From positions 1 through 64,000 of the forward strand of contig NZ_CANPVO010000019.1 of assembly GCF_947581785.1 (NCBI RefSeq): DNA of 64,000 nucleotides, written 5' to 3'. The notes under the pieces were generated by a model that saw only the letters and a program-made list of their open reading frames with translations, was not told the origin of the DNA and did no database searches. Shown piece by piece: positions 1 through 64,000 of the stretch (the first letter of the stretch is position 1; every line of letters starts with the position of its first letter). The position numbers were made by a program, and so were the translations under genes. Origin of the DNA: Candidatus Palauibacter polyketidifaciens (GTDB taxonomy: Bacteria; Gemmatimonadota; Gemmatimonadetes; Palauibacterales; Palauibacteraceae).

Positions 1-1641
1 GACGATCCCCGTCTCCGCGCCGCGCGTCAGCCGCTCGCCTCCGGAGCCGTCGGGCGCGACGCGCCAGATGTCGTGCTCGTCGTAGAGCAGGACGGCCTGG
101 TCCCCGTCGAGCCAGCCGCCGGGACCGAAGTTGTGCGGGGGGATGACGTCGGTGGGCGTGTCGTAGCCGGTGTCCGCGAACTCGGCGGCCAGCGCCGACG
201 TCATGTCATGCCGTTCGCCCGTGGCGATGTGGAGGCTGTGGTAGGCGGAGCCGTCCCACGAGAGCAGCCAGTCGCCGCCCGCGCTGGGCCACTCGTAGCG
301 CACGCGGGTCAGGAGCCGGCGGCGCTCGCCGGTGTCCGCGTCGATCGCCCACACGTCGTGGTACGGACGGCCGAACATCGCACCCCACGGGTAGGGCTCG
401 CTGATGTCCTCCAGGGCGTACTCCCAGCCTTCCAGGAGTTGAGCCCCGGCCATGAGGTCGGACCCGAGGACGACCGCCCGGTCGTCGTCGAGGTGCCAGA
501 CGGCGAGCAGCGAGCGCGCGGCGTCGCGGTTCTCCGAGACCTTCTGCTCCGGGAAGAGGCGGACGTCGCTCGTGTGCCAGATCTGCAGACCGGGCAGGTC
601 GGGCTCGGCATCGGCGGCCGGGGCGTCCTCACCGTCCGGGTCACCGTCCCGCGGCTCGTCGTCCGCGCCGCCCTCATCGGCATCGTCGCCCGCTTCCGGC
701 TCGATCGGCCGGAGCCCCAGGGAGATCATGCGGCCGTCGTCCGACCAGGCCGGGGCGCGGTGCCGGACCGCCTCGAGCGTGTCCGGGATGCCGGCCGCGT
801 CCGCCCCGAGGACCATCGTCTCGACGCCGCGGTCCAGGCCGCGCCACGCCAGCACGTCGTAGGCAGCGCCGTCCGCGGAAGCCGCTTCGCGGGAGCGGAG
901 GGCGGCCAGATCCGCCGAGTCGTCACGCCAGCGGAGGCTCCGGTAGGACGAACCGGAAGCGTCGGCCGAGCGCAGGGTGCCGGCATCGGCGTCGTACACC
1001 TGCACGCCGTTCCCCACATCGGCGCCCGTCGCGATGGCGAGCGCCAGAAGAGATCCGCCTGGGCTCCAGGCCATCTCGCTCACGTTCCCGAAGGAGGTCT
1101 CCGCCCCCGTCGCCAGCGTCACGATGCGCAGGTCAGCGCCCTTGCCCGGGGGCTCGTCCGGCGAATAGCCGCGCAGCGCCACGTACCGCCCGGAGGCGTC
1201 GAAGCGCCCCTCGGAGACCGCCTCGAACTCGCGGATTTCCCCGGTCTCCAGATCCATCACCGAAGCCTTCTCGCGCACCGGCTCGTCGCTCTCCGCCAGC
1301 CGCTCCCGTTCCTCCGGCGGGAGCCCGATGGTCCAGGCCAGCCAGCGCCCGTCGGGCGAGAACCGCGGCTCCGACCCCCACGGAAAGACCCGAGCGGAGT
1401 CCTCTTCGATCCTGCGCACGCCGAGTTCCGACGTCTCGTCCACCCGCGTGACCTCGTAGGCGATCCAGTCCCCGAGCGGCGAGAACTCGCCAGCGCCGAG
1501 CCGCTCCCAGCGGCCATAGTCGTCCGGCGTGACGAGCGGTCGCTCCTGGGCGGAAGCGGAGGACGGAAGGACGAACACGAGACCGCCAAGCGCGGCCAGC
1601 GTCGCAAGCGTCCGGAAACGGGAGGCGAGGGTCCAAGTCAT
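1..1641 (-). CDS. S9-family (prolyl oligopeptidase-like) peptidase, N-terminal part, cut by window edge
   Basis: The frame is open from an ATG at 1641 to the window edge without a stop, so the C-terminal catalytic part is outside. The N-terminus (MTWTLASRF..., hydrophobic core, then SASAQE) is a Sec signal peptide, so the product is exported. The body shows WD40/PD40-like propeller motifs such as FSPDGRWLAW near residue 90 and later WSPGGSLLALA, as in the propeller of S9 peptidases. An AGGAG Shine-Dalgarno lies 6 nt before the ATG. An acidic D/E/G-rich linker occurs around residue 300. The small ORF 1658-1816 ends 16 nt upstream and may be co-transcribed. Assignment to S9 is inference, because the Ser-Asp-His domain is not visible; a TolB-like propeller protein is the alternative. 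Confidence 0.8.
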   Translation of the reverse strand, partial: MTWTLASRFRTLATLAALGGLVFVLPSSASAQERPLVTPDDYGRWERLGAGEFSPLGDWIAYEVTRVDETSELGVRRIEEDSARVFPWGSEPRFSPDGRWLAWTIGLPPEERERLAESDEPVREKASVMDLETGEIREFEAVSEGRFDASGRYVALRGYSPDEPPGKGADLRIVTLATGAETSFGNVSEMAWSPGGSLLALAIATGADVGNGVQVYDADAGTLRSADASGSSYRSLRWRDDSADLAALRSREAASADGAAYDVLAWRGLDRGVETMVLGADAAGIPDTLEAVRHRAPAWSDDGRMISLGLRPIEPEAGDDADEGGADDEPRDGDPDGEDAPAADAEPDLPGLQIWHTSDVRLFPEQKVSENRDAARSLLAVWHLDDDRAVVLGSDLMAGAQLLEGWEYALEDISEPYPWGAMFGRPYHDVWAIDADTGERRRLLTRVRYEWPSAGGDWLLSWDGSAYHSLHIATGERHDMTSALAAEFADTGYDTPTDVIPPHNFGPGGWLDGDQAVLLYDEHDIWRVAPDGSGGERLTRGAETGIV

Positions 1642-1657
1642 CGCGCACTCCTGAAAA

Positions 1658-1816
1658 TCACTGAGACTCCAGCCGGTTTCGATCGGCGGCCAACTCTTCG
1701 CTGGCCGAACGGCCCGCGGGCGCACGCCTGACCGCTTCATCGGCGGCATCGAGCCATGAACGCAACCATGCTTCGTGTCTATCCGGGATATCGCTGGGCG
1801 TTTTCATGTCTGCCAT
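1658..1816 (-). CDS. Small hypothetical protein (52 aa)
   Basis: A short frame begins at ATG 1816 (MADMKTPSDIP...) and stops 16 nt before the peptidase gene. An internal ATG at 1807 could also serve. The product is predicted soluble, helical and acidic, with a W-rich patch (HEAWLRSWLDAADEAV) and no signal peptide. It fills an otherwise empty 260-nt gap, and residue use looks protein-like. I recognise no family. Its position suggests co-transcription with the downstream exported peptidase. It could also be a chance frame in GC-rich DNA. Confidence 0.4.
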   Translation of the reverse strand: MADMKTPSDIPDRHEAWLRSWLDAADEAVRRAPAGRSASEELAADRNRLESQ

Positions 1817-1902
1817 GATAGCTGTACCACCGTATCCCCCCCAACGCGTCCGGGGCACGGCTGCTTCTCCTGTTCTCGTATCGGCGCATACAACCGCGGC
1901 GC

Positions 1903-2694
1903 TTACGACCGCGTCAGCTTCCGGAACCGGAACAGTGCGAGCCACTGGTCGAAGGTGAGGTCGCGGGATGGTCCGGAGGGATCGAATCGGAGATCCCGAC
2001 CCAGCCGGGAGATCTGCGTTCGCGTGAATTCGGATCGCAGGCACCGCCGGATCGAGCGGCCGTCGCGGCCGAAGCAACTGCGGATGAAGCGCCGGTAGTC
2101 CGCGGCCTGGGAGCGGTCCACGAGCGGTCGCGTGCGTCGCGCCAGCCACAGGGCGACGGCGTCGACGCTCGGAGGAGGATCGAAGTCGGTACGGCGAAAG
2201 CGCCGCGCGATCTCGATCTGCCACCACGGCTTGAGCAGCAGCGAGGACTGGGTCTCCCGGGCACAGGGACGGCCGGCGAACCGCTCGGCCGCTTCGCGCT
2301 GGACCACGAGCCAGGCGTCCCGCGGCGGAGGATCGGCCCGGACGAGCCGCCGGACGATGGCGGCCGTCCGGTTGAACGGGATGTTCCCCAGGACCTTGTA
2401 GGGGACATCGGGCAGCCGAAAACGCAGGAAGTCGGACCCGACGATTGTGATACGGCTGTCAGTCCGGAAGCGCGCGCGAAGCGCTTCGGCCAGCGCGCCG
2501 TCGAACTCTACCGCAACGACCGCACGGCATCGACGCGCCAGCTCTCGAGTGAGGATGCCGCGGCCCGACCCAACCTCGACGACCAGATCGCTTCGCGTGA
2601 CGGGAGCCTGAGCGATCAGGCTAGCCGCAAGCGACCTGCTCCGGAGGAAGTGCTGCGAAAGGTCCGCACGCCTGGGTGTCCGTTGCCTGGACAC
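1903..2694 (-). CDS. erm: Erm-type 23S rRNA adenine N6-dimethyltransferase
   Basis: 263 aa from a GTG start at 2694. It should dimethylate the A2058-equivalent adenine of 23S rRNA with SAM, the reaction that gives macrolide-lincosamide-streptogramin B resistance. Visible motifs: N-terminal SQHFL (the RNA-methylase QNFL-type box), SAM motif VVEVGSGRGILT near residue 40, the acidic VAVEFD strand, GSDFLRF, and the catalytic NIPF box in VLGNIPFNRT near residue 105. NIPF and the short C-terminal domain favour Erm over the housekeeping KsgA, which usually has NLPY. No Shine-Dalgarno is evident. It lies 52 nt downstream of the FitB-like toxin, with a GATAAT-like -10 in that gap, so it may be co-transcribed or have its own promoter. 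Resistance itself is not shown by sequence. Confidence 0.85.
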   Translation of the reverse strand: MSRQRTPRRADLSQHFLRSRSLAASLIAQAPVTRSDLVVEVGSGRGILTRELARRCRAVVAVEFDGALAEALRARFRTDSRITIVGSDFLRFRLPDVPYKVLGNIPFNRTAAIVRRLVRADPPPRDAWLVVQREAAERFAGRPCARETQSSLLLKPWWQIEIARRFRRTDFDPPPSVDAVALWLARRTRPLVDRSQAADYRRFIRSCFGRDGRSIRRCLRSEFTRTQISRLGRDLRFDPSGPSRDLTFDQWLALFRFRKLTRS

Positions 2695-2746
2695 GGCGAA
2701 CCATCACGAACGTAGACATGCAATCTCCCGCGCTACACGAACAAGA

Positions 2747-3166
2747 TTATCCCGACCAGGGATCGATCACATCCAGTCCGGTACCGTCAAAGTCACGCAC
2801 GTTGCGCGTGACCAGAGTGGCCCCGCGGGCGCGGGAAATGGCAGCGATCCGGCAGTCGGCCTCGCCGATGGGTCGGCCCGCGTGGCGGCGCTCGGCGGCG
2901 ATCTCCGCGTACGCTCGGGCAGCGGCACTGTCGAACGGAAGGATACGCTCTCTGAAGCCAAGATTGAGCCAGCGGGTCATGGCAGCCTCGAGCGCGTTCC
3001 GCCGCTTGCCGGCCGGCAGGATCGCGACACCGTAGAGCAATTCCGCTTCGCTGACGGCCGTCAGGTACATGTCCTGCGCATCGTGCCCGGCAATCCATGC
3101 CGCTACTGCCGCCGTCGGTTCAGTGCGCATCAGTTCCGACGCGACATTCGTGTCTATTACGAACAT
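2747..3166 (-). CDS. FitB/VapC-type PIN-domain toxin RNase
   Basis: 139 aa PIN-domain ribonuclease, toxin of a type II pair. The acidic catalytic set is visible: D5 in VIDTNV, a Glu in VSEAELLYG, an Asp in GEADCRIAA and an Asp in TRNVRDFDG near the C-terminus. Length and the C-terminal DFDGTGLDVIDPW match FitB-like VapC proteins. It starts 9 nt after the antitoxin stop, so the two genes form one operon. FitB-type toxins are held inactive by the cognate RHH antitoxin, and the hetero-complex represses its own operator (family knowledge). Confidence 0.9.
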   Translation of the reverse strand: MFVIDTNVASELMRTEPTAAVAAWIAGHDAQDMYLTAVSEAELLYGVAILPAGKRRNALEAAMTRWLNLGFRERILPFDSAAARAYAEIAAERRHAGRPIGEADCRIAAISRARGATLVTRNVRDFDGTGLDVIDPWSG

Positions 3167-3175
3167 GAGAGCCGC

Positions 3176-3421
3176 TCAGGAGAAATCCGGAGGCGCACGC
3201 ATCGGGCCGCGAGGGGGAAGTTCGAGTTCGACGCCGCCAAGGGACGCGAAGCACTCGCGGGTGAACGTCGCGAGGTCTCGCGGACCAGTGCGACCATCGG
3301 TGACGGCGTCGCGCAGGATGATACGCACTTCCTCCTCCATCGAACGGTGATGCTCGGCCGCGCGTACGCGAAGGCGCGTCTTTACGTCGTCGTCAAGATT
3401 GCGGATCGTGATGCTCGCCAT
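3176..3421 (-). CDS. FitA-like ribbon-helix-helix antitoxin
   Basis: 81 aa. The N-terminus MASITIRNLDDDVKTRLRVRA is the Arc/RHH DNA-binding strand and first helix typical of FitA (SITIRNLDD...), followed by the HHRSMEEEVRIIL helix. The C-terminal half carries the toxin-binding region ending ELELPPRGPMRAP. A strong GAGGAGG Shine-Dalgarno precedes the ATG at 3421. A perfect palindrome at 3469-3485, about 50 nt upstream, is the likely autoregulatory operator. Partner of the PIN toxin at 2747-3166. Confidence 0.9.
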   Translation of the reverse strand: MASITIRNLDDDVKTRLRVRAAEHHRSMEEEVRIILRDAVTDGRTGPRDLATFTRECFASLGGVELELPPRGPMRAPPDFS

Positions 3422-3468
3422 CGGCCGTGCCTCCTCGCGGTACGGGAGCGGGCGGAGAAGCTACTGAA

Positions 3469-3485
3469 TGATTGCAATGCAATCA
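3469..3485. promoter_or_regulatory. Palindromic operator candidate for the FitAB-like operon
   Basis: TGATTGCA-A-TGCAATCA is a perfect 8+1+8 inverted repeat, 48 nt upstream of the antitoxin ATG. FitA-type RHH repressors bind inverted repeats of this general form (family knowledge). The palindrome overlaps the last codon and stop of the gene at 3483-4040. Binding is inferred. Confidence 0.6.
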
Positions 3486-4040
3486 AGCGTCTTCCGAAGG
3501 GGAATCGGCGGGAACGTTGGCCTGGCCCGGGGCGACGGCATGGCGCGCCGGAGAGGCCAGTTGTTCGTTTTCGGCGGGGTCGGCCGGCAGGCGCACCATG
3601 GCCAGCGACAGCTCCGCGGCGAACTCCTCGGCAAGGAGCCGATCCGGGCGCTTGATCCGCAGAACCATCTTGGCGGGGTGTTTCAGCTTGAGCCCCTGCT
3701 CGCCCGCGATCTTCTCGAACGCCAGCAGGTCCGAAGCCGCGATCACCAGCCTGGGCCCCCGGATGTGCCACCAGCGGCGCGGGGGCACCGCCGCGCCCGC
3801 CACCTTGGCCAGCGGGATCACGATCTCCTTTACGGGCTCGATCGTCTCGCTCGTCTCCCAGGTGTCGCCCATCTTCTCGGTCTGCACGGCGATCCGCCAC
3901 TGAATGACGAGCTGGTCCGCCTCCAGCCGCACGAGGCCGTGCGCGGTCTCGGTCGTCGACTCGTAACCACCATGCGCATCCCAAAGGTCGGAGCTGCGCT
4001 TCAGCGTGAACGGAACAGCGGAGAAACGGGTCGCGTTCAT
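3483..4040 (-). CDS. Conserved-looking hypothetical protein
   Basis: 185 aa from ATG 4040 (MNATRFSAVPF...). The frame stays open upstream to 4142, but that extension is arginine-rich and unlike protein. No signal peptide or membrane segment. The body alternates beta-strand-like stretches (GLVRLEADQLVIQWRI, KEIVIPLAKVAGAAV, RLVIAASDL) with a Lys-rich KLKHPAKMVLRIKRPD segment, suggesting a PH-like or split-barrel beta fold. I recognise no family and no catalytic motif. Its 3' end overlaps the FitAB operator, so transcription of this gene and of the toxin-antitoxin operon may interfere. Confidence 0.65.
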   Translation of the reverse strand: MNATRFSAVPFTLKRSSDLWDAHGGYESTTETAHGLVRLEADQLVIQWRIAVQTEKMGDTWETSETIEPVKEIVIPLAKVAGAAVPPRRWWHIRGPRLVIAASDLLAFEKIAGEQGLKLKHPAKMVLRIKRPDRLLAEEFAAELSLAMVRLPADPAENEQLASPARHAVAPGQANVPADSPSEDA

Positions 4041-4231
4041 GTCACGTGTTCTAAGGCACGCACGTCCGATCGACCAGATCCCGGTCCTGGATCTTGCGAT
4101 CGGGGTCCCATGAGCGGCCGAGGCCGACAACCATCGTGACACAAGGCCGCAAAGCCGTCCGTAGTCGTCTCGAAGGGACGGATGCTCTGCAAAGGCTTAG
4201 CTCTGAGAACATCTGGCTTCTTGAGCCACGG

Positions 4232-5011
4232 ATGGATCGGGGATCAGAGGGTGGGCGTATTGAGGCCGTGCGAGTGAACCGCTACGACGCATATGACCCC
4301 TTTGCTGGCATCTACGATCGGCATTGGGGGTTCTTCGCGACGAACGTGTACCCGATCCTCGACGATCTGGTCCTGGGGAAACTTCCACCAGGATGCGCCG
4401 TCCTCGATCTCTGCTGCGGTACCGGACAGCTTGCCGCCGAGCTTTCGCGGCAAGGCTTTCTCACGACGGGTCTGGATGGCTCGGAAGCGATGGTCGAGAT
4501 CGCGAGAAGGAACGCCCCGGATGTGGAATTCGTCGTTCAGGACGCCCGGGCCATCGCTTTGTCCCACAGGTTTTCGGCGGTCTTCTCGACCTTTGACAGC
4601 CTGAACCACGTGATGAGTCTCGGCGAGCTGGAACAGGTATTTGAAGGTGTCTTCACCGTCCTGGAAGATGGCGGCTACTTCCTGTTCGACCTCAACACGG
4701 AATACGGCTACCTGTCCAGGTGGTGTGGTTCCTTCGCATATGTGGAGGAGGATCACGTTTGTGCGGGTCGGTTCTCGCACGATGCGAACGAGAGAATCGG
4801 AAGGTGCGACGTCACGCTGTTCGAACCGAAAGGTCCAAACTGGGAGCGGACTGATTTCTCTCTGACTCAGCGCTGTCACGAAGAAAGTGAGGTCAGGGAA
4901 CGATTGCGAAGGGTCGGTTTCGAAGAGTTGCAGTCTGTCGATGGGAACGCACTCATCCTAGAGGGCGTGTCGCACGAGGGCAGGATGTTTTTCGTCGCAA
5001 GGAAGCCGTAG
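4232..5011 (+). CDS. Class I SAM-dependent methyltransferase
   Basis: 259 aa from ATG 4232 (MDRGSEGG...); the frame opens further upstream to 4094, but no Shine-Dalgarno decides. SAM motif I is VLDLCCGTGQLA, followed by TTGLDGSEAMVEIA (motif II), VQDARAI and STFDSLNHV (motif III/IV region), then LEDGGYFLFDLNTEYG. This is the methyltransferase_11/25 type seen in small-molecule methylases; the substrate is unknown. Base composition is unlike the surroundings: 4561-4620 has 33 G/C in 60, against 46 in 60 at 8161-8220 in xsc. Recent acquisition is therefore plausible. Confidence 0.85.
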   Translation: MDRGSEGGRIEAVRVNRYDAYDPFAGIYDRHWGFFATNVYPILDDLVLGKLPPGCAVLDLCCGTGQLAAELSRQGFLTTGLDGSEAMVEIARRNAPDVEFVVQDARAIALSHRFSAVFSTFDSLNHVMSLGELEQVFEGVFTVLEDGGYFLFDLNTEYGYLSRWCGSFAYVEEDHVCAGRFSHDANERIGRCDVTLFEPKGPNWERTDFSLTQRCHEESEVRERLRRVGFEELQSVDGNALILEGVSHEGRMFFVARKP

Positions 5012-5141
5012 AAGTGTGGCGTCTCGCTCACACCACCGCGTCGTATGGCCCATCGTCGCCCCAACGGAAGCAGATACGCCATTGGGCGTTGATCCGAATG
5101 CTGTGCTACCGACTCCCGTCTGAAGGCGTGATCGCGGGCGG

Positions 5142-6287
5142 TCAGGCGGGGGACCACCAGCGGGACGGTTTCAGGCGCTCGCCGCGGCCGCTGATGCGGT
5201 CCAGCCAGAGGGCGAGTCGCCGGAGCGGCGTGCCGGCCATCCAGCGCCACACTCGACTCCAGCGCTGGCGATAGTCGCGGTTGTAGGGGCAGACGCGCAC
5301 GCAGATCGAGCAGTCGGTGTTCTGGTTGGCCCAGAAGCGGAAGCACTTCTCGGCATCCGTGGTCCACTTCCGGATGCCCTGGATGTTCGACCGGTTGTGG
5401 ACCAGCGTGGACGGCGCGCCGTCGGCGATCGCCCCCGCGGGGCAGCCGCTCGTACAGGCACGGCAGATGTCGCACGTCTCCTTCACGCCGAATCCGACGG
5501 GCCGGTCGTGGGCGAGCGGCATGTCGGTGAACACCTTGCCGAGCCGCACGCGGGGACCGTACTCGCGGGTGATGAGGAGGCCGTGGCGCCCGTACTCGCC
5601 CAGCCCGGCCTTGATGGCGAGCGGGATGGCCAGCGCCGAGTCGTTCATGCTGGCCACGGCCCGGTAGCCGAGGTTCGTGATGTACTGCGCGATCGCGAGC
5701 AGCACGATCGTATCCCGGGAGTAGGTGGCGCCCGTCGCGGTGCCGCTCAGCGCCGAGGGCGCCGTGCTCAGGAGTTCCCGGTCCATGGATTGGGCGATCA
5801 CGATCACGTTTTCGAGATCGGTCGAGACCTCCTGCGGTTTCTCGTGCTCGTTCTCGCGGCTGTAGGCGTGCGTGTAGAGCCACCGCTCGTCGTTCCCGGT
5901 GATCCCCACCAGGTCGGCGCCCAGGGTCTTCGCGGCGTGCTTGATCTCGCGCGCCATCTCCTCGGGAGACCCCACCGGCAGCGTGCTGTCCGGGCCCTCG
6001 CGAACGGTCGTGTACGGATCCAGGAAACCTTCGCGGCGGTCGTCGCCGTCGCGCAGTTCGGCGAAGACGTCCGTCACGTGCCAGGACGCGTTGCGCAGCG
6101 CGTAGTCGCGCTGGGTGAAGCCGTCGACGGAACGCCAGGTCAGCTTCGGCGTGCGGTACGTCTCATAGAACATGTCCGAGCGGTGCGTGCGCACCTCCGG
6201 GTCCCAGAAGGAGCGGCAGAAGATGTCGTCCCTCTGTGAGAAGCGCTGGAAGTCCTCCCGGACGTCGAAGCCGGCTTCCGTGTCCAT
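5142..6287 (-). CDS. Reductive-dehalogenase-like corrinoid/[4Fe-4S] protein, cytoplasmic
   Basis: 381 aa. Two ferredoxin-type cluster motifs lie at the C-terminus: CDICRACTSGCP (C273, C276, C279, C283) and a second set C315, C326, C329, C333 in CSICVRVCPYNR. Upstream, GADLVGITG, SMNDSALAIPLA and GEYGRHGLLITREYGPRVR match the corrinoid-binding core of RdhA enzymes, which remove halogens reductively with cobalamin. There is no Tat signal (start MDTEAGFD...), unlike respiratory RdhA, and no fused reductase domain, unlike self-sufficient catabolic forms, so a separate electron donor is needed. The related queuosine enzyme QueG is the alternative, but the second cluster spacing and length fit RdhA better. 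Its ATG shares one base with the tpa stop (TGATG). Function in this operon is unknown. Confidence 0.8.
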   Translation of the reverse strand: MDTEAGFDVREDFQRFSQRDDIFCRSFWDPEVRTHRSDMFYETYRTPKLTWRSVDGFTQRDYALRNASWHVTDVFAELRDGDDRREGFLDPYTTVREGPDSTLPVGSPEEMAREIKHAAKTLGADLVGITGNDERWLYTHAYSRENEHEKPQEVSTDLENVIVIAQSMDRELLSTAPSALSGTATGATYSRDTIVLLAIAQYITNLGYRAVASMNDSALAIPLAIKAGLGEYGRHGLLITREYGPRVRLGKVFTDMPLAHDRPVGFGVKETCDICRACTSGCPAGAIADGAPSTLVHNRSNIQGIRKWTTDAEKCFRFWANQNTDCSICVRVCPYNRDYRQRWSRVWRWMAGTPLRRLALWLDRISGRGERLKPSRWWSPA

Positions 6288-7681
6288 CAGAGATCCCTGC
6301 AGCCGAATTCGATGCCGGTCTTCACGGCTTCGACCAGCTCGTCGATGTCCGCCCGGGTCACGATGAGGGGCGGGGCGATGGTCACGGTGTTGTTCAGGCC
6401 GGGAATGCTGCGGGTGGTCCGGCCCACGAGCACGCCCTCCCGGGCGGCCCGGCCCACGACGGCCGCCATGACGTCTTCGCTCACGGGCGCCTTCGTCGCC
6501 TTGTCCTCCACCAGTTCAACGCCGGCGAACAGGCCCCGGCCGCGGACGTCGCCGACGTGGTCGTGGTCGAGCAGTTCGCGCAGCCGGTCCTGCAGGTAGG
6601 CGCCCATCACGCGACTGTTCCCGATCAGGTCCTCTTCCTCGATGATGCGGAGGTTCTCCAGCGCGGCCGCGAACCCGGAAGTGCATCCGCCGTAGGTGCT
6701 GATGTCCCTGAAGTAGTGGAACCTGTCGCCCGGATCCGCCAGGAACCTGTCGAACACCTCGCCGCGCACCGCGGCCGCCGAGATCGGTGCGTAGGAGCTG
6801 GCCATGCCCTTGGCCATCGTCACGATGTCCGGCACGAAATCGTAGTGCTCGAACCCGAACATCGTCCCCGTGCGTCCGAACCCGCACACGACCTCGTCGA
6901 TGATCAGGATGACGCCGTATTCGTCGCAGATCTCGCGGATGACTGAAAAATATTCATCCACCGGAGGAATGACCCCCCCGCCCGCGGTGATCGGCTCGAG
7001 GATCACGGCCCCCACCGTCTCCGGCCCCTCCTCCTCGATCGCGTCGCCGAGGGCGCGCGCACACTCGATGTCGCAGGACGGATACGTTTTCCCGAAGGGA
7101 CAGCGGTAGCACATCGCGTGCGGAATCCCCGAAAACCCCTCCGGGAACGGCCCGTAGGCCTGCTTGCGCTCCTCCTGACCGCTGGCGGCGAGGCAGGCGA
7201 TGGTCGTGCCGTGGTAGTCGCGGTCCCGGTACAGGACCTTCGACTTCCGGCTCCCGTTCAGGTGGGCGATCTGGCGCACCATCTTGAAGGCCTTCTCGTT
7301 GGCCTCGGAGCCGCTGTTGGCGAAGAAGATGTGGTCGAGCCCGGGCATCCACTCGGCCAGCGCGCTCGCGTACTGGGCGGCCGGGACGGTGCCGACGACG
7401 CCCGCGTAGTACGGCAGCCGCTTCAACTGCTCGTAGACGACCCGCGCGATGCTCTCCCGCCCGTGGCCGACGTTCACGCACCAGACGCCGCCCGAGGTCC
7501 CGTCCAGGTACTCTTTCCCATGGATGTCCCGCACACGCGCGCCGCGGCCCTCCACGAACACCTGCGGATCCTGCGTCTCGAAGACGCTGTGCTGGAACAG
7601 GTGGTGCCAGAGATGCTTCCGGTCCTTCTCGATGACGTCCTGGACGTCGTAGTCCGCCAGCAACGCCTGTGTGTCGGACAT
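6287..7681 (-). CDS. tpa: Taurine--pyruvate aminotransferase
   Basis: 464 aa class III PLP aminotransferase. It should convert taurine plus pyruvate to sulfoacetaldehyde plus alanine. Motifs: KHLWHHLFQH near the N-terminus, a hallmark of Tpa; GTSGGVWCVNVGHG; ANSGSEANEKAFKMVRQ; ERDYHGTT-like RDYHGTT; IIDEVVCGFGRTG; and the PLP lysine in TMAKGMAS (about K291). RDISTYGGCT also matches Tpa. A four-cysteine insert (CYRC...SCDIEC) lies near residues 191-207. The start at ATG 7681 has AGGAG 8 nt upstream, so I prefer it to an in-frame start at 7723. The gene follows xsc by 43 nt, which fixes the pathway, and is coupled to the dehalogenase-like gene downstream. Confidence 0.9.
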   Translation of the reverse strand: MSDTQALLADYDVQDVIEKDRKHLWHHLFQHSVFETQDPQVFVEGRGARVRDIHGKEYLDGTSGGVWCVNVGHGRESIARVVYEQLKRLPYYAGVVGTVPAAQYASALAEWMPGLDHIFFANSGSEANEKAFKMVRQIAHLNGSRKSKVLYRDRDYHGTTIACLAASGQEERKQAYGPFPEGFSGIPHAMCYRCPFGKTYPSCDIECARALGDAIEEEGPETVGAVILEPITAGGGVIPPVDEYFSVIREICDEYGVILIIDEVVCGFGRTGTMFGFEHYDFVPDIVTMAKGMASSYAPISAAAVRGEVFDRFLADPGDRFHYFRDISTYGGCTSGFAAALENLRIIEEEDLIGNSRVMGAYLQDRLRELLDHDHVGDVRGRGLFAGVELVEDKATKAPVSEDVMAAVVGRAAREGVLVGRTTRSIPGLNNTVTIAPPLIVTRADIDELVEAVKTGIEFGCRDL

Positions 7682-7724
7682 CCGGCTCTCCTCAGCGGGC
7701 CGCAGCGGGGGCCGCCACGGCACG

Positions 7725-9455
7725 CTAGCTCAGGCTGAGATGGGCGTATTTCTCCAGGTGGCGCGTGGGCATGGCGAGCGCGTCGCGGCGGAAGGGCTCC
7801 GCGAGCACGTTGGCGCCTCCCTCGACGATGGCGTTGATGACGCACGGCTCGCCGCTCGCCACGGCGTCGCGCACCACGTCCCGGACGTCACGGTAGTCCT
7901 CGACGGTGTAGCCCCTCGCGCCCATCGACTCCGCCACCTTCGCGAAGTCCGGATTGCTGCGCAGGTTCGTGCCCACGAAGCGGTTGCCGTAGAAGTCGAT
8001 CTGGTTCTTCTTCTCGGCGCCCCATTCGTGGTTGTTGATGACGATGGCGATGACCGGGATCTCCTCGCGCACCGCCGTCATCACCTCGCTCATCCCGCTG
8101 ATGCCCCACGCGCCGTCCCCCTGGATGGCGAACACGGGAGCCGTCGGGTTGCCGATCCTGGCGCCGAGCGCGGCTCCGTACGCGAAGCCGCAGTTCCCCC
8201 ACGTGAGCGCCGCGAGGTGCTGCCGCGGGCCGTCGAAGCGGAGATATCCGTTCGTGATCGAGCAGGTGTTGCCGATGTCCGTGGTCACGAGCGCGTCCCC
8301 GGGCAGCGCGCGGGTGAACTCCCACAGGAAGCGCCGCGGATGCATGAGGGCGTTGGTGGATGATGACCAGTTCTCGAGTTCCTCGTCCCAGGCCCGCTTC
8401 TCGCGGGCGACGTCGGCGATGCGCGCCTCGTTCCGCCCCGGATCCGGCCGCGCCTCCCGCAACTCGCCGAGCAGTTCGACGGCGTACTCCTTCACGTCCG
8501 CGACGGAGAAGAGCGCCGGGATCCTGCTCATGCCCCACTGCCGGGCGTCCCGGTCCACCTGAATGAGGGTGGCGTTTTCGGGCCAGTAGGTCATGTCGTA
8601 CTGCGGCAGGAGGCCGAAGACCCCGAGCCGGGTCCCGAGCGCGAGTACCACGTCGGCCTTGGCGATGGTGCGCATCGCCGCCTTCGACCCGCAGTAGCCG
8701 ATCGGCCCGCACCCCAGTTCATGGCTCCAGGGGAAGGTGTCGTTGTGCAGGTAGGTGTTGACGACCGGCGCGCTCAGGTGCTCGGCGAGCGCCCGAACCT
8801 CCTTCAGGGCGTCCCCCTGGCTCACGCCCCCTCCGGAGACGATGACCGGGTAGCGGGCGCCTTTCAGGATCCGGACCGCCTCTTCGATGTCCCCCTTCGG
8901 AGGCCGGCCGGGACCGAGGGAGGGCGTCGCGAAGATGTCCTCCTCGATGTCGCCGTAGAAGTAGTCCCTGGGGATGTTGAGGTGCGTGGGGCCGAGTTCG
9001 AGCTTCGCGCGGTAGAAGCAGCGCCGCGCGAGTTCGCCCATGCGCTCGGGACGGTTGACGCGCACCTGGAAGACGGTCTGGGCCTCGAACATCGGCATCT
9101 GGTCGAGTTCCTGGAAGCCTCCGGTGCCGATGCCGAGCGATCCGGTTTCGGGCGTGATGGCGACCACGGGGGAGTGCGCCCAGAAGGCGGCCGCGATCGC
9201 GGAGACGAAGTTGGCCGCGCCGGGGCCGTTCTGGGCGATGCAGGCCTGGGGCCTTCCCGTGACCCTCGCGAGCCCGTCGGCGGCGTGCGCGGCCGCCTGC
9301 TCGTGCGCGACCGAAATGAAGCGGATGCCCGCATCCGGGAACAGGTCGAGGGCGTCCATGAACGCGGATCCCACCAACCCGAATACCTCGGTCACGCCCT
9401 CCGCGACCAGCGTCTCGACGAGCGCTTCGGAGGGAGTCATCGTTCTTTTCGGCAC
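7725..9455 (-). CDS. xsc: Sulfoacetaldehyde acetyltransferase
   Basis: 576 aa thiamine-diphosphate enzyme; it converts sulfoacetaldehyde and phosphate to acetyl phosphate and sulfite. The catalytic Glu of the PYR domain is in AHEQAAAHAADG near residue 55. The Mg-TPP motif is GDGAWGISGMSEVM...INNHEWGAEKKNQ. The C-terminal RRDALAMPTRHLEKY and the N-terminal MTPSEALVETL are Xsc hallmarks that separate it from acetolactate synthase. I take GTG 9455 because GGAGG lies 6 nt before it; ATG 9440 is the alternative. It is the first gene of the xsc-tpa-rdh-like operon and divergent from the AGCS symporter. No pta or sulfite exporter is in the window, so the next steps must be encoded elsewhere. Confidence 0.93.
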   Translation of the reverse strand: MPKRTMTPSEALVETLVAEGVTEVFGLVGSAFMDALDLFPDAGIRFISVAHEQAAAHAADGLARVTGRPQACIAQNGPGAANFVSAIAAAFWAHSPVVAITPETGSLGIGTGGFQELDQMPMFEAQTVFQVRVNRPERMGELARRCFYRAKLELGPTHLNIPRDYFYGDIEEDIFATPSLGPGRPPKGDIEEAVRILKGARYPVIVSGGGVSQGDALKEVRALAEHLSAPVVNTYLHNDTFPWSHELGCGPIGYCGSKAAMRTIAKADVVLALGTRLGVFGLLPQYDMTYWPENATLIQVDRDARQWGMSRIPALFSVADVKEYAVELLGELREARPDPGRNEARIADVAREKRAWDEELENWSSSTNALMHPRRFLWEFTRALPGDALVTTDIGNTCSITNGYLRFDGPRQHLAALTWGNCGFAYGAALGARIGNPTAPVFAIQGDGAWGISGMSEVMTAVREEIPVIAIVINNHEWGAEKKNQIDFYGNRFVGTNLRSNPDFAKVAESMGARGYTVEDYRDVRDVVRDAVASGEPCVINAIVEGGANVLAEPFRRDALAMPTRHLEKYAHLSLS

Positions 9456-9563
9456 GTCCAGCCTCCAGCGGTGCGAGCGGCGCGGTCCCGGAAGGAAATC
9501 GAGGGCGCCCGTGGTCCCCGCCCGGGCGCGCATGCAATCCGGGGAACGTAGTATAGGCGCGCC
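9456..9563. promoter_or_regulatory. Divergent promoter region, xsc operon / AGCS symporter
   Basis: A 108-nt intergenic gap separates the divergent starts of xsc and the sodium symporter. A TAGTATAGG stretch about 15 nt before the symporter ATG could be part of a promoter. I see no convincing dyad or regulator gene beside it. Shared regulation of uptake and taurine catabolism is an inference from the arrangement. Confidence 0.4.
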
Positions 9564-10997
9564 ATGGGTGTCGACGAACTCATCAACAGGGTCATGCGGC
9601 CGGTCGCGGACGCGGTATCGGAGTTCATCTTCTTCTCCGTGCCGGTCGGCGGGGCCGAGATTCCGCTCATCGTGGCGTGGCTCATCGCCGGGGGCGTGTT
9701 CTTCACGCTGTACCTGGGCTTCATCAACGTGCGGGGCTTCAGGCACGCGCTCGACCTGGTCAGGGGCCGCTACACGGATCCCTCGCAGCCGGGCGAGGTG
9801 ACGCCCTTTCAGGCGCTCGCGACCGCCGTGTCGGGCACGGTCGGCATCGGGAACATCGCGGGCGTGGCCGTGGCGATCTCGCTGGGCGGGCCCGGAGCTA
9901 CGCTCTGGCTGATCATCGCGGGGCTGCTCGGAATGAGCACGAAGTTCGCCGAGTGCACGCTGGCGGTGAAGTATCGCCGCACCAACCCGGACGGCTCCGT
10001 GAGCGGCGGCCCGATGTACTACCTGCAGCACGGCCTGGAGCTGCGGAACCTGCCCGGGCTCGGGCGCGGCCTGGGGCTGTTCTACGCCGCCGCCATGGTG
10101 CTGGGCTGCCTCGGCATCGGCAACATGTTCCAGTCCAACCAGGCCGCCGCCATCCTGATCGAGGTGACGGGCGCCGAAGCGAGCTTCTTCAGCGACAGGG
10201 CCTGGCTGCTGGGCGTCCTCATGGCCGTCGCGGTGGCGCTGGTCATCGTCGGCGGCATCAGGAGCATCGCCCGCGTCACCTCCCGGCTGGTGCCCTTCAT
10301 GGCCGTGCTCTACGTGCTGTCGGCGCTGGCGATCATCGGGCTGAACGCCGACCGGCTGCCCGGCGCCATCGTCCAGATCTGGGAGGGGGCGTTCTCGGCG
10401 GACGGCATCGGCGGCGGCATGATCGGCGTGATGGTCATCGGCTTCCGGCGCGCCGTGTTCTCGAACGAGGCCGGCCTCGGTTCCGCCGCCATCGCGCACT
10501 CGGCGGTGCAGACCGACGAACCGTCCACCGAGGGCTTCGTCGGCCTGCTCGAGCCGTTCATCGACACGGTCGTCATCTGCACGATGACGGCGCTCGTCAT
10601 CATCACGACCGTCTACGATCCGGCGCTGGCCGACACCGGCATCACCGGCATCGAGATGACCAAGACCGCCTTCGAGAGCACCCTATCGTGGTCGCCCGTG
10701 CCCCTCTCCGTGGCGGCGGTGCTGTTCGCCTTTTCCACCATGATTTCGTGGAGCTACTACGGCCTGAAGTCGCTCACGTACCTGACGGGCGAGAATCGAG
10801 CCGTGGAAGCCGGCTTCAAGCTGTTCTTCTGCGGGTTCGTGGTCCTGGGCGCGAGCGTGCAGCTGGGCGCGCTGATCGATCTCTCGGACGCCGTGATCTA
10901 CGTGGTCGCGATTCCCAACCTGCTCGGCCTCTACCTGCTGGCCCCGGTCCTGAAGCGCGAGATGCGCTCCTACCGCGAACGCCTCGGCCGCTACTGA
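9564..10997 (+). CDS. AGCS-family sodium:amino-acid symporter
   Basis: 477 aa with about ten hydrophobic segments. Family signatures: ATAVSGTVGIGNIAGVA near residue 90, GPGATLWLIIAGLLGMSTKF, VSGGPMYYLQHG, and the FSNEAGLGSAAIAHSA motif near residue 310. AGCS members carry alanine or glycine with Na+. Here it is divergent from xsc-tpa, where the aminotransferase makes alanine from pyruvate and consumes taurine. It may therefore import taurine or handle the alanine by-product; sequence does not decide. It ends 10 nt before the ABC ATPase gene. Confidence 0.88.
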   Translation: MGVDELINRVMRPVADAVSEFIFFSVPVGGAEIPLIVAWLIAGGVFFTLYLGFINVRGFRHALDLVRGRYTDPSQPGEVTPFQALATAVSGTVGIGNIAGVAVAISLGGPGATLWLIIAGLLGMSTKFAECTLAVKYRRTNPDGSVSGGPMYYLQHGLELRNLPGLGRGLGLFYAAAMVLGCLGIGNMFQSNQAAAILIEVTGAEASFFSDRAWLLGVLMAVAVALVIVGGIRSIARVTSRLVPFMAVLYVLSALAIIGLNADRLPGAIVQIWEGAFSADGIGGGMIGVMVIGFRRAVFSNEAGLGSAAIAHSAVQTDEPSTEGFVGLLEPFIDTVVICTMTALVIITTVYDPALADTGITGIEMTKTAFESTLSWSPVPLSVAAVLFAFSTMISWSYYGLKSLTYLTGENRAVEAGFKLFFCGFVVLGASVQLGALIDLSDAVIYVVAIPNLLGLYLLAPVLKREMRSYRERLGRY

Positions 10998-11007
10998 GCG
11001 ACGAAGC

Positions 11008-11754
11008 ATGAAGGAGAACGAGGAGAACGAGGAGAAAGTGACCATAGCAAACGGTCCGGCGGAGCTGAGGCTCCGCGCGCTGGGTGTCGGGTATCGGCGG
11101 GGGCGGGTGGTGCTGGGCGGGCTGTCGCTCGACATCGTGCCGGGGGAGGTGCTCGCGGTGGTGGGGCCGAACGGCTCGGGGAAGACGACGCTCTTCCGCA
11201 CGCTGCTGGGGGTGCTGGCTCCGATCGAGGGCGAGGCCACGGTGGCCGGTGCGGGGCCGGGGGACTACCGGCGGCGGCACGGGATCGGCTACCTGGCGGA
11301 GGACACGGTGCTCCCGCCGGGGTGGACGTGCGACGGGCTGCTCGCGCTGGCGGCGGCCGCAGCCGGTCCGGAGGCCGACGTCGAGCGGGCTTGCCGGCTG
11401 GCCGGGGTGGACTACGACACCGACGGTCCCGTCGACGCGCTCTCCAAGGGGATGCGCCGCCGGCTGGCGCTCGCCATGGCCCTGATGCGGCCGACCGGGC
11501 TGCTCTTCCTGGACGAGCCCGAGTCGGGACTGGATCCCGGGCAGCGCATCCGTCTCCGCCGGCGGATCGAGGAGATTCGCGGCCAGTCCACGATCCTCGT
11601 CGCGAGCCACGACCTCGGCGAACTGGCGATGATGAGCGACCGCGTCCTCCTGATCGACCGGAAACGCGGCCGCATCGTGCTGCCACCGGAAGGCGGGTTC
11701 ACGCGCGAGTTCCTCGAGACGGAGTTCGTCGGACTGGAAGGGGCGGTGTCATGA
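11008..11754 (+). CDS. ABC transporter ATP-binding protein
   Basis: 248 aa. Walker A GPNGSGKTTLFR near residue 53, signature LSKGMRRRLALAMAL (a Gly/Met variant of LSGGQ usual in ABC-2-type exporters), Walker B LLFLDEPESGLDP, and switch His in ASHDLGEL are all present. The N-terminus has a short acidic repeat (MKENEENEEKV). It overlaps the downstream permease by 4 nt (ATGA), giving a two-gene exporter of ABC-2 type. The substrate is not evident. Confidence 0.92.
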   Translation: MKENEENEEKVTIANGPAELRLRALGVGYRRGRVVLGGLSLDIVPGEVLAVVGPNGSGKTTLFRTLLGVLAPIEGEATVAGAGPGDYRRRHGIGYLAEDTVLPPGWTCDGLLALAAAAAGPEADVERACRLAGVDYDTDGPVDALSKGMRRRLALAMALMRPTGLLFLDEPESGLDPGQRIRLRRRIEEIRGQSTILVASHDLGELAMMSDRVLLIDRKRGRIVLPPEGGFTREFLETEFVGLEGAVS

Positions 11755-12617
11755 ACGGGACCATGAACATCATCAAGACCTCCATGCTGAACGCGTTGCG
11801 CCGCAGGTGGAAGCTCGCGCTGGTCGTGTTCCTGTTCGGCGTCGGCCTGGTCATCTTCACGCACGCCTACGACATGACGGCCCTGGATAACGTGCGGATC
11901 AGCGGGACGCCGGTCGGCGCCGACGGCGGCGAGCCGACCCCCGAGGAGGTCGAAGCCATGGCGCGCCGAGCGGGCATGTTCGTCCTCTTCGCTCTGTTGG
12001 CCGCCGCCTTCGCCTTCGGCACGATCCTCTTCGCCTTCCTGATGCCGGGCGGGATGGTCGCGAACGAGCAACGGAGCGGCGCGATCATGCTGTGGGCGCA
12101 GCATCCGATGCCGCTGCGCTCCTTCTACCTGCGGCGATATGCCGGCGTACAGATCGCCACCGTCGCCGCTCTCGCGATCTTCGGTCTGACGGGCGCCGTC
12201 GCGGCCCTGTCGCCAGGGGGCGGGTCCCCCACGGGAGTGGGAGGGGCGGTGAACCTCTGCCTCACCGGCGTGCTCGCATGCGCGATCAGCTTCGCGATCA
12301 CCGCGCTGGGCGTCCGCCGCGCCGCGCTCTTCGGGATGCTGTACTTCGTGCTCTCGGGGACTGTGGAGGGGGTGCAGGTGACCAGCTCTGAGATGGGCAG
12401 GAATCCAGAGACCTGGTCGGCGGGGGAGGCGGTCGGGGGCGTACTGCCGTTCCTCATCTTTCCCAGTAGAGTCATCGACGATCTCGTCGCGGGGTTCGGG
12501 GCCGGCGCGGCGTGGGACTGGGGGGCGACGGGACTCGTCCTCTATCACTTCGCGCTGTGGACCGGCATCGCGTGGCTCGGGCTGCTCAGGATCGAGAAGC
12601 GGCCGCTGAAGCTGTGA
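11751..12617 (+). CDS. ABC-2-type transporter membrane subunit
   Basis: 288 aa from ATG 11751, overlapping the ATPase stop by 4 nt. About six hydrophobic segments are visible: LALVVFLFGVGLVIF; FVLFALLAAAFAFGTILFAFL; VQIATVAALAIFGLTGAV; NLCLTGVLACAISFAITA; LFGMLYFVLSGTV; and a C-terminal pair. A large extracytoplasmic loop follows the first segment, as in ABC-2 permeases, and the MVANEQRSGAIMLWAQHPMP stretch resembles the conserved cytoplasmic region of that family. It works with the preceding ATPase. A hairpin at 12618-12644 follows. Confidence 0.82.
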   Translation: MNGTMNIIKTSMLNALRRRWKLALVVFLFGVGLVIFTHAYDMTALDNVRISGTPVGADGGEPTPEEVEAMARRAGMFVLFALLAAAFAFGTILFAFLMPGGMVANEQRSGAIMLWAQHPMPLRSFYLRRYAGVQIATVAALAIFGLTGAVAALSPGGGSPTGVGGAVNLCLTGVLACAISFAITALGVRRAALFGMLYFVLSGTVEGVQVTSSEMGRNPETWSAGEAVGGVLPFLIFPSRVIDDLVAGFGAGAAWDWGATGLVLYHFALWTGIAWLGLLRIEKRPLKL

Positions 12618-12644
12618 CGCGGCGGCTGTGACGCAGCTGCCGCG
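12618..12644. terminator. Hairpin between convergent genes
   Basis: CGCGGC pairs with GCCGCG, and an inner GCTG pairs with CAGC across one mismatch. The hairpin sits between the ABC permease stop and the convergent LVIVD gene stop. No T-run follows, so termination is inferred from position. Confidence 0.45.
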
Positions 12645-12650
12645 GCGCAG

Positions 12651-13952
12651 TTACTGCTGCAGGCGGAGGACGAAGAGGCCCTCGTCCCAGCTCGACGCGA
12701 TGAAGATGCCGCTCTCGAACCAGGGGTAGGTCGACCAGGAGCCGTCGAAGTTCGTTTCGTTGTGCGCGGGCACGGTGTCGAAATACCCGGCCTCCATCGG
12801 GTTCGCGGGGTCCGAGATGTCGAGGATGCGCACGCCGAACGCGTAGTTGGAGTGGTAGATCAGGCTGCCGTGCACGTAGAGGTTGTGGTCGATCGCCTCG
12901 GTCGGGCCCAGATGCTCCTTGGCAAGAACCGGATCGTCGAGGTCGGCGAGGTCCCACACGAGCAGGCGCGTGCGAGAGACACGGTTGTTCCTCTCGTCGT
13001 TCTCGTCGTTCTGGTAGAAGTACCGGTGGTCCTCGCTGAGCCACCCCTGGTGGATGTAGTCGCGGTCGGCGTATGTGGCGGTCGACAGCGTCACCGGGTT
13101 CGCCTTGTCCGTCACGTCGGACACGACGATCGCCGTCTCGTTCGAACCGAAGCAGATCTCGCGGCCCGCGTGCTCCGCGTCCGGCCCCCGGTACACGACG
13201 CACTGGACGTCGTGCGTGTAGCCGCTGCCGCGGAACCCGGTCCCTTCCGCGGCATGGCAACCCGCGAAGGTCGGGCTCTTCGGGTCCGAGAGGTCGATCA
13301 TGTGCAGGCCGCCACCGCAGGTCTCGCCGCCGGAGTTGCTGCCGACGGCGTAGGCGAAGCCCGTCTCCTCGTTGATCGCGATGTTGTGGACCGCGCTCAC
13401 CTCCCGGTAGCGCGCGTCCGCCGCCAGTTCCGTGAACGCCGTGAGTCCGCGAAGCCGGGTGAGATCGAGGACCTGCATCCCGTGGCCCGTGATGTTGTCC
13501 GCGACGACGTAGGCGTGATCCTCGTACACCTTCATGTCGCGCCAGCCGCTGTGCGAGGTCGCCGAGGGCATGAAGGCGATGGGGCGCGGTTCGGTCGGGG
13601 TCGAGAGGTCGACGATGGCGAGCCCGTCGTGGCGGCCCACCAGCGCGTACTCCACGCCCGTCTGCGGGTCGGTCCACCCCCAGATGTCGTTCACGGCCCA
13701 TTGGTCCGCCGATCCCGCCGGCGTCCGTCCCGGGCTCAGGTCCGGCAGGGATACGTGCGCCGCGAGATCCACGCGGTCGCACGGGAACCCGGCGGCCGAG
13801 CCACCCGAGCAGGGCACGATCTGCGCCGCGACGGGAGGAGGCGGCGGCGGCTCGGGCGGATCGATCGGACCCGGATCGGGCGGACCGGTCGGGGGGTCCC
13901 CGCACGCGGCCGCCGCGACCGCCACGATGGCGAGCGCGGGGATGCGGCGCAT
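12651..13952 (-). CDS. Choice-of-anchor B / LVIVD-repeat lipoprotein
   Basis: 433 aa. The start MRRIPALAIVAVAAAACGDPP carries a lipobox (AAAC), then a Pro-rich linker, then an LVIVD-type propeller. Repeats recur as VDLSTPTEPRPI, VLDLTRLRG, MIDLSDPKSPTFAG, VSDVTDKANPV, WDLADLDDPVL and ILDISDPANPME. Cys residues in GGETCGGGLHMID and AGCHA may form disulfides. ATG 13952 shares one base with the preceding stop (TGATG), so this is the last gene of the five-gene operon from 21141. A longer paralog with an extra N-terminal propeller is at 37232-39580. Molecular role is unknown; the family is extracytoplasmic. Confidence 0.85.
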   Translation of the reverse strand: MRRIPALAIVAVAAAACGDPPTGPPDPGPIDPPEPPPPPPVAAQIVPCSGGSAAGFPCDRVDLAAHVSLPDLSPGRTPAGSADQWAVNDIWGWTDPQTGVEYALVGRHDGLAIVDLSTPTEPRPIAFMPSATSHSGWRDMKVYEDHAYVVADNITGHGMQVLDLTRLRGLTAFTELAADARYREVSAVHNIAINEETGFAYAVGSNSGGETCGGGLHMIDLSDPKSPTFAGCHAAEGTGFRGSGYTHDVQCVVYRGPDAEHAGREICFGSNETAIVVSDVTDKANPVTLSTATYADRDYIHQGWLSEDHRYFYQNDENDERNNRVSRTRLLVWDLADLDDPVLAKEHLGPTEAIDHNLYVHGSLIYHSNYAFGVRILDISDPANPMEAGYFDTVPAHNETNFDGSWSTYPWFESGIFIASSWDEGLFVLRLQQ

Positions 13953-15280
13953 CAGGGGCTCAGCAGGAGCCGCGGGCCCAGGAGGCGGGCCGGGTCCGCG
14001 TCCGGCTTCGGCGTGAACTTGTTGATCCAGCCTCCGCTGTAGGACGCGATATACAGGTTGCCGTCCTCGTCCATGTCCATCTGGTGTGGGAGCGAGAGGC
14101 CGCCAGGCCATATCCCGCGCCCGATGGCGCCGGCCGCCCCGTAGGCGCCCCAGTAGTCCTGGAGGACGCCGTCCCGATCGTACTTCAGGACGCGGTTCAG
14201 CGACGCGTCCAGGACCCACACGGCGCCCTGCTCGTCGAGCCAGATGTTCACGGGGTCGAAGATGTTCGGCCATTCCTCGATGAACTCGCCGTCGTGCGTG
14301 AACAGCTGGAGGCGCTCGTTCTGGCGGTCCCCGACGTAGACGCGCTCCTCGTCCGCCGCGAGGCCGTGCAGGAGATCGAATTCACCGGGTCCGGTGCCGA
14401 GCCCTCCCCACTGCATGATGAACTCCCCATCCTCCGAATACTTGATGATCCGCGAGTTCCAGTACCCGTCTGCGAGGAGGAAGCTCCCGTCCGGGAGGAA
14501 CGCGAGCTTGGACGGCCAGCCGTAGGTGTAGGGTCCCCAGTCGTCCCGGGCGCGGGCGGCTTCGCGCGTCTTCGGGTGATCCCGTTCGCCGAGGCGCATG
14601 ACGATCTCGCTGCCGTCGTTCGTGAACTTGACGACCTGCATGTGCCCTTCGCCGCCGCCGCTGTCGATGACCCACACGTGCCGGTCGGGGTCGTAGGGGC
14701 TGATGTACACCTGGTGCGGGAGGGTGAAGATCGAGTCCCACTGCGCCCACTGTTCCACGATCTCGCCGTTCCCGTTCGCGACGACGATGTAGTTCGTGCG
14801 GCGGAGGCGCCCCTCGCGGGGGACGGACCGGTCGGCGGGCCAGTCGCCGCGTGTGACGACGATGATGCGGTCCGCGTGGTCCACGGCGACGCCGGCCACC
14901 TGTCCCCAGCCCCATTCGTCGTCGTGGTCGGGCGCGGACTTCCACCAGCCGGCCACGGGATCGTAGGGTCCGGTGCGGTCGTCTCCCCCCTTCACGACAG
15001 CGCCGTTCGCCGTGTCCGCGGCCCGGCCCTCGCCGCCGCACGCCCAGGAGGCGGCCGCGACGGCGGCCAGCGCCCAAGTCGCGAACAGGCCCCCTCCCGC
15101 GCGTCTTTGCGGCGGTTCGGGTTCGCCCGACTCAGGACCGTCGCCGCCGATGGGCCCGCCAAACCGGGCACGGGAATCCTCCGCGCATTCCCAGCAAAGG
15201 AACGGGTTGGACCTTGGAAAACGCGCGACGTCCCCGCACCTGCGGCACAACCTTTCCGAACGCTTCGAGCCGTCAGCCAC
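13952..15280 (-). CDS. NHL/PAL-like beta-propeller with N-terminal zinc ribbon
   Basis: 442 aa from GTG 15280, overlapping the ankyrin gene by 8 nt. Residues about 12-32 hold two CxxC pairs (CRRC...CWEC), a zinc-ribbon pattern. Residues about 65-82 form one hydrophobic segment ending AAASWACGG, which resembles a lipobox. The rest is a six-bladed NHL propeller resembling peptidyl-alpha-hydroxyglycine alpha-amidating lyase: LPHQVYISPYD, GWPSKLAFLPDGSFLLADGY, NSRIIKYSEDGEF, VYVGDRQNERLQLF, VLKYDRDG. Either the ribbon is cytoplasmic and the propeller outside, or the real start is internal and this is a plain lipoprotein. I see no good internal start with a Shine-Dalgarno. Lyase activity is not demonstrated. 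Confidence 0.8.
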   Translation of the reverse strand: MADGSKRSERLCRRCGDVARFPRSNPFLCWECAEDSRARFGGPIGGDGPESGEPEPPQRRAGGGLFATWALAAVAAASWACGGEGRAADTANGAVVKGGDDRTGPYDPVAGWWKSAPDHDDEWGWGQVAGVAVDHADRIIVVTRGDWPADRSVPREGRLRRTNYIVVANGNGEIVEQWAQWDSIFTLPHQVYISPYDPDRHVWVIDSGGGEGHMQVVKFTNDGSEIVMRLGERDHPKTREAARARDDWGPYTYGWPSKLAFLPDGSFLLADGYWNSRIIKYSEDGEFIMQWGGLGTGPGEFDLLHGLAADEERVYVGDRQNERLQLFTHDGEFIEEWPNIFDPVNIWLDEQGAVWVLDASLNRVLKYDRDGVLQDYWGAYGAAGAIGRGIWPGGLSLPHQMDMDEDGNLYIASYSGGWINKFTPKPDADPARLLGPRLLLSP

Positions 15281-17222
15281 GTCTCTTCTCCTCGGTGGTT
15301 GTCCGCGCGGGGGCCCATGGGTCGTCGATGCCGGCGCCGGGGCACGAGTCGCCGGTGTCGAGGAAGTGCGTGTGGAGGCACTCGAGCGTCGCGCCGAGGC
15401 TCGTCAGCAGATCGACCGTCTCCGGGAACGGGACGCGGGTGAAGAACCCGGCCCGGCCGCCGCGCGCCATGTCCGCCGTGGACTGTCCGAGGCGGGTGAT
15501 CGCGGTGACGTCCCCGCCCCGTGACACGAGGTACTCGATCAGTTCGTTGTCGCCGCGCGAGGCGGCGTAGTGCATCGGCGTGTAGAGCCAGGAGTCGCGC
15601 TGGTCGACGTCCGCGCCGAGTTCCTCGATCAGGTACTTCACGGCGGGGATGAACTGGTCGGGCCGGTTGCGGACGCTGAACGCGCCCAGACCGAGATAGC
15701 CTCCGCCCGCGGCGGCGTGGATCGGCCACGCGTTGGGCGCGCCCTCGGGGATCCAGGGCAGGGCCGAGTCCTCCTGCTGGCGGCCGTCCTGCTGCCGACG
15801 CTCGCGCATCCCGACCTCGGGCCAGCGCGTCGGGATGTTCGGATCCGCGCCGTGCGCGACGAGCAGCCTCATCGCCTCGAGGTCCTGGGCGAAGGCCGCG
15901 CGCCAGAACGGCGTCGCCCCGGTGAGATCGACCCCCATCTTCGTGAGGCCGTATTCCCAGTACCACAGGTGCGTGTTGAGGCGCCGGTTGGGATCGGCCC
16001 CTGCTTCGAGCAGCGCGCGGAGCACGTCCATGTGCCCGGCGTCCTGCAGGTCCTGCGCGCGCGGCTGCGGGTAGTTGGACTTCGGCGCCCACTGCGTCTG
16101 GAGGACGGCGAAGAGGGGCGTGGCCCCGTCCGTCGAGGCGGCGAGGTCGGGGTCGGCCCCGCGCTCGATGAGGGCGAGCGCGAAGTCGAACTGGCCGTTG
16201 AGCGCCGCCATTAGGAGCGGGGTCGTGGCGTCCGCGCTCGCCTGGTCGATGTCCGCGCCGCCGTCGAGCAGGGCCGTGGCCGCTTCGATGTGGCCCTCGC
16301 GGGCCGCGTGCAGCAGCGCGGTCATCCCGCCGGTCCGGCCGACGAGCACCTCGCGGTACGGCGGACGGATGAGGTCGGGACCGCCCGGATAGTCGGGTCC
16401 CAGGCGGCCGAGCGAATGTGCGCTGACTTCGCCGACGTCGTAGCCGGAGCGGAGGAACTCGCGCTGGGCACGGATGGCCGCCTGCACACGGGCCGGGCCG
16501 GGCTCGCCCGGCCACTCGGCTTCGGGGTCGACCTCGGGCCCGTACGGTCCGAGCGTCTCCGGGGGCGCGCCGATCATGTCCCGCATGCGGCGGTTGGCTT
16601 CACGGTCCAGCGCCAGACTGGGCAGGACGTCGACCACGGCGGTCGCGATGCCGGGGTCGGCGCCGGCCTCGAGCAGCGCGGCCGCGGCGGCCGGCCGGTT
16701 CGCGGCGGCGGCGAACATCAGGGGGGTCTGCCCCGCCGACCCCTCCCGGGCGTTCGGATCCGCGCCGTGGTCGAGCAGCGCGGCCACGGCCGACCGGCCG
16801 TCCACGGCGGCGGCGGCGAGGTGCAGCGCGGTCACGCCGCTGTTCGTCGTCGCGGCGTTCGCGTCGGCCCCGGCCTCGAGCAGGAGCGCGACGACGGGCC
16901 CGTGCCCTCCGCGGGCAGCCAGGTGCAGCGGCGCATAGCGGCCGATCCGCGTCCCGGCGTCGACCGCCGCGCCCGCATCGATCAGCGCCCGGGCCGCGTC
17001 CGCGTGGCCGCGCTCGGCGGCGAAGTGCAGCGCCGTCACCCCGTCGCCCGGCGCCGCGTTCACGTCCGCGCCGTCCTTCACGAGCCCCCGCACGACCTCC
17101 ACAGCCCCATCGCGCGCGGCTTCGAGCAGGCGGTCGTCGGGGGAGGACGCTCCCTCCTGTGCGGCGGAGCCCGCCGGGAGGAGGGCCGACAGCACGAGCG
17201 CGACCGCGAAGCGCCGCCTCAT
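15273..17222 (-). CDS. Exported ankyrin-repeat protein (cassette 1)
   Basis: 649 aa with a Sec signal peptide (MRRRFAVALVLSALLPAGSAAQ). About ten ankyrin repeats follow, for example DGVTALHFAAERGHADAARAL, then APLHLAARGGHGPVVALLLEA, TALLHAAREGHIEAATALL, TPLLMAALNGQFDFALALIE and TPMHYAASRGDNELIEYLV. Two long non-repeat inserts interrupt them, with ATPFWRAAFAQDLEAMRLL between. The C-terminus carries VPFPETVDLLTSLGA and a Cys pair. It overlaps the DUF1552 stop by 4 nt (ATGA) and the next gene by 8 nt. The protein at 53891-55663 shares the same layout. Ankyrins bind proteins; the likely partners are the co-encoded exported DUF1592 and DUF1552 proteins (inference). Confidence 0.88.
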   Translation of the reverse strand: MRRRFAVALVLSALLPAGSAAQEGASSPDDRLLEAARDGAVEVVRGLVKDGADVNAAPGDGVTALHFAAERGHADAARALIDAGAAVDAGTRIGRYAPLHLAARGGHGPVVALLLEAGADANAATTNSGVTALHLAAAAVDGRSAVAALLDHGADPNAREGSAGQTPLMFAAAANRPAAAAALLEAGADPGIATAVVDVLPSLALDREANRRMRDMIGAPPETLGPYGPEVDPEAEWPGEPGPARVQAAIRAQREFLRSGYDVGEVSAHSLGRLGPDYPGGPDLIRPPYREVLVGRTGGMTALLHAAREGHIEAATALLDGGADIDQASADATTPLLMAALNGQFDFALALIERGADPDLAASTDGATPLFAVLQTQWAPKSNYPQPRAQDLQDAGHMDVLRALLEAGADPNRRLNTHLWYWEYGLTKMGVDLTGATPFWRAAFAQDLEAMRLLVAHGADPNIPTRWPEVGMRERRQQDGRQQEDSALPWIPEGAPNAWPIHAAAGGGYLGLGAFSVRNRPDQFIPAVKYLIEELGADVDQRDSWLYTPMHYAASRGDNELIEYLVSRGGDVTAITRLGQSTADMARGGRAGFFTRVPFPETVDLLTSLGATLECLHTHFLDTGDSCPGAGIDDPWAPARTTTEEKRRG

Positions 17223-18643
17223 CGCGCGCCGCTCCCCGAGGCCGCTTCGCCCGTGAATTCGAGCGGGAGGATCCCGTCGCTGTCGCCGAAGGTGGCCATC
17301 TCCGGGTGTCCGATCTTCCGCATGAGGCTCACGAACGCGTTCGCCATCGGGGTTCCGTCCGGGGCCCGCAGATGGACGCCGCCCTCGAGCGCCCCGTTCG
17401 CCCCGCCCATGATCAGCAGCGGGGCCCGCCGGTGGTTGTGGAGGTTCCCGTCCGCCATCGGCGACCCCCACACGATCGCCGTCTTGTCGAGCAGCGACGC
17501 GTCGCCCTCCACCGTGTCCCGCATTTTTTTCAGGAAATAGGCGACCTGCCCCAGCCGGTACGTGTTGATCCGGTTGAAATCCATGATGTCCTCGGGGACG
17601 TTCCCGTGGTGCGAGGCCCCGTGGACGGACTTCGTCGTCCCGCTCTCCGGGAAGGTCCGGTTGGATTGATCGAAGCCGGTCTTGAAGGTGATGACGCGCG
17701 TGAGGTCGGTCTGCAGCGCGAGCAGCTGCAGGTCGAACATCAGCTGCATGTGCTCCTCGAAGGAGTCGGGGACCCCGGAGGGCGCCTCCGGCATCTCCCG
17801 TTCCTCCCCGCTCGAGTTGCGCGCCTCGACGAGCTGGATCCGGCGCTCGATCTCGCGGATGTGCTCGACGTATTCGTCCAGCGCGACCCGGTCCGCCGCG
17901 CCCAGCGTCCTGCGGAGCCGGGCGACCTCGGTCGCGATCCAGTCGATCATGCTGCGGTCCGTGCGGCGCCGCGCCGCCCGGTCCTCGGCCGAGTCCCCGG
18001 CCCCGAACAGGCGTTCGAACACGACGCGCGGCTCCCGGATCGCCGGCAGCGGCTGGTTCGGCGACGCCCACGCGAGCGACGTCGTGTACGCACAGTGGTA
18101 GTTGTACGCACAGCCCCCACCGCGATCGATGCCCTCGATGCAGAGTTCGAGCGAGGGGAGCACGGTCTCGCGCCCGAACCGCTGCGCGTGCAACTGGTCG
18201 AGCGAGGTGCCGAGGAAAATGTCGGAGCCCTGCGTCTGCTTCGGATGCGCCTGGGTGAGGAACACCGCCGTCGACCGGTCGTGGTCGCCGCCGATCTCCT
18301 CCGCCCGGAACGCTTCCGCCGAGCGGCAGTCCGTGTTGCTCACGATCGTCGTGTACTCGCGGAACGCCTCCAGCGGCTTGAGCTGGCTGTCCGCCACGAG
18401 TTCGAAATCGCGGCCCGGCGTCGCGGGCGCGAACAGGTGACGTTCGTCGCCCCAGTCGCTCGAACCCGCCACCCCCATCGACTCCTCGATGCAGACGAGG
18501 CGCGTGAACTCCGCCGCCTTCATCGGGTCGGCCCAGAGCCGCCCCGCGGGGACCATCGCGTCGAGCAGCGGCAGCGCGACGCTGGCGCCGGCCCCCCGAA
18601 GGAAGGTGCGGCGCGAGAGGTGTGTACCGGTGATGAAGTTCAT
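17219..18643 (-). CDS. DUF1552 protein with Tat signal (cassette 1)
   Basis: 474 aa. The twin-arginine motif SRRTFLRGAGASVALPLLDA lies in the first 30 residues, so the folded protein is exported by Tat. DUF1552 features follow: FLTQAHPKQTQGSDIFLGTSLDQLHA, HHGNVPEDI, AIVWGSPMADGNLHNHRRAPLL and GGANGALEGGVHLRAPDGTPMAN. The His-rich NLHNHR and the DR and HH pairs could hold metal, and the fold resembles alkaline-phosphatase-superfamily DUF1501-like proteins (inference). It overlaps the DUF1592 gene by 4 nt. The family almost always sits beside DUF1592 genes and has no established function. Confidence 0.9.
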   Translation of the reverse strand: MNFITGTHLSRRTFLRGAGASVALPLLDAMVPAGRLWADPMKAAEFTRLVCIEESMGVAGSSDWGDERHLFAPATPGRDFELVADSQLKPLEAFREYTTIVSNTDCRSAEAFRAEEIGGDHDRSTAVFLTQAHPKQTQGSDIFLGTSLDQLHAQRFGRETVLPSLELCIEGIDRGGGCAYNYHCAYTTSLAWASPNQPLPAIREPRVVFERLFGAGDSAEDRAARRRTDRSMIDWIATEVARLRRTLGAADRVALDEYVEHIREIERRIQLVEARNSSGEEREMPEAPSGVPDSFEEHMQLMFDLQLLALQTDLTRVITFKTGFDQSNRTFPESGTTKSVHGASHHGNVPEDIMDFNRINTYRLGQVAYFLKKMRDTVEGDASLLDKTAIVWGSPMADGNLHNHRRAPLLIMGGANGALEGGVHLRAPDGTPMANAFVSLMRKIGHPEMATFGDSDGILPLEFTGEAASGSGAR

Positions 18644-21141
18644 GAGCCTGCTCCACTTCTCGTGCGGTCGTCCGCCACCTCCTCGTCGTCCACGGTGGGC
18701 GCGGGACGCGCCATCCGGAAGGGGTCGCTATTAACGACGCCGAGGATGAACGAGGACAAGCGGTAGTCGTTGGCTTCCGCTTCGCGTGCGATGGCCCGGA
18801 TCCCGGGCTGGTCGAAGTATTCCGCGCGGCGTCCCGTCGCGTACGCGAGCAGGTGCGCGGTGAAGTTCCGGACGAGCGGGATCGGCCGCTTCATGAGGAC
18901 GTGGACGAGCTCCGCCGGCGTGCTCACGTCGGTCCCGTCGTAGAAGGTCCCTCGCGTGTCGAGCGCGACGCCGTTCTCGCGAACCCGCACCCGCCCCGTC
19001 ACGTCGTAGTTGTCGAGCGCGAGCCCGATCGGGTCCATGAACCGGTGGCAGGCGCGGCACGTCGGGCTGGCCGCGTGCATCTCCAGCCGCTCCCGCGTCG
19101 TCAGCAGCCGCCCCGACCGGGCCGATTCGGTGTCGTCGAAGGCGGGTATGTTGGGCGGCGGGGGCGGGGGCGGCGTGCCCATGAGCACCTCCATCACCCA
19201 CTTGCCGCGCAACACCGGCGACGTGCGCGCGGACATCGAGGTGAGGAGCAGCACGCTCCCGTGCCCCAGCACCCCGCGCCGGCTGTGGTCCGGATAGGTC
19301 ACCCGCCGGAACTCGGGTCCCGAGACCCCCGGGATCCCGTAGTGGCCGGCGAGGCGCTCGTTCAGGAAGGTGTAGTCCGCCGTGAACAGCTCGAGTAGAC
19401 TCCGGTCCTCCCGGACGAGGTAATCGAAGAGGAACTGCGTCTCCCGGACCAGGTCCTCGCGAAGCTGACCGGTGAAGTCCGGGTAGAGGTAGGGCTCGGG
19501 CTGGTTGTCCTCCGCGTCCTGGAGCCGCAGCCACTGCGAGGCGAAGCGCGTGGAGAGCGCCTCCGCGCGCGGGTCCGCGAGCATCCGCCGCACCTGCGCC
19601 TCGAGGACCGCCGGATCCGAGAGCCGTCGCTCCGCGGCCAGCGTCAGTAGTTCGTCGTCCGGGCTCGCCGCCCAGAGGAAGAAGGAGAGGCGCGAGGCGA
19701 GGTCCACGTCCGCGATCGGGTAGCTCTCGCCGGGCGCGATTTCGGACGGCGCCTGCTCGAGACGGAAGATGAAGGAGGGGTTGGCGAGGATCGCCTGGAG
19801 CGCGGTCCGGACCCCGATCTCGAAGCCGTCCTCTGACGCGGCATCATCGTAGAAGGCCATGGGTCCCGCGAGATCGTCCTCCGTCACCGGCCGCCGGTAC
19901 GCCGCTCGCGCGAGCCGGGTCACGATCGCCTCCGCGCACGCCCGAGCCTCCGCCGGCGCAACCGACGCCTCCGCCTCCGCTGTCTCCGCCGGCCCAGCCT
20001 GACCGGGATGGCAGTGGAAGATCTTCCGCCGACTCGCCGTCTCGGAGAGTCCGGAGCTGCGGCGGGGACCCGTGATCATCAGGTCGCTCAGGTGGGGGAG
20101 CGCGGTGATCCCGTAGTTCGCCCACGCCTGGGAGTCCTCGCCTCCGACGAAGGACCAGCCCGGCGTCTTCAGGCGGTCCTCGTACGGTCCCTCGATCGTG
20201 CGCACGAACGCGGCCGCGACCTGGCGCTGGCCCGCCTTCACGAAGATGGGCTCCGTGCGGATCGGCACCGTCGAGCGCCCGCCGTGCTCGAGGCCAAGAA
20301 GGGCGACCCCCTCCCCGCCGATCGAGATGTCGACGTCCTGGAAGCCGGTCCCCTGCCCGAAGAGCGTCTCGATCGAGACTACGTACTCTCCGTCCACCGG
20401 GAAGTCGTGGGTTACGACCATCCCGCCGCGGGTCCCGTACGGCGTGCCCTCGATGTGATCCCAGGCGTGCTGCGAGACGTCGATCGGGTTCGTGTACTTG
20501 GCGGTCTTCGAGAGGGCGGACGGGTTGCCGACCGCGATCCGGCTCACCTCCGTAGCGGCCCTCAGGTAGGCCTCGAGGAGGGTGGTCGAGAGGCCCTGCG
20601 CGTCCGACATGTTGTCGAAGGCGCCGAGGTAGGTGTCCGCCGGAAGCCAGCGGCTGGCGTCGATCTCGAGGTCGAGGAGATCGCGGATGACGCGCTCGTA
20701 CTCGGCCCGGTTCAGCCGCTGAAAGCGCCGTGAGCCGGGGTTCCGGTCGCGGGCGGCCTCGCGGTCGACGACGGTCTCGAGCGCCTCGACGAGGGCGAGG
20801 AGCGTGTCCGGCGAGGGCCGGCGCTGGCCGGGCGGCGGCATCATCCCCGCGCGGAGCTTCCGGATCATCTTCTCCGCCGTGGGGGCCCGGTCGTGCGCCG
20901 CCTCCACGGCGAACGTCTCCAGCGTGAGGTTCCCGCGCAGGAGGCGCTCGTTGTGACAGCGGACGCAGTAGCGCTGGACGACCGCCGTCAGATCCGCCGT
21001 GTCCGCGAGGGCGGCCGCGTAGGCCGACGCAGCGGAGGTTTGCTCAGGGAGCGGGCCGGCGCGGGACGCACGGTCCCCCGAAGGCTGCCCCGTGAGAGCC
21101 AACCACAGCCACAGAACCGCACCCGCACTCAGTGTCTTCAC
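18640..21141 (-). CDS. DUF1592-type dihaem cytochrome-like protein (cassette 1)
   Basis: 833 aa from GTG 21141, with a signal peptide (KTLSAGAVLWLWLALTGQ). A CxxCH haem motif, CVRCH, lies at residues 59-63 in a PSCyt1-like region, and a second, CRACHRFMDPIGLALDNYD, near the C-terminus. In order: haem region; DUF1587-like (RRFQRLNRAEYERVIRDLL); a carbohydrate-binding-like beta domain; DUF1595/1592 (YRRPVTEDDL, RLSFFLWAASPDDELL, ADPRAEALSTRFASQWLRL); DUF1588 (GVLGHGSVLLLTSMSARTSP, RGKWVMEVL); DUF1585. These multidomain proteins are known mainly from Planctomycetes and relatives. It is the first gene of the five-gene operon; the paralog is at 57054-59567. Periplasmic or surface redox function is inferred from the haem motifs. 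Confidence 0.9.
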   Translation of the reverse strand: MKTLSAGAVLWLWLALTGQPSGDRASRAGPLPEQTSAASAYAAALADTADLTAVVQRYCVRCHNERLLRGNLTLETFAVEAAHDRAPTAEKMIRKLRAGMMPPPGQRRPSPDTLLALVEALETVVDREAARDRNPGSRRFQRLNRAEYERVIRDLLDLEIDASRWLPADTYLGAFDNMSDAQGLSTTLLEAYLRAATEVSRIAVGNPSALSKTAKYTNPIDVSQHAWDHIEGTPYGTRGGMVVTHDFPVDGEYVVSIETLFGQGTGFQDVDISIGGEGVALLGLEHGGRSTVPIRTEPIFVKAGQRQVAAAFVRTIEGPYEDRLKTPGWSFVGGEDSQAWANYGITALPHLSDLMITGPRRSSGLSETASRRKIFHCHPGQAGPAETAEAEASVAPAEARACAEAIVTRLARAAYRRPVTEDDLAGPMAFYDDAASEDGFEIGVRTALQAILANPSFIFRLEQAPSEIAPGESYPIADVDLASRLSFFLWAASPDDELLTLAAERRLSDPAVLEAQVRRMLADPRAEALSTRFASQWLRLQDAEDNQPEPYLYPDFTGQLREDLVRETQFLFDYLVREDRSLLELFTADYTFLNERLAGHYGIPGVSGPEFRRVTYPDHSRRGVLGHGSVLLLTSMSARTSPVLRGKWVMEVLMGTPPPPPPPNIPAFDDTESARSGRLLTTRERLEMHAASPTCRACHRFMDPIGLALDNYDVTGRVRVRENGVALDTRGTFYDGTDVSTPAELVHVLMKRPIPLVRNFTAHLLAYATGRRAEYFDQPGIRAIAREAEANDYRLSSFILGVVNSDPFRMARPAPTVDDEEVADDRTRSGAGS

Positions 21142-21241
21142 GCGCCCGTCCTTCGAGACCGATGGATGACGCCGCTTCGCAACCCTTCAACTTAGGAAAC
21201 GTCATTTCTGCGGGCCACGCCCTTCACCCCTTCACGCCGCT

Positions 21242-22438
21242 TCATACGGCGCGGACAGCTCGCTCCAGCCCCTGTCCTGGGTGCAGGCGGGTGAGAAAGT
21301 CCCCTACCGGCAGGCACAGGATGTCGCGCACGGCAAGCCGCTCCGTGCCACGGTACAGAAGCACGCGGCGCGCGTCCGGGTATTCTGTGCCGAAGGCCGC
21401 CAGACCTCGCAGGTCCTCGGGCCGTATGCGGTCGGAGTTCTTCACCTCGAACGCCCAGATCCCGTCCGCGCCGTAGAGCACGAAGTCCACTTCCACTCCG
21501 GAGCGCGTGCGCCAGTAGTAGAGTCGGGCGTCGACTCCGGAATATGCCAGCCACGCCCGAAGGTGCTGTGCAACGAGCCCCTCAAGCGCGGGGCCGCCGA
21601 TCTCCTCGGGCCGGTCGAACGGGCCTGCCGGTCGCAGGCTCCTGAAGATGCCGCAGTCGAAGTAGAAGAACCTGGGGTGCGCCGCGAGCCGGCGTTTGGC
21701 ACGCCGGGTGAACACGGGCAGGCGGAAGGCGAGCAGGAGATCCTCGAGCAGCTCCAGGTATCCTGCGACGGTCGTTCGGCTCGTCTCGCACTCGCGCGCG
21801 ACCGCGCTCACGTTGAGCGTCGTACCGTGCGAAAAGGCCGCCGCCTCCAGGAAGCGCGAGAAGCTGCCGACGTCGCGGGCCAGTCCCTCCGCGCGCACTT
21901 CCTGCTCGAGATAGAGCGCCGCATAGGCAGCGAGTGCCGACTCCGGATCCTGCGAGGAGAAGACCGCGGGAACGGTTCCGAGCCTCAGACACGTCTCGAG
22001 ATCGAAGCGGCGTCCCGCTTCGCCGGCGACCTCCCCCGCCGTCATTTCCCCGGCCATGAAGGGATGCATGGAGCGCATTGCGGCGCGGCCCGCCAGGAGG
22101 TTCACGCCGCCGCGCCGAAGCTTGCGGGCGCTCGAACCCGTGAGGACGAACCGATATCCTCGCGCGGACTCCATGAGGTCATGGACGACGTTCAGCAGTT
22201 CCGGGACGCGCTGGATCTCATCGATGACCACGTCGCTTCTCGCCGGAGTTGCCAGCACCAGTTCGCGCAGACGTTCGGGACGGGCGGCCAGCCGGCGATA
22301 CTCCTCCGGCTTCAGAAGGTCCACTACGAGAGCGTCCGGCAGCGTCGAGGCCAACCAGGTGGTCTTGCCGGTCCCGCGCGGGCCGAAGAGGAAGAAGCTG
22401 CTCCGCGGAAGCGCGAGGAATCGCGGCAGTGTCGTCAT
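21242..22438 (-). CDS. AAA+ ATPase of the DUF4143 type
   Basis: 398 aa from ATG 22438 (MTTLPRFLALP...); a TTG at 22450 is in frame but lies in the upstream palindrome. Walker A GPRGTGKTTW near residue 25, Walker B SDVVIDEIQRVPEL, sensor-like LTGSSARKLRRGGVNLLAGRA, a winged-helix segment (NVSAVARECETSRTTVAGYLELLEDLL), and a C-terminal DUF4143 nuclease-like region with the GVEVDFVLYG...FEVKNS pattern (D...ExK). Such single-gene ATPases are common accessory genes of uncertain function. A 10-bp inverted repeat directly upstream suggests self-regulation. Confidence 0.88.
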   Translation of the reverse strand: MTTLPRFLALPRSSFFLFGPRGTGKTTWLASTLPDALVVDLLKPEEYRRLAARPERLRELVLATPARSDVVIDEIQRVPELLNVVHDLMESARGYRFVLTGSSARKLRRGGVNLLAGRAAMRSMHPFMAGEMTAGEVAGEAGRRFDLETCLRLGTVPAVFSSQDPESALAAYAALYLEQEVRAEGLARDVGSFSRFLEAAAFSHGTTLNVSAVARECETSRTTVAGYLELLEDLLLAFRLPVFTRRAKRRLAAHPRFFYFDCGIFRSLRPAGPFDRPEEIGGPALEGLVAQHLRAWLAYSGVDARLYYWRTRSGVEVDFVLYGADGIWAFEVKNSDRIRPEDLRGLAAFGTEYPDARRVLLYRGTERLAVRDILCLPVGDFLTRLHPGQGLERAVRAV

Positions 22439-22447
22439 AATGCGCGT

Positions 22448-22474
22448 CAAAATGACGATAGAACCGTCATTTTG
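22448..22474. promoter_or_regulatory. Inverted repeat upstream of the DUF4143 ATPase
   Basis: CAAAATGACG and CGTCATTTTG form a perfect 10-bp inverted repeat around a 7-nt spacer, beginning 10 nt upstream of the ATPase ATG. It is AT-rich against GC-rich surroundings and reads with a TTGACA element on the minus strand. A repressor site, perhaps bound by the winged helix of the ATPase itself, is inferred. Confidence 0.5.
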
Positions 22475-22547
22475 TCAACGTGTGCGTGCACGGGAGAGGC
22501 AGTAGAAGGAGGGGGAACGCGCGAAAGCCGCCGACGCTCCGCATGGG

Positions 22548-23795
22548 CTACCGGCGGCCGGCGGGTACCAGTCGCACGATGCCGGTCGGGGGGCCGTCCA
22601 CGTCCCGCGTCTCCCCGTCGATGGCGAGGTAGATGAACCCGTCGGGTCCCTGGCGGACGTCGCGGATGCGGCCGATCCCCTCCAGCAGGGTCTCTTCGTG
22701 GGTCACCTCGCGGCCCTCCATCCGCAGCCGGGCGAGGCGCCGCCCGCTGAGGCCGCCGACGAGCATGTCGCCGCGCCACTCGGGGAACGCGTCCCCCGTG
22801 TAGAAGAGCATCCCGGAGACGCCGATGGAGGGGACCCAGATGTGCTCCGGCGGCTCCATCTCCTCCATGAGGGTCCCCGAGTGGATGCGCGAGCCCGTGC
22901 GGTAGTTCACGCCGTACCCGACGACGGGCCAGCCGTAGTTGAGCCCCGGCTCGATCAGGTTCAGTTCGTCGCCGCCCTGCGGGCCGTGCTCGTTCTGCCA
23001 CAGGTCGCCCGTCTCCGGATGGACCGCCATCCCCTGCGCGTTCCGGTGACCCCACGTCCAGATCTCGGGGTGGATCTCCTCGTCGCCCACGAAGCCCGCG
23101 AACGGGTTGTCCTCGGGTACGCGTCCGTCGTCGTGGATGCGGATCGTGCTGCCGTTGTGGTTCGAAAGGTTCTGGGCGGGGTGCGCCTCCAGTTCGCCCG
23201 CCGGGGGCCACTGCCGGTCGCCCAGCGTCATGAACAGGTAGCCGTCGTGGTCGAAGACGAGCCGCCCGCCCCACATCGAGCTGCGCTCCGTCCCGTTCCC
23301 GGGCGCGTCCGCGTGGAACAGTTCCTCGACGTCGCTCAGGCGGTCGTCCTCGAAGCGGCCGCGGGCGATCGCGATCGTGCCCAGCGAATCGGGCCCCGGC
23401 TTCACGTAGCTCAGGTAGAGGAGCCGGTTCGTCGCGAAATCCGGGTGCAGGATCGCGTCGCGCAGACCCGCCTGCTCGAAGCCGGCCATCGAACGGGCGC
23501 CGCGCCCGAGCGCCCGGATCGGTGGCAGGCCCTCCACGGAGTCCGGGAGCAGGACGCCGTCGCGGATGATGCGGAGCCGGCCGGGACGTTCCGTCACGAG
23601 GAGGTCGCCCTCGGGCGTGAAGGCGATCGAGAACGGGCGCACGAGCCCGTCCGCCACTTCCTCGACCCGGAAGTCGTGCAGCGCGGTCTGGATAACACCG
23701 CCGTCGTCACCCGCCGGCTCTCGGCCACCAGGGGCGCACGCGGCGACGGCCAAGAGCAATACGACGAGGAAGCGGGAGGCGCGGGGATGGTTCAT
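22548..23795 (-). CDS. PQQ-dependent sugar dehydrogenase lipoprotein
   Basis: 415 aa. The start MNHPRASRFLVVLLLAVAACAPG has a lipobox (AVAAC). The propeller carries motifs of soluble glucose/aldose dehydrogenases: RPFSIAFTPEGDLLVTERPGR, GLRDAILHPDFATNRLLYLSY, TLGDRQ, HRNAQGMAVHPETGDLWQNE and HGPQGGDELNLIEPGLNYGWP. These oxidise aldoses with PQQ and pass electrons to the respiratory chain; no PQQ synthesis gene is in the window. ATG 23795 is preceded directly by one copy of the 31-bp direct repeat (23799-23829), and no clear Shine-Dalgarno is left. Confidence 0.88.
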   Translation of the reverse strand: MNHPRASRFLVVLLLAVAACAPGGREPAGDDGGVIQTALHDFRVEEVADGLVRPFSIAFTPEGDLLVTERPGRLRIIRDGVLLPDSVEGLPPIRALGRGARSMAGFEQAGLRDAILHPDFATNRLLYLSYVKPGPDSLGTIAIARGRFEDDRLSDVEELFHADAPGNGTERSSMWGGRLVFDHDGYLFMTLGDRQWPPAGELEAHPAQNLSNHNGSTIRIHDDGRVPEDNPFAGFVGDEEIHPEIWTWGHRNAQGMAVHPETGDLWQNEHGPQGGDELNLIEPGLNYGWPVVGYGVNYRTGSRIHSGTLMEEMEPPEHIWVPSIGVSGMLFYTGDAFPEWRGDMLVGGLSGRRLARLRMEGREVTHEETLLEGIGRIRDVRQGPDGFIYLAIDGETRDVDGPPTGIVRLVPAGRR

Positions 23796-23798
23796 CCG

Positions 23799-23829
23799 GG
23801 GATCGTCCGTCCGTGTCTGGGGAGTCATT
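23799..23829 (+). repeat. 31-bp direct repeat, copy 1
   Basis: These 31 bases are identical to 24486-24516 in the same orientation. Copy 1 covers the stop codon of the YafQ-like toxin and the leader of the PQQ dehydrogenase gene. The two copies bracket the DinJ-YafQ module exactly. Confidence 0.9.
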
Positions 23830-24160
23830 TGAAGAGTTCGGCGTGGGAGCCAGCGCGAACAAAGTTGATGGAGCCACTCGGCTTCGGCGAATCATCGACC
23901 TGGTAGATCAGAAGGAAATCTCCGCCGACATGGCACTCGCGGTGATTCGCCCAAGCGCCTTTCAGCGCGTGATCCCTCCGTTCCGGACCCAGCGGGGCGT
24001 CGTTGGCGATGAGGTCGAGCATGACCGCCTTGAGTCGATTCAGATCGTATCGGCCGGAACGCGAGAGACGCTCCCAGTCCTTGAGGAACCCCCGCGTAAA
24101 ATCGACGCGGCGCGGCGGGCGCGCCCGCTTACGGGCTGCCGGCTTCTTCAAGCTCGGCAA
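23825..24160 (-). CDS. YafQ/RelE-family mRNA interferase toxin
   Basis: 111 aa, apparently from TTG 24160, with an in-frame TTG three codons on as alternative. The C-terminal core DHALKGAWANHRECHVGGDFLLIYQ...GSHAELF matches YafQ, including the conserved His residues and the Trp used for ribosome-dependent mRNA cleavage. A basic N-terminus (KKPAARKRARPPRR) is unusual. The gene overlaps the antitoxin by 32 nt, so expression should be coupled. Its stop lies inside copy 1 of the direct repeat. Confidence 0.88.
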   Translation of the reverse strand: MPSLKKPAARKRARPPRRVDFTRGFLKDWERLSRSGRYDLNRLKAVMLDLIANDAPLGPERRDHALKGAWANHRECHVGGDFLLIYQVDDSPKPSGSINFVRAGSHAELFK

Positions 24161-24410
24161 ACATCTCGTCCGCGCTGGCGAATCTGGCCGTCCCCCGCCT
24201 CATCATTTCCTCCGATTCGGCCATCGCCCGTCGGGTCTCGGTGTTCGGCACCTTCAGTTCAAGGGGGAAGGCCTGATCGACCGCGATTCGGTGGAAGAAC
24301 AGCCGCACCGCCTCCGAGGCCGTTAGCCCCATGGCCGCGAGTGCCGCCGTCGCCTTCCGCTTCATCTCCGTATCCATCCGGACATGGAGCATCGAACTGT
24401 TCGTCTTCAT
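24129..24410 (-). CDS. DinJ/RelB-family antitoxin
   Basis: 93 aa. The RHH region is MLHVRMDTEMKRKATAALAAMG, then LTASEAVRLFFHRIAVDQAFPLELKVPN, the signature of RelB/DinJ antitoxins. The C-terminus is acidic and would wrap the toxin. A GGGAGG Shine-Dalgarno precedes ATG 24410. The promoter should lie in 24411-24480, between this gene and repeat copy 2. Confidence 0.92.
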   Translation of the reverse strand: MKTNSSMLHVRMDTEMKRKATAALAAMGLTASEAVRLFFHRIAVDQAFPLELKVPNTETRRAMAESEEMMRRGTARFASADEMFAELEEAGSP

Positions 24411-24485
24411 CCGAACCTCCCGTATCTCAATTGCGATGCAAGTTGGCTTTGCTGCCTCATCCGGTCAACTCGGGGGGCCGGCGGC

Positions 24486-24516
24486 GGGATCGTCCGTCCG
24501 TGTCTGGGGAGTCATT
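24486..24516 (+). repeat. 31-bp direct repeat, copy 2
   Basis: Identical to 23799-23829, 687 nt away, same orientation. It sits just upstream of a TATACT -10-like element (24524-24529) of the amidohydrolase gene, so it covers the probable -35 region. Confidence 0.9.
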
Positions 24517-24523
24517 CGGTCTC

Positions 24524-24529
24524 TATACT
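24524..24529 (+). promoter_or_regulatory. -10-like element of the amidohydrolase gene
   Basis: TATACT, 35 nt upstream of ATG 24565 and 7 nt downstream of repeat copy 2. No good -35 consensus is visible at 17 nt, so the repeat may supply it or carry an activator site. Inferred from sequence only. Confidence 0.35.
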
Positions 24530-24564
24530 TATGGCGTCCCACAGGAGCCTGACAGGAGGCAGAC

Positions 24565-25911
24565 ATGTTTCGCGCCAACGCGGCCACATCTGCGGTCACA
24601 TCGATTCCCGCCCTTCGTCTCGCCTTTCGTTCCGCCCTTCGCCCCGCCTTCTTCGCGACCGCCGCAGCCCTCATGGTCGGTTGCGCGGCGGATGGCGGTG
24701 GAGACGCGACCGAGGGAGGCGGAGTCGCCACCGGCGCGGTCGCCTACGAGGGGGCGCGCGTGATCGCGGGCGACGGTTCGGTCATCGAGTCCGGTGTATT
24801 CGTAGTTGAAGCGGGACAGTTTGCCGCGGTCGGGGCGAGCGGGGAGGTCGAGGTGCCGGGCGGCGCGCAGCGGGTGGACCTGTCCGGCAAGACGGTCATG
24901 CCCGCGATCGTGAACGCGCACCTCCACCTTTCCTCCGAGCGCGACGAGCGGATCGAGCAACTCCAGCACATGGCGTACTACGGGGCGGGGGCCGTCGTGA
25001 GCCTCGGCACCGAGACCGGCGGCATCGGAATCGAGATGCGCGACGAAGTCATCCCGGACGCGGCGCGCGCGAAGACGGCCGACCGCGGGATCACCACGGC
25101 CGAGCCCGGCCGTTCCGATGCCCCCTACTGGATCGCGACGGAGGAAGAGGGGCGGGCTGCGGTCCGCGAACTGGCGGAGCGGCAGGCCGACATCGTGAAG
25201 ATTTGGGTCGATAACCGCGGAGGGCGCTACGAGCAGCTCTCCTCGGAACTTTACGGCGCGATCATCGACGAGGCGCACCGGCACGGGCTCATGGTCACCG
25301 CCCACATCTTCTACTTGGAGGACGCCAAGGAACTCCTGCGCGCAGGCGTGGACGTGTTCGCGCACGGCGTGCGGGATCTCGACGCGGATGACGAACTCAT
25401 GGAACTGTGGGCCGAGCGTCCGGAGGTCGTCCTCGTCCCCAACCTCCCCGGGCCGGGAGTGGCGCTCGACCTGAGTTGGCTCAGCGGCACCGTGCCCGCC
25501 GACCGGCTGGTCGAGATGCAGGCGGCGTCCGTGGACAATCCCGGTGCGCAGGAGTTCTTCGGCATCCAGGCGCGGAATCTCGCCCGCTTCGCCGAGGCCG
25601 GCATCAGGATCTCGTTCGGCACCGATGGCAACGCTGCCTGGGCCGTGCACCAGGAGATGGAGGACATGGTCCGCGCCGGTTTGAGCCCGGGCGACGTCAT
25701 CGTGGCGGCGACGAAGACCTCCGCCGATCTGATGAACTGGGACGACCTCGGCGAGATCGCGGCCGGGAAGAGCGCCGACTTCATCGTGCTGGACGCGAAC
25801 CCGCTCGACGACATCACGAACACGCGCCGGATCGACGCCGTCTACCTGCGTGGAGACATGGTCGACCGGGAGGGGATCAGCGCCCGCCTGCTCGCGGCCG
25901 GGACCGAGTGA
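24565..25911 (+). CDS. Amidohydrolase-family lipoprotein
   Basis: 448 aa with a long N-terminus ending in the lipobox LMVGCAADG. Metal-site motifs of the amidohydrolase superfamily are present: HxH in NAHLHLSS, the likely carboxylated Lys in DIVKIWVD, His in MVTAHIFY, His in VFAHGVRD, and Asp in ISFGTDGN. It resembles imidazolonepropionase-like exported amidohydrolases; the substrate is unknown. A strong AGGAGG Shine-Dalgarno lies 7 nt before ATG 24565. It overlaps the GNAT gene by 4 nt. Confidence 0.9.
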   Translation: MFRANAATSAVTSIPALRLAFRSALRPAFFATAAALMVGCAADGGGDATEGGGVATGAVAYEGARVIAGDGSVIESGVFVVEAGQFAAVGASGEVEVPGGAQRVDLSGKTVMPAIVNAHLHLSSERDERIEQLQHMAYYGAGAVVSLGTETGGIGIEMRDEVIPDAARAKTADRGITTAEPGRSDAPYWIATEEEGRAAVRELAERQADIVKIWVDNRGGRYEQLSSELYGAIIDEAHRHGLMVTAHIFYLEDAKELLRAGVDVFAHGVRDLDADDELMELWAERPEVVLVPNLPGPGVALDLSWLSGTVPADRLVEMQAASVDNPGAQEFFGIQARNLARFAEAGIRISFGTDGNAAWAVHQEMEDMVRAGLSPGDVIVAATKTSADLMNWDDLGEIAAGKSADFIVLDANPLDDITNTRRIDAVYLRGDMVDREGISARLLAAGTE

Positions 25912-26501
25912 TTGAACTTCGGCCGGTGACCCTCGAGGGGCACGGCGTCCGTCTCGAGCCCATGGGCCTCGAACACGCCGACGCGCTCGCCGAGGCCGCC
26001 GCGGACGGGGAGTTGTGGAACCTCTTCTTCACCTTCGTCCCGGCCCGGGAGGAAGTGACCGACTACATCGAGACCGCGCTCGAGGGCCAGGCCACCGGCC
26101 ACATGCTGCCGTGGGTCGTCCGGCTCGCGGACACCGGCGCCGTGATCGGCTCCACCCGCTACCACGACATCCTGCCGCAGGTTGATCGGGTCGAGATCGG
26201 CTACACCTGGTACGGCGCGAGCCACCAGCGCACGCACGTCAACACCGCGTGCAAGATCCTCCTCATGACGCACGCTTTCGAGACGGTGGGGTGCGGCGTG
26301 GTGGGACTGCGCACGGACGGCATGAACCTGCGCTCGCAACGGGCCATCGAGGCGCTCGGCGCGAAGAAGGACGGCGTCATCCGCAACCACTCCCTGCGCC
26401 GCGACGGAAGCGTGCGCGACGACGCGATGTACTCCGTCCTCCTCCACGAATGGCCCGGAATCAAGCGCCACCTCGAAACCCGCCTCTGGCGCCACCGCTG
26501 A
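25908..26501 (+). CDS. GNAT acetyltransferase, RimJ/RimL-like
   Basis: 197 aa from GTG 25908, overlapping the amidohydrolase stop (GTGA). RPVTLEGHGVRLEPMGLEHADAL, IGSTRYHDI, EIGYTWYGASHQRTHVNTACKILLM and LRTDGMNLRSQRAIEALGAKKDGVIRNH match the GNAT fold of RimJ/RimL-type N-acetyltransferases, acetyl-CoA being bound around the TWYG...N strand-helix. The acceptor is unknown. Coupling to an exported amidohydrolase does not explain its role. A large hairpin follows directly. Confidence 0.88.
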   Translation: MIELRPVTLEGHGVRLEPMGLEHADALAEAAADGELWNLFFTFVPAREEVTDYIETALEGQATGHMLPWVVRLADTGAVIGSTRYHDILPQVDRVEIGYTWYGASHQRTHVNTACKILLMTHAFETVGCGVVGLRTDGMNLRSQRAIEALGAKKDGVIRNHSLRRDGSVRDDAMYSVLLHEWPGIKRHLETRLWRHR

Positions 26502-26502
26502 C

Positions 26503-26543
26503 GGCGGCTGACGACCCGCCCTTCGCGGGTGACGTCAGCCGCC
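26503..26543. terminator. Bidirectional hairpin terminator candidate
   Basis: Outer arms GGCGGCTGACG and CGTCAGCCGCC are perfectly complementary over 11 bp. An inner ACCCGC/GCGGGT stem with a 5-nt loop continues the helix across a 2-nt bulge. It fills the gap between the convergent GNAT and DUF2911 genes. No T-run is present. Confidence 0.6.
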
Positions 26544-26552
26544 TGCGCCGGG

Positions 26553-27170
26553 CTACATGCCGAGGGAGATGTCGACCTGCGTGTTCTCCCATGAGAGGCG
26601 GAGGGCGCCGTCCACCTGCTCGAAGGTCATCATCTCCACCATGCCGGCTGTCGCCGAGGGCGTCGCCATGAAGCTGCCCACCTCGGTGCTCTGGACGGCG
26701 GCATCGATCGGGATCCCCCAGCGGTCGTATTCCGAGTTCACGTGGAACGTCCATTCCGTCTCGCCGGGCGTGGCGTAGAGCGAATAACTCCCCGCCTCGA
26801 GCGCGACACCGCCGACCGTGGCGGCGGCCGAGAGGTGGAGCGCGGTCGCCTCGTTCGCCCCCAGACGCCAGACCTCCCCGTAGGGAACCAGCTCGCCCAT
26901 TACGACGCGCTCGCGGGCCGAAGGCGCGCCGTAGCAGAGGAGACCTTCACCCCCGTCGTACGAGAAGCTCAGCTCCTGGAGCGGGCTCGCCCGGCCTTCC
27001 ACATCGCCCATGACGACGCAGGCCAGCCCCGCGTCCGTCATGTCCATTTCGGCCATGGCTTCGGTCTCCGCCATCTCCGTCTCCGCCATCTCCACCTCGC
27101 CAGCCTCGGATCCTCCGCCGCATCCCGCGACCAGAAGAACGGCGAGGTACCACGCGCTGCTTCGCTTCAT
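26553..27170 (-). CDS. DUF2911-domain lipoprotein
   Basis: 205 aa. Signal peptide with lipobox (LLVAGCGGG), then a short acidic Met/Ala/Glu repeat (MAETEMAETEAMAEMDM), then the DUF2911 domain: RERVVMGELVPYGEVWRLG, ANEATALHLSAAATVGG, GSYSLYATPGETEWTFHVN. DUF2911 proteins are exported and common in Bacteroidota and Gemmatimonadota; their function is unknown. A single Cys pair (C50 region and LLCYG) may form a disulfide. Confidence 0.88.
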   Translation of the reverse strand: MKRSSAWYLAVLLVAGCGGGSEAGEVEMAETEMAETEAMAEMDMTDAGLACVVMGDVEGRASPLQELSFSYDGGEGLLCYGAPSARERVVMGELVPYGEVWRLGANEATALHLSAAATVGGVALEAGSYSLYATPGETEWTFHVNSEYDRWGIPIDAAVQSTEVGSFMATPSATAGMVEMMTFEQVDGALRLSWENTQVDISLGM

Positions 27171-27203
27171 TTTGTCACCTCCATGGATTGCTTTTCTCGA
27201 ACC

Positions 27204-28292
27204 CTATTTTGTCCAAACCACGACGAGACCGCACCGGGAAGCCGGGAACTCCGCCGGACCGGACGACAGCCCCTTGTATATCTCTATGCCTGCGATCTCG
27301 TTCGGTCTCACGACGTCGTCCAGCGCGATCCCTCTCGTCGGCAGACCATCGACGTAGAAACTCAGCGTACAGGCGCCCGCGGCCCCTGACGAATACCTCG
27401 TGTTCACCAGCCTGCAGTCGGCACGCCGGAAGTTGCACTCGAGCCGGATGCCAGACTCGTCGGCGATCATGTGCGAGATCTCCACGGGCCGGCGACGATC
27501 GATGTCCTCCGCCGTGTAGAAGGTGCCCGTGCCGACGATTTCGCTCCAGAGCATGCGCTCGTAGAAGCCCTTGACCTCCAGCCGGCGAGACCTCGTCACG
27601 GTCGCGACGATCGGCTCCATCTCCACGGGATCGGGGACCATGCCGATCTCCACCTCCGTGGTCAGGCCGGGTGAAACCTCGAGCACGTAGGACAACGGAG
27701 CGTACCCGAGGTGCCGCACGTCGAGTACCTGCGGGCCGACCGGAACGCCGCTGAGGACGAAGCGCCCCCGGCGGTCGGTCTCGGCCACTCGCAGACGGTC
27801 GGGAACGGACACCGTGGCGGCCACTACCGGATCATCCGTGATGGCGTCGTGCACCCGGCCGATCAGCCTCCCGGTTCTGACTCGCCCCGAGCGCAGCATG
27901 AGCGTGATGTCGTGAGGCATGCCGGCGACGATCACGACGACCGCCTCTTCGCTGGAGAAGTTCCCGTGCTCCGACCACAGCGTGGCCTGGGTCGCATCCC
28001 GCGGAGCGCAGAGGACGAGGCGTCCGTCGGATCCGACAGCCTCGCGAACCGGCCTTCTCGCGCGCTCTGTCTCGGTCCACCGCACGACCACCACCGCGTT
28101 GGGGACCGCAGCCGTGCCGTCGTCGTCGACGACACGGACCCGCAAGCTCGCGCGGTCGTCGCACTCCGACGTCTGGGCCGAGAGAGGTCCGGCGCCCACG
28201 GCCAGACCGAACGCCGCAACGGCGCTCGGGGCGAACTGCCGCGCCGCCAACCGTGTCACCGACCTGGGATCAGAACTCGGGAATCTCCGCAT
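27204..28292 (-). CDS. Exported carboxypeptidase-regulatory-like / TonB-plug-like protein
   Basis: 362 aa with a signal peptide (AFGLAVGAGPLSAQT). Two Ig-like regulatory domains follow: LRVRVVDDDGTAAVPNAVVVV, written here in part, and LIGRVHDAITDDPVVAATVSV with DRRGRFVLSGVPVGPQVLDVR. The last third, from GTGTFYTAEDIDRRRPVEISHM to GIALDDVVRPNEIAGIEIYKG, resembles a TonB receptor plug without a barrel. Four Cys in CNFRRADC and CTLSFYVD may be disulfide-bonded. Such barrel-less proteins are frequent in Gemmatimonadota (general knowledge); function is unknown. Confidence 0.82.
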   Translation of the reverse strand: MRRFPSSDPRSVTRLAARQFAPSAVAAFGLAVGAGPLSAQTSECDDRASLRVRVVDDDGTAAVPNAVVVVRWTETERARRPVREAVGSDGRLVLCAPRDATQATLWSEHGNFSSEEAVVVIVAGMPHDITLMLRSGRVRTGRLIGRVHDAITDDPVVAATVSVPDRLRVAETDRRGRFVLSGVPVGPQVLDVRHLGYAPLSYVLEVSPGLTTEVEIGMVPDPVEMEPIVATVTRSRRLEVKGFYERMLWSEIVGTGTFYTAEDIDRRRPVEISHMIADESGIRLECNFRRADCRLVNTRYSSGAAGACTLSFYVDGLPTRGIALDDVVRPNEIAGIEIYKGLSSGPAEFPASRCGLVVVWTK

Positions 28293-28326
28293 CTCCCTTC
28301 AAGACTGGGATACGGACCCCCCGGCA

Positions 28327-29688
28327 TCAAGCGAGGAGGAGAAAGCCTGTGGCGGCCAGTCCCGCGGCGAAGAGGGCGTAGGGGAGTTGGGTCAGGGCGT
28401 GCTCGACGACGCCGCAGCCGCTGCCCCGGGCCGCGAGGACGGTCGAGTCGCCGTAGAAGCAGGTGTGGCTGCCGAACGCGCTGGCGGAGATGAGCGCTCC
28501 GATCACGAGCGGCATGTCCGCCCCCACCGAATCGGCGAGCGGCAGCACGATGGGGATCGCCACCGCGAAGATGCCCCAGAACGACGCGGTGGCGAAGGCG
28601 ACGAGCGACATCGTGAGGAAGGTGACGGCGGGGAGGAGCCACGGCGTCATCAGCGGCTCGACCGTCTCGATGAGGTAGGCGGTGAGTCCGAGGCCGTCGT
28701 TCACCTCCTTGAGGAGGAAGCCGCCGAACACCGTCGCCAGGGGGACGATCATCGTGAGCACACCGGCCATGGTGGTGTCGAGCGCGGCGCGAACCGGGAG
28801 GAGCCTTGTGCCCACGACGATGGCGAGAGTGAGGGTGAGCGCCACGACGACGCCCTTCAGGATGTCGAGGTCGAACCACCAGGTGGCGGCCACGAGGGTG
28901 AGGACGGGGACGATGAAGTGCCACGGTCGCGCGCGCTCGGCGGCGCGCGGATCGGTTTCGCCTTCGAGCCTTGCCTCTTCGAGGCCCGGGGGCACGACCC
29001 GCCCGGTCTCGCGGGCGCGACGCTCCGCCTTGCGCATGGGGCCGATGGCGGGGACGAGGCCGGTCCCGACGAGGAGCGCCAGAGCCACCGCGATCCAGGC
29101 GTAGAGCATGAACGGAATCGCGTCGATGTAGAGTGAGAGGCCGCGGCCCGCCGCCGCCCACCCCGTCTCTTCGAGCAGGCCGGAGAAAAAGGCGGCCCAG
29201 GTCGAGATCGGCACGAGGATGCAGACCGGCGCGGCGGTGGAGTCCACGATGTAGGCGAGCATCTCGCGCGACACGCGATGCCGGTCGGTGAACCGCTTCA
29301 CGGAGGAGCTGACCGCGAGGACGTTCAGGTAGTCGTCGATGAAGACGGCGAGGCCGAGGAGCCACGTCGCGGCCAACGAGCCGCCGCGCGTCCGGATGCG
29401 CGCCGACACCGCGTCGCCGAAGCGGGCCGCCGCACCGACCCGGACGAGCAGCGTGATGAGGCTTCCGAAAAGCGCGCAGACGAGGATGATCCAGCCCACG
29501 GTCTCGTTCTGCATGACCGTGACCATGCCGTCGGTGAACGCGGTGAGCGGATCCCGGGGCGCGAGGATCAGGAACCCGACGAGCGCCCCGATGATGAGGG
29601 ATTCCACGGGCCGGCGCGTCCAGACCGCAACGGCCAGTACGACGGCCGTCGGTATCAGGCTTACGACGCCGAAGTGCTCCAGCGGCAA
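28327..29688 (-). CDS. NhaC-type Na+/H+ antiporter family protein
   Basis: 453 aa with about eleven membrane segments. The conserved AVFIDDYLNVLAVSSSVKRFTDRHRVSREMLAY region, shown here as VFIDDYLNVLAV and RVSREMLAYIVDSTAAP, plus FGSHTCFYGDSTVLAA near the C-terminus are NhaC-family hallmarks; the paired Asp residues are probable ion ligands. The start is uncertain: the only open candidate is TTG 29688, with an AAGGGAG directly before it. A 41-nt hairpin lies 61 nt upstream. The substrate could be Na+/H+ or organic ions, as in related exchangers. Confidence 0.85.
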   Translation of the reverse strand: MPLEHFGVVSLIPTAVVLAVAVWTRRPVESLIIGALVGFLILAPRDPLTAFTDGMVTVMQNETVGWIILVCALFGSLITLLVRVGAAARFGDAVSARIRTRGGSLAATWLLGLAVFIDDYLNVLAVSSSVKRFTDRHRVSREMLAYIVDSTAAPVCILVPISTWAAFFSGLLEETGWAAAGRGLSLYIDAIPFMLYAWIAVALALLVGTGLVPAIGPMRKAERRARETGRVVPPGLEEARLEGETDPRAAERARPWHFIVPVLTLVAATWWFDLDILKGVVVALTLTLAIVVGTRLLPVRAALDTTMAGVLTMIVPLATVFGGFLLKEVNDGLGLTAYLIETVEPLMTPWLLPAVTFLTMSLVAFATASFWGIFAVAIPIVLPLADSVGADMPLVIGALISASAFGSHTCFYGDSTVLAARGSGCGVVEHALTQLPYALFAAGLAATGFLLLA

Positions 29689-29748
29689 CTCCCTTCTCCG
29701 GAGGCGAGGTATCCAGCGATCATGGGTGCTTGCGGCATCCCTGCATCG

Positions 29749-29789
29749 GCTTAAGCCAATTGAAAATGCAATTTTGAATTGGCTTAAGC
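29749..29789. promoter_or_regulatory. Long AT-rich hairpin
   Basis: Arms GCTTAAGCCAATT (29749-29761) and AATTGGCTTAAGC (29777-29789) are perfectly complementary over 13 bp. The interior continues as AAAAT/ATTTT around GCA after one mismatch. It is AT-rich in a GC-rich genome. It lies upstream of the NhaC gene and downstream of the MOSC gene, so it could be an operator, a terminator for the MOSC transcript, or a small mobile or repeat element. Confidence 0.6.
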
Positions 29790-29808
29790 GTTTGCACGGA
29801 CTGCAAAC
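29790..29808. promoter_or_regulatory. Second inverted repeat adjoining the hairpin
   Basis: GTTTGCA-CGGAC-TGCAAAC is a perfect 7-bp inverted repeat, directly adjacent to the 41-nt hairpin with no spacer. The pair form one 60-nt structured block in the 172-nt gap between the MOSC and NhaC genes. Confidence 0.5.
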
Positions 29809-29860
29809 AAACCCCGTCGTGGAGCTGGGGGTCGGCCAATAACGTCCTTGTTACACATCG

Positions 29861-30700
29861 CTAGCCAAGGCGGACCTCGTCGCCGACCCGGACGGCGCCG
29901 GGCTCGGCCACCTCGCACTTCACGCCGACGTTCCCCTCGTTGTGGTCGAAGGCGGCGCGCAGCACCCGCGGGTCCTTCGGGAGGTCCCGCAGCGGGAGGG
30001 TGACCATGACGCAGCGCATGCACGGCTTCGTCACCCACAGGCGCGCCCCGCCGATCTCGAGCGTGCCGCCCACCCAGTCGTTTTCGACGAACCCCTCCGC
30101 CCCCGCCACGGGTTCGATCACGAGGTTGGGCCGGAAGCGGCCGACATCGAAATCGCTCCCCGGGACGAGCCCCCGCAGATGGTCGAGGCTCGCCGTCGTC
30201 AGGGCGTGGAGGCCGGAACTGTCGAAGAACGTCCCGGGCGGCAGCTCCCACTCGGTGATCTCGTCGCGGTACGTCCGCCCGCCCTGGACGAGCCCCTCCA
30301 TGTCCGGCCAATGGTATTCGCACGTCGCGCCCCCGACCGCCTCCGTCGCGAACGCGACTTCGCGGCCCAGGAGCGCACTCAGGCGGGCCTCCAACCCCTC
30401 GCGGCGAGCGCTCGACAGCGTCGTCCCATCCTCGAACCGGACGCGGATCGACGCGGCTCCGTTCTCCCGTTCGAAGCTCGCGGAGAGGCCGTAGACCGCA
30501 CCCCACATCCGCGGCCGCTTCGCGCTCACCACGCGCCCGGTCTCGCGGTCGACGAGCGCGCCGGTCCGGTCGCCCTCCATGCCGCGCACCGTGATTCGGG
30601 CGGCCTCGAGGCGCTCTCCCCCCATCGACTTCACGGGATAGCGGTACAGGCTCACGACGCGCCCCACCACCATGCCGCGCGGAGCCGCCGCTTCGTCCAT
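29861..30700 (-). CDS. MOSC-domain protein (YcbX/mARC-like)
   Basis: 279 aa from ATG 30700; GTG 30718 overlapping the transporter stop (GTGA) is an equally open alternative. The N-terminal MOSC_N beta-barrel has VVSLYRYPVKSMGGE and GMEGDRTGALVD. The C-terminal MOSC domain has VGRFRPNLVIEPV, FVENDWVGGTLEIGGARL and the conserved Cys in KPCMRCVMVTLPL, the probable molybdenum ligand. mARC/YcbX proteins reduce N-hydroxylated compounds with Moco (family knowledge). It is coupled to the Nramp-like gene; whether that transporter serves it is unknown. Confidence 0.88.
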   Translation of the reverse strand: MDEAAAPRGMVVGRVVSLYRYPVKSMGGERLEAARITVRGMEGDRTGALVDRETGRVVSAKRPRMWGAVYGLSASFERENGAASIRVRFEDGTTLSSARREGLEARLSALLGREVAFATEAVGGATCEYHWPDMEGLVQGGRTYRDEITEWELPPGTFFDSSGLHALTTASLDHLRGLVPGSDFDVGRFRPNLVIEPVAGAEGFVENDWVGGTLEIGGARLWVTKPCMRCVMVTLPLRDLPKDPRVLRAAFDHNEGNVGVKCEVAEPGAVRVGDEVRLG

Positions 30701-30714
30701 GGCCGGGTGGGCGC

Positions 30715-31989
30715 TCACCGCACGAGCGACACGAGGTAGGCGAGGCCGGTCCCGCCGAGGAGGACGAGTCCCACCCAGGTCAGCGTCACCATGCCGCGGC
30801 CGGGCCGGTGCTCCGGCGGCACCGCCTCCGACGTCACGGCGCGGAGGTTGAAGTAGCCGAGGATGGGCGCGGTGAGGAACGCCACCGTCGTCGCGAAATC
30901 GACCATCGCGGTGAGGCTGCCGGAGAAGCCGAGGAGAATGAAGAAGGCGATGACGGGAAGCGTGATCATGCTCCCCCAGTACACGCGGCCCACGCGGGTC
31001 ACGGTGTCCTCCGCGACGTGCCCCCGCAGGTTCGCGAGCGTGCGCTCGATCGCGCGCGGGAAGCCGTCGGTCACGGCGAGGAGGCTCGAGAAGATCGTCG
31101 CCATCGCCGCCACGAGGACGATGGGACGGGACCACGAACCCAGCGTCGTGCTGTACATGTCGACGAGTTGCGTGGAGAACACGGCCCCCGCGTCGCTGAG
31201 GGCGACGTCCGCCTGGTAGAGGACGGTGGCCCCCACCGACACGAAGATGAGGGCGAGGATGCCGGTGCCGACGAAGCCCACGAGGAAGTCGCGCTTCGCA
31301 TCCGCGACCGAGGTCCGCGCGCCCGTGGTCTTGTCCTTGGCGAGCGTCCACAGGCTGCTCCACACCGCGACATCGACGGGCGACGGCATCCACCCGATGA
31401 GGGCGAGCAGGAAGGCGAAGGGGACGACGGTGCCGACGACGTCGCCCGGCCAGATGGCCAGCGTCGAGAGGTCGGCGCGCGGGGCGGCCACGAGCGCGGT
31501 CGCCACGGTCGAGAGGACGAGCATCGCGAGCAGGATCTTGATCGTGATGTCGAGGCCGCGGAAGCGCCCCACGGCGAGCACCGCCACGCAGGCGCCCATC
31601 AGCACGGCCCCCGTCGCCGCCAGCGGCCACTCGGCGCCGAAGGCGTAGCGCGTGAGGAAGGCCATGAACATCGCCAGCGCGGCCAGCGAGATGATCGCGG
31701 TCACGAGGGTGATGGCGAGAAAGAGCCACAGCGCCCAGGTGCCGATGTCGCGGTAGCCCTCGACCAGGCTCCGCCGGGTGGCCGCGGCGTAGCGCGCCCC
31801 GTACTCGAAGAAGGGATACTTGAGGACGAGCGCGAAGACGATCACGCCGACGAAGGCGAACCCGGCCTCCCCCCCCGCGCGGGTGGACTGCACGAGGTGA
31901 GAGACTCCGATGGAGGTCGCGGCCCAGATGAGCCCGGGGCCAAAGCTCCTCCAGAAGCTGGAGCGGGAACGCGCGGCGGGTTCGCTCAT
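30715..31989 (-). CDS. Divergent Nramp-like transporter 1
   Basis: 424 aa, about eleven membrane segments. The layout is Nramp-like, starting FGPGLIWAATSIGVSHLVQSTRAGG, given here as GPGLIWAATSIG, with PLAATG, GWMPSPVDVAVWSS in the region matching TM6, and a YFNLRA C-terminal helix. The canonical TM1 metal motif DPGN is absent; SIGVSH occupies that place. TM6 keeps MP but not the usual pattern. Transport of divalent metal is therefore doubtful, and Mg2+ or another cation or an organic solute is possible. It is upstream of and coupled to the MOSC gene. A second divergent copy is at 42984-44483. Confidence 0.75.
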   Translation of the reverse strand: MSEPAARSRSSFWRSFGPGLIWAATSIGVSHLVQSTRAGGEAGFAFVGVIVFALVLKYPFFEYGARYAAATRRSLVEGYRDIGTWALWLFLAITLVTAIISLAALAMFMAFLTRYAFGAEWPLAATGAVLMGACVAVLAVGRFRGLDITIKILLAMLVLSTVATALVAAPRADLSTLAIWPGDVVGTVVPFAFLLALIGWMPSPVDVAVWSSLWTLAKDKTTGARTSVADAKRDFLVGFVGTGILALIFVSVGATVLYQADVALSDAGAVFSTQLVDMYSTTLGSWSRPIVLVAAMATIFSSLLAVTDGFPRAIERTLANLRGHVAEDTVTRVGRVYWGSMITLPVIAFFILLGFSGSLTAMVDFATTVAFLTAPILGYFNLRAVTSEAVPPEHRPGRGMVTLTWVGLVLLGGTGLAYLVSLVR

Positions 31990-32169
31990 TGGGCTTCCTC
32001 CGGCCGGACGTGGGCGGCGGGGCCTGGCAGCCCGGTCTCGGCACCCGCTGCCAGGATCGGATGGGCCTGAGGATGCGCCATCGCCGCCCCGGCGTGCAAC
32101 GCATCGTGCAACCCTGCGGCGATCGTGCGATAGTGAGTCGACGGCCGCCCGTTCCCCGTACCCGGAGAT

Positions 32170-34818
32170 GTGCCCGTGCTATCCACGCTCGCGCTCGCTG
32201 CCGCGATCCAGCTGCCCGCCCAGGCGCAGGAACTCGTGCCCGGAACGCGCTACGACCCCGACATCCCGACGCTCGAAGAGGTGGCGGGACACGGCTTCCG
32301 CGAGGTCGTCACGCCGCCGGACGACGTGATCCGGTACATCGAAGCGCTCGCCGCGGCGGCGCCGGAGCGGACGCGTCTGATCCAGTACGCGGAGAGCTGG
32401 GAGGGGCGGCCGCTCGTCGTCCTCGTCATCGGTTCGGCGGAACGCATGGCGCGGCTCGACGAGGTCAAGGCCGGGATCGCGCGGCTCGCGGATCCCCGCC
32501 GCCTCTCCGACGAGGAGGCGGAGGCGCTGCTGGCCGAGCTTCCGGTCGTCACCGCGCTGATGCACTCGATTCACGGCGACGAGATCAGCCCCAGCGGCGC
32601 GGCAATGGCCGAAGCCTATCACCTGCTCGCGGCGACGGGGGATCCGGACGTCGACCTCATCCTCTCGGAGTCGCTCGTCCTCATCGATCCCCTCGAGAAC
32701 CCGGACGGGCGGAACCGCTTCGTGTACCAGAACTCGGTCGCGCAGGCGCGCTGGCCGGACGAGGCCCGCGTCTCCGCCGAGCACGACCCGCCGTGGCCCG
32801 GCGGCCGCGGCAACCACTACCTGTTCGACCTCAACCGGGACCTCTTCATCCAGAGCCAGGTCGAGACCCGGGGGAAGGTGGACGTCTTTCTCGAATTCCG
32901 GCCCCACATTGTCGCGGACCTGCACGAGATGGGAGGGGACGCGACCTACTTCTTCCCGCCGACGGCGCCGCCCTCCAACCCCTGGTTCGGGGAGCGGCAG
33001 GTTGCGCTCATGGACGTGTTCGGGGAGGCGATCGCGGCGCGCTTCGACGCACGCGGGTTCGCGTACTTCAACCGGGACGTGTACGACCTCTTCTATCCGG
33101 GGTACGTGGACATGTGGCCGATGGGTTACGGCGCGCTCGGAATGACGTACGAGCAGGCGGGTTCGGGGGGCCTCAGGCTCCGGCAGTCGGATGACGATCT
33201 GCTCACCTACGGCGACGGCGTGCTGCACCACTTCACGGCGGGGATCGAGACCGCGCTCACGGCCGCGCGGAACCGGGACCGGATCCTGCGGGACTACCTG
33301 GCGTACCTGCGCGAGGGGATCGCGCTCGGAGAGCGGGGGCCGGCCGAGATCGTGCTGCACTCGGCGCACGACCCGGGGATGGCGGAGCGGCTCGCCCTCA
33401 TGCTCGTCGAGAACGGGATCGAGGTGTTTCGTGCCGCCGGTCCGGTGACGGCCGACGACCGGACGCTGCCCGCCGCTTCGAGCTTCATCGTGCCGCTCGA
33501 CCAGCCCGCGCACCGCCTCATTCACAACCTGCTCGACGCGCACGTTCCGATGGAGGAGGAGTTCGTGCAGCGGCAGATCGAGCGCCGCGCGAACCGGCAG
33601 CCGGACGAGATCTACGACCTGACGGCGTGGAGCCAGCCGCTGCTCTGGGACGTGGAGGCGATCGAGACCGCGGCGACGGGGGCACGGGGCGCGGCGTTGA
33701 CCGCGAGCGACGCCGCCGCGCGTCCGGAGGTGGCCGGCGACGCGGGCGGAGTCGAGTCCGCCGACCCGCTGCCCGAGGCGCTCGTCGGTTACCTCGTCCC
33801 GTGGGGCACGAACGGGGCCGCGGCGGTCGCCGAGGCGCTGCGCGAGGGCCTCCGCGTCCGGGCCGCCGGTGCGGAGTTCACGCTGGACGGCCGCCGCTTC
33901 GGCGTCGGCACCGCCATCCTCCGGTCAGCCGAAAACGGCCCGGATCTGCGCCACCGCCTGGCCGGCATCGCCGCCCGGCACCGCGCCGAGGTCGTGCCCA
34001 TCGACGACGCGTACGTGCGCGAGGGCATGTCGCTCGGCAGCCGTTACGTCCGGGCGCTGCGCGAGCCGCGCGTGCTCCTCGTCTACGACGCCCCGGGCGG
34101 GAGCTACTCCGTGGGCTGGACGCGCTACGTCCTCGAGCGGCGCTACGGCCAGCGCGCGACGGCCGTGCGGGCGTCCAGCCTCGGCCGGGCGCGGCTCTCC
34201 GACTACGACGTGGTCGTGTTCCCGAGCGGCAACTACGGATCCGCGGTCGGCGAGGGGATGCTGGACCGTCTCCGCGCCTGGATGCGCGATGGCGGCACGC
34301 TGATCACGATGGCGGAGTCATCCCGCTGGGCCTCGCGGGCGGGGCTCCTCGCCACCGACACCGAGCGCCGGGGCGGCCGCGCCGAGGGCGACGACCCGCC
34401 GGAGCCCGAAACCCCCGAGCAACCCATCGAGTACCTCGATGCGATCTCTCCCGCAGACGAATCGCCGGAGGGCGTGCCCGGCGCGATCCTGCGCACGCTG
34501 CTCGACACGGAACACTGGCTCGCCGCCGGCACCGATGGCGAGATCGGCGTCCTCGTCACGGGCTCCCGCGTCTTCCGTCCGGTCACGCTCGACGAGGGCA
34601 CGAACGTGGGACGCTACGCCGACCTCGAGGATCTCGTCCTGAGCGGCATCGTGTGGGAGGAGTCGCGCCCGCAACTGGCGAGCAAGGCCTTCCTCATCCA
34701 CCAACCCGTCGGCCGCGGCCAGCTCGTCGCCTTCGCCGAAGACCCGAACTACCGCGCCTACACCGAGGCGACGCAACTCCTGTTCATGAACGCCGTCCTC
34801 CTCGGCCCCGGCCGCTAG
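32170..34818 (+). CDS. Exported M14-family zinc carboxypeptidase
   Basis: 882 aa from GTG 32170, with GGAG just upstream; ATG 32168 is out of frame. A short signal peptide ends LPAQAQE. The zinc site is visible: HxxE in MHSIHGDE near residue 131 and the third ligand in VADLHEMGGD near residue 255. DPLENPDGRNRF and LFDLNRDLF are typical of M14 proteins of this long bacterial type, and MTYEQAGSGG provides the probable catalytic Glu. The C-terminal third (LLVYDAPGGSYSVGW, VVFPSGNYG, GGTLITMAESSRW) resembles a glutamine-amidotransferase-like domain. It should trim peptides outside the cytoplasm. Divergent from the Nramp-like gene. Confidence 0.9.
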   Translation: MPVLSTLALAAAIQLPAQAQELVPGTRYDPDIPTLEEVAGHGFREVVTPPDDVIRYIEALAAAAPERTRLIQYAESWEGRPLVVLVIGSAERMARLDEVKAGIARLADPRRLSDEEAEALLAELPVVTALMHSIHGDEISPSGAAMAEAYHLLAATGDPDVDLILSESLVLIDPLENPDGRNRFVYQNSVAQARWPDEARVSAEHDPPWPGGRGNHYLFDLNRDLFIQSQVETRGKVDVFLEFRPHIVADLHEMGGDATYFFPPTAPPSNPWFGERQVALMDVFGEAIAARFDARGFAYFNRDVYDLFYPGYVDMWPMGYGALGMTYEQAGSGGLRLRQSDDDLLTYGDGVLHHFTAGIETALTAARNRDRILRDYLAYLREGIALGERGPAEIVLHSAHDPGMAERLALMLVENGIEVFRAAGPVTADDRTLPAASSFIVPLDQPAHRLIHNLLDAHVPMEEEFVQRQIERRANRQPDEIYDLTAWSQPLLWDVEAIETAATGARGAALTASDAAARPEVAGDAGGVESADPLPEALVGYLVPWGTNGAAAVAEALREGLRVRAAGAEFTLDGRRFGVGTAILRSAENGPDLRHRLAGIAARHRAEVVPIDDAYVREGMSLGSRYVRALREPRVLLVYDAPGGSYSVGWTRYVLERRYGQRATAVRASSLGRARLSDYDVVVFPSGNYGSAVGEGMLDRLRAWMRDGGTLITMAESSRWASRAGLLATDTERRGGRAEGDDPPEPETPEQPIEYLDAISPADESPEGVPGAILRTLLDTEHWLAAGTDGEIGVLVTGSRVFRPVTLDEGTNVGRYADLEDLVLSGIVWEESRPQLASKAFLIHQPVGRGQLVAFAEDPNYRAYTEATQLLFMNAVLLGPGR

Positions 34819-34897
34819 GGCTCGCGGGTCTTCCTCCGAGCCGGAAATTGCAAAACCACGACCACAGACGTTGCAGATCGCCAAACGGGCCCGTCGC

Positions 34898-34919
34898 CGG
34901 GGCGCGAAAACGCCCCGGC
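34898..34919. terminator. Hairpin between convergent peptidase genes
   Basis: CCGGGGCG-CGAAAA-CGCCCCGG is a perfect 8-bp stem with a 6-nt loop, flanked by a further GGGCC/GGCCC pair. It sits in the 117-nt gap between the convergent M14 and S9 genes and probably stops transcripts from both sides. Confidence 0.6.
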
Positions 34920-34935
34920 CGGCCCGATTTGATCG

Positions 34936-37014
34936 TCAGGAGCTGGCGTCGTCGGAGACGGCGCGGGTGGTGTCGTCGTCGTGCGTGCCGAACTTCTCGA
35001 ACCAGGTGCGCAGGAAGAGCTGCGTGCGCAGGAAGTTCGACGGCGTGCTGCTCGTCCCGTGCCACTCGTTGCGGAAGCGGATCATCGCCGTCGGCACCCG
35101 CTCCATCTTGAGCGCCTGGTAGTACTCCTCCGTCTGCGGCATCGGCGTCCGCAGGTCCATCTCCCCCGTCATGAGCATGGTCGGCGTCGTCACGTTGCCC
35201 ACGTACATGAGCGGCGAGCGGCGCAGGTGCTCGGAGGGATCGTCCCACGGGAAGTGCTCGAAGTTGCGGTACCAGCCGGGGCCGTCCGTCGTCCCCACGA
35301 AGGAGAGCCAGTTCGTGACCGGGCAGTTCGCCGAGGCGGCCCGGAAGCGGTCGGTGTGGCCGACGACCCATGAGGTGAGCACGCCGCCGCCGGAGCAGCC
35401 GTACACGAACATGTTGTCCTCGTCGACGTAGCCGCGCTCGATGACCTCGTCCACGCCCGCCATCAGGTCATCGAAATCCTGCGACGGATAGGCGTTCTTG
35501 ATCGCGTTCCCGAAGTCCGTCCCGTACCCGGAGCTGCCGCGCGGGTTGGTGTAGACGACGACGTAGCCGTTCGCGGCGTGCTCCTGCCAGCCGAAGTTGA
35601 ACCCGGTGTTGTACATCCCGTGCGGTCCGCCGTGGATCGACAGGATGAGCGGATACTTCTTCGACGGATCGAAGTCGGGCGGCTTCACGATCCAGCCCTG
35701 GATGTCCCAGTCGCCCACCGACTTGTACCAGATCTCCTCGACCTCGCCGAGCGTGACGCCCGCCAACACGTCGTCGTTCACGTTCGTGAGCTGCATGACG
35801 TTGCCGCCGTCGTCGAGATCGAAGGAGACGACGTCGCCGGGACCGTGCGGCTCGGTCAGCGTGCCCATCGCCTTCCCGTCGTCCGTGAAGGAGCTGAGGC
35901 TGAGGAGGTGGTTGCCGCTCGTCACCTGCGTCACGCCGCCATCCACGGAGGCGAAGTGCAGGTTGCGCGTGCCCTCGCGGTTCACGTTGAAGTAGACGCC
36001 GCTCCCGTCGGGCGCCCACATGAGCTGCGGGCTCCCCCGCATGCCGCGGTCGAAGTCGCCCGAAATCTGACGCACGCCGGAGCCGTCCGGGTTCATCACG
36101 TAGAGGTGGGAGTTCCGGTAGGTGTCGTCGTTCCAGTCCTGTCCGGAATAGGCGACGAGGCTGCCGTCGGGCGAGGGATAGGCGCCCCCGTCCGGCCCGT
36201 GCCGCGTCGTGAGCTGCCGGATCGCGCCCGAGGCGACGTTCACCGCGTAGATCTCGGACTCGCGCCAGTTGTACTCGGAGTCCTCCTCCCGCAGCGACGA
36301 GAAGTAGATCTCGGTCCCGTCCGCGCTCCACTGGGGGTTGCCGTGGTTCCACATGCCGTCGGTGAGCTGCCGCGGCGTGCCGCCATCGGCCGGGACGACG
36401 AAGACGTGGGAGTGGCCCTGGTCGACGTATCCGCGGCGGTCCTGACGGTAGTCCATGCGGGTGACGATCTTCGGGCCTTCCGTCCACTTCGCGCCGTCCG
36501 GGCGGCTCGGCAGGTCGATCGGCCAGCTCTCCTCGTCCTCGACCAGCATCGTGAACGCGATGTGCGTGCCGTCCGGCGACCAGCGCAGGCTGCCGGGCGA
36601 GTGCTCCAGCCGCGTGATCTGGGTCGTCGCGCCCTCCGCGTCCATCCAGCGCACGAAGATCTGCGAGCCCTCCGGCTCACCCGACGCCGTGAAGGCGATG
36701 CGCGTGCCGTCCGGGGACCAGATCGCGCCGGACCCGTCGATCAGCTCCCGCTTGCGGGTGCCGTCGGCGTTCATGATGTAGAGCGTGGACTCCCAGCGGT
36801 CGTTGATCTGGTCGATCCAGCCGCGCGTGTAGACGACGTGGCGGCCGTCCGGGGAGATCTGGGGATTGGATACCCGTTCCCAGTCCATGTACATGTCGAG
36901 GGAGAGGGTTTTCATCCCGTCGCCGTTCTGGGCCGAAACCGGCGCGGAGTCGGCCAGGCCGAAGAACGAGAGGAGAACGAGACTCGCAAGAGCGATGCGG
37001 GCGGCGCGATACAT
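34936..37014 (-). CDS. Exported S9-family peptidase (dipeptidyl/acylaminoacyl type)
   Basis: 692 aa from ATG 37014, preceded by AGGAGG. The signal peptide ends ADSAPVSAQN. The N-terminal two thirds is a WD40/PD40 propeller (PQISPDGRHVVYTRGW, WSPDGTRIAFTASG, WSADGTEIYFSS). The catalytic domain has PLILSIHGGPHGMY, GYVVVYTNPRGSSGYG, the nucleophile Ser in YGCSGGGVLTSW, Asp in TGEMDLRTP and His in RNEWHGTSS. The Cys before the Ser is unusual; GxSxGG normally reads GGSYGG or similar. It should cleave peptides in the periplasm or outside. Convergent with the M14 peptidase gene. Confidence 0.93.
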   Translation of the reverse strand: MYRAARIALASLVLLSFFGLADSAPVSAQNGDGMKTLSLDMYMDWERVSNPQISPDGRHVVYTRGWIDQINDRWESTLYIMNADGTRKRELIDGSGAIWSPDGTRIAFTASGEPEGSQIFVRWMDAEGATTQITRLEHSPGSLRWSPDGTHIAFTMLVEDEESWPIDLPSRPDGAKWTEGPKIVTRMDYRQDRRGYVDQGHSHVFVVPADGGTPRQLTDGMWNHGNPQWSADGTEIYFSSLREEDSEYNWRESEIYAVNVASGAIRQLTTRHGPDGGAYPSPDGSLVAYSGQDWNDDTYRNSHLYVMNPDGSGVRQISGDFDRGMRGSPQLMWAPDGSGVYFNVNREGTRNLHFASVDGGVTQVTSGNHLLSLSSFTDDGKAMGTLTEPHGPGDVVSFDLDDGGNVMQLTNVNDDVLAGVTLGEVEEIWYKSVGDWDIQGWIVKPPDFDPSKKYPLILSIHGGPHGMYNTGFNFGWQEHAANGYVVVYTNPRGSSGYGTDFGNAIKNAYPSQDFDDLMAGVDEVIERGYVDEDNMFVYGCSGGGVLTSWVVGHTDRFRAASANCPVTNWLSFVGTTDGPGWYRNFEHFPWDDPSEHLRRSPLMYVGNVTTPTMLMTGEMDLRTPMPQTEEYYQALKMERVPTAMIRFRNEWHGTSSTPSNFLRTQLFLRTWFEKFGTHDDDTTRAVSDDASS

Positions 37015-37101
37015 GATGACCTCCTGCCGAAAGCGGGATATGTGCAGATCTGCAACGTACACGGGGGAATGTGGGGAAGGAAACCATCGGGGCGGCGCGG
37101 A

Positions 37102-37134
37102 CGCCGGCGTGCGTGCCGGCGTGGTGCCGGCGCG
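37102..37134 (+). repeat. Short GCCGGCG repeat in a divergent promoter region
   Basis: GCCGGCG occurs three times at roughly 14-nt spacing, with linking GTG and CGTG, in the 217-nt gap between the divergent S9 and FG-GAP/LVIVD genes. It could be protein-binding sites or simple sequence. No gene is visible in the gap. Confidence 0.35.
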
Positions 37135-37191
37135 GGCGCTGGCGTCTCCGCCCGGTGGGAACGCAGCTTGCATGCGATGGTCGTCTGCATG

Positions 37192-37205
37192 TGTCATCGA
37201 TGACA
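37192..37205. promoter_or_regulatory. 14-bp perfect palindrome upstream of the FG-GAP/LVIVD gene
   Basis: TGTCATCGATGACA is fully self-complementary and lies 26 nt before ATG 37232. TGTCA half-sites of this type are used by GntR- and FNR/CRP-like regulators among others. An operator role is inferred. Confidence 0.45.
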
Positions 37206-37231
37206 GGACGGAATTTCGGGAGAGGGATCTC

Positions 37232-39580
37232 ATGAATCGGCGAATTCTTTTGGTGGCAGCGGGGCTGGCGCTGGCGGGTCCGGCGGTCGTGGGCGCGCAG
37301 CAGTTCGGCGGTGCGCTGGCCTTGAGCGGCGACCAGGTGCTGGTGGGCGAGGCGGGCAACGGCACGATGTCCGGCATCGTGTGGATCTACGGCCGCACGG
37401 CCTCGGGCTGGGCGGAGACGGGGCGGGTCACGGTCTCCGACGAAGTGCGCGTCCCGGATGGGTTCGGCCGCGCGATCGCCACGCGGGGGAACTGGCTGTG
37501 GGCGGGCGCGCCGCTCGAAGCGGACGGGGCCGGCGCGGTGTACGTGTTCCTCGCGGACGGAGCGGGGGGCTGGGAGCAGGTCGACCGGCTCGATGCGCCG
37601 GAGGGCGCGGCGGCCTTCGGGAGCGCGATCGCCCTGGCCGAGGGCGTCGCGATCGTGTCCTCCCCCGGAGCGGACGACGGACGAGGGGCGGTGTTCTCGT
37701 ATACGCTCGACTCTGACGGGACCGCATCCGCGGGCATGGCGCTGCGGCGGAGGGAGAACGTGGCGACCGAGGGATTCGGCGCAGCGCTGGCCTTCGACGG
37801 CGAGACGCTGCTGGTCGGCACGCGGGACGCGGGTGACGCGCCGCCGGTCGTGTTCGCGTTCGAGCGCGACGGTGCGGGGGCGTGGATGGCCGAGGGCACG
37901 CTCGAGGCCGCGTCGCTGCCGGAGCGCAGCGGCTACGGCGCCTCGCTCGCCGTTCGGGACGGCTTCGCCCTCGTGGGCGCTCCGAGGCTCAGGGAGAGCG
38001 GCGGGGCGGTGTTCGCCTTCTCTCGCGGGGCGGACGGCTGGGCGATGGAAGCCCGCCTCGGCCCGCTCCTGCCCGAACCCAACGCGCAGTTCGGGTCCTC
38101 CCTCGGCTTCGACGGCAACGACATCCTCATCGGGGCTTCGGGCAGCGGCATGGGCGCCGGCACCCTGTATGCCTACCGGCGCGATGCGGCCGGGGAGTGG
38201 AGCGACGCGTCCATCCTCCTTCGGTCTCCTCTGGGCGACCGCTCCGGTTTCTCCGGCGCGGCCCACGTCTCCGGCGACCACCTCGTCGTCGGCGCGACCG
38301 GCATGGATTCCGGGGCGGGCGCCGCCGTCGTCTACGAGCGCTCGGCCGCCGGCACCTGGGAGGAGGGCGGCACGCTCGTCAACGACTACCGCGGCTTCCC
38401 CGCGATCGCCGGCGAGGAGATCGAGTGCAGCGAGGGGCACGCGGATGTGTTCGAGTGCCGGGACGTGAACATCACCGCCTTCATGCCGATCAAGGATCTC
38501 GGCGGCACCCGGGCCACGCGCGTCAACGACATCTGGGGCTGGACCGACCCGGAGACGGGGCGCGAGATCGCGATCGTCGGCCGTACGGACGGCACGTCGT
38601 TCGTCGACGTCAGCGACCCGTACCACCCGCGCTTCCTCGGCGACCTGCCCGCCACCGAGGGGTCGCGGCACATGATCTGGCGCGACATCAAGGTGTACCG
38701 CGACCACGCCTACATCGTCGCGGACGCGGCGCTCGAGCACGGCGTGCAGGTGTTCGACCTCCGGCAGCTGCGCGACGTGGGGGCGGAACCCGTGACCTTC
38801 GGGGAGACGTTCCTCTATGACGGGATTCACTCGGCCCACAACATCGTCATCAACGAGGAGACCGGCTTCGCCTATGCCGTCGGGAACAGCGGCGGAGGCG
38901 AAACCTGCGGCGGCGGCCTCCACATGATCGATCTCTCGGAGCCGGCCCAGCCCGTCTTCGCCGGCTGCTTCGCGCAGGAGGGGACGGGACGCCGGGGCAC
39001 GGGTTACGTGCACGATGCGCAGTGCGTCATCTACCGCGGCCCCGACACCGAACACGCGGGCAAGGAGATCTGCCTGGGTTCGAACGAGACGGCGTTCAAC
39101 ATCGCGGACGTGAGCGACAAGGACGCGCCGGTCGGTCTCGCCACGATCGACTATCCGAACGTCGCGTACGCGCACCAGGGCTGGCTCACCGACGACCACC
39201 GCTACTTCTACATGAACGACGAGGGGGATGAGCCGCAGGGTCTTGTGGAGGGGACGCGCACGCTGGTGTGGGATGTGACGGACCTCGACGATCCGATTCT
39301 CGTCACCGAGTACATCGCGGAGACGACGGCCACCGATCACAACCTCTACGTTGTCGGCGACCTCATGTACCAGTCGAACTACTCCGCCGGCTTCCGCGTC
39401 CTCGACATTTCGGACCCGGAGAACCCGGTCGAGATCGGCTTCTTCGACACCTCGCCCTACCAGGGGGGCGCGTCGTGGAGCAACTACCCCTACTTCGAGA
39501 GCGGGACGATCGCGGTGACGGGGACGGGTGACGGGCTCTTCCTGCTCAAGAACATGGCGAGACCCCGCCTCGTGCCGTGA
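37232..39580 (+). CDS. Exported FG-GAP-like plus choice-of-anchor B (LVIVD) propeller protein
   Basis: 782 aa with a signal peptide (LLVAAGLALAGPAVVGAQQ). The first 380 residues hold about seven integrin-like FG-GAP blades: ALSGDQVLVGEAGNG, ALAEGVAIVSSPGADDGRG, ALAFDGETLLVGTRDAG, SLAVRDGFALVGAPRL, SLGFDGNDILIGASGSGMG, HVSGDHLVVGATGMDSG. The last 400 residues are a choice-of-anchor B domain closely matching the lipoprotein at 12651-13952, with shared NDIWGWTDP, GGETCGGGLHMIDLS, RGPD-EHAG-EIC and HQGWL-DDHRYFY. It overlaps the DCC gene by 4 nt. Likely a surface-exposed binding protein; function unknown. Confidence 0.87.
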   Translation: MNRRILLVAAGLALAGPAVVGAQQFGGALALSGDQVLVGEAGNGTMSGIVWIYGRTASGWAETGRVTVSDEVRVPDGFGRAIATRGNWLWAGAPLEADGAGAVYVFLADGAGGWEQVDRLDAPEGAAAFGSAIALAEGVAIVSSPGADDGRGAVFSYTLDSDGTASAGMALRRRENVATEGFGAALAFDGETLLVGTRDAGDAPPVVFAFERDGAGAWMAEGTLEAASLPERSGYGASLAVRDGFALVGAPRLRESGGAVFAFSRGADGWAMEARLGPLLPEPNAQFGSSLGFDGNDILIGASGSGMGAGTLYAYRRDAAGEWSDASILLRSPLGDRSGFSGAAHVSGDHLVVGATGMDSGAGAAVVYERSAAGTWEEGGTLVNDYRGFPAIAGEEIECSEGHADVFECRDVNITAFMPIKDLGGTRATRVNDIWGWTDPETGREIAIVGRTDGTSFVDVSDPYHPRFLGDLPATEGSRHMIWRDIKVYRDHAYIVADAALEHGVQVFDLRQLRDVGAEPVTFGETFLYDGIHSAHNIVINEETGFAYAVGNSGGGETCGGGLHMIDLSEPAQPVFAGCFAQEGTGRRGTGYVHDAQCVIYRGPDTEHAGKEICLGSNETAFNIADVSDKDAPVGLATIDYPNVAYAHQGWLTDDHRYFYMNDEGDEPQGLVEGTRTLVWDVTDLDDPILVTEYIAETTATDHNLYVVGDLMYQSNYSAGFRVLDISDPENPVEIGFFDTSPYQGGASWSNYPYFESGTIAVTGTGDGLFLLKNMARPRLVP

Positions 39581-40050
39581 ACCAGGCGGCTGGAACCGGC
39601 GACCGGAGCCCCCGGACCGACGACCCGGGTCCGGAGGGCCCCGTCGTCCTCTTCGACGGCGTCTGCAACCTGTGTGCGGGCGCCGTCCGCTTCATCATCC
39701 CGCGGGACAGGCGGGGCCGCTTCCGTTTTGCCGCGCTCCAGTCCCATGCCGCCCGGAGGATTCTCGCAAGCGCCGGCGCGCCGCGACCGAAAGCGGGAGA
39801 ACCGCCCGCATCCCTGATGCTCGTCGCGAACGGACGCACCCACGTGCGGAGCGGAGCCGCGCTTCGCATCGCGGCGGGACTCGACGGTGGATGGCCGCTG
39901 CTCGCGGTCTTCCTGGTCATCCCCGCCCCGCTGCGCGATCTCGCCTACCGGTTCGTGGCCCGGAACCGCTACCGCTGGTTCGGGAAGGAGACGGCCTGCG
40001 AACTGCCCCGGAACGAGGAGAGCCGGCGATTCGTCGATGCTGAGGAGTAG
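39577..40050 (+). CDS. DCC-family (DUF393) thiol-disulfide oxidoreductase-like protein
   Basis: 157 aa from GTG 39577, overlapping the LVIVD gene stop (GTGA). The defining motif VVLFDGVCNLCAGAVRF (DxxCxxC) lies near residue 27. Further family features are FRFAALQSHAARRIL, a hydrophobic LLAVFLVIPAPLRDLAYRFVARNRYRWFG segment near the C-terminus (given here as PLRDLAYRFVARNRYRWFG) and a late Cys. A redox role is inferred from the CxxC; its partner may be the Cys-containing propeller protein it is coupled to. Confidence 0.9.
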   Translation: MNQAAGTGDRSPRTDDPGPEGPVVLFDGVCNLCAGAVRFIIPRDRRGRFRFAALQSHAARRILASAGAPRPKAGEPPASLMLVANGRTHVRSGAALRIAAGLDGGWPLLAVFLVIPAPLRDLAYRFVARNRYRWFGKETACELPRNEESRRFVDAEE

Positions 40051-40090
40051 GTCGTCAAACCGTTTACGACCTCAAACCGCTCCTGCAGTC

Positions 40091-40498
40091 CTACAGGGAA
40101 CCCCGTGGGGCCACCCACTCGGTAACCTGTCCCGTGACGGCCGCGATCGTGTCAAAATCCGCAGCGTAGTGGAGAACGGTCAGGTTCGAGGCCTCAGCAA
40201 CGGCGGCAATAATCAGGTCAGCGATCGGCACCCGGTGCTGCGCCCGGCCGGCGAGCAGTCCCTGCACTGTGATGGCCCGTTGGAAGATCGCTTCCGTGAG
40301 TGGCACGTGACGGTACGCCAGGGTACGCCGGGCCCGCGCTCGCCCGTGCTCCTCGCCATTGCGAGTGGAATAGAGAACTTCAAGGTCGATGATGGCGCAG
40401 GTCGTCGCCTGGCCCGCCTCGATGACCGGCGTGAGTCGTGCGTGGACCCGGGGATGGGCCATGCGGGCCAGCGCGCTCTTGTCGATGAGATAAGGCAC
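40091..40498 (-). CDS. vapC: VapC-type PIN-domain toxin RNase
   Basis: 135 aa. PIN acidic residues are visible: Asp in PYLIDKSALARM near residue 6, Glu in IIDLEVLYST, Asp in PIADLIIAAVAEA near residue 95 and Asp in HYAADFDTIAAVTGQ near residue 115. It follows the antitoxin by 21 nt. VapC toxins cleave tRNA or rRNA when released from the antitoxin (family knowledge); the target here is unknown. Confidence 0.92.
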   Translation of the reverse strand: MPYLIDKSALARMAHPRVHARLTPVIEAGQATTCAIIDLEVLYSTRNGEEHGRARARRTLAYRHVPLTEAIFQRAITVQGLLAGRAQHRVPIADLIIAAVAEASNLTVLHYAADFDTIAAVTGQVTEWVAPRGSL

Positions 40499-40519
40499 TC
40501 GCGTTCGACCCGGCCTGGT

Positions 40520-40729
40520 TCAGGAACGCCAGGCGCCGGCCATGACCTTCTCGTTCGACAGTTCGAGCCCGTCCATCGTCGTCAGGGCCTCGATCTCCTC
40601 GCGTCGCGCCTCCCGCCGCAGGACTTCACGCAAGGCGGAGTCGATCGTCTCCTTGATGGAAGACGTCCCAAGGAGGATCCGCACTTGCTCGATGAGCCCG
40701 TCGTCGATTTCGACGCTGGTTTTTCTCAC
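40520..40729 (-). CDS. vapB: VapB-type antitoxin
   Basis: 69 aa from GTG 40729. MRKTSVEIDDGLIEQVRILLG followed by TSSIKETIDSALREVLRRE is the RHH antitoxin pattern; the C-terminus ends GLELSNEKVMAGAWRS, the probable toxin-binding tail. The upstream gap (40730-40853) holds a GGTCAC direct repeat near 40732-40748 and AT-rich stretches that may form the promoter and operator. First gene of the vapBC pair. Confidence 0.9.
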   Translation of the reverse strand: MRKTSVEIDDGLIEQVRILLGTSSIKETIDSALREVLRREARREEIEALTTMDGLELSNEKVMAGAWRS

Positions 40730-40853
40730 TCGGTCACTCGCTGGTCACCGCGGGAAGATATACAACCCACGACGATTGATATGTCCATCCCAAGAACGTC
40801 AAGATATCATGCGGTCTCGCGTCGTCCCTCAGGGGGTGTCGTCGGCCGGTCCT

Positions 40854-42719
40854 CTACGGGGCGCCGCGCTCGTGGACGACGCGGCCACCGACGATCGTGT
40901 ACAGCGCCTCGGCCTCGAGGAGCCGCGCGGGATCGTTCCGGCCGGCCTCGATCAGATCCACGTCGAACACGGCGATGTCCGCCAGCCTGCCCGGCGTCAG
41001 CGTTCCCTTCACGTCCTCCTCGAACGAGGCCCACGCCGGGTTCCGCGTGTAGGCCTCGATCGCCTCCTCGATCGTCAGCCGCTGCTCCGGGAACCACCCC
41101 TCGGCCGGCTCGCCCGCGAGCGTCTGCCGGCTCACCGCCGCGTACAGTCCGTACCGCGGATGGAGGAAGTAGCGGGCCGCGTTCGTCCCGGGACTGTCGC
41201 TCCCGAACACGAGCACCGCCCCCGCGTCCTTCAGCGACCGGAACGCGTAGGCACCGCGGGACCGCCCGCCGATCCTCTCCTCCATCCAGCGCATGTCGTC
41301 CGAGATGTGGTACGGGTTCACCTCCGCCACGAGGTTGAGCTCGCCGAAACGGTGGAAGTCCGCCTCCTCCACGACCTGCGCGTGGATCATCCGCCACCTG
41401 TGGTCCGCTTCGATCATGTCGTGCTCGCTCAACACGGTCTCAAACAGGTCGAGCAGGATCTTCACGGCCTTGTCTCCGATCGCGTGGATGTGGGGCGGGA
41501 GTCCCGTGGGCACCGCCTCCTCCATGAGCCGCTGGAGGTTCCCCTTCGGGAACTCGGCGTAGTTCTGGTCGCGGGTCAGGGAGAGGGCGAGGCCGTCGAT
41601 GCCCTCGGGAAGCATGATCTGACGCACGATCCCGAAGTTGCCGGGCGCATGGTCGTACTGCTCGTAGAACATCGCACTGGAGCCGCCCATGATCCCGTCG
41701 ACCCACGCCTTGTAGCCGATGAAGCGGAGCCAGTCGTCGCCGAAGCCGCGGGTGATCCCGAGCCCGCCGGTGTGCGTCACGTTGTCGAGCGAGGGACGGA
41801 TGTTGATGCGGGCGGTGAGTTCGCCGCGGGCGTGCAGTTCCTGGTAGGCGCGGAACTGCTCGGAGGAGGTGATGTCCTGGATCGTCGTGACGCCGCCCTC
41901 GCGGGCCTCCTGCAGCACGGCGCGGATCTCGGTGAGACGCTGCTCGAACGACTTGGGCGTGATGGCGGCGCGGACGAGGTCGACGGCGGAGCCCCAGAGG
42001 ATGCCCGTGACCCGGCCGTCCTCGTCCTTCGCAATCCTCCCGCGCGGGGGGTCCGGTGTGGCGTCGGTGATGCCCGCCATCTCGAGCGCGAGGCTGTTCG
42101 CGAGGTACATCGAACGGTCGAAGCGGTTGACGAGGACAGGGTGATTCGGGGTCACGTCGTCGATGAGGTCGCGGTGCGGCGTGAACGGCCCGCCGGCACC
42201 CGCATCGCCGGCCTCCGCGGCGCCGTCCTCGCCCTCGCGGCCGGTCGACCCCACCTCCCACTCCTCGTACGCGCCCCAGTCGCCGCGCGTGATCCAGCTG
42301 CCGGGCGCCAGGCGTTCGGCCGCGCGCGCGATCTCCTCGCGGAACCCTTCCGGCTCGTGGACCTCGAGCAAGTTGACGCCCACGATGAGCGCACCCGTGC
42401 TCTCGACGTGGACGTGGCCATCGTTGAAGCCGGGCGAGACGAAGGCGCCATCCAGGTCGATGACCCGCGTGTCCGGGCCCACCAGCGCCTGCGCCTGTGC
42501 GTTCGACCCGACGAGGGCGATGTGCTCGCCACGGACCGCGATCGCCTCCGCGGCGGGCCGAGCCTCGTCGAGCGTGTACACGTCTCCGTTCAGGAGGACG
42601 AGATCCGCCGGCTCGCCGGGACCGCTTCCGCCGCACGCCGCCGCGAATACCGTCGCCGCGCCGAAGACCAGGGTCCGGGCGCAGCAGACGCGGCGCACCG
42701 GGGGATGGATCGCAGACAT
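40854..42719 (-). CDS. YtcJ-type amidohydrolase lipoprotein
   Basis: 621 aa from ATG 42719, chosen because GGAGG lies 6 nt upstream. The lipobox is in TVFAAACGGS. Amidohydrolase_3 motifs: LLNGDVYTLDEARPAAEAIAV, PGFNDGHVHVES (HxH-like), WVDGIMGGSSAMF, PHIHAIGDKAV (metal His), MIHAQVVEEADFHRF, FGSDSPG (Asp), and GRLADIAVFD at the end. YtcJ-like enzymes hydrolyse amide or lactam bonds of unknown substrates. The gene is divergent from the second Nramp-like transporter, and an 18-bp palindrome lies between them. Confidence 0.9.
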   Translation of the reverse strand: MSAIHPPVRRVCCARTLVFGAATVFAAACGGSGPGEPADLVLLNGDVYTLDEARPAAEAIAVRGEHIALVGSNAQAQALVGPDTRVIDLDGAFVSPGFNDGHVHVESTGALIVGVNLLEVHEPEGFREEIARAAERLAPGSWITRGDWGAYEEWEVGSTGREGEDGAAEAGDAGAGGPFTPHRDLIDDVTPNHPVLVNRFDRSMYLANSLALEMAGITDATPDPPRGRIAKDEDGRVTGILWGSAVDLVRAAITPKSFEQRLTEIRAVLQEAREGGVTTIQDITSSEQFRAYQELHARGELTARINIRPSLDNVTHTGGLGITRGFGDDWLRFIGYKAWVDGIMGGSSAMFYEQYDHAPGNFGIVRQIMLPEGIDGLALSLTRDQNYAEFPKGNLQRLMEEAVPTGLPPHIHAIGDKAVKILLDLFETVLSEHDMIEADHRWRMIHAQVVEEADFHRFGELNLVAEVNPYHISDDMRWMEERIGGRSRGAYAFRSLKDAGAVLVFGSDSPGTNAARYFLHPRYGLYAAVSRQTLAGEPAEGWFPEQRLTIEEAIEAYTRNPAWASFEEDVKGTLTPGRLADIAVFDVDLIEAGRNDPARLLEAEALYTIVGGRVVHERGAP

Positions 42720-42760
42720 TCGCACCTCCGCTTCGCTGGGCCGCGCCTGTCCTCAACGGT

Positions 42761-42781
42761 CTGGCAGCCCGTGGCTGCCAG
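42761..42781. promoter_or_regulatory. Stem-loop in the divergent amidohydrolase/Nramp-like region
   Basis: CTGGCAGCC-CGT-GGCTGCCAG is a perfect 9-bp stem with a 3-nt loop, 41 nt upstream of the amidohydrolase ATG. It lies in its probable leader. The role is not evident. Confidence 0.45.
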
Positions 42782-42842
42782 TGACGATAGGTCCGATCCC
42801 GGCGCCTTTCCACTGCGGCTGTTTCCCATCCCGTTTTCGGCC

Positions 42843-42860
42843 ACGTTCCCGCGGGAACGT
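42843..42860. promoter_or_regulatory. 18-bp perfect palindrome, operator candidate
   Basis: ACGTTCCCGCGGGAACGT is fully self-complementary with no spacer. It sits midway in the 264-nt divergent region between the YtcJ-type amidohydrolase and the Nramp-like gene, so one bound dimer could control both. The regulator is not identified. Confidence 0.5.
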
Positions 42861-42983
42861 CTTGAGCCGCGCCCGCGCGCGGATCGCCGACCCTCTCGGC
42901 AGGGGGCGATGTCCCTTGTACCTTCCGTGTCCGGCCTGAAAGGCACCGGCGTGACGCAGTGGTCCCTGAAAGGGAGGCCCGGC

Positions 42984-44483
42984 TTGTCCGATCGCGAAAC
43001 GAAGGCCGACGACGGATTGAATCCGGAGGATTTCACCCTCCCGTCGCTCAGGCCGCGCGATCTGCTCGCTCATTTCGGCCCCGGGCTGATCCTCATGATG
43101 ACGGGGATCGGAACGAGTCACGTCGTGACGGCGCCGACTGCCGGGGGCCGGTTCGCCTACGCCCTCCTCTGGTGCCTGCCCGTCGCCTACATCTTCAAGT
43201 ACTACGGCTTCGAGATGGCCTTCCGGTTCACCAATGCCACCGGGAAGAGTCTGCTCGAGGCCTATGCCACGGCACGCTGGAAGTGGCCGCTCTGGTACGT
43301 GATGGTGACGACGCTCATCCAGTGCGCCATCGGTCAGGCGGGGCGTCTGATCGCCGCGGCGGCCGTCGTCTACTACCTGTTCAGCGAATACCTGGGCCTT
43401 CCCATTCCGCTCGAAGCGTACGCGGCCCTGCTCGGCGTGCTCTCCGTGGGCATCATCCTCCGGGGCAGTTACAAGGCCGTGGAGAACACCACGAAGGCGC
43501 TTGCGGGCGTCCTCGTCCTCTCATCGGTCGCGGTCTACATCGTCCAGCCGGCGCCGCTCGCCGAAATGGGGAACTTCTTCCTCTTCGAGATCCCCGATGG
43601 GTCGTGGCTCGTGATCGCGGGCTTCCTCGGCCTCCTGCCGACCGGCATCGATGTCTCGCTGCAGGCGTCGGAGTGGGGGAAGGCGAAGCGCGCGGGCATG
43701 AGCAAGGTCCGGCCCCACCTCGAGGCGACCGGCGTCGCACCCCGCTTCGACCCCTTCACCTCGCCCGCCTCCGACCTCGCGGTCGATACGGCGCGGCTGT
43801 CCCCGCACGCGCGGGAGTACTGCCGGCGCTGGTTCCGGATCGGGCTCTGGGACTTCCGGACCGGCCACATCATCTCCTTCGTGCTGGCGGCGATCTTCGT
43901 CCTTCTCGCCGCGGTGTGGCTCTATCCGAGTCCGATCGAGGGACGCGCCGTCATGGGAGAGATCGCGGGCATCTTCACGCTCAGCGTGGGACCGTGGATG
44001 ATGATGATCTTCATCCTCGGCGCGCTCGCGGCCACGTACTCCACCGCCTTCAACTACTTCGACGGATGGCCCCGCATCGTCGGCGCCTGTTGCCGGAACC
44101 TCTTCCGCACGACGGCGCGCCTGCACGGGATATCATCCGAGGATCGAGCCGATCCGGAGCGGCGGCGGACCTGGAACTCCGAGTACAACATCTATCGGAT
44201 GACGATGTTCTACTCGCTCATCGCCTCCGTCCTCTACATCGCGTTCGACCCGCGCCCCGTGTTTCTCGTGCTCGTGGCTTCGGCGCTCGCCTTCTTCGTC
44301 GCGCCCGTCATCTACTTCTTCAACCTCTATTTCTGCCTCAAGGTGATCCCGAAGGAGGACGAACTCTTCTACCCGTCCTGGTTCGCACGCTGGTTCGGGG
44401 GGTTGAGCCTGTTCATCTTCACGGGCCTCAGCGTGATCCTGATCTTCGCGCGCGTGTTCCGGATCCCCCTCTTCGGCGCCTGA
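42984..44483 (+). CDS. Divergent Nramp-like transporter 2
   Basis: 499 aa from TTG 42984, which has GGGAGG 6 nt upstream; ATG 42909 and GTG 42951 are in-frame alternatives. About eleven membrane segments follow the soluble N-terminus. HFGPGLILMMTGIGTSHVVT takes the TM1 position, so the DPGN metal motif is missing, as in the copy at 30715-31989, and TM6 reads LGLLPTGIDVSLQ. A cytoplasmic loop of about 60 residues (KVRPHLEATGVAPRF...) splits the middle. The substrate is unknown and may not be a divalent metal. It stops 1 nt before the convergent K+ channel gene, without a terminator. Confidence 0.75.
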   Translation: MSDRETKADDGLNPEDFTLPSLRPRDLLAHFGPGLILMMTGIGTSHVVTAPTAGGRFAYALLWCLPVAYIFKYYGFEMAFRFTNATGKSLLEAYATARWKWPLWYVMVTTLIQCAIGQAGRLIAAAAVVYYLFSEYLGLPIPLEAYAALLGVLSVGIILRGSYKAVENTTKALAGVLVLSSVAVYIVQPAPLAEMGNFFLFEIPDGSWLVIAGFLGLLPTGIDVSLQASEWGKAKRAGMSKVRPHLEATGVAPRFDPFTSPASDLAVDTARLSPHAREYCRRWFRIGLWDFRTGHIISFVLAAIFVLLAAVWLYPSPIEGRAVMGEIAGIFTLSVGPWMMMIFILGALAATYSTAFNYFDGWPRIVGACCRNLFRTTARLHGISSEDRADPERRRTWNSEYNIYRMTMFYSLIASVLYIAFDPRPVFLVLVASALAFFVAPVIYFFNLYFCLKVIPKEDELFYPSWFARWFGGLSLFIFTGLSVILIFARVFRIPLFGA

Positions 44484-44484
44484 C

Positions 44485-45228
44485 TCAACCGTCGCCCTCG
44501 GGCCGCCCGGCCCGCCGCCGCCGATCATCCTCCTCCGCCGCTCGCGACATGCCCGTCGCGACGAGTCCGGCGGGCACCGCCACGATTCCCATCCCGCACA
44601 GCAATATGATGAACGTGAAGATTCTGCCTCCGACCGTGACCGGGTACGCATCTCCGTAGCCCACGGTCGTCAGCGTGACGACCGCCCACCACAGGCTGTG
44701 GAACACGGATTCGAACTTCTCGGGCTGGGCCTCGTGTTCGAAGTGATGGATGCCGAGCGCCGCGATATACAGCAGGACCAGCGTGGCGAAGAGGAACACC
44801 AGCGCCTCGTTGCGCGCGTACTTCACGGCGTTCATCAGTCTCGTGACGGCCGTGCTGTATCGCGCGATCTCGAAGAGCCGGAAGACGCGGAGCAACCGCA
44901 GGCCGCGCACCGCCCGGAGGTCGATGCCGACGGACAGGAGCGAGAGGTAGAACGGAAGAATGGCGACGAGGTCGACGATTCCATAGAAGCTGCGGATGAA
45001 GGACCACTTGTGCTCCGCCGCGATGATCCGCAGGGCGTATTCGATCGTGAAGAGCACGACGATGACGATTTCGCAGACGGCGAGCGCCGACTTCCAGGCG
45101 GGAGGCAACTGGTGGAGGGTGGACAGCGACATCGCCAGGAGGGAGGCGATGATGAGAAAGAAGACGCTCTTGTCGAACCAGCGACCGGACCCCGCGCCCG
45201 AACCCTTCACGACATCGCGTATGCTCAT
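44485..45228 (-). CDS. Voltage-gated-type potassium channel
   Basis: 247 aa from ATG 45228 with GGAG upstream. Six membrane segments are visible. S4 is RAVRGLRLLRVFRLFEIARY, with Arg at every third residue, a voltage-sensor pattern. The pore helix and filter read SLWWAVVTLTTVGYGDAYPV, with the K+-selective TVGYGD. S6 is FIILLCGMGIVAVPAGLVATG. The short C-terminus is charged (EEDDRRRR) with no RCK or cyclic-nucleotide domain. Each chain should form a quarter of a tetramer in the inner membrane. It follows the VOC gene by 17 nt. Confidence 0.92.
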   Translation of the reverse strand: MSIRDVVKGSGAGSGRWFDKSVFFLIIASLLAMSLSTLHQLPPAWKSALAVCEIVIVVLFTIEYALRIIAAEHKWSFIRSFYGIVDLVAILPFYLSLLSVGIDLRAVRGLRLLRVFRLFEIARYSTAVTRLMNAVKYARNEALVFLFATLVLLYIAALGIHHFEHEAQPEKFESVFHSLWWAVVTLTTVGYGDAYPVTVGGRIFTFIILLCGMGIVAVPAGLVATGMSRAAEEDDRRRRAGRPEGDG

Positions 45229-45245
45229 CGGCAACTCCGGGGCCG

Positions 45246-45680
45246 CTATCCGCGCAGTCGCTGCACGAACCACCAGTAGTGACCTTCGAGGTCCCGGACT
45301 TCGTAGCTCCGGTCGGACCAGTAGTCCTCGCCGTAGTCCTGCGTGGCGGGCTCGGTCGTGATCGCGGCGCCGGCGGCCCGCGCCCGCTCGCAGTGAGCGT
45401 CCGCGTCGTCCACGTAGACCATGAGCGACTGCGTGTTCGCGCCATCCGCTCCCCGCGGGGACCGTGGGTAGGTTCGGCCCGGCGTGAGCCCGGCCTGCCC
45501 AACCATGATGAGTCCGCCGTTCAGGGCGAGCTGGGAATGGACGACCTGTCCCTGTTCGTTCTCGATTCTCTCGCGCACCTCGAACCCGAAGGCGTCCGCG
45601 AGCCAATCGATCGCCGCCCCTGCGTCGTCGTAGAACACGGCGGGAGTGATCCTCGGCCAGCCCTTGGGTGGATCGATCAT
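45246..45680 (-). CDS. VOC-superfamily (glyoxalase/bleomycin-resistance-like) protein
   Basis: 144 aa from ATG 45680, with AGGAGG 8 nt upstream. RITPAVFYDDAGAAIDWLADAFGFEV opens the first beta-alpha-beta-beta module, here quoted as VFYDDAGAAIDWLADAFGF, and LMVYVDDADAHCERARAAGA the second; SYEVRDLEGHYWWFVQR closes it. It resembles PhnB/YdeM-like VOC proteins. A His or Glu metal set is only partly visible, so enzymatic and sequestration roles are both possible. Confidence 0.85.
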   Translation of the reverse strand: MIDPPKGWPRITPAVFYDDAGAAIDWLADAFGFEVRERIENEQGQVVHSQLALNGGLIMVGQAGLTPGRTYPRSPRGADGANTQSLMVYVDDADAHCERARAAGAAITTEPATQDYGEDYWSDRSYEVRDLEGHYWWFVQRLRG

Positions 45681-45865
45681 GTGTTCCTCCTGGCGTGTCC
45701 CTCCTGACGGGGCGTGGCAAAGCCGCGCCACGCCATGAGCGGGACTTGCACATCGTCAAGCTCCCGAATCTGATGCAGTCTGCAGTTCGGGGCGACAGCC
45801 CGCAGCCGTCGGGACGTGCCCGCGGCGCGTGGGATGGTTACGTGAATCGTACGAAAGGCGCACGG

Positions 45866-47950
45866 ATGGGAATCCGCGTCGGCGTGGACGTCGGCGGCAC
45901 CTTCACGGATGTGGTCCTGCTGGGAGACGACGGGCGCATGGTGGCCCGCAAGGTCTCGTCCACGCCGGAGGACTACAGCCGCGGTATCGCCGAGGGTGTG
46001 GCCGCCGCGCTCGCCGACTGCGGAGCCGCCCCGGGCGATGTCACCTCGGTGGTCCACGCCACGACCGTCGCCACCAACACCATCCTCGAGCAGAAGGGCG
46101 CGAGGACGGGCCTCATCACGACGCGGGGCTTCCGCGACGTGCTCGAGATGCGGCGGCTGCGCATTCCGGTAATGTACGACCTTCAGTACGAAAAGCCGCC
46201 GCCGCTCGTGCCCCGCCACCTGCGCCGGGAGGTGGACGAACGCCTCGGTCCCGACGGGGCCGTGCGCCGGGAGCTGGATCCGGCGAGTCTGGACGCGGCC
46301 GTCGCGGAACTGCGGCGCGAGGGGGTGGAGGCGGCGGCGGTGAGCCTGCTCCACGCCTATGCGAACCCCGCCCACGAGCGGGAGGTCGCGGCGCATCTGC
46401 GGGAGGCGTTTCCGAACGGCCTCTACATTACCTGCTCTTCCGACATCCTGCCGGAGATCCGGGAGTACGAGCGGACGAGCACCGCCGTCGTGAACGCCTA
46501 CATCGGACCCGTGGTCCAGCGCTACATGGAGACGCTGCTGGACCGGCTGCGGGAGCTGGGCGTCGACTGTCCGGTGCACATCATGCAGTCGAGCGGCGGC
46601 GTCATGTCCGTCGAGGCGGCCGGGCGCAAACCCGCCTGCATGGTGGAATCCGGGCCCGCCGCCGGGGTCATGGCCTGCGCCCGCCTCGCCCGCGGCGCGG
46701 GGCTCGACAACTTGATCTCCTTCGACATGGGCGGCACGACGGCCAAGGCGGCCATGGTCGAAGGCGGCCAGGCGGCCAAGACGACCGAGTTCGAGGTGGG
46801 CGGCGGCATCAACCTGTCGAGCAAGCTGATCAAGGGCGGCGGCTATCCCGTCAAGCTCCCCTTCGTCGACGTCTCGGAGATCGGTGCGGGGGGCGGCAGC
46901 ATCTGCCGGGTCGACGGCGTGGGCCACACGAGCGTGGGCCCGCAGAGCGCCGGCGCCGTACCCGGCCCGGTGTGCTACGACCTGGGCGGAGTGGATCCGA
47001 CGCTTACCGATGCACTGGTCGCCATCGGCTACCTGAACCCGGGTTACCTGGTCGGCGGGAGCCTGCCCCTGAACACGGCGAAGGCGCTTGCCGTCCTCGA
47101 GGAGAAGGTGGCCCGGCCGCTGGACCGCCCCGTGGCGGAGGCCGCTCACGGGGTGCTCGCCCTCGCCTGCTCCACCATGACCCGGGCCGTGAAGGCGGTC
47201 ACGACATACCGCGGACGGGACCCGCGCGATTTCGTGCTTGCGGCCTTCGGCGGCAACGGACCCGTGCTCGGCGTGGAGATCGCCCGCGCGCTGCAGATCC
47301 GCCGGGTCCTGGTGCCGCCGGTGCCCGGCGTGTTCAGCGCCCTGGGCCTTCTCTATTCGGATGCCGAGCAGGAGTTCATCCAGACGGTCATGATCCGGGC
47401 CGAGGGTGCCGATGCGGACGCGGTGGCCGCCGCCTTCGACAGCCTGGAGGCGGAGGCCCGCGCGGCGATGATCGCCGATGGTTTCCCCGCCGAAGCGGTG
47501 ACGGTGGAGCGGCTGGCCGACCTGCGCTACGCGGGGCAGGCGTACGAACTCACGGTCCCCGTCGCCCCCGGCACGCCGGACCTCGAGGCCATGGCGCGTG
47601 CCTTCGACCGTGAGCACGAGCGCACCTACGGGCATCCATCGGAGGGCGACCCCGTGGACCTGGTGAACGTGAAAGTGCTGGCCCGGGTGGCCGTCGACGC
47701 GACCGAGCCGAGCCGCCGACTGCTGCCCGCGCCGCCCGCGACCCTCGGGGCGCCTCGCGACGTCTACTTCGGACCCGCGGACGGCACCCTCGAGACGGCC
47801 GTTGTGGCACGCACCGACCTCACGGGGGACTGGCGCGACGGGCCGGTGATCGTGGAGGAGTACGACGCCACCTGCGTGGTGCCACCCAGCTGCCGGGCGC
47901 GGCTCGACGCCTTCGGCAACATCGACATCGACGTGGACACCCGCCCATGA
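45866..47950 (+). CDS. Hydantoinase/oxoprolinase A subunit (HyuA-like)
   Basis: 694 aa from ATG 45866; GTG 45842 is an in-frame alternative. GVDVGGTFTDVVLLGDDG is the ASKHA phosphate loop of HyuA. Further motifs: VVHATTVATNTILEQKG, MQSSGGVMSVEAA, ESGPAAGVMACARLA, FDMGGTTAKAAMVEGG, VSEIGAGGGSICRVD and AFGGNGPVLGVEIARAL. With HyuB it should hydrolyse a cyclic amide (hydantoin, N-methylhydantoin or 5-oxoproline) with ATP; the sequence does not say which. It overlaps hyuB by 4 nt. Divergent from the VOC gene. Confidence 0.92.
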   Translation: MGIRVGVDVGGTFTDVVLLGDDGRMVARKVSSTPEDYSRGIAEGVAAALADCGAAPGDVTSVVHATTVATNTILEQKGARTGLITTRGFRDVLEMRRLRIPVMYDLQYEKPPPLVPRHLRREVDERLGPDGAVRRELDPASLDAAVAELRREGVEAAAVSLLHAYANPAHEREVAAHLREAFPNGLYITCSSDILPEIREYERTSTAVVNAYIGPVVQRYMETLLDRLRELGVDCPVHIMQSSGGVMSVEAAGRKPACMVESGPAAGVMACARLARGAGLDNLISFDMGGTTAKAAMVEGGQAAKTTEFEVGGGINLSSKLIKGGGYPVKLPFVDVSEIGAGGGSICRVDGVGHTSVGPQSAGAVPGPVCYDLGGVDPTLTDALVAIGYLNPGYLVGGSLPLNTAKALAVLEEKVARPLDRPVAEAAHGVLALACSTMTRAVKAVTTYRGRDPRDFVLAAFGGNGPVLGVEIARALQIRRVLVPPVPGVFSALGLLYSDAEQEFIQTVMIRAEGADADAVAAAFDSLEAEARAAMIADGFPAEAVTVERLADLRYAGQAYELTVPVAPGTPDLEAMARAFDREHERTYGHPSEGDPVDLVNVKVLARVAVDATEPSRRLLPAPPATLGAPRDVYFGPADGTLETAVVARTDLTGDWRDGPVIVEEYDATCVVPPSCRARLDAFGNIDIDVDTRP

Positions 47951-49638
47951 CCCGCGCGCCCATGAGCCGGAAGATCGATCCCATCACCTTCGAGGTCGTG
48001 CGCAACGCGCTCTCGTCGATCGCCGACGAGATGGCGCTCGTCGTCCTGCGGAGCGCCTACTCGCCGGTCGTGCGGGACGCCATGGACTACTCCACGGCCG
48101 TCTGCGACCGCCATGGACAGGTCGTCGCACAGGGGCTGACGCTGGCGGTTCAACTCGGTTCCTTCCCGGACGTCATGGAGGTGTTGCTGCGCGAATTCCG
48201 CGACGACATGGCCCCCGGGGACATCTTCATCTGCAACGATCCCTACGGCTCGGGCGGCCAACACCTGCCCGACCTCTACGTCATCCAACCCCTCTTCGTC
48301 GATGGGGCGGTGCACGGATACGCGGCGACGATGGCTCATCACAGCGACGTCGGCGGCATCGCGCCCGGGAGCGTCGCGATCCACGCGACCGAGATCTACC
48401 AGGAGGGCCTGCGGCTGCCGCTGCTCAAGCTCTACGAGGCGGGGGAACCGGACCGGAAGCTGTTCCGCATCATCGAGAAGAACACCCGCTCCCCCGTCCA
48501 GGTGCTGGGCGACCTGCGGGCCCAGCTCGCGGCGTGCCGCATCGCGGAGCGGGGATTCGGCCAGCTTGTCGACCGATACGGCGTGACGGAGCTGGAGACC
48601 TACCTGGAGGAGCTCCACGACTTCGCCGAAACCCGGATGCGTGCCGAGATCGCGCGCATCCCCGACGGCACCTACCGCTTCGTCGACTGGATCGACGGGG
48701 TGGGGGACGACCCGGAACCGCTCCCCATCGCGGTCACGGTGACGGTGGACGGGGACATGATCGCGCTCGACTTCGCGGGCTCGGCCGGTCAGGTCCTGGC
48801 CGCGATCAACTGCCCGATGGCCATGGTCCGCTCCGCCGCGTACTGCGCCATCCGCTGTCTGGCCACGGACGACGTCCCCAACTGCGAAGGCTACATGCGC
48901 CCGATCCGCATGAGCGCGCCCGCGGGCACGATCGTGAACCCGGTGGAGCCCGCCGCGTGCGCCGCCCGCGGCGTGATCGGCTATCGGGTGTTCGACGCGA
49001 TCATGGGCGCGATCGCCGAAGCCGTGCCGGAACTCGTCATCGCCGGCTGCGAAGGGGGGCCGACGCTGTTCTCGGTGGGCGGCCACCACGAGGGAAAACC
49101 GTTCGTGCTCACCGAAGTCCTCGTCAGTACCTGGGGCGCCCGGGCCGCGCGGGATGGCGTGGAAGGCATCTCCAACCCCGCGGCCAACCTCTCGAACCAG
49201 CCGGTCGAGTTGATCGAGGCGGAATTGCCGCTCGAGGTCACCCGGTACGGACTGGTCCCCGATTCCGGCGGCGCCGGCAAACACCGGGGCGGCCTCGCGT
49301 CGGTGCGGGAGTTCCGCTTCCTCGCCGAGCGCTCCGAATTCACGATCCGCACCGACCGCCGCGACTACCCGCCGTACGGCATCGCCGGCGGCCATCCCGG
49401 CGTACCGTCGGCCAACACGCTGATCGACCGTGACGGCGAGCACGAGGTGCCGACGATGCCCATGAAGAGCTTCATCGCGCGAAGAGGCGACATCTTCCGC
49501 ATGGTCTCCGCGGGCGGCGGCGGCTACGGCGATCCGCGCGAGCGGGACCCGGTCGCCGTGCTGGGGGACGTTCGGGAGGGGAAGCTGACCCGCGCGGCGG
49601 CCCGCGACCTTTACGGCGTCGACATTACAGGCGACTGA
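47947..49638 (+). CDS. Hydantoinase/oxoprolinase B subunit (HyuB-like)
   Basis: 563 aa, overlapping hyuA by 4 nt (ATGA). Family motifs: IDPITFEVVRNALSSIADEM, VLRSAYSPVVRDAMDYSTA, DIFICNDPYGSGGQHLPD, MAHHSDVGGIAPGS, CAARGVIGYRVFDAI, and GGAGKHRGGLASVREF near residue 435. It forms a complex with HyuA. The stop lies 6 nt from the convergent D-aminoacylase gene, whose substrate class (N-substituted amino acids) fits an amino-acid-derivative salvage role (inference). Confidence 0.92.
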   Translation: MTRAPMSRKIDPITFEVVRNALSSIADEMALVVLRSAYSPVVRDAMDYSTAVCDRHGQVVAQGLTLAVQLGSFPDVMEVLLREFRDDMAPGDIFICNDPYGSGGQHLPDLYVIQPLFVDGAVHGYAATMAHHSDVGGIAPGSVAIHATEIYQEGLRLPLLKLYEAGEPDRKLFRIIEKNTRSPVQVLGDLRAQLAACRIAERGFGQLVDRYGVTELETYLEELHDFAETRMRAEIARIPDGTYRFVDWIDGVGDDPEPLPIAVTVTVDGDMIALDFAGSAGQVLAAINCPMAMVRSAAYCAIRCLATDDVPNCEGYMRPIRMSAPAGTIVNPVEPAACAARGVIGYRVFDAIMGAIAEAVPELVIAGCEGGPTLFSVGGHHEGKPFVLTEVLVSTWGARAARDGVEGISNPAANLSNQPVELIEAELPLEVTRYGLVPDSGGAGKHRGGLASVREFRFLAERSEFTIRTDRRDYPPYGIAGGHPGVPSANTLIDRDGEHEVPTMPMKSFIARRGDIFRMVSAGGGGYGDPRERDPVAVLGDVREGKLTRAAARDLYGVDITGD

Positions 49639-49644
49639 GCCGGC

Positions 49645-51219
49645 CTAAGCCCCTTTTCGCAGCACGGCGCCGGCCCGTTCGCCGGTGAGGGCCCCGTCGC
49701 GAAGGGTGACGGTGCCGTTGACCACGACGTGGCGCATGCCCGTCGCGAGCCGGTTGGGTTCGAAGGTGGTGCCGGTGTCGGCAAACGTCTCCGGTTCGAA
49801 CGCGACGACATCGGCGCGCATGCCCGGCTTGAGCAGACCCCGATCCGGGAGGCCGACGATCTCAGCCGGCAGGCCGCTGAGCCGATACACCGCCTCCTCG
49901 GGCGTGAGCCGACCCGTCTCCCGGACCATGAAGCGCCAGAACCAGGAGGCCCACGTGTAGGCGCCCATGAAGGAGGCGCCCGCAAGCGGTCCGGTCAGGG
50001 CGAGCGCCGTGGCGTCGGAGGCCGGCACGCAGAGTTCATGGGAGAACACGTCCTCCTGCTGATCCTCCGAATAGGCGCGGAGGAGCACCATGGGAGCCTT
50101 TTCAGCGCCGATGCTGTCGAGGAGAAGGTCACAGGCGGCGTCGAGGGCCGTGGTGCCCCGGCGGCGCGCGATCTCCTCGAAATCGAGGCGCGCCATCTCC
50201 GGCCAGACCTCGTTGTCCGCGAGGTAAATCCGACCCCAGTCTTCGAGCCCCGTGATGATGGATTTATGGGCACCGATCCGCGCCCGAACTTCAGGCGTCT
50301 CAAGCAGTCGTGCCTGGTCCTTCGGGCTCGCGTTCAGCACCTGCGGGGGGAGCATCGCGTAGAGGAAGGTCAGGCCGAAAAGGCGCGTGTGCATGTCGAA
50401 CGCGATGTCGTCGCCCGCGGCTCTGGCGGCGTCCACAAGGTCGATGCAGCGCTTCGTCTGGTCGGGCCCGCTTCTGGGGGCGAGGTGGGAAACCTGGAGT
50501 CGGATGCCCGCGTGGCGGGCAGTGCGAATCGCCTCGGCCACCGCCTCGTCGGCGCGGTCCTCGCGCTCCCGCGTGTGGGTCGCGTAGAAGCCGCCCCGCC
50601 GCGCCGCGACCCGGGCGAGTTCCGTGATCTCCGCCTCACCGGCGCCCTGCTCCGGCGCGTACTCCAGACCCGTGGAGTAGCCCCAGGCGCCCGCTTCCAG
50701 CCCCTCCTCCAGCAGCCGCGTCATGGCCGCGACTTCGTCGTCCGTCGCCGGACGGCCCTCCAGTCCCAGCGTGGCCAGGCGCAGCTGCCCGTTCGGGACC
50801 AGCGTCATGACGTTGACGGCGGGTGCGGCCTCCTCGAGCCGATCCAGATATGCGGCGGGCGTGGACCAGTCCAGCGGCAGGCTGCCGTCGAAGCCGTAGA
50901 TGATGCGGCTCGACAACTCCGCATCCCTGATCGGAAAGCAGCCATGACCGCAGTTGCCGATGACCTCCGTCGTCACGCCCTGGTGGATGGCGCTGACCGC
51001 CCGCGGGTCCACGAGTAGCGTGTAGTCGGAGTGGCTGTGCACGTCGATGAAGCCGGGCGCGACGGCGAGACCGCGGGCGTCCAGCTCGGTGGCCGCTTCC
51101 GCCTCGACGGCACCCACGTGGGTAATCCGGCCCTCGTGAACGATCACATCGGCCCTGACCGGCTCCGCCCCCGTGCCGTCGAACACCAGACCGCCGCGAA
51201 TGACCAGGTCAGGGCTCAT
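49645..51219 (-). CDS. N-acyl-D-amino-acid deacylase-like amidohydrolase
   Basis: 524 aa from ATG 51219. DLVIRGGLVFDGTGAEPVRADV, GFIDVHSHSDYTLLVDP (HxH), GNCGHGCFPIRD with the Cys that ligands zinc in D-aminoacylase, GAWGYSTGLEYAPEQGA, FYATHTRERED (His) and LQVSHLAPRSG (His) are all present, as is GLLKPGMRADVVAF at the end. It should release D-amino acids from N-acyl or N-carbamoyl forms. It is the last gene of an operon with the acyl-CoA synthetase and PanE-like genes, 32 nt after the latter. Confidence 0.9.
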   Translation of the reverse strand: MSPDLVIRGGLVFDGTGAEPVRADVIVHEGRITHVGAVEAEAATELDARGLAVAPGFIDVHSHSDYTLLVDPRAVSAIHQGVTTEVIGNCGHGCFPIRDAELSSRIIYGFDGSLPLDWSTPAAYLDRLEEAAPAVNVMTLVPNGQLRLATLGLEGRPATDDEVAAMTRLLEEGLEAGAWGYSTGLEYAPEQGAGEAEITELARVAARRGGFYATHTREREDRADEAVAEAIRTARHAGIRLQVSHLAPRSGPDQTKRCIDLVDAARAAGDDIAFDMHTRLFGLTFLYAMLPPQVLNASPKDQARLLETPEVRARIGAHKSIITGLEDWGRIYLADNEVWPEMARLDFEEIARRRGTTALDAACDLLLDSIGAEKAPMVLLRAYSEDQQEDVFSHELCVPASDATALALTGPLAGASFMGAYTWASWFWRFMVRETGRLTPEEAVYRLSGLPAEIVGLPDRGLLKPGMRADVVAFEPETFADTGTTFEPNRLATGMRHVVVNGTVTLRDGALTGERAGAVLRKGA

Positions 51220-51251
51220 GGAATCGGGTCGCTCGTCGTGACGCTCGGGTT

Positions 51252-52232
51252 CTAGCCCGGAGGGTAGGCATCGGCGATGCGGGCGCGCTGGCGGACCAGG
51301 GCGAGGACCACGTCGATCGTGGGAGTGGGGACGTCGACCATGCGCCCCATCTCCTGGACTGCCGTGACGAGGGCGTCGATCTCCATCGGACGACCCTTGT
51401 CGAGGTCCTGCAGCATCGAGGTACGGTGCTCGCCCACGGCCGCGATCCCCTCGATTCGCCGCTCGATGTCGATCGAAAAGCGGGCGCCCAGGGCTTCGGC
51501 CACGGCCTGTCCTTCGAGCATCATCGCCTTCGCGACCGCGCGCGTGTCGGGGTCTCCGGCTATGGTCCCCAGCGTCCCCAGCGTGAGCGCGCTGATCGGG
51601 TTGAAGGCGAGGTTCCCCCACAGCTTCACCCACATCTCGTTCCGGATCCCCCGGACCGGAGCCCGGAAGCCGGCTTCGATCATCGCCTTCGCGAGCCGCC
51701 GCACGCGTTCGGTCTTCTCGCCGCTGGGCTCGCCGAGCGTGAACCGGTTGTATTTCAGGTGCCGGATGACGCCGGGTTCCGACACCTCGGTGGCCGCATA
51801 CACGACGCAGCCGATCACGCGTTCCGGACCGATCCCGTCCCACTGCACGCCGCCGGGGTCGAGGCTCTCGAGGCGGCGGTCCCGCCACGGTCCCTCGAGT
51901 TCGTAGAAGTACCACCACGGGAGACCGTTCGTCGCCATGACGACGGCGGTGTCGGGCCCGAGCAGCGGCTGCATCGGCTCCACGATCCAGGGGACGGAAT
52001 GCGCCTTGAGCGTGACGATCACGTAGTCCTGAGGCCCCGCCTCCGACGGATCGTCCGTGCAGACCGGGTGCGCGACACGCTCCTCGCCGTCGATCAGCAG
52101 CCGCACGCCGTGTTGTCGCATCGCCTTCAGGTGGGGGCCGCGCGCGATGAGGGTGACGTCCCGCCCCGCGAGAGAAAGCTGCGCGCCGAGGTATCCCCCG
52201 ATCGCGCCGGCCCCGTAGATGCAGATCCGCAT
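51252..52232 (-). CDS. Ketopantoate-reductase-family (PanE/ApbA) oxidoreductase
   Basis: 326 aa. Rossmann motif ICIYGAGAIGGYLGAQLSLAG at the N-terminus is shown here as IYGAGAIGGYLGAQL. The C-terminal helical domain holds the family Lys/Asn set in RNEMWVKLWGNLAFNPISALT. PanE reduces 2-dehydropantoate with NADPH in pantothenate synthesis, but many paralogs act on other 2-oxo or hydroxy acids. The neighbours (acyl-CoA synthetase 13 nt upstream, D-aminoacylase downstream) favour a catabolic paralog. Confidence 0.87.
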   Translation of the reverse strand: MRICIYGAGAIGGYLGAQLSLAGRDVTLIARGPHLKAMRQHGVRLLIDGEERVAHPVCTDDPSEAGPQDYVIVTLKAHSVPWIVEPMQPLLGPDTAVVMATNGLPWWYFYELEGPWRDRRLESLDPGGVQWDGIGPERVIGCVVYAATEVSEPGVIRHLKYNRFTLGEPSGEKTERVRRLAKAMIEAGFRAPVRGIRNEMWVKLWGNLAFNPISALTLGTLGTIAGDPDTRAVAKAMMLEGQAVAEALGARFSIDIERRIEGIAAVGEHRTSMLQDLDKGRPMEIDALVTAVQEMGRMVDVPTPTIDVVLALVRQRARIADAYPPG

Positions 52233-52243
52233 CAGCCGGCGGC

Positions 52244-52258
52244 GGTCAGGTCAGGCCG
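52244..52258 (+). repeat. 15-bp direct repeat at the 3' end of the acyl-CoA synthetase gene
   Basis: GGTCAGGTCAGGCCG is identical to 53818-53832 and in the same orientation. This copy includes the stop codon of the synthetase gene. Confidence 0.75.
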
Positions 52259-53817
52259 AGCTTCTCGGCCATGCCGATGCGCTGGAGCTTGCCGGTGGGA
52301 CCCTTGGGGATGTCGTCCATGATGAGAATCTTCCGCGGCACCTTGAAGTCGGCGAGGCGGTCCGCCGCGAACGCCCGGATCTCCTCCGGCGTCGCGGTCA
52401 TGCCCAGGCGGAGTACCGCCGCGGCCGCGACCTCCTCGCCCAGCTTGGGGTGCGGCACCGCAAACGCCACCACCTGGCGGATCGCGGGATGGTCGAGGAT
52501 CGCCTCGTCGATCTCGCGCGGCGATATCTTCTCCCCGCCGCGGTTGATGATCTCCTTCAGACGACCCGTGATCCTCAGGTATCCCTCGGCATCCATCACG
52601 CCCTCGTCGCCCGTGCGCAACCACCCATCCGTGAACGCCTCGGCGTTCGCCGCGGGGTTGTTCTCGTATCCCCGCGTGACGTTCGCGCCGCGAATCACGA
52701 TCTCGCCCACTTCGCCCGCCGGCAGGAGCTGCCGGCCCGCCTCGGCCATCACCGACACCTCGGGGCCGGCCGCGACACCCACCGTCCCCGGCTTCCGCAC
52801 CGCGGGGGGGAGCGGGTTGCTCGTCATCTGGTGTGCGGCCTCGGTCATGGCGTACGACTCGATGACCGGCACGCCGAACGTCGCCTCGAGTTCCGCCATC
52901 ACCTGCGGCAGGAGGGGAGCCGAGGCCGAGCGGATGAAGCGCAGGCCGGCCCGTTCGATCACGTCCCGATTCCTTGGCGCGCGCACGAGGATCGCCTGGT
53001 GCATGGTGGGAACGGCCGAGTAGTAGGTCGGCCGCGCCTCATCAAGCCACGCATAGAAACGAAGCGCGTTGAAACCGGGCGTGGCGAACATCGAGGCGCC
53101 AGCGCGGAGCGGGGCGAGGACCGCGGCGATGAGCCCGTGGATGTGGAACAGCGGCATCACGTTCAGACAGCGGTCGGCGGCCGTGAGGCGCAGCGTGTGC
53201 GCGACGTTGTGCGCCGAGGCGCACACGTTCCGGTGCGAGAGCGGCACGATCTTGGGCCGGGAGGTCGTCCCGGAGGTGTGCAGGATGAGGGCGACGTCGT
53301 CCTCTTCCGCGAGGCCGCCCCGGAGGGCGTTCGCTGCCGGGGTCCCGTTCTCGGGGCCCTCGCTGCCCGACCCGTTCCCGCCGGTGCGCGACCGCGCCAG
53401 GTGGAACGTTCCGGCCGGCGCCTCCGGGTCGACGCACAACTCGAGTATCGCGATCCCCCGTTCCACGGCCGCGGCCCGCGCCGGCGAGTCGATCCCGAAT
53501 TCCAGGATGACCGCCTTCGCGTCGAGATCCGAGAGATAGAACTCGTATTCCGGCTGCCGGTAGACGGGGTTCAGCGGCGCAGCCGTGGCCGCGCACGCCA
53601 CGGAGACAAAGGCGGAGGCCATCTCGGGCCCGTTGGGGAGGACGATCGCCACCCGATCGTTCCGCCCGATGCCGAACCGGTTAAGGGCGGTCACGGTCTC
53701 TTCGACCTGGCGGCGCAGGCCCGTGAAGTCGAGCGGATCGCGGCCGGGGGCGTCGATGGCGGGACTCTCCCCCGAACCGCCCGCGAGCAGTTCCCAGACG
53801 GTGACGGTATCCGGCAT
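52246..53817 (-). CDS. AMP-forming acyl-CoA synthetase, oxalyl-CoA-synthetase-like
   Basis: 523 aa ANL-superfamily enzyme. P-loop LHTSGTTSRPKIVPLSHRN near residue 180, A5 motif SYAMTEAAHQMTSNPLPP, A7/A8 TGDEGVMDAEGYLRITGRLKE, given here as TGDEGVMDAEGYL and INRGGEKISPREID, and the catalytic Lys in PKGPTGKLQR near the C-terminus. The SGTTSRPK loop and the AHQMTSNPLPP box resemble plant AAE3 and yeast Pcs60 oxalyl-CoA synthetases, so a short dicarboxylate substrate is plausible. First gene of the operon with PanE-like and D-aminoacylase genes. It is bracketed by a 15-bp direct repeat. Confidence 0.87.
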   Translation of the reverse strand: MPDTVTVWELLAGGSGESPAIDAPGRDPLDFTGLRRQVEETVTALNRFGIGRNDRVAIVLPNGPEMASAFVSVACAATAAPLNPVYRQPEYEFYLSDLDAKAVILEFGIDSPARAAAVERGIAILELCVDPEAPAGTFHLARSRTGGNGSGSEGPENGTPAANALRGGLAEEDDVALILHTSGTTSRPKIVPLSHRNVCASAHNVAHTLRLTAADRCLNVMPLFHIHGLIAAVLAPLRAGASMFATPGFNALRFYAWLDEARPTYYSAVPTMHQAILVRAPRNRDVIERAGLRFIRSASAPLLPQVMAELEATFGVPVIESYAMTEAAHQMTSNPLPPAVRKPGTVGVAAGPEVSVMAEAGRQLLPAGEVGEIVIRGANVTRGYENNPAANAEAFTDGWLRTGDEGVMDAEGYLRITGRLKEIINRGGEKISPREIDEAILDHPAIRQVVAFAVPHPKLGEEVAAAAVLRLGMTATPEEIRAFAADRLADFKVPRKILIMDDIPKGPTGKLQRIGMAEKLGLT

Positions 53818-53832
53818 GGTCAGGTCAGGCCG
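53818..53832 (+). repeat. 15-bp direct repeat at the 5' end of the acyl-CoA synthetase gene
   Basis: Identical to 52244-52258, directly before the synthetase ATG at 53817. It overlaps a 16-bp palindrome. Confidence 0.75.
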
Positions 53833-53839
53833 GCCTGAC
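53824..53839. promoter_or_regulatory. 16-bp palindrome before the acyl-CoA synthetase gene
   Basis: GTCAGGCCGGCCTGAC is fully self-complementary and lies 6-22 nt upstream of ATG 53817, where a Shine-Dalgarno would be expected. It may be an operator, or part of a terminator for the upstream ankyrin operon. Confidence 0.45.
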
Positions 53840-53890
53840 GTCGCCGGGCTTGGTTGAAGGTTCTCGGCACGGACAGCCGACCGCGTAAGC

Positions 53891-55663
53891 TCAGCAGGAG
53901 ACGCAGCGGTGGTTGTTCTTCGCCCCCAGACTCTCGAGCAGAGCGATCGTCTCCGGGAACGGCTGCACGCGCTGCACCGGCCCGTTGGCCAGGTCGACGG
54001 TCGTCTGGCCGTTGCGGGCCACGAGCGTCACGTCGGCGCCCTGCTCGACGAGATAGAGGATCATCTCGTTGTCGCCGCGCGAGGCGGCGTGGTGGGCGGG
54101 CGTGTAGCCGTTGTGGTCGCGCGCGTTCACGTCGGCGCCGAGCTCCTCGACGAGGAACTTCATGGCGGGGAGCCAGCCGTCCGGTATATGGCGGTGGGAA
54201 TTGCCGGCGAAACCCTGCCCGTAGCCGACGCCGGCCGCCGCATGGATGGGGTGGACGGCCGGACCGCCGACGGGGATCGGGTCGAGACCGGAGTGATCGA
54301 TGTTGTCTCCGCCGCGGCGGTAACGCCGCTCCGGAACCTTCGCCGTCGGAGTCGCGGCATCGGCACCGTATTCGAGGAGCAGCTTCATGGCTTCGATGTC
54401 GAGCGCGTGCGCGGCCCGCCAGAAGGGCGTGGCGCCGGTGCGGTCGACGCCGAGCAGGTCGCGGTTGTACGTCGTGAACCAGAGCGACTTCTTCAGCCGC
54501 GGGTTCGGATCGACGCCCGCTTCGAGCAGCGTGCGCATCACGTCGAGGTACGACCACTCCTGCTGGTGCACGTCGGTGGGCTGCGGGTGCCGGGCCTTCG
54601 GCGCCCAGTGCATGTTGAGCGCCGCGTAGAGCGGCGTGGCGCCGGCGTCGCTCGCGAGGTTGGGATCGGCGCCGCGCGCGAAGAGTTCCATCGCGAGATC
54701 GAAGTGTCCGTTGATCATCGCGATGAGCAGCGGGGTCGTGTCGTCCGCGGCGCTCCGCTGATCGATGTCCGCACCCTTGTCGAGCAGGACCAGCGCCGCG
54801 TCGCGATGGCCCTCGCGGGCCGCGAGCAACAGCGCCGTCAACCCACCGTGCGTGCCGACGAGGTCGGCGTAGTTGCCCAGGCAGCCGGAGCAGGTGGGCT
54901 CCTCGGGGTCCTCGAGCCGCACGGTCTGGAGGCCGGGGCCGGGGCCGGCGGTGGGCTTGGGGGCGGCTTCGCGCCGTGACGGGGCCGGCGGCGTACGGCC
55001 GGCCCGGAGCGCGGCCACGCGGGCATTGCGTTCGCGGCGGTCGAGCTGGTCCCACGCGTCCCGGGCGACGATGTCGAGCACGTACGCGGTGAGCGAGGCG
55101 TCGGCCCCCGCGTCGATGAGGGCACTCACCGAGCCGGCGCGGCCCGCCGCCGCGGCGAACATGAGCGGCGTCTGGCCCCATTCAGGCTCCCGGGCGTCCG
55201 CATCGGCGCCGTGGCGCAACAGCGCCTCAACCGCCTCCGGCGACCCGGCCGAGGCCGCGAAGTGCAGCGCGGTCGCGCCGGTCGAGGTCGCCGCGTCCGC
55301 GTCCGCTCCCGCCTTCAGCAGCGCCCCTACAAGCAGACCGTGTGCCGCCCGGCTCGCTACGTGGAGCGGCGTGTGCCCGCCCAGCCGCGTGCCCGCCTCG
55401 AGGTCCGCGCCCGCGTCGATCAGCACCTCGGCCACGTCGAGCCGCCCCTTCATCGCGGCCCAGTGGAGTGCCGTCATGCCGTCGCCCAGGGCGCCGTTCA
55501 CGTCCTCGCCCGCGACGAGCAGCGACCGCACGGCGTCCAGGTCGCCGCGCATGGCCGCATCGGCCACCGGAGCATCCGGCCCGGTCGGCGACCCGGCCGG
55601 CGCCGCCGCCCCCAGCGCGAGCAGCGCCGCGGCCGCGAAGACGATCGATCGCGCGCGCCGCAT
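53891..55663 (-). CDS. Exported ankyrin-repeat protein (cassette 2)
   Basis: 590 aa from ATG 55663, sharing one base with the DUF1552 stop (TGATG). The signal peptide is RSIVFAAAALLALGAAAPAG. About ten ankyrin repeats have the same order and inserts as the protein at 15273-17222: DGMTALHWAAMKGRLDVAEVL, in part, TPLHVASRAAHGLLVGALL, TALLLAAREGHRDAALVLLD, TTPLLIAMINGHFDLAMELF, ATPFWRAAHALDIEAMKLL, PAHHAASRGDNEMILYLV, and VQPFPETIALLESLGA at the end. Cys pairs (CSGC in the middle, CVSC at the C-terminus) may form disulfides. It ends the second cassette; no NHL or LVIVD gene follows here. Confidence 0.88.
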   Translation of the reverse strand: MRRARSIVFAAAALLALGAAAPAGSPTGPDAPVADAAMRGDLDAVRSLLVAGEDVNGALGDGMTALHWAAMKGRLDVAEVLIDAGADLEAGTRLGGHTPLHVASRAAHGLLVGALLKAGADADAATSTGATALHFAASAGSPEAVEALLRHGADADAREPEWGQTPLMFAAAAGRAGSVSALIDAGADASLTAYVLDIVARDAWDQLDRRERNARVAALRAGRTPPAPSRREAAPKPTAGPGPGLQTVRLEDPEEPTCSGCLGNYADLVGTHGGLTALLLAAREGHRDAALVLLDKGADIDQRSAADDTTPLLIAMINGHFDLAMELFARGADPNLASDAGATPLYAALNMHWAPKARHPQPTDVHQQEWSYLDVMRTLLEAGVDPNPRLKKSLWFTTYNRDLLGVDRTGATPFWRAAHALDIEAMKLLLEYGADAATPTAKVPERRYRRGGDNIDHSGLDPIPVGGPAVHPIHAAAGVGYGQGFAGNSHRHIPDGWLPAMKFLVEELGADVNARDHNGYTPAHHAASRGDNEMILYLVEQGADVTLVARNGQTTVDLANGPVQRVQPFPETIALLESLGAKNNHRCVSC

Positions 55664-57054
55664 CAGTCCGCCGCCTCCGCGAAGGAGAACGACCCGGTGC
55701 TGTTCCCGAAGCTCGTCATGTCGTCCATCCCGAGCCGATGCATGAGGCTCAACATCACGTTCGCCATCGGCGTCCCCGGCGCGGCCCGCAGGTGCAGGTT
55801 GCCCTCCATCCTTCCGTGCGCGCCGCCCACCACGAAGAGCGGGCACCGCTTGTGGTTGTGCACGTTCGGATCCCCCATCGGCGACCCGTAGACGATCATC
55901 GTCTTGTCGAGCAGGTGCGTGTCCCCCTCCATCGACTCCTTCAGGCGGTCGAGGAAGTACGGGACGAGCCCGACGTGGTAGCGGTTGATCTGCGCGAAGT
56001 CCGTGATGTTGTTCTCGTTGTCACCGTGGTGCGATGCCGGATGGAAGCCGTTGTCGATCCCGCTCTCCGGATAGACCCGCCCCGACGCGTCCCGTCCCAT
56101 CTTGAACGAGAACACGCGCGTCATGTCCGCCTGGAACGCGAGCGCCTGCAGGTCGAACATCAGCTTCACGTGCTCGTCGAACGAATCGGGCACGCCCGCC
56201 GGCGCCTCCGGAAGGTCCCGGTTCTCGCCGGACTCGTTGCGCGCCACGACCCGCTGGATACGGCGCTCGATCTCCCGCACGTTCTCCAGGTAGCGGTCCA
56301 TGCGCTGCCGGTCGGAAGGATCGAGCCGGCCCTTCAGGCTCGCGACCTCGCCGGTGAGGAAGTCGAGGATGCTGGCGCTCGAGCGCTGCCGCGCCGCACG
56401 CGCCTCCGGCGTCCCGCCCGCCCCGAAGAGCTGGTCGAAGGCGACCCGCGGATCCCGGATCATCGGAAGCGGCTGCGTCGGCGACGACCAGCTGATCGTG
56501 TCCGTGTAAACGCACGCGTACCCGTACGCGCAGCCCCCCGCCTGGTCGACGTTCTCGATGCAGAGCTGCATGGACGGGATCGGCGTGTCCTGCCCGAACC
56601 GGTTCGCGTACAACTGGTCCATCGAGGTTCCCACGAAGACGTCCGAACTCTCCGTCTGTTTCGGATGCGCCTGGGTGAGGAACGTCGCGCTCGACCGGAA
56701 GTGGTCGCCCCCGATTTCCTTCGGCTGTCTGGCTTCGGCCGGCTCGACGTCCGTATCGCTGATGATCGTGAGAAGATCCCGGTACGGCTCGAGCGAACTC
56801 AACGCGGTCGGCGACAGGTCGAACGCCCGGCCCGTCGCCGCGGGAGACCAGTAGTTCTGCGCCGCCCCGAACCCGCTGCTGCCCGCCGAGCCATGCACCA
56901 TCTCGATGCAGACGAGCCGCGTCGGATCCGCGACCTCACGCGCCCACAGCCGGCCCGCCGGCACCATCGCGTCGAGGAGCGGCAGAGCGACGGTCGCCCC
57001 CGCGCCTCGCAGGAACGTGCGGCGAGAGAGGTGTTTCCCTGTGATGAACTCCAT
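55663..57054 (-). CDS. DUF1552 protein with Tat signal (cassette 2)
   Basis: 463 aa from ATG 57054, which shares one base with the DUF1592 stop. The start MEFITGKHLSRRTFLRGAGA is nearly the same as in cassette 1 and carries the Tat motif. Conserved stretches include FLTQAHPKQTESSDVFVGTS, PLPMIRDPRVAFDQLFG, HPASHHGDNENNITDFAQIN, IVYGSPMGDPNVHNHKRCPL and GAHGRMEGNLHLRAAPGTPM. It differs from cassette 1 in the middle third, so it is a diverged paralog, not a recent duplicate. Confidence 0.9.
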   Translation of the reverse strand: MEFITGKHLSRRTFLRGAGATVALPLLDAMVPAGRLWAREVADPTRLVCIEMVHGSAGSSGFGAAQNYWSPAATGRAFDLSPTALSSLEPYRDLLTIISDTDVEPAEARQPKEIGGDHFRSSATFLTQAHPKQTESSDVFVGTSMDQLYANRFGQDTPIPSMQLCIENVDQAGGCAYGYACVYTDTISWSSPTQPLPMIRDPRVAFDQLFGAGGTPEARAARQRSSASILDFLTGEVASLKGRLDPSDRQRMDRYLENVREIERRIQRVVARNESGENRDLPEAPAGVPDSFDEHVKLMFDLQALAFQADMTRVFSFKMGRDASGRVYPESGIDNGFHPASHHGDNENNITDFAQINRYHVGLVPYFLDRLKESMEGDTHLLDKTMIVYGSPMGDPNVHNHKRCPLFVVGGAHGRMEGNLHLRAAPGTPMANVMLSLMHRLGMDDMTSFGNSTGSFSFAEAAD

Positions 57055-59567
57055 CAGTCCTCCTGGGATCCCTGGCTTTCCGCCCCCATGTCGTCGACCA
57101 CGGCCTCGGTCCCCTTCAGCCGGAAGGCCGGGCTGTTGACCACGCCGAGGATGAACGCGGACATGCGGTGGTCCTGTTCGGCGGCCTGCCGCGCGATGGA
57201 CCGCACGGTCGGCATGTCGTAGTAATCGACCCGCCGGCCCAGCGCGTAGGCGAGCAGGTTCTCCGTGAACGCGCGCACGAGCGGCACCGGCCGGGCCAGA
57301 AGCGCCGCGCGCAGGTCCGCCGCGCTCGTCACCGGCGTGCCGTCGTAGAGTTCGCCCTGCGCCTCGATCGGCCTTCCGCTGTCCTTGATGCGCCGCGCCC
57401 CCGTCCCGTCGAAGTACTCCAGCGCGAGACCGATCGGGTCGATCACGCGGTGGCACGAACGGCAAGCCGGGCTCGCGCGGTGCATCTCCAGCCGCTCCCG
57501 CACCGTGAGCAGGCGGCCCTCCTCCGCCTCCGGCGTCGCCTCCAGATCGGAGACATCCGGCGGGGGCGGAGGCGGGGGCGTCCCCAGCAGCACCTCCATC
57601 ACCCACTTCCCTCGCAGCACCGGAGACGTCCGGCTCGCGTGCGAGGTGAGAGTGAGGACGCTGCCGTGCCCCAGCACGCCGCGGCGCTCCCGTTCAAGGA
57701 TCTCGATCCTGCGGAAATCCGTTCCCGTCACGCCGGGGATGCCGTAGTGCCGCGCCAGGCGCTCGTTCACGAACGTGTAATCGGCCGTCAGCAGTTCGAG
57801 CAGGCTCCGGTCCTCCTGCACCAGCGTGTGGAAGAGGAGTTCCGTCTCGCGGTGCATCGCCTCCTTGAGCTGCTGGTCGAAGTCCGGATAGAGGCGGACG
57901 TCGGGGTTCATGCCCTCGAGGTCCTGCAGCCGGAACCACTGTCCCGCGAAACGCGTGGCCAGCGCCTCGGCGCGCGGATCCGCCAGCATGCGGCGCACCT
58001 GCACGTCGAGCACCGCCGGGTTGGAGAGCCGACCCTCCGCGGCAACTGCCAGCAGTTCGTCGTCGGGGCCCGTGGCCCAGAGGAAGAAGGAGAGCCGCGA
58101 GGCGAGATCGTAGTCGTCCAGCGCGTACACCCCGTCCGCCTCGCGCGCGGGACGTTCCTCGAACCGGAAGACGAAGTGCGGGCTGGCGAGAATCCCCTCC
58201 AGCGCGAGCCGGATCCCTTCCTCGAACCCGCCCGCTCCCGCCCCGGCGCGGTACAGGTTCATGAGCGCGGCGACGTTGTCGTCCGTCAGCGGCCGGCGGT
58301 AGGCCCTCGTCCCCAGCCGCGAGAGGATCGCTTCCGCACACCGGACCTCCTCCTCGGGCGTGGAGGGACGGCACGAGAACACGCGCTCGCGGCTCGGCGT
58401 GGACGACATCCCCGCCGGGGCGAAGGGCCCCGTCACCGCGAGGTCACGCAGGTGCGGCAGCGTCGTGAACCCGTACGCGTCCGTGATGCTCGTGCTCGCA
58501 ATCGACCAGTCGTGCGGCGACATCAGATCCTGCGACGGCCCCTCGAAGGTGCGGATGAAGGCGGCCGCCACCCGGTGCGGACCCGCCTCGATGAACACGG
58601 GATCCGTCCGGAGGTTCACACCGTCGGGATCGGAGACGTGCATCCAGCGGTCGATGTCGAGGAGCGCGACCCGCTCGCCGTCGACCGAGATCTCGATCCG
58701 TTCGGGCTCGTCCGTCGTGTGCAGCGCGCCCTTCCCGTTCCCGAACAGGGCGCCGGTCGTCTCGTGATGGAAGGAGACGCGGAAGGCGTACTCCCCGTCG
58801 GCCGGGAAGTTGTGGTCCACCGCGACGCCGCCCCGGCTCCCGTACGGCGTGCCCTCGACGTGCTCCGCCTGTGAGGTCCAGCGCGACACCCGGAAGGTGG
58901 CCTCGCTCGGCGTGACCTCCGGGTCGCCGATCGCGAGCCGGCTGATCTCGCTCGCCGCGCGCAGATACCCGTCCATCAGCGTCGGGGAGAGCAACTGCAC
59001 GTCGGCGATGTTGTCGAAGTTCGCGCTCTTCGTATCGAGCGGCAGATAGTCGCCGGCGTCGATGTCCAGGTCGAGGAGATCGTAGATGGAGCGCGAGTAC
59101 TCGGCCCGGTTCAGGCGCTGGAAGGTCCGCCGTCCGGGGTTCGGGTTCGCCTCCCATGCCGCGTCGAGGCGGGACTCAAGGACGGCCGCGAGCGTGCGCA
59201 GGCTGTCAGGGGTCGGCCGGCGGACGCCGACCGGCGGCATCATCCCGGCCCGCAGCTTCCGCACCATCCGCTCCGCGATCACGGCATTGTCGGAGGCCGA
59301 CGTCACCTCGAAGGTTTCGAGCGACATGCCCCCGCTCACCCGCCTGGGGTTGTGGCAGCGCATGCACGTTCCGGCCACGACCGCCTGGGCCGTTTCGACG
59401 GAGAGCGTGTCGACGGAGGGAGCCGATGTCGGCGCGGTCAGCGGTGCGATCGGCTGCGGCCAACTGGCCGGGGGATGTTCGGCACCCCGCGCCCCGTCGG
59501 CCTCCTGACCGATGGCTGAACTCGGGAGAACACCCGCTGCAACCAGCAGCAAGAGCGATGTTCGCAT
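57054..59567 (-). CDS. DUF1592-type dihaem cytochrome-like protein (cassette 2)
   Basis: 837 aa from ATG 59567 (signal MRTSLLLLVAAGVLPSSAIGQ). Haem motif CMRCH at residues 68-72 and CRSCHRVIDPIGLALEYFD near the C-terminus. Domain order equals cassette 1: RRTFQRLNRAEYSRSIYDLL, a beta carbohydrate-binding-like region, YRRPLTDDNVAALM, RLSFFLWATGPDDELL, ADPRAEALATRFAGQWFRL, GVLGHGSVLTLTSHASRTSP, RGKWVMEVLLGTPPPPPPP. AGAGG precedes the ATG. It is first in its operon. Function is unknown; export and covalent haem are predicted. Confidence 0.9.
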   Translation of the reverse strand: MRTSLLLLVAAGVLPSSAIGQEADGARGAEHPPASWPQPIAPLTAPTSAPSVDTLSVETAQAVVAGTCMRCHNPRRVSGGMSLETFEVTSASDNAVIAERMVRKLRAGMMPPVGVRRPTPDSLRTLAAVLESRLDAAWEANPNPGRRTFQRLNRAEYSRSIYDLLDLDIDAGDYLPLDTKSANFDNIADVQLLSPTLMDGYLRAASEISRLAIGDPEVTPSEATFRVSRWTSQAEHVEGTPYGSRGGVAVDHNFPADGEYAFRVSFHHETTGALFGNGKGALHTTDEPERIEISVDGERVALLDIDRWMHVSDPDGVNLRTDPVFIEAGPHRVAAAFIRTFEGPSQDLMSPHDWSIASTSITDAYGFTTLPHLRDLAVTGPFAPAGMSSTPSRERVFSCRPSTPEEEVRCAEAILSRLGTRAYRRPLTDDNVAALMNLYRAGAGAGGFEEGIRLALEGILASPHFVFRFEERPAREADGVYALDDYDLASRLSFFLWATGPDDELLAVAAEGRLSNPAVLDVQVRRMLADPRAEALATRFAGQWFRLQDLEGMNPDVRLYPDFDQQLKEAMHRETELLFHTLVQEDRSLLELLTADYTFVNERLARHYGIPGVTGTDFRRIEILERERRGVLGHGSVLTLTSHASRTSPVLRGKWVMEVLLGTPPPPPPPDVSDLEATPEAEEGRLLTVRERLEMHRASPACRSCHRVIDPIGLALEYFDGTGARRIKDSGRPIEAQGELYDGTPVTSAADLRAALLARPVPLVRAFTENLLAYALGRRVDYYDMPTVRSIARQAAEQDHRMSAFILGVVNSPAFRLKGTEAVVDDMGAESQGSQED

Positions 59568-59681
59568 GGCCGAAGCCTCTTCCGTGCAACCGCGTCGCGC
59601 CTCACGGGGCGCAAGGATACATCAACTGGAAAATGTACCATCGACGCAGATCGCCCGGCCAGCCGGATGCAGCGGGACGGA

Positions 59682-60908
59682 TCAGCCGCAACCGGCCGGA
59701 AGAGGGAGGATCTCGAGGGCGGCGGGGCGCTCGAGCGCGTGCACCTGCACGAATTGTCGGCCGAGTTCATCTGTCCGGACGGCTGTGAGCGCCTCCGCCG
59801 ATATGTCCAGCACGCGAAGGCCTTCGGGCAACCGGACGGTCCCTATCCCCCGACCGGTCTCCGTGAAGACCCGCCACTCCGGACTGCCGGGGCCACCGGG
59901 AAGCTGCCAGGACTGGATTCAGATGTACCCCAGTTCGTCGACGATGAGGTCGTTGGCGAACGGGACCCGCTCCGCCATCCCGACCGCTTCCCCCATCACC
60001 TCGATCATCCGGGCCGCCTCCGGGACGATCTCGCCGCCCATTGCGCGTCCGGCGGCCGCGACGGACGCCGCAACCCACTGTCCTCTATGTGCCTCCGTCA
60101 CACGGTCGGCCGGGATGTCGAGGCGCAGTTCACCCCACGGGGTCCCAGTTTGGTCGAAGATCCGTATGACGGGCTCGTCACCCGCGGCGAGCAGAAGGCA
60201 GTTGCCGCGGAGGGCGCCCAGGGCTCTCGGCGAGAACAGCGCACCGCGCATCCCGGACATTCCCTCAACGACGAACTGCGAACTGAGGCTCCCCGGAACG
60301 CGAGCCAGCGCCTCACGGACCACGCCGCCCTGGTCGAGCCGATGGAAGCCGACCGTGTCCCGGCCCACGCCGCCGGGATCCGCGGCGACCATGCGATCCC
60401 CCTCGCGGGCGTACCACCTGCCGTCCGTGAATCGTCCAACTTCGCCAATTCGCCGGGCCGCGCCTGTACGGCTCAGCCTGGTGTCCTCCGACAGCGATCC
60501 GTCGAACGTCCATTCCGACAGCCGTTGGTGTTCGCCATCGAAGGCGACAACCCGCCCCTCCCCACCCGCCACAATACCTGCCAACCTCCGGAATTCCCCG
60601 GGACCATTGCCCGCCCGCCCCATCGTGACCATGACGCTCCCATCGGCGGCAAGCACGGTGATCGTCGCCAAGGTCCGATCCGCTACGGCGATGCTTTCAT
60701 TCGGCCCCCAGACCACGCCGACGACGGCGGAGAACTCGCTATCCGGCTCTCCCTCCAGCCACCCGTAAACGCGCTCGGGCTGCGAATCCACAATCCAGTA
60801 GGAGGCGACACCCGCAGCGTCCTGGGCGACGGCTTCGCCTTGAATCGTGGCCGATGCCGCAGCCAGCAGAAGCTGGGCCACGCGCGGGAAGGTCCTTCCG
60901 GCTCGCAT
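59682..60908 (-). pseudogene. Exported six-bladed beta-propeller protein, interrupted by in-frame TGA
   Basis: From ATG 60908 (signal peptide ending GEAVAQD) the frame encodes 329 residues with NHL-like blades (SIAVADRTLATITVLAADGS, GPGEFRRLAGIVAGGEGRVV, RIFDQTGTPWGELRLDIPAD) and stops at TGA 59919-59921 after DELGYI. The same frame continues for 78 codons to TGA 59682-59684 with convincing protein: IQSWQLPGGP, EWRVFTETGRGIGTVRLPEG, LRVLDISAEALTAVRTDELG, FVQVHALERP. TGA sits where TGG (Trp) would fit. Nonsense mutation, sequencing error or readthrough are possible. The gene follows the 60912-61634 gene by 3 nt, so it is the last gene of the PadR operon. Confidence 0.75.
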
Positions 60909-60911
60909 ACG

Positions 60912-61634
60912 CTAGGCGATGCCCTGCTTCGGCCGAGCGGATGCCCAATCGCGTTTGCGGAACCGGAGAGCGACGGCGGCGCAGACGAAGGAGGCGGACC
61001 ACGCCCAGTAGCCAGGACCCAGATACCCGGGTCCGCCCCCGCCATCGGCCATGATCGTCGGAGGCCATCCGAGACTGAGAGCGCCGAAACCGAGCGCCCC
61101 GACGCCCATGGATCCAAGCAGCGGCCACGGCATCTTCCACCGGCGGGAGCGCCACAGCACCGGCAGGGTCATCAGCATGGGAGAATTGAGGATCAGCACG
61201 AGCAGCGGCGGTCCGAGTTCGCCTTCCCGAAAGACGCGGACGAAGAACTCGTATCCGTAGGCTGTAAAATCCACGACGCCGCCCGACGGGCTGACCACTC
61301 CGGAGGTCACCAGAGTCGGAAGGAGAAACGAGGCCGCGTACAGGGCCCACGCCGCCCACAGAACGCGCCGCCACCGGGGCTGTCCCGCCCTCGCGAACTC
61401 GCTCGATATCATCTTCGGTTGGCCCAGTCCTTCGCGAGCGATGGCCAGCGCCTCGGCCGGGGCCAAGACCGGATTCAGCTCGAGTTCGAGGCTGACGCGG
61501 GCGCGGAGGTGATCTTCGAGTTCATCCAGTTCCCGAGCCGAGAGCGAGGAACTCCGTTCGACCGTCGTACGCCAGTTCCGGATTCCCCCTTCCAGTTCAA
61601 GGACTCGTCGCGCTTGAGGGTCGTTGGTATTCAC
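60912..61634 (-). CDS. PadR-associated membrane protein, paralog 3 of 3
   Basis: 240 aa from GTG 61634, overlapping the preceding stop (GTGA). The N-terminus has the conserved helical segment SLSARELDELEDHLRARVSL, then LGQPKMISSEFARAGQPRWRR, and then about five membrane helices (LWAAWALYAASFLLP, LLVLILNSPMLMTLPVL, LLGSMGVGALGFGAL, YWAWSASFVCAAVAL). The soluble segment resembles the permease-prefix or HAAS-type helical domain seen beside PadR regulators (inference from pattern and context). Function is unknown. Confidence 0.8.
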   Translation of the reverse strand: MNTNDPQARRVLELEGGIRNWRTTVERSSSLSARELDELEDHLRARVSLELELNPVLAPAEALAIAREGLGQPKMISSEFARAGQPRWRRVLWAAWALYAASFLLPTLVTSGVVSPSGGVVDFTAYGYEFFVRVFREGELGPPLLVLILNSPMLMTLPVLWRSRRWKMPWPLLGSMGVGALGFGALSLGWPPTIMADGGGGPGYLGPGYWAWSASFVCAAVALRFRKRDWASARPKQGIA

Positions 61635-62296
61635 AGTTGGGCGATACTCTTGTCCGACTGGACGGATGCCCAATCTCGCTTGCGACGCCAGAGGGCCGTG
61701 GCGACTACGAGGAACGATGCAGACCATAGCCAGAAGCCGACGTCCGGATAAAATCCCATGCCTCCGTCAATGACCCGGAGAACACCGATACCGAACGGCA
61801 ATGCGCCCGTCGCGCCCACGAGCCACGCCCACCACAGCTTCCGCGACGGACGCGGGCGGCGCAGCGCGGGAAGGGTCAGCAGCATGATCAGATTGGTGAG
61901 CCAAAACATGACGTGCCCACCCGCAGGAAGTTGCATCAACAGCTCGTACCCGTAGATCGTCGAATCGGCATCGGGTCGGGACGGGATACCACCCGGAATC
62001 CCCCAGGCGGGGAGGAGAAACGATGCCGCGTAGAGAGCCCAGCCCGTCAGAAAGAGGCGACGCCAACGGGGCCGTCCCGCCTTGGCAAATTCTCGGGAAA
62101 TCGCCTTGGGCTCGCCGAGTTCGGACACAGCGGTCGTGAACGCCTTCGCGGGTGGCAGCGCGGGGTTCAGGTCCAGTTCGAGACTGACGCGGGCGCGGAG
62201 ATGATCTTCGAGTTCATCCAGTTCACGGGCCGACAGCGACGATCCCCGCTCAAGCTTCATCCGCCAGTTCCGGACTTCCGTGTCCAGTTCAAACAC
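61631..62296 (-). CDS. PadR-associated membrane protein, paralog 2 of 3
   Basis: 221 aa from GTG 62296. The same layout as its neighbours: SLSARELDELEDHLRARVSL, LGEPKAISREFAKAGRPRWRR, then membrane helices (LFLTGWALYAASFLLP, MFWLTNLIMLLTLPAL, WWAWLVGATGALPFGIGVL, FWLWSASFLVVATALWRRK). It starts 12 nt after paralog 1 and overlaps paralog 3 by 4 nt. The C-terminal WRRKRDWAS box is shared by all three. Confidence 0.82.
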   Translation of the reverse strand: MFELDTEVRNWRMKLERGSSLSARELDELEDHLRARVSLELDLNPALPPAKAFTTAVSELGEPKAISREFAKAGRPRWRRLFLTGWALYAASFLLPAWGIPGGIPSRPDADSTIYGYELLMQLPAGGHVMFWLTNLIMLLTLPALRRPRPSRKLWWAWLVGATGALPFGIGVLRVIDGGMGFYPDVGFWLWSASFLVVATALWRRKRDWASVQSDKSIAQL

Positions 62297-62308
62297 GACT
62301 ACGCCGAC

Positions 62309-62956
62309 CTAAGCGAGCGTCTTCTTCAGGCGGGCGGAGGCCCAGCCGCGGTGGCGGCGCCACAGGGCGACGGAGGCGAGTATGAAGGAGGCGGCCCACG
62401 CCCAATAGCCGAAACGCAACGCGGCCAGCGCACCCGGACCGTCCGAGATGATCGCGGCCGCGCCGAGTCCGAGAGCCGACAAACCGATGACTCCCAGGAT
62501 CCCCGCGAGCCACGTGCCCTTTAGTCGAGGCTTGCGCCAAATGAGAGGCAGCATCAGGAGCATCGGCAGGTTCAAGGGCAGCGCCTCGATGTCGGCAAGG
62601 AACTCGTACCCGCGCGGTACCCAGGCTTCGAAACCCCACGACGCCGGAAGCAGTTCCAGGTGGAGCACCGGCAGCAGTAGCGAAGCCGAGTAAAGGGCAA
62701 GAGCACCGGCAAGCAGAGGCTTCCATCGGGGTCGCCCGGCCCGGGCGAACTCCCTGGAGAGCGCCTTCGGTTCCCCCAGGTCTCGCCGGGCGGTGGCGAA
62801 GGCTTCCGTCGGGGCCAGGGTGGCGTCCAACTCCAGTTCCAGGTCGACCCGGGCGCGCAGGTGATCTTCGAGTTCATCCAGTTCGCGAGGCGAGAGGGAC
62901 GACCTGCGATCCAGTGCGGTCCGCCACCGTCGGACTTCATTCTCGAACTCAAACAT
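62309..62956 (-). CDS. PadR-associated membrane protein, paralog 1 of 3
   Basis: 215 aa from ATG 62956, overlapping the PadR stop by 8 nt. SLSPRELDELEDHLRARVDL and LGEPKALSREFARAGRPRWK precede about five helices (LLAGALALYSASLLLPVL, LPLNLPMLLMLPLIW, LAGILGVIGLSALGLGAAAI, YWAWAASFILASVALWRR). In characterised PadR pairs the membrane partner senses stress or modulates the regulator; here this is only an inference from operon structure. Confidence 0.82.
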   Translation of the reverse strand: MFEFENEVRRWRTALDRRSSLSPRELDELEDHLRARVDLELELDATLAPTEAFATARRDLGEPKALSREFARAGRPRWKPLLAGALALYSASLLLPVLHLELLPASWGFEAWVPRGYEFLADIEALPLNLPMLLMLPLIWRKPRLKGTWLAGILGVIGLSALGLGAAAIISDGPGALAALRFGYWAWAASFILASVALWRRHRGWASARLKKTLA

Positions 62957-63290
62957 GGCTGCCTCCCCAGGACATCTGGAGCGCTCCGTACACGGCCCGC
63001 CAGCTCTCTCGATCGGTTGAGAGCTGTCGCTTCCCGCGGCCCGTCAACCGGTAGTACTTGCGACGCCGTCCCGCGTCGGTGAGTTGCCAGCGGCCCTTGA
63101 TGAGTCCGTCGCGCTCCAGCCGGTGAAGCACGGGGTAGAGCATCCCGTCGGACCACTCGAGTTCACCGCCGGAGAGCAGCTGGACCTGCTTGAGAATCTC
63201 GTACCCGTACGTCTCTCCACCCGCGAGGATGGAGAGCACCATCGGGCGCGATGACGCGGCCACCAGCTCCTTGTAGACCGGCTTCTTCAT
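62949..63290 (-). CDS. PadR-family transcriptional regulator
   Basis: 113 aa from ATG 63290, chosen because GAGGAG lies 7 nt upstream; ATGs further up lack one. The winged-helix core is VLSILAGGETYGYEILKQVQ, LEWSDGMLYPVLHRLERDGLIKG and GRRRKYYRLTGRGKRQL, the PadR_N signature (GYEI...LYPxLxRLExxGLI). The short C-terminal helix is the dimer region. It should repress its own operon through the dyads at 63305-63361. The ligand or signal is unknown. Confidence 0.93.
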   Translation of the reverse strand: MKKPVYKELVAASSRPMVLSILAGGETYGYEILKQVQLLSGGELEWSDGMLYPVLHRLERDGLIKGRWQLTDAGRRRKYYRLTGRGKRQLSTDRESWRAVYGALQMSWGGSHV

Positions 63291-63304
63291 CCGGACACTC
63301 CTCA

Positions 63305-63327
63305 TATCTGGAACCAGGAACCAGATA
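63305..63327. promoter_or_regulatory. PadR operator candidate, proximal dyad
   Basis: TATCTGG and CCAGATA are a perfect 7-bp inverted repeat with a 9-nt spacer (63305-63311 and 63321-63327), 15-37 nt upstream of the PadR start. Its position between promoter and start codon fits autorepression. The sequence is not the classical ATGT-N8-ACAT PadR site. Confidence 0.5.
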
Positions 63328-63342
63328 CCATGAGACATTATG

Positions 63343-63361
63343 TACCTTGCACTGAAAGGTA
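63343..63361. promoter_or_regulatory. PadR operator candidate, distal dyad
   Basis: TACCTT-GCACTGA-AAGGTA is a perfect 6-bp inverted repeat. On the minus strand it is followed by a CATAAT element (63337-63342) that could be the -10 box, so the dyad may cover the -35 to -10 spacer. Confidence 0.45.
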
Positions 63362-63443
63362 TAGGGTCAGCGGTTTCGTGCAAGGGGGAGCTTCACGCAT
63401 GAATTTCAATCGGGCGTCCCGCGGGAACGTCGGGCGGGTGCCG

Positions 63444-64000
63444 TCAGCGCGTCGGGAGCGGGATGGACGCCACGGACGAGCGATCGAATTCATCCCGCGA
63501 CACGCCCCAGATCCGGGAAGACGTGAAGCGAAGGGCGTCGAAGCGGTCCGGGAGTCGCACGTCGCGCGCGGCGCCATCGGGCTCGATGCGCAGCCACACG
63601 GGGCCGCCGCTCAAACCGCCCGCATCGAGATCGAGGGGGCGCAGCCACATCGTCCCGTCCTCACTGCAGCGAAGATCCACATAACGCGGGAGGTAGCTCG
63701 CGAGTTCGCGCGGCGTCCCCTGCACCATATCGGCCATCCGATTCACGAGCCGAAGGCTGTCCTCCGGGGTAAGCCGGGTTGCGACGTCTCCCGTCAGCTC
63801 GGCCTGCCTGAGCGCGAACACGGCTCCGGCGAACTGTCGAGGCGTGACCTCGGTGAAGGGCACGGGCGGAAGGTCGATGGGGTCCACCTCGGCGCCGGAT
63901 CCGTCGAACCCGCGCAGTTGATTCCGGACCCGATCGTACACGCGCACGAGACTCTCGCCGCACGGAGCCCACAGCCGGTACCACAGGGGAAAGCCGCCGT
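63444..64000 (-). CDS. Unknown protein, C-terminal part, cut by window edge
   Basis: The frame runs in from the window edge without a start; the visible C-terminal part is about 184 residues. It begins GGFPLWYRLWAPCGESLVRV and ends VASIPLPTR. Strand-rich stretches (YVDLRCSEDGTMWLRPLDL, in part, PVWLRIEPDGAARDVRLPD, LRFTSSRIWGVSRDEFDR) resemble the last blades of a six-bladed propeller of the kind found in the PadR operon. A helical part in the middle (TPRQFAGAVFALRQAELTG, DSLRLVNRMADMVQ) is unlike a propeller. I do not recognise the family. Confidence 0.7.
   Translation of the reverse strand, partial: GGFPLWYRLWAPCGESLVRVYDRVRNQLRGFDGSGAEVDPIDLPPVPFTEVTPRQFAGAVFALRQAELTGDVATRLTPEDSLRLVNRMADMVQGTPRELASYLPRYVDLRCSEDGTMWLRPLDLDAGGLSGGPVWLRIEPDGAARDVRLPDRFDALRFTSSRIWGVSRDEFDRSSVASIPLPTR

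Follow-up and report, generated by a model that had tools for sequence, protein, structure and literature searches.

Do five overlapping genes whose products all appear to be exported encode one surface or periplasmic machine? The question is raised by positions 12651-21141 of the window, the whole 64,000-nucleotide stretch of DNA that was analysed. An ORF check revealed five intact ORFs on the minus strand (designated g1 to g5), overlapping at every junction: 4 nt for g1/g2 (18640-18643), 4 nt for g2/g3 (17219-17222), 8 nt for g3/g4 (15273-15280) and 1 nt for g4/g5 (13952). Coordinates and overlap lengths were as given in the original prediction, and the identities assigned there (DUF1592, DUF1552, ankyrin, NHL and LVIVD) are backed by Pfam and NCBIfam profile matches.

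Layout of the five-gene locus

The first gene, g1 (18640-21141), encodes an 833 aa protein with a Sec-like signal, two CxxCH motifs and the Pfam domain order PSD3-PSD5-PSD4(DUF1592)-PSCyt3-PSD2. It is followed by g2 (17219-18643), a DUF1552 (HXXSHH) protein of 474 aa with a Tat-type signal, and g3 (15273-17222), a 649 aa protein with a Sec-like signal, whose ankyrin repeats are supported by Pfam and NCBIfam. The last two genes encode putative lipoproteins with plausible, not canonical, lipoboxes: g4 (13952-15280; 442 aa) is an NHL propeller resembling peptidyl-alpha-hydroxyglycine lyase (PAL), and g5 (12651-13952; 433 aa) is a choice-of-anchor B/LVIVD propeller. All five products look exported, as predicted, g3 being judged by its signal-like N-terminus only. 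The start codon of g4 is uncertain. The 8-nt overlap with g3 rests on a GTG start, for which codon 11, an in-frame TTG, could substitute, and the N-terminus varies among relatives.

The tight coupling is real and is conserved in relatives. Called gaps were 10 nt or less at 42 of 57 DUF1592/DUF1552 junctions and at 35 of 64 DUF1552/ankyrin junctions, and hence the overlaps are not due to chance. Promoter and terminator scans gave no signal above shuffled sequences. Upstream of the cassette, on the same strand, lies a gene of the GSDH family (soluble PQQ dehydrogenase-like; 22548-23828), absent from the earlier account; between it and the cassette is a DUF4143/AAA ATPase gene (21242-22450), whose position is not conserved. 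A genome of the same species (G123) was considered as a clean empty site, which could not be demonstrated because the contig stops precisely at position 24366 of the window.

A conserved triad and two accessory propellers

The core recurring unit is the DUF1592-DUF1552-ankyrin triad, not the set of five genes. Each of the genome's four DUF1592 genes belongs to such a triad. Of 80 relatives, 78 carry it, and the remaining two run off contig ends. Among sampled loci, an ankyrin gene stood beside the DUF1592-DUF1552 pair in 20 of 20, directly downstream in 17. A Novosphingobium plasmid carries the triad at 40% identity with gene order kept and overlaps present; other phyla are represented only by plasmid loci and by relatives chosen by similarity.

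The idea that the cassette had moved into Gammaproteobacteria was mostly discounted, since the genes flanking one such locus (L033) match Gemmatimonadota contigs and several bins labelled Gammaproteobacteria group with BD2-11, which we take to be Gemmatimonadota. The Pseudomonadales entries look genuine. The window itself contains a second triad (53891-59567, minus strand), which the earlier account did not include: a DUF1592 gene (57054-59567), a DUF1552 gene (55663-57054) joined by a 1-nt overlap, and an ankyrin gene (53891-55663), again with a 1-nt overlap, whose product ends in CVSC.

The propeller genes behave differently. In relatives the g4-type NHL gene is found after the ankyrin gene, before DUF1592, divergently oriented, or not at all, with at least eight changes of placement or presence on the DUF1552 tree; NHL genes nevertheless recur beside triads in several clades. 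The NHL gene is a recurrent but mobile neighbour of the triad. Adjacency of the LVIVD gene to the cassette is limited to the Palauibacter clade; five g5 paralogues lie at other sites in this genome, and LVIVD paralogues of about 48-66% identity occur elsewhere, including in genomes that lack the cassette. An apparent open frame of 25,291 aa beside one LVIVD paralogue proved to be a 72-kb run of N. Both g4 and g5 are accessory to the triad.

A possible reading is that the triad forms one functional unit to which g4 and g5 are attached as cargo by translational coupling, their functions being unrelated. The repeated changes in g4 placement, the paralogues of g5 and its restriction to one clade are in line with such hitch-hiking. 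However, g2 and g4 orthologues are jointly present or absent in 17 of 17 genomes of the genus (present in 10), g2, g4 and g5 orthologues occupy an identical set of ten genomes, and the recurrence of NHL genes beside triads speaks against mere cargo as well; we regard this explanation as unlikely. The original prediction of a five-part machine is only partly supported: synteny in relatives holds for the coupled and conserved triad and not for g4 and g5, which are mobile, absent or clade-limited. Related genomes that carry the genes apart, which were to count against that prediction, do exist for both propellers. In its favour, the block acts as a single accessory unit among genomes of the genus.

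PAL offers a comparison for g4. The NHL profile match was extended by an alignment over the propeller (residues 126-423) to the PAL structure 3fvz (3fvz_A, E 3.2e-16), in which the RGD and LPH stretches of both proteins align. A PAL-like catalytic Arg/His/Tyr set in g4 is tentative, its other sites having been judged by comparison with PAL motifs only. In contrast to PAL, g4 is a putative lipoprotein, the Arg of its RGD is replaced by Trp in upstream and divergent relatives, and a profile search found no PHM monooxygenase partner within the five-gene cassette. A CxxCH-bearing, monooxygenase-like gene adjoins another triad (L005:12685-14160); it had no Pfam or NCBIfam match, and a PHM link through it was therefore dropped. 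As for g5, it matches LVIVD and belongs to the choice-of-anchor B family (TIGR04312, 446.9 bits, cut-off 100), a model whose name gives no function, and it is translationally coupled to g4.

Predicted features of the triad proteins

In g1, the PSD3, PSD5, PSD4, PSCyt3 and PSD2 domains all score above their Pfam cut-offs (64.8-151.4 bits versus 23-34), and an N-terminal cytochrome domain falls below its own (24.1 versus 27). The two CxxCH haem motifs of the original prediction are present, CVRCH at residues 59-63 (20953-20967) and CRACH at residues 695-699 (19045-19059), and both are invariant in 41 homologues. The predicted model further contains a beta-sandwich of approximate extent (residues ~210-360; 20062-20514) resembling CBM6/35/36, a weak match with a best E of 4.6e-3 (above 0.001) and a TMt of up to 0.64.

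The DUF1552 profile matches g2 at 278.6 bits (cut-off 30), and the Tat motif is present. Its HGASHH motif (residues 341-346; 17606-17623) has H, S, H and H invariant in 43 homologues, and the DxNxH residues are likewise invariant in the homologue alignment. When the predicted model, of mediocre quality (pLDDT 70.6), was searched with Foldseek, the best matches were sulfatases (E 7.5e-5 and 4.8e-4), followed by many carrageenan sulfatases. Thus, g2 is predicted to have a sulfatase/alkaline-phosphatase-like fold with an invariant His-rich site and without a formylglycine motif: read from the sequence, it has no Cys or Ser in a C/S-x-P/A-x-R motif, and by hand alignment an invariant His (H121) occupies the place of the sulfatase nucleophile.

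These features could indicate a hydrolytic module, in which DUF1552 is a metal-dependent sulfate or phosphate ester hydrolase of the sulfatase/alkaline-phosphatase superfamily, DUF1592 a scaffold with structural or regulatory haems, and the ankyrin protein a regulator or stabiliser. The Foldseek matches, the invariant HxxSHH and DxNxH residues, and the sulfatases that adjoin PSCyt genes elsewhere (PMC5615132) fit this explanation. The missing formylglycine-type motif and the His at the nucleophile position do not, nor does the fact that almost all loci pair DUF1552 with a haem-motif protein and that its Sphingobium neighbours are cytochromes c' and b561, and we consider it rather unlikely.

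The ankyrin family of g3 is marked by a C-terminal cysteine pair (Cys615 and Cys627 in the stretch CLHTHFLDTGDSC, 15342-15380, minus strand), invariant in 87 of 87 members and missing in divergent ankyrin partners (L133-L136, Novosphingobium). In this genome, only the four triad ankyrins are g3 homologues below 1e-20. As in AnkB/KatB and Cj1386/KatA, a periplasmic-type ankyrin, in g3 putatively exported by its signal-like N-terminus, is encoded beside a haem-motif protein. According to a review (PMC10294975), such ankyrin partners promote the activity of catalases or the binding of haem. Unlike in those systems, the putative partner of g3 is a c-type cytochrome-like DUF1592 protein with DUF1552 rather than a catalase. 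The ankyrin and di-haem proteins could work in the periplasm as a pair that handles peroxide or traffics haem, as in those systems, with DUF1552 as an accessory, an idea favoured by the catalase-operon precedents, the conserved haem motifs and the cysteine pair. A profile search, however, found no catalase or peroxidase domain in g1, and scanning of the recurrent neighbours turned up SusCD, transporters and a gene of GH type but no peroxide genes, which makes this explanation improbable.

Neighbouring genes and a tentative function

In nine relatives (L053, L058, L062, L064-L067, L069, L077) the triad operon itself includes SusC and SusD, placed between DUF1592 and DUF1552. This arrangement recalls the SusCD polysaccharide utilisation loci described for Gemmatimonadota (PMC10469786), whereas the window's own cassette has none. 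On the tree these loci form one clade with one gain, and seven of the nine have a GH116-type (DUF608) gene upstream. A GSDH gene lies 52-94 nt upstream of DUF1592 in three relatives (L016, L017, L048). Downstream of the Sphingobium DUF1592-DUF1552 pair, genes for cytochrome c or c' and for cytochrome b561 take the place of the ankyrin gene; the DUF1592 homologue is shorter than g1 (551 aa) and a TonB receptor is nearby. The tomatine paper (PMC10653915) mentions neither DUF nor TonB genes.

On this basis we tentatively favour, with somewhat less than even confidence, a model in which the triad is a periplasmic redox/processing module for imported saccharide-like substrates; the ankyrin would be a partner dedicated to it, and g4 and g5 would be lineage add-ons. 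The substrate, probably a saccharide or glycoconjugate, would enter via TonB/SusC-type receptors and be transformed jointly by g1 and g2. Here g1 would act as a c-type cytochrome-like protein with two putative haem sites and a carbohydrate-binding-module-like domain, its haems passing electrons to the respiratory chain. By analogy, g3 may help g1 or g2 to fold, load cofactor or keep thiols reduced, with the cysteine pair as its functional tip. The Palauibacter lineage would have gained g4 and later g5 as accessory lipoproteins.

We infer the redox chemistry from the invariant CxxCH motifs and the cytochromes following the Sphingobium pair, and the electron route is a proposal as well. The substrate class is suggested by the weak CBM-like match, the SusCD loci, the GH116-type gene, the GSDH gene adjacent in some loci and the sulfatase and CBM links of PMC5615132, and the ankyrin role by the invariant cysteine pair and the catalase-partner precedents (PMC10294975). 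Against the model stand the cytochrome domain below cut-off, the weak CBM match and mediocre DUF1552 model, the confinement of SusCD to one clade and its absence from the window's cassette, the short Sphingobium homologue and the divergent ankyrins without the cysteine pair. A bolder version is possible and, in our judgement, doubtful: the triad would represent a periplasmic oxidoreductase of a new class that acts on imported saccharides and comprises a DUF1592 cytochrome, a catalytic DUF1552 protein and an ankyrin as obligate chaperone. The conserved C-terminal cysteine pair of the ankyrin would handle haem, metal or thiols, and in Palauibacter a PAL-like lyase would be added that shares the substrate.

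The g1/g2 pair shares its domains and pairing with the PSCyt3/PSD and DUF1552 pairs first noted in Planctomycetes and Verrucomicrobia. PSCyt3 genes usually adjoin a family of unknown genes, and in Verrucomicrobia PSCyt genes often lie near sulfatases and some are fused to CBMs (PMC5615132). A Planctomyces plasmid carries DUF1587-DUF1592-DUF1552 with no adjoining ankyrin, whereas here the ankyrin is a conserved third gene. In the open full-text literature searched, no paper was found on DUF1592 with DUF1552 or with ankyrin, nor on a conserved ankyrin third gene with a cysteine pair, and single-term matches gave no function. The new details are the ankyrin cysteine pair, the predicted sulfatase-like fold of DUF1552 without a formylglycine motif, and SusC/SusD in the operons of relatives.

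At their last description in the open literature searched (PMC5615132), no function was known for cytochromes of the PSCyt/DUF1592 type or for their neighbours. The near-strict triad with its cysteine-pair ankyrin, together with SusC/SusD in some relatives, singles out a defined complex for purification and a class of substrates for assays, and the presence or absence of the whole block within one marine, often sponge-associated genus offers natural comparison genomes.

A three-part core in the cassette

The analysis bore out five overlapping open reading frames on the minus strand, all five being intact between 12651 and 21141. The first gene, g1 (18640-21141), encodes PSD3-PSD5-PSD4(DUF1592)-PSCyt3-PSD2 domains and is followed by g2 (17219-18643, DUF1552), g3 (15273-17222, ankyrin repeats), g4 (13952-15280, NHL) and g5 (12651-13952, LVIVD), the latter scoring well over the cut-off as a choice-of-anchor B protein. 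The 8-nt overlap of g3 and g4 is uncertain, because the g4 start is uncertain. The two CxxCH motifs of g1 do not vary across 41 homologues, nor does the HxxSHH motif of g2 across 43. Two more g2 cysteines, Cys178 and Cys184, are invariant in 43/43 aligned DUF1552 homologues and possibly form a disulfide or a metal site.

The original prediction took the five genes for one surface or periplasmic machine. This held for the triad of DUF1592, DUF1552 and ankyrin genes but not for the two propellers: the machine is composed of three parts, and the propellers are optional. The genome, whose nearest match is Candidatus Palauibacter, contains four DUF1592 genes, each followed by a DUF1552 and then an ankyrin gene (4/4), and its only g3 homologues at <1e-20 are these four triad ankyrins. 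The second complete triad within the window (53891-59567) has 1-nt overlaps, lacks propellers and encodes an ankyrin protein ending in CVSC. Upstream of the cassette lie a gene of the GSDH (soluble PQQ dehydrogenase-like) family and a DUF4143 ATPase gene (21242-23828); among relatives, the slot between GSDH and DUF1592 is empty or holds an LRR/Big_2 protein or ATPase gene.

Distribution of the triad and its neighbours

Among 80 relatives found by DUF1552, DUF1592 adjoins DUF1552, or lies one SusCD pair apart, in 79, and the ankyrin gene is present in 78, the remaining two stopping at contig ends. DUF1592 and ankyrin genes were also found at 20/20 further loci from other Gemmatimonadota, a non-random sample chosen by DUF1552 domain and consisting mostly of top-scoring matches; here the ankyrin gene was directly downstream (17), downstream past an intervening gene (1) or divergent (2). 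A Novosphingobium plasmid carries the triad at 40% identity, in the same order and with overlaps kept, and a Planctomyces plasmid carries the DUF1592-DUF1552 pair without ankyrin. On Sphingobium plasmids, genes for cytochrome c or c' and cytochrome b561 stand where ankyrin would. Two of these loci (L160, L161) read DUF1592-DUF1552-cytochrome c or c'-cytochrome b/b561, with a TonB receptor nearby; L161 derives from strain TomTYG, sampled in Kyoto.

The g4-like NHL gene lies 3' of ankyrin in L081 and in the clade that surrounds the window, 5' of DUF1592 in L035 and L044, divergent in Pseudomonadales, and is missing from the remaining relatives; L078, too, has an NHL gene upstream. With labels assigned by hand from the relatives' neighbourhoods, the placement and presence of the g4-like gene require at least eight changes on the tree. 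The LVIVD gene, often in two tandem copies, adjoins the cassette in Palauibacter-clade loci only. HlyD-type and MacB/FtsX-type transporter genes follow 3' of the NHL gene in L016, L017, L018 and L048, joined in L016, L018 and L048 by a family c42 gene; the L016 copy, the one scanned, encodes a peptidase M56 of BlaR1 type that also has a propeller segment.

Within the genus, the genes of the block come and go together. Orthologues of g2 (>=95%) occur as 11 copies in 10/17 genomes, g4 orthologues accompany them, again as 11 copies, in those genomes and on those contigs; a g5 orthologue shares the contig in 10/11. The block is missing from seven genomes, one labelled the same species, which retain other DUF1552 paralogues; in G071 an LRR-type protein gene takes its place, next after GSDH. 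The DUF1552 tree groups ten Acidobacteriota rows in a single clade nested among Gemmatimonadota rows. This nesting, and the fact that the triads of these rows are about 80-91% identical to the window's as against 48% for a flanking QueG-like gene (to its best match in the window's genome), suggest that the triad may have been transferred between phyla, MAG labels and binning being uncertain.

Clues to function

The function of the three-part machine is a reasoned guess. The DUF1552 model (mean pLDDT 70.6) best matches sulfatases (E 7.5e-5), although g2 lacks the formylglycine motif. In the DUF1592 model (pLDDT 78.9), a beta-sandwich shows a weak similarity to CBM6/35/36 modules, with a best E of 4.6e-3 and TMt values reaching 0.64. 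In Verrucomicrobia, PSCyt genes, which have no assigned function, neighbour sulfatase genes, and some PSCyt genes are fused to CBMs (PMC5615132). TonB/SusC and SusD genes separate DUF1592 from DUF1552 in nine relatives of one clade (L053, L058, L062, L064-L067, L069, L077), with a DUF608/GH116-type gene upstream in 7/9; SusCD loci are already known from Gemmatimonadota (PMC10469786). In L016, L017 and L048, DUF1592 is preceded by a GSDH-family gene at a distance of 52-94 nt; the window and four more relatives also have such a gene, farther upstream.

Across its propeller, g4 aligns with the structure of the amidating lyase PAL (E 3.2e-16), including RGD and LPH stretches. Its other catalytic positions were compared solely with PAL motifs, and for this reason putative PAL activity stays a lead, not a result.

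Near the C-terminus of the ankyrin partners, two cysteines are invariant in an alignment of 87 full-length proteins, 79 of which have exactly two cysteines past residue 45. C-x2-THF-x(1,2)-TGD-x-C is matched by 72/87, and the remaining 15 sequences finish with a CxxC-type motif; the pair is absent from the divergent partners of L133-L136 and Novosphingobium. Ankyrin proteins encoded beside catalases have been reported to promote catalase activity or haem binding (reviewed in PMC10294975). By analogy with these, we infer that the triad ankyrin would act as a dedicated assembly or cofactor partner.
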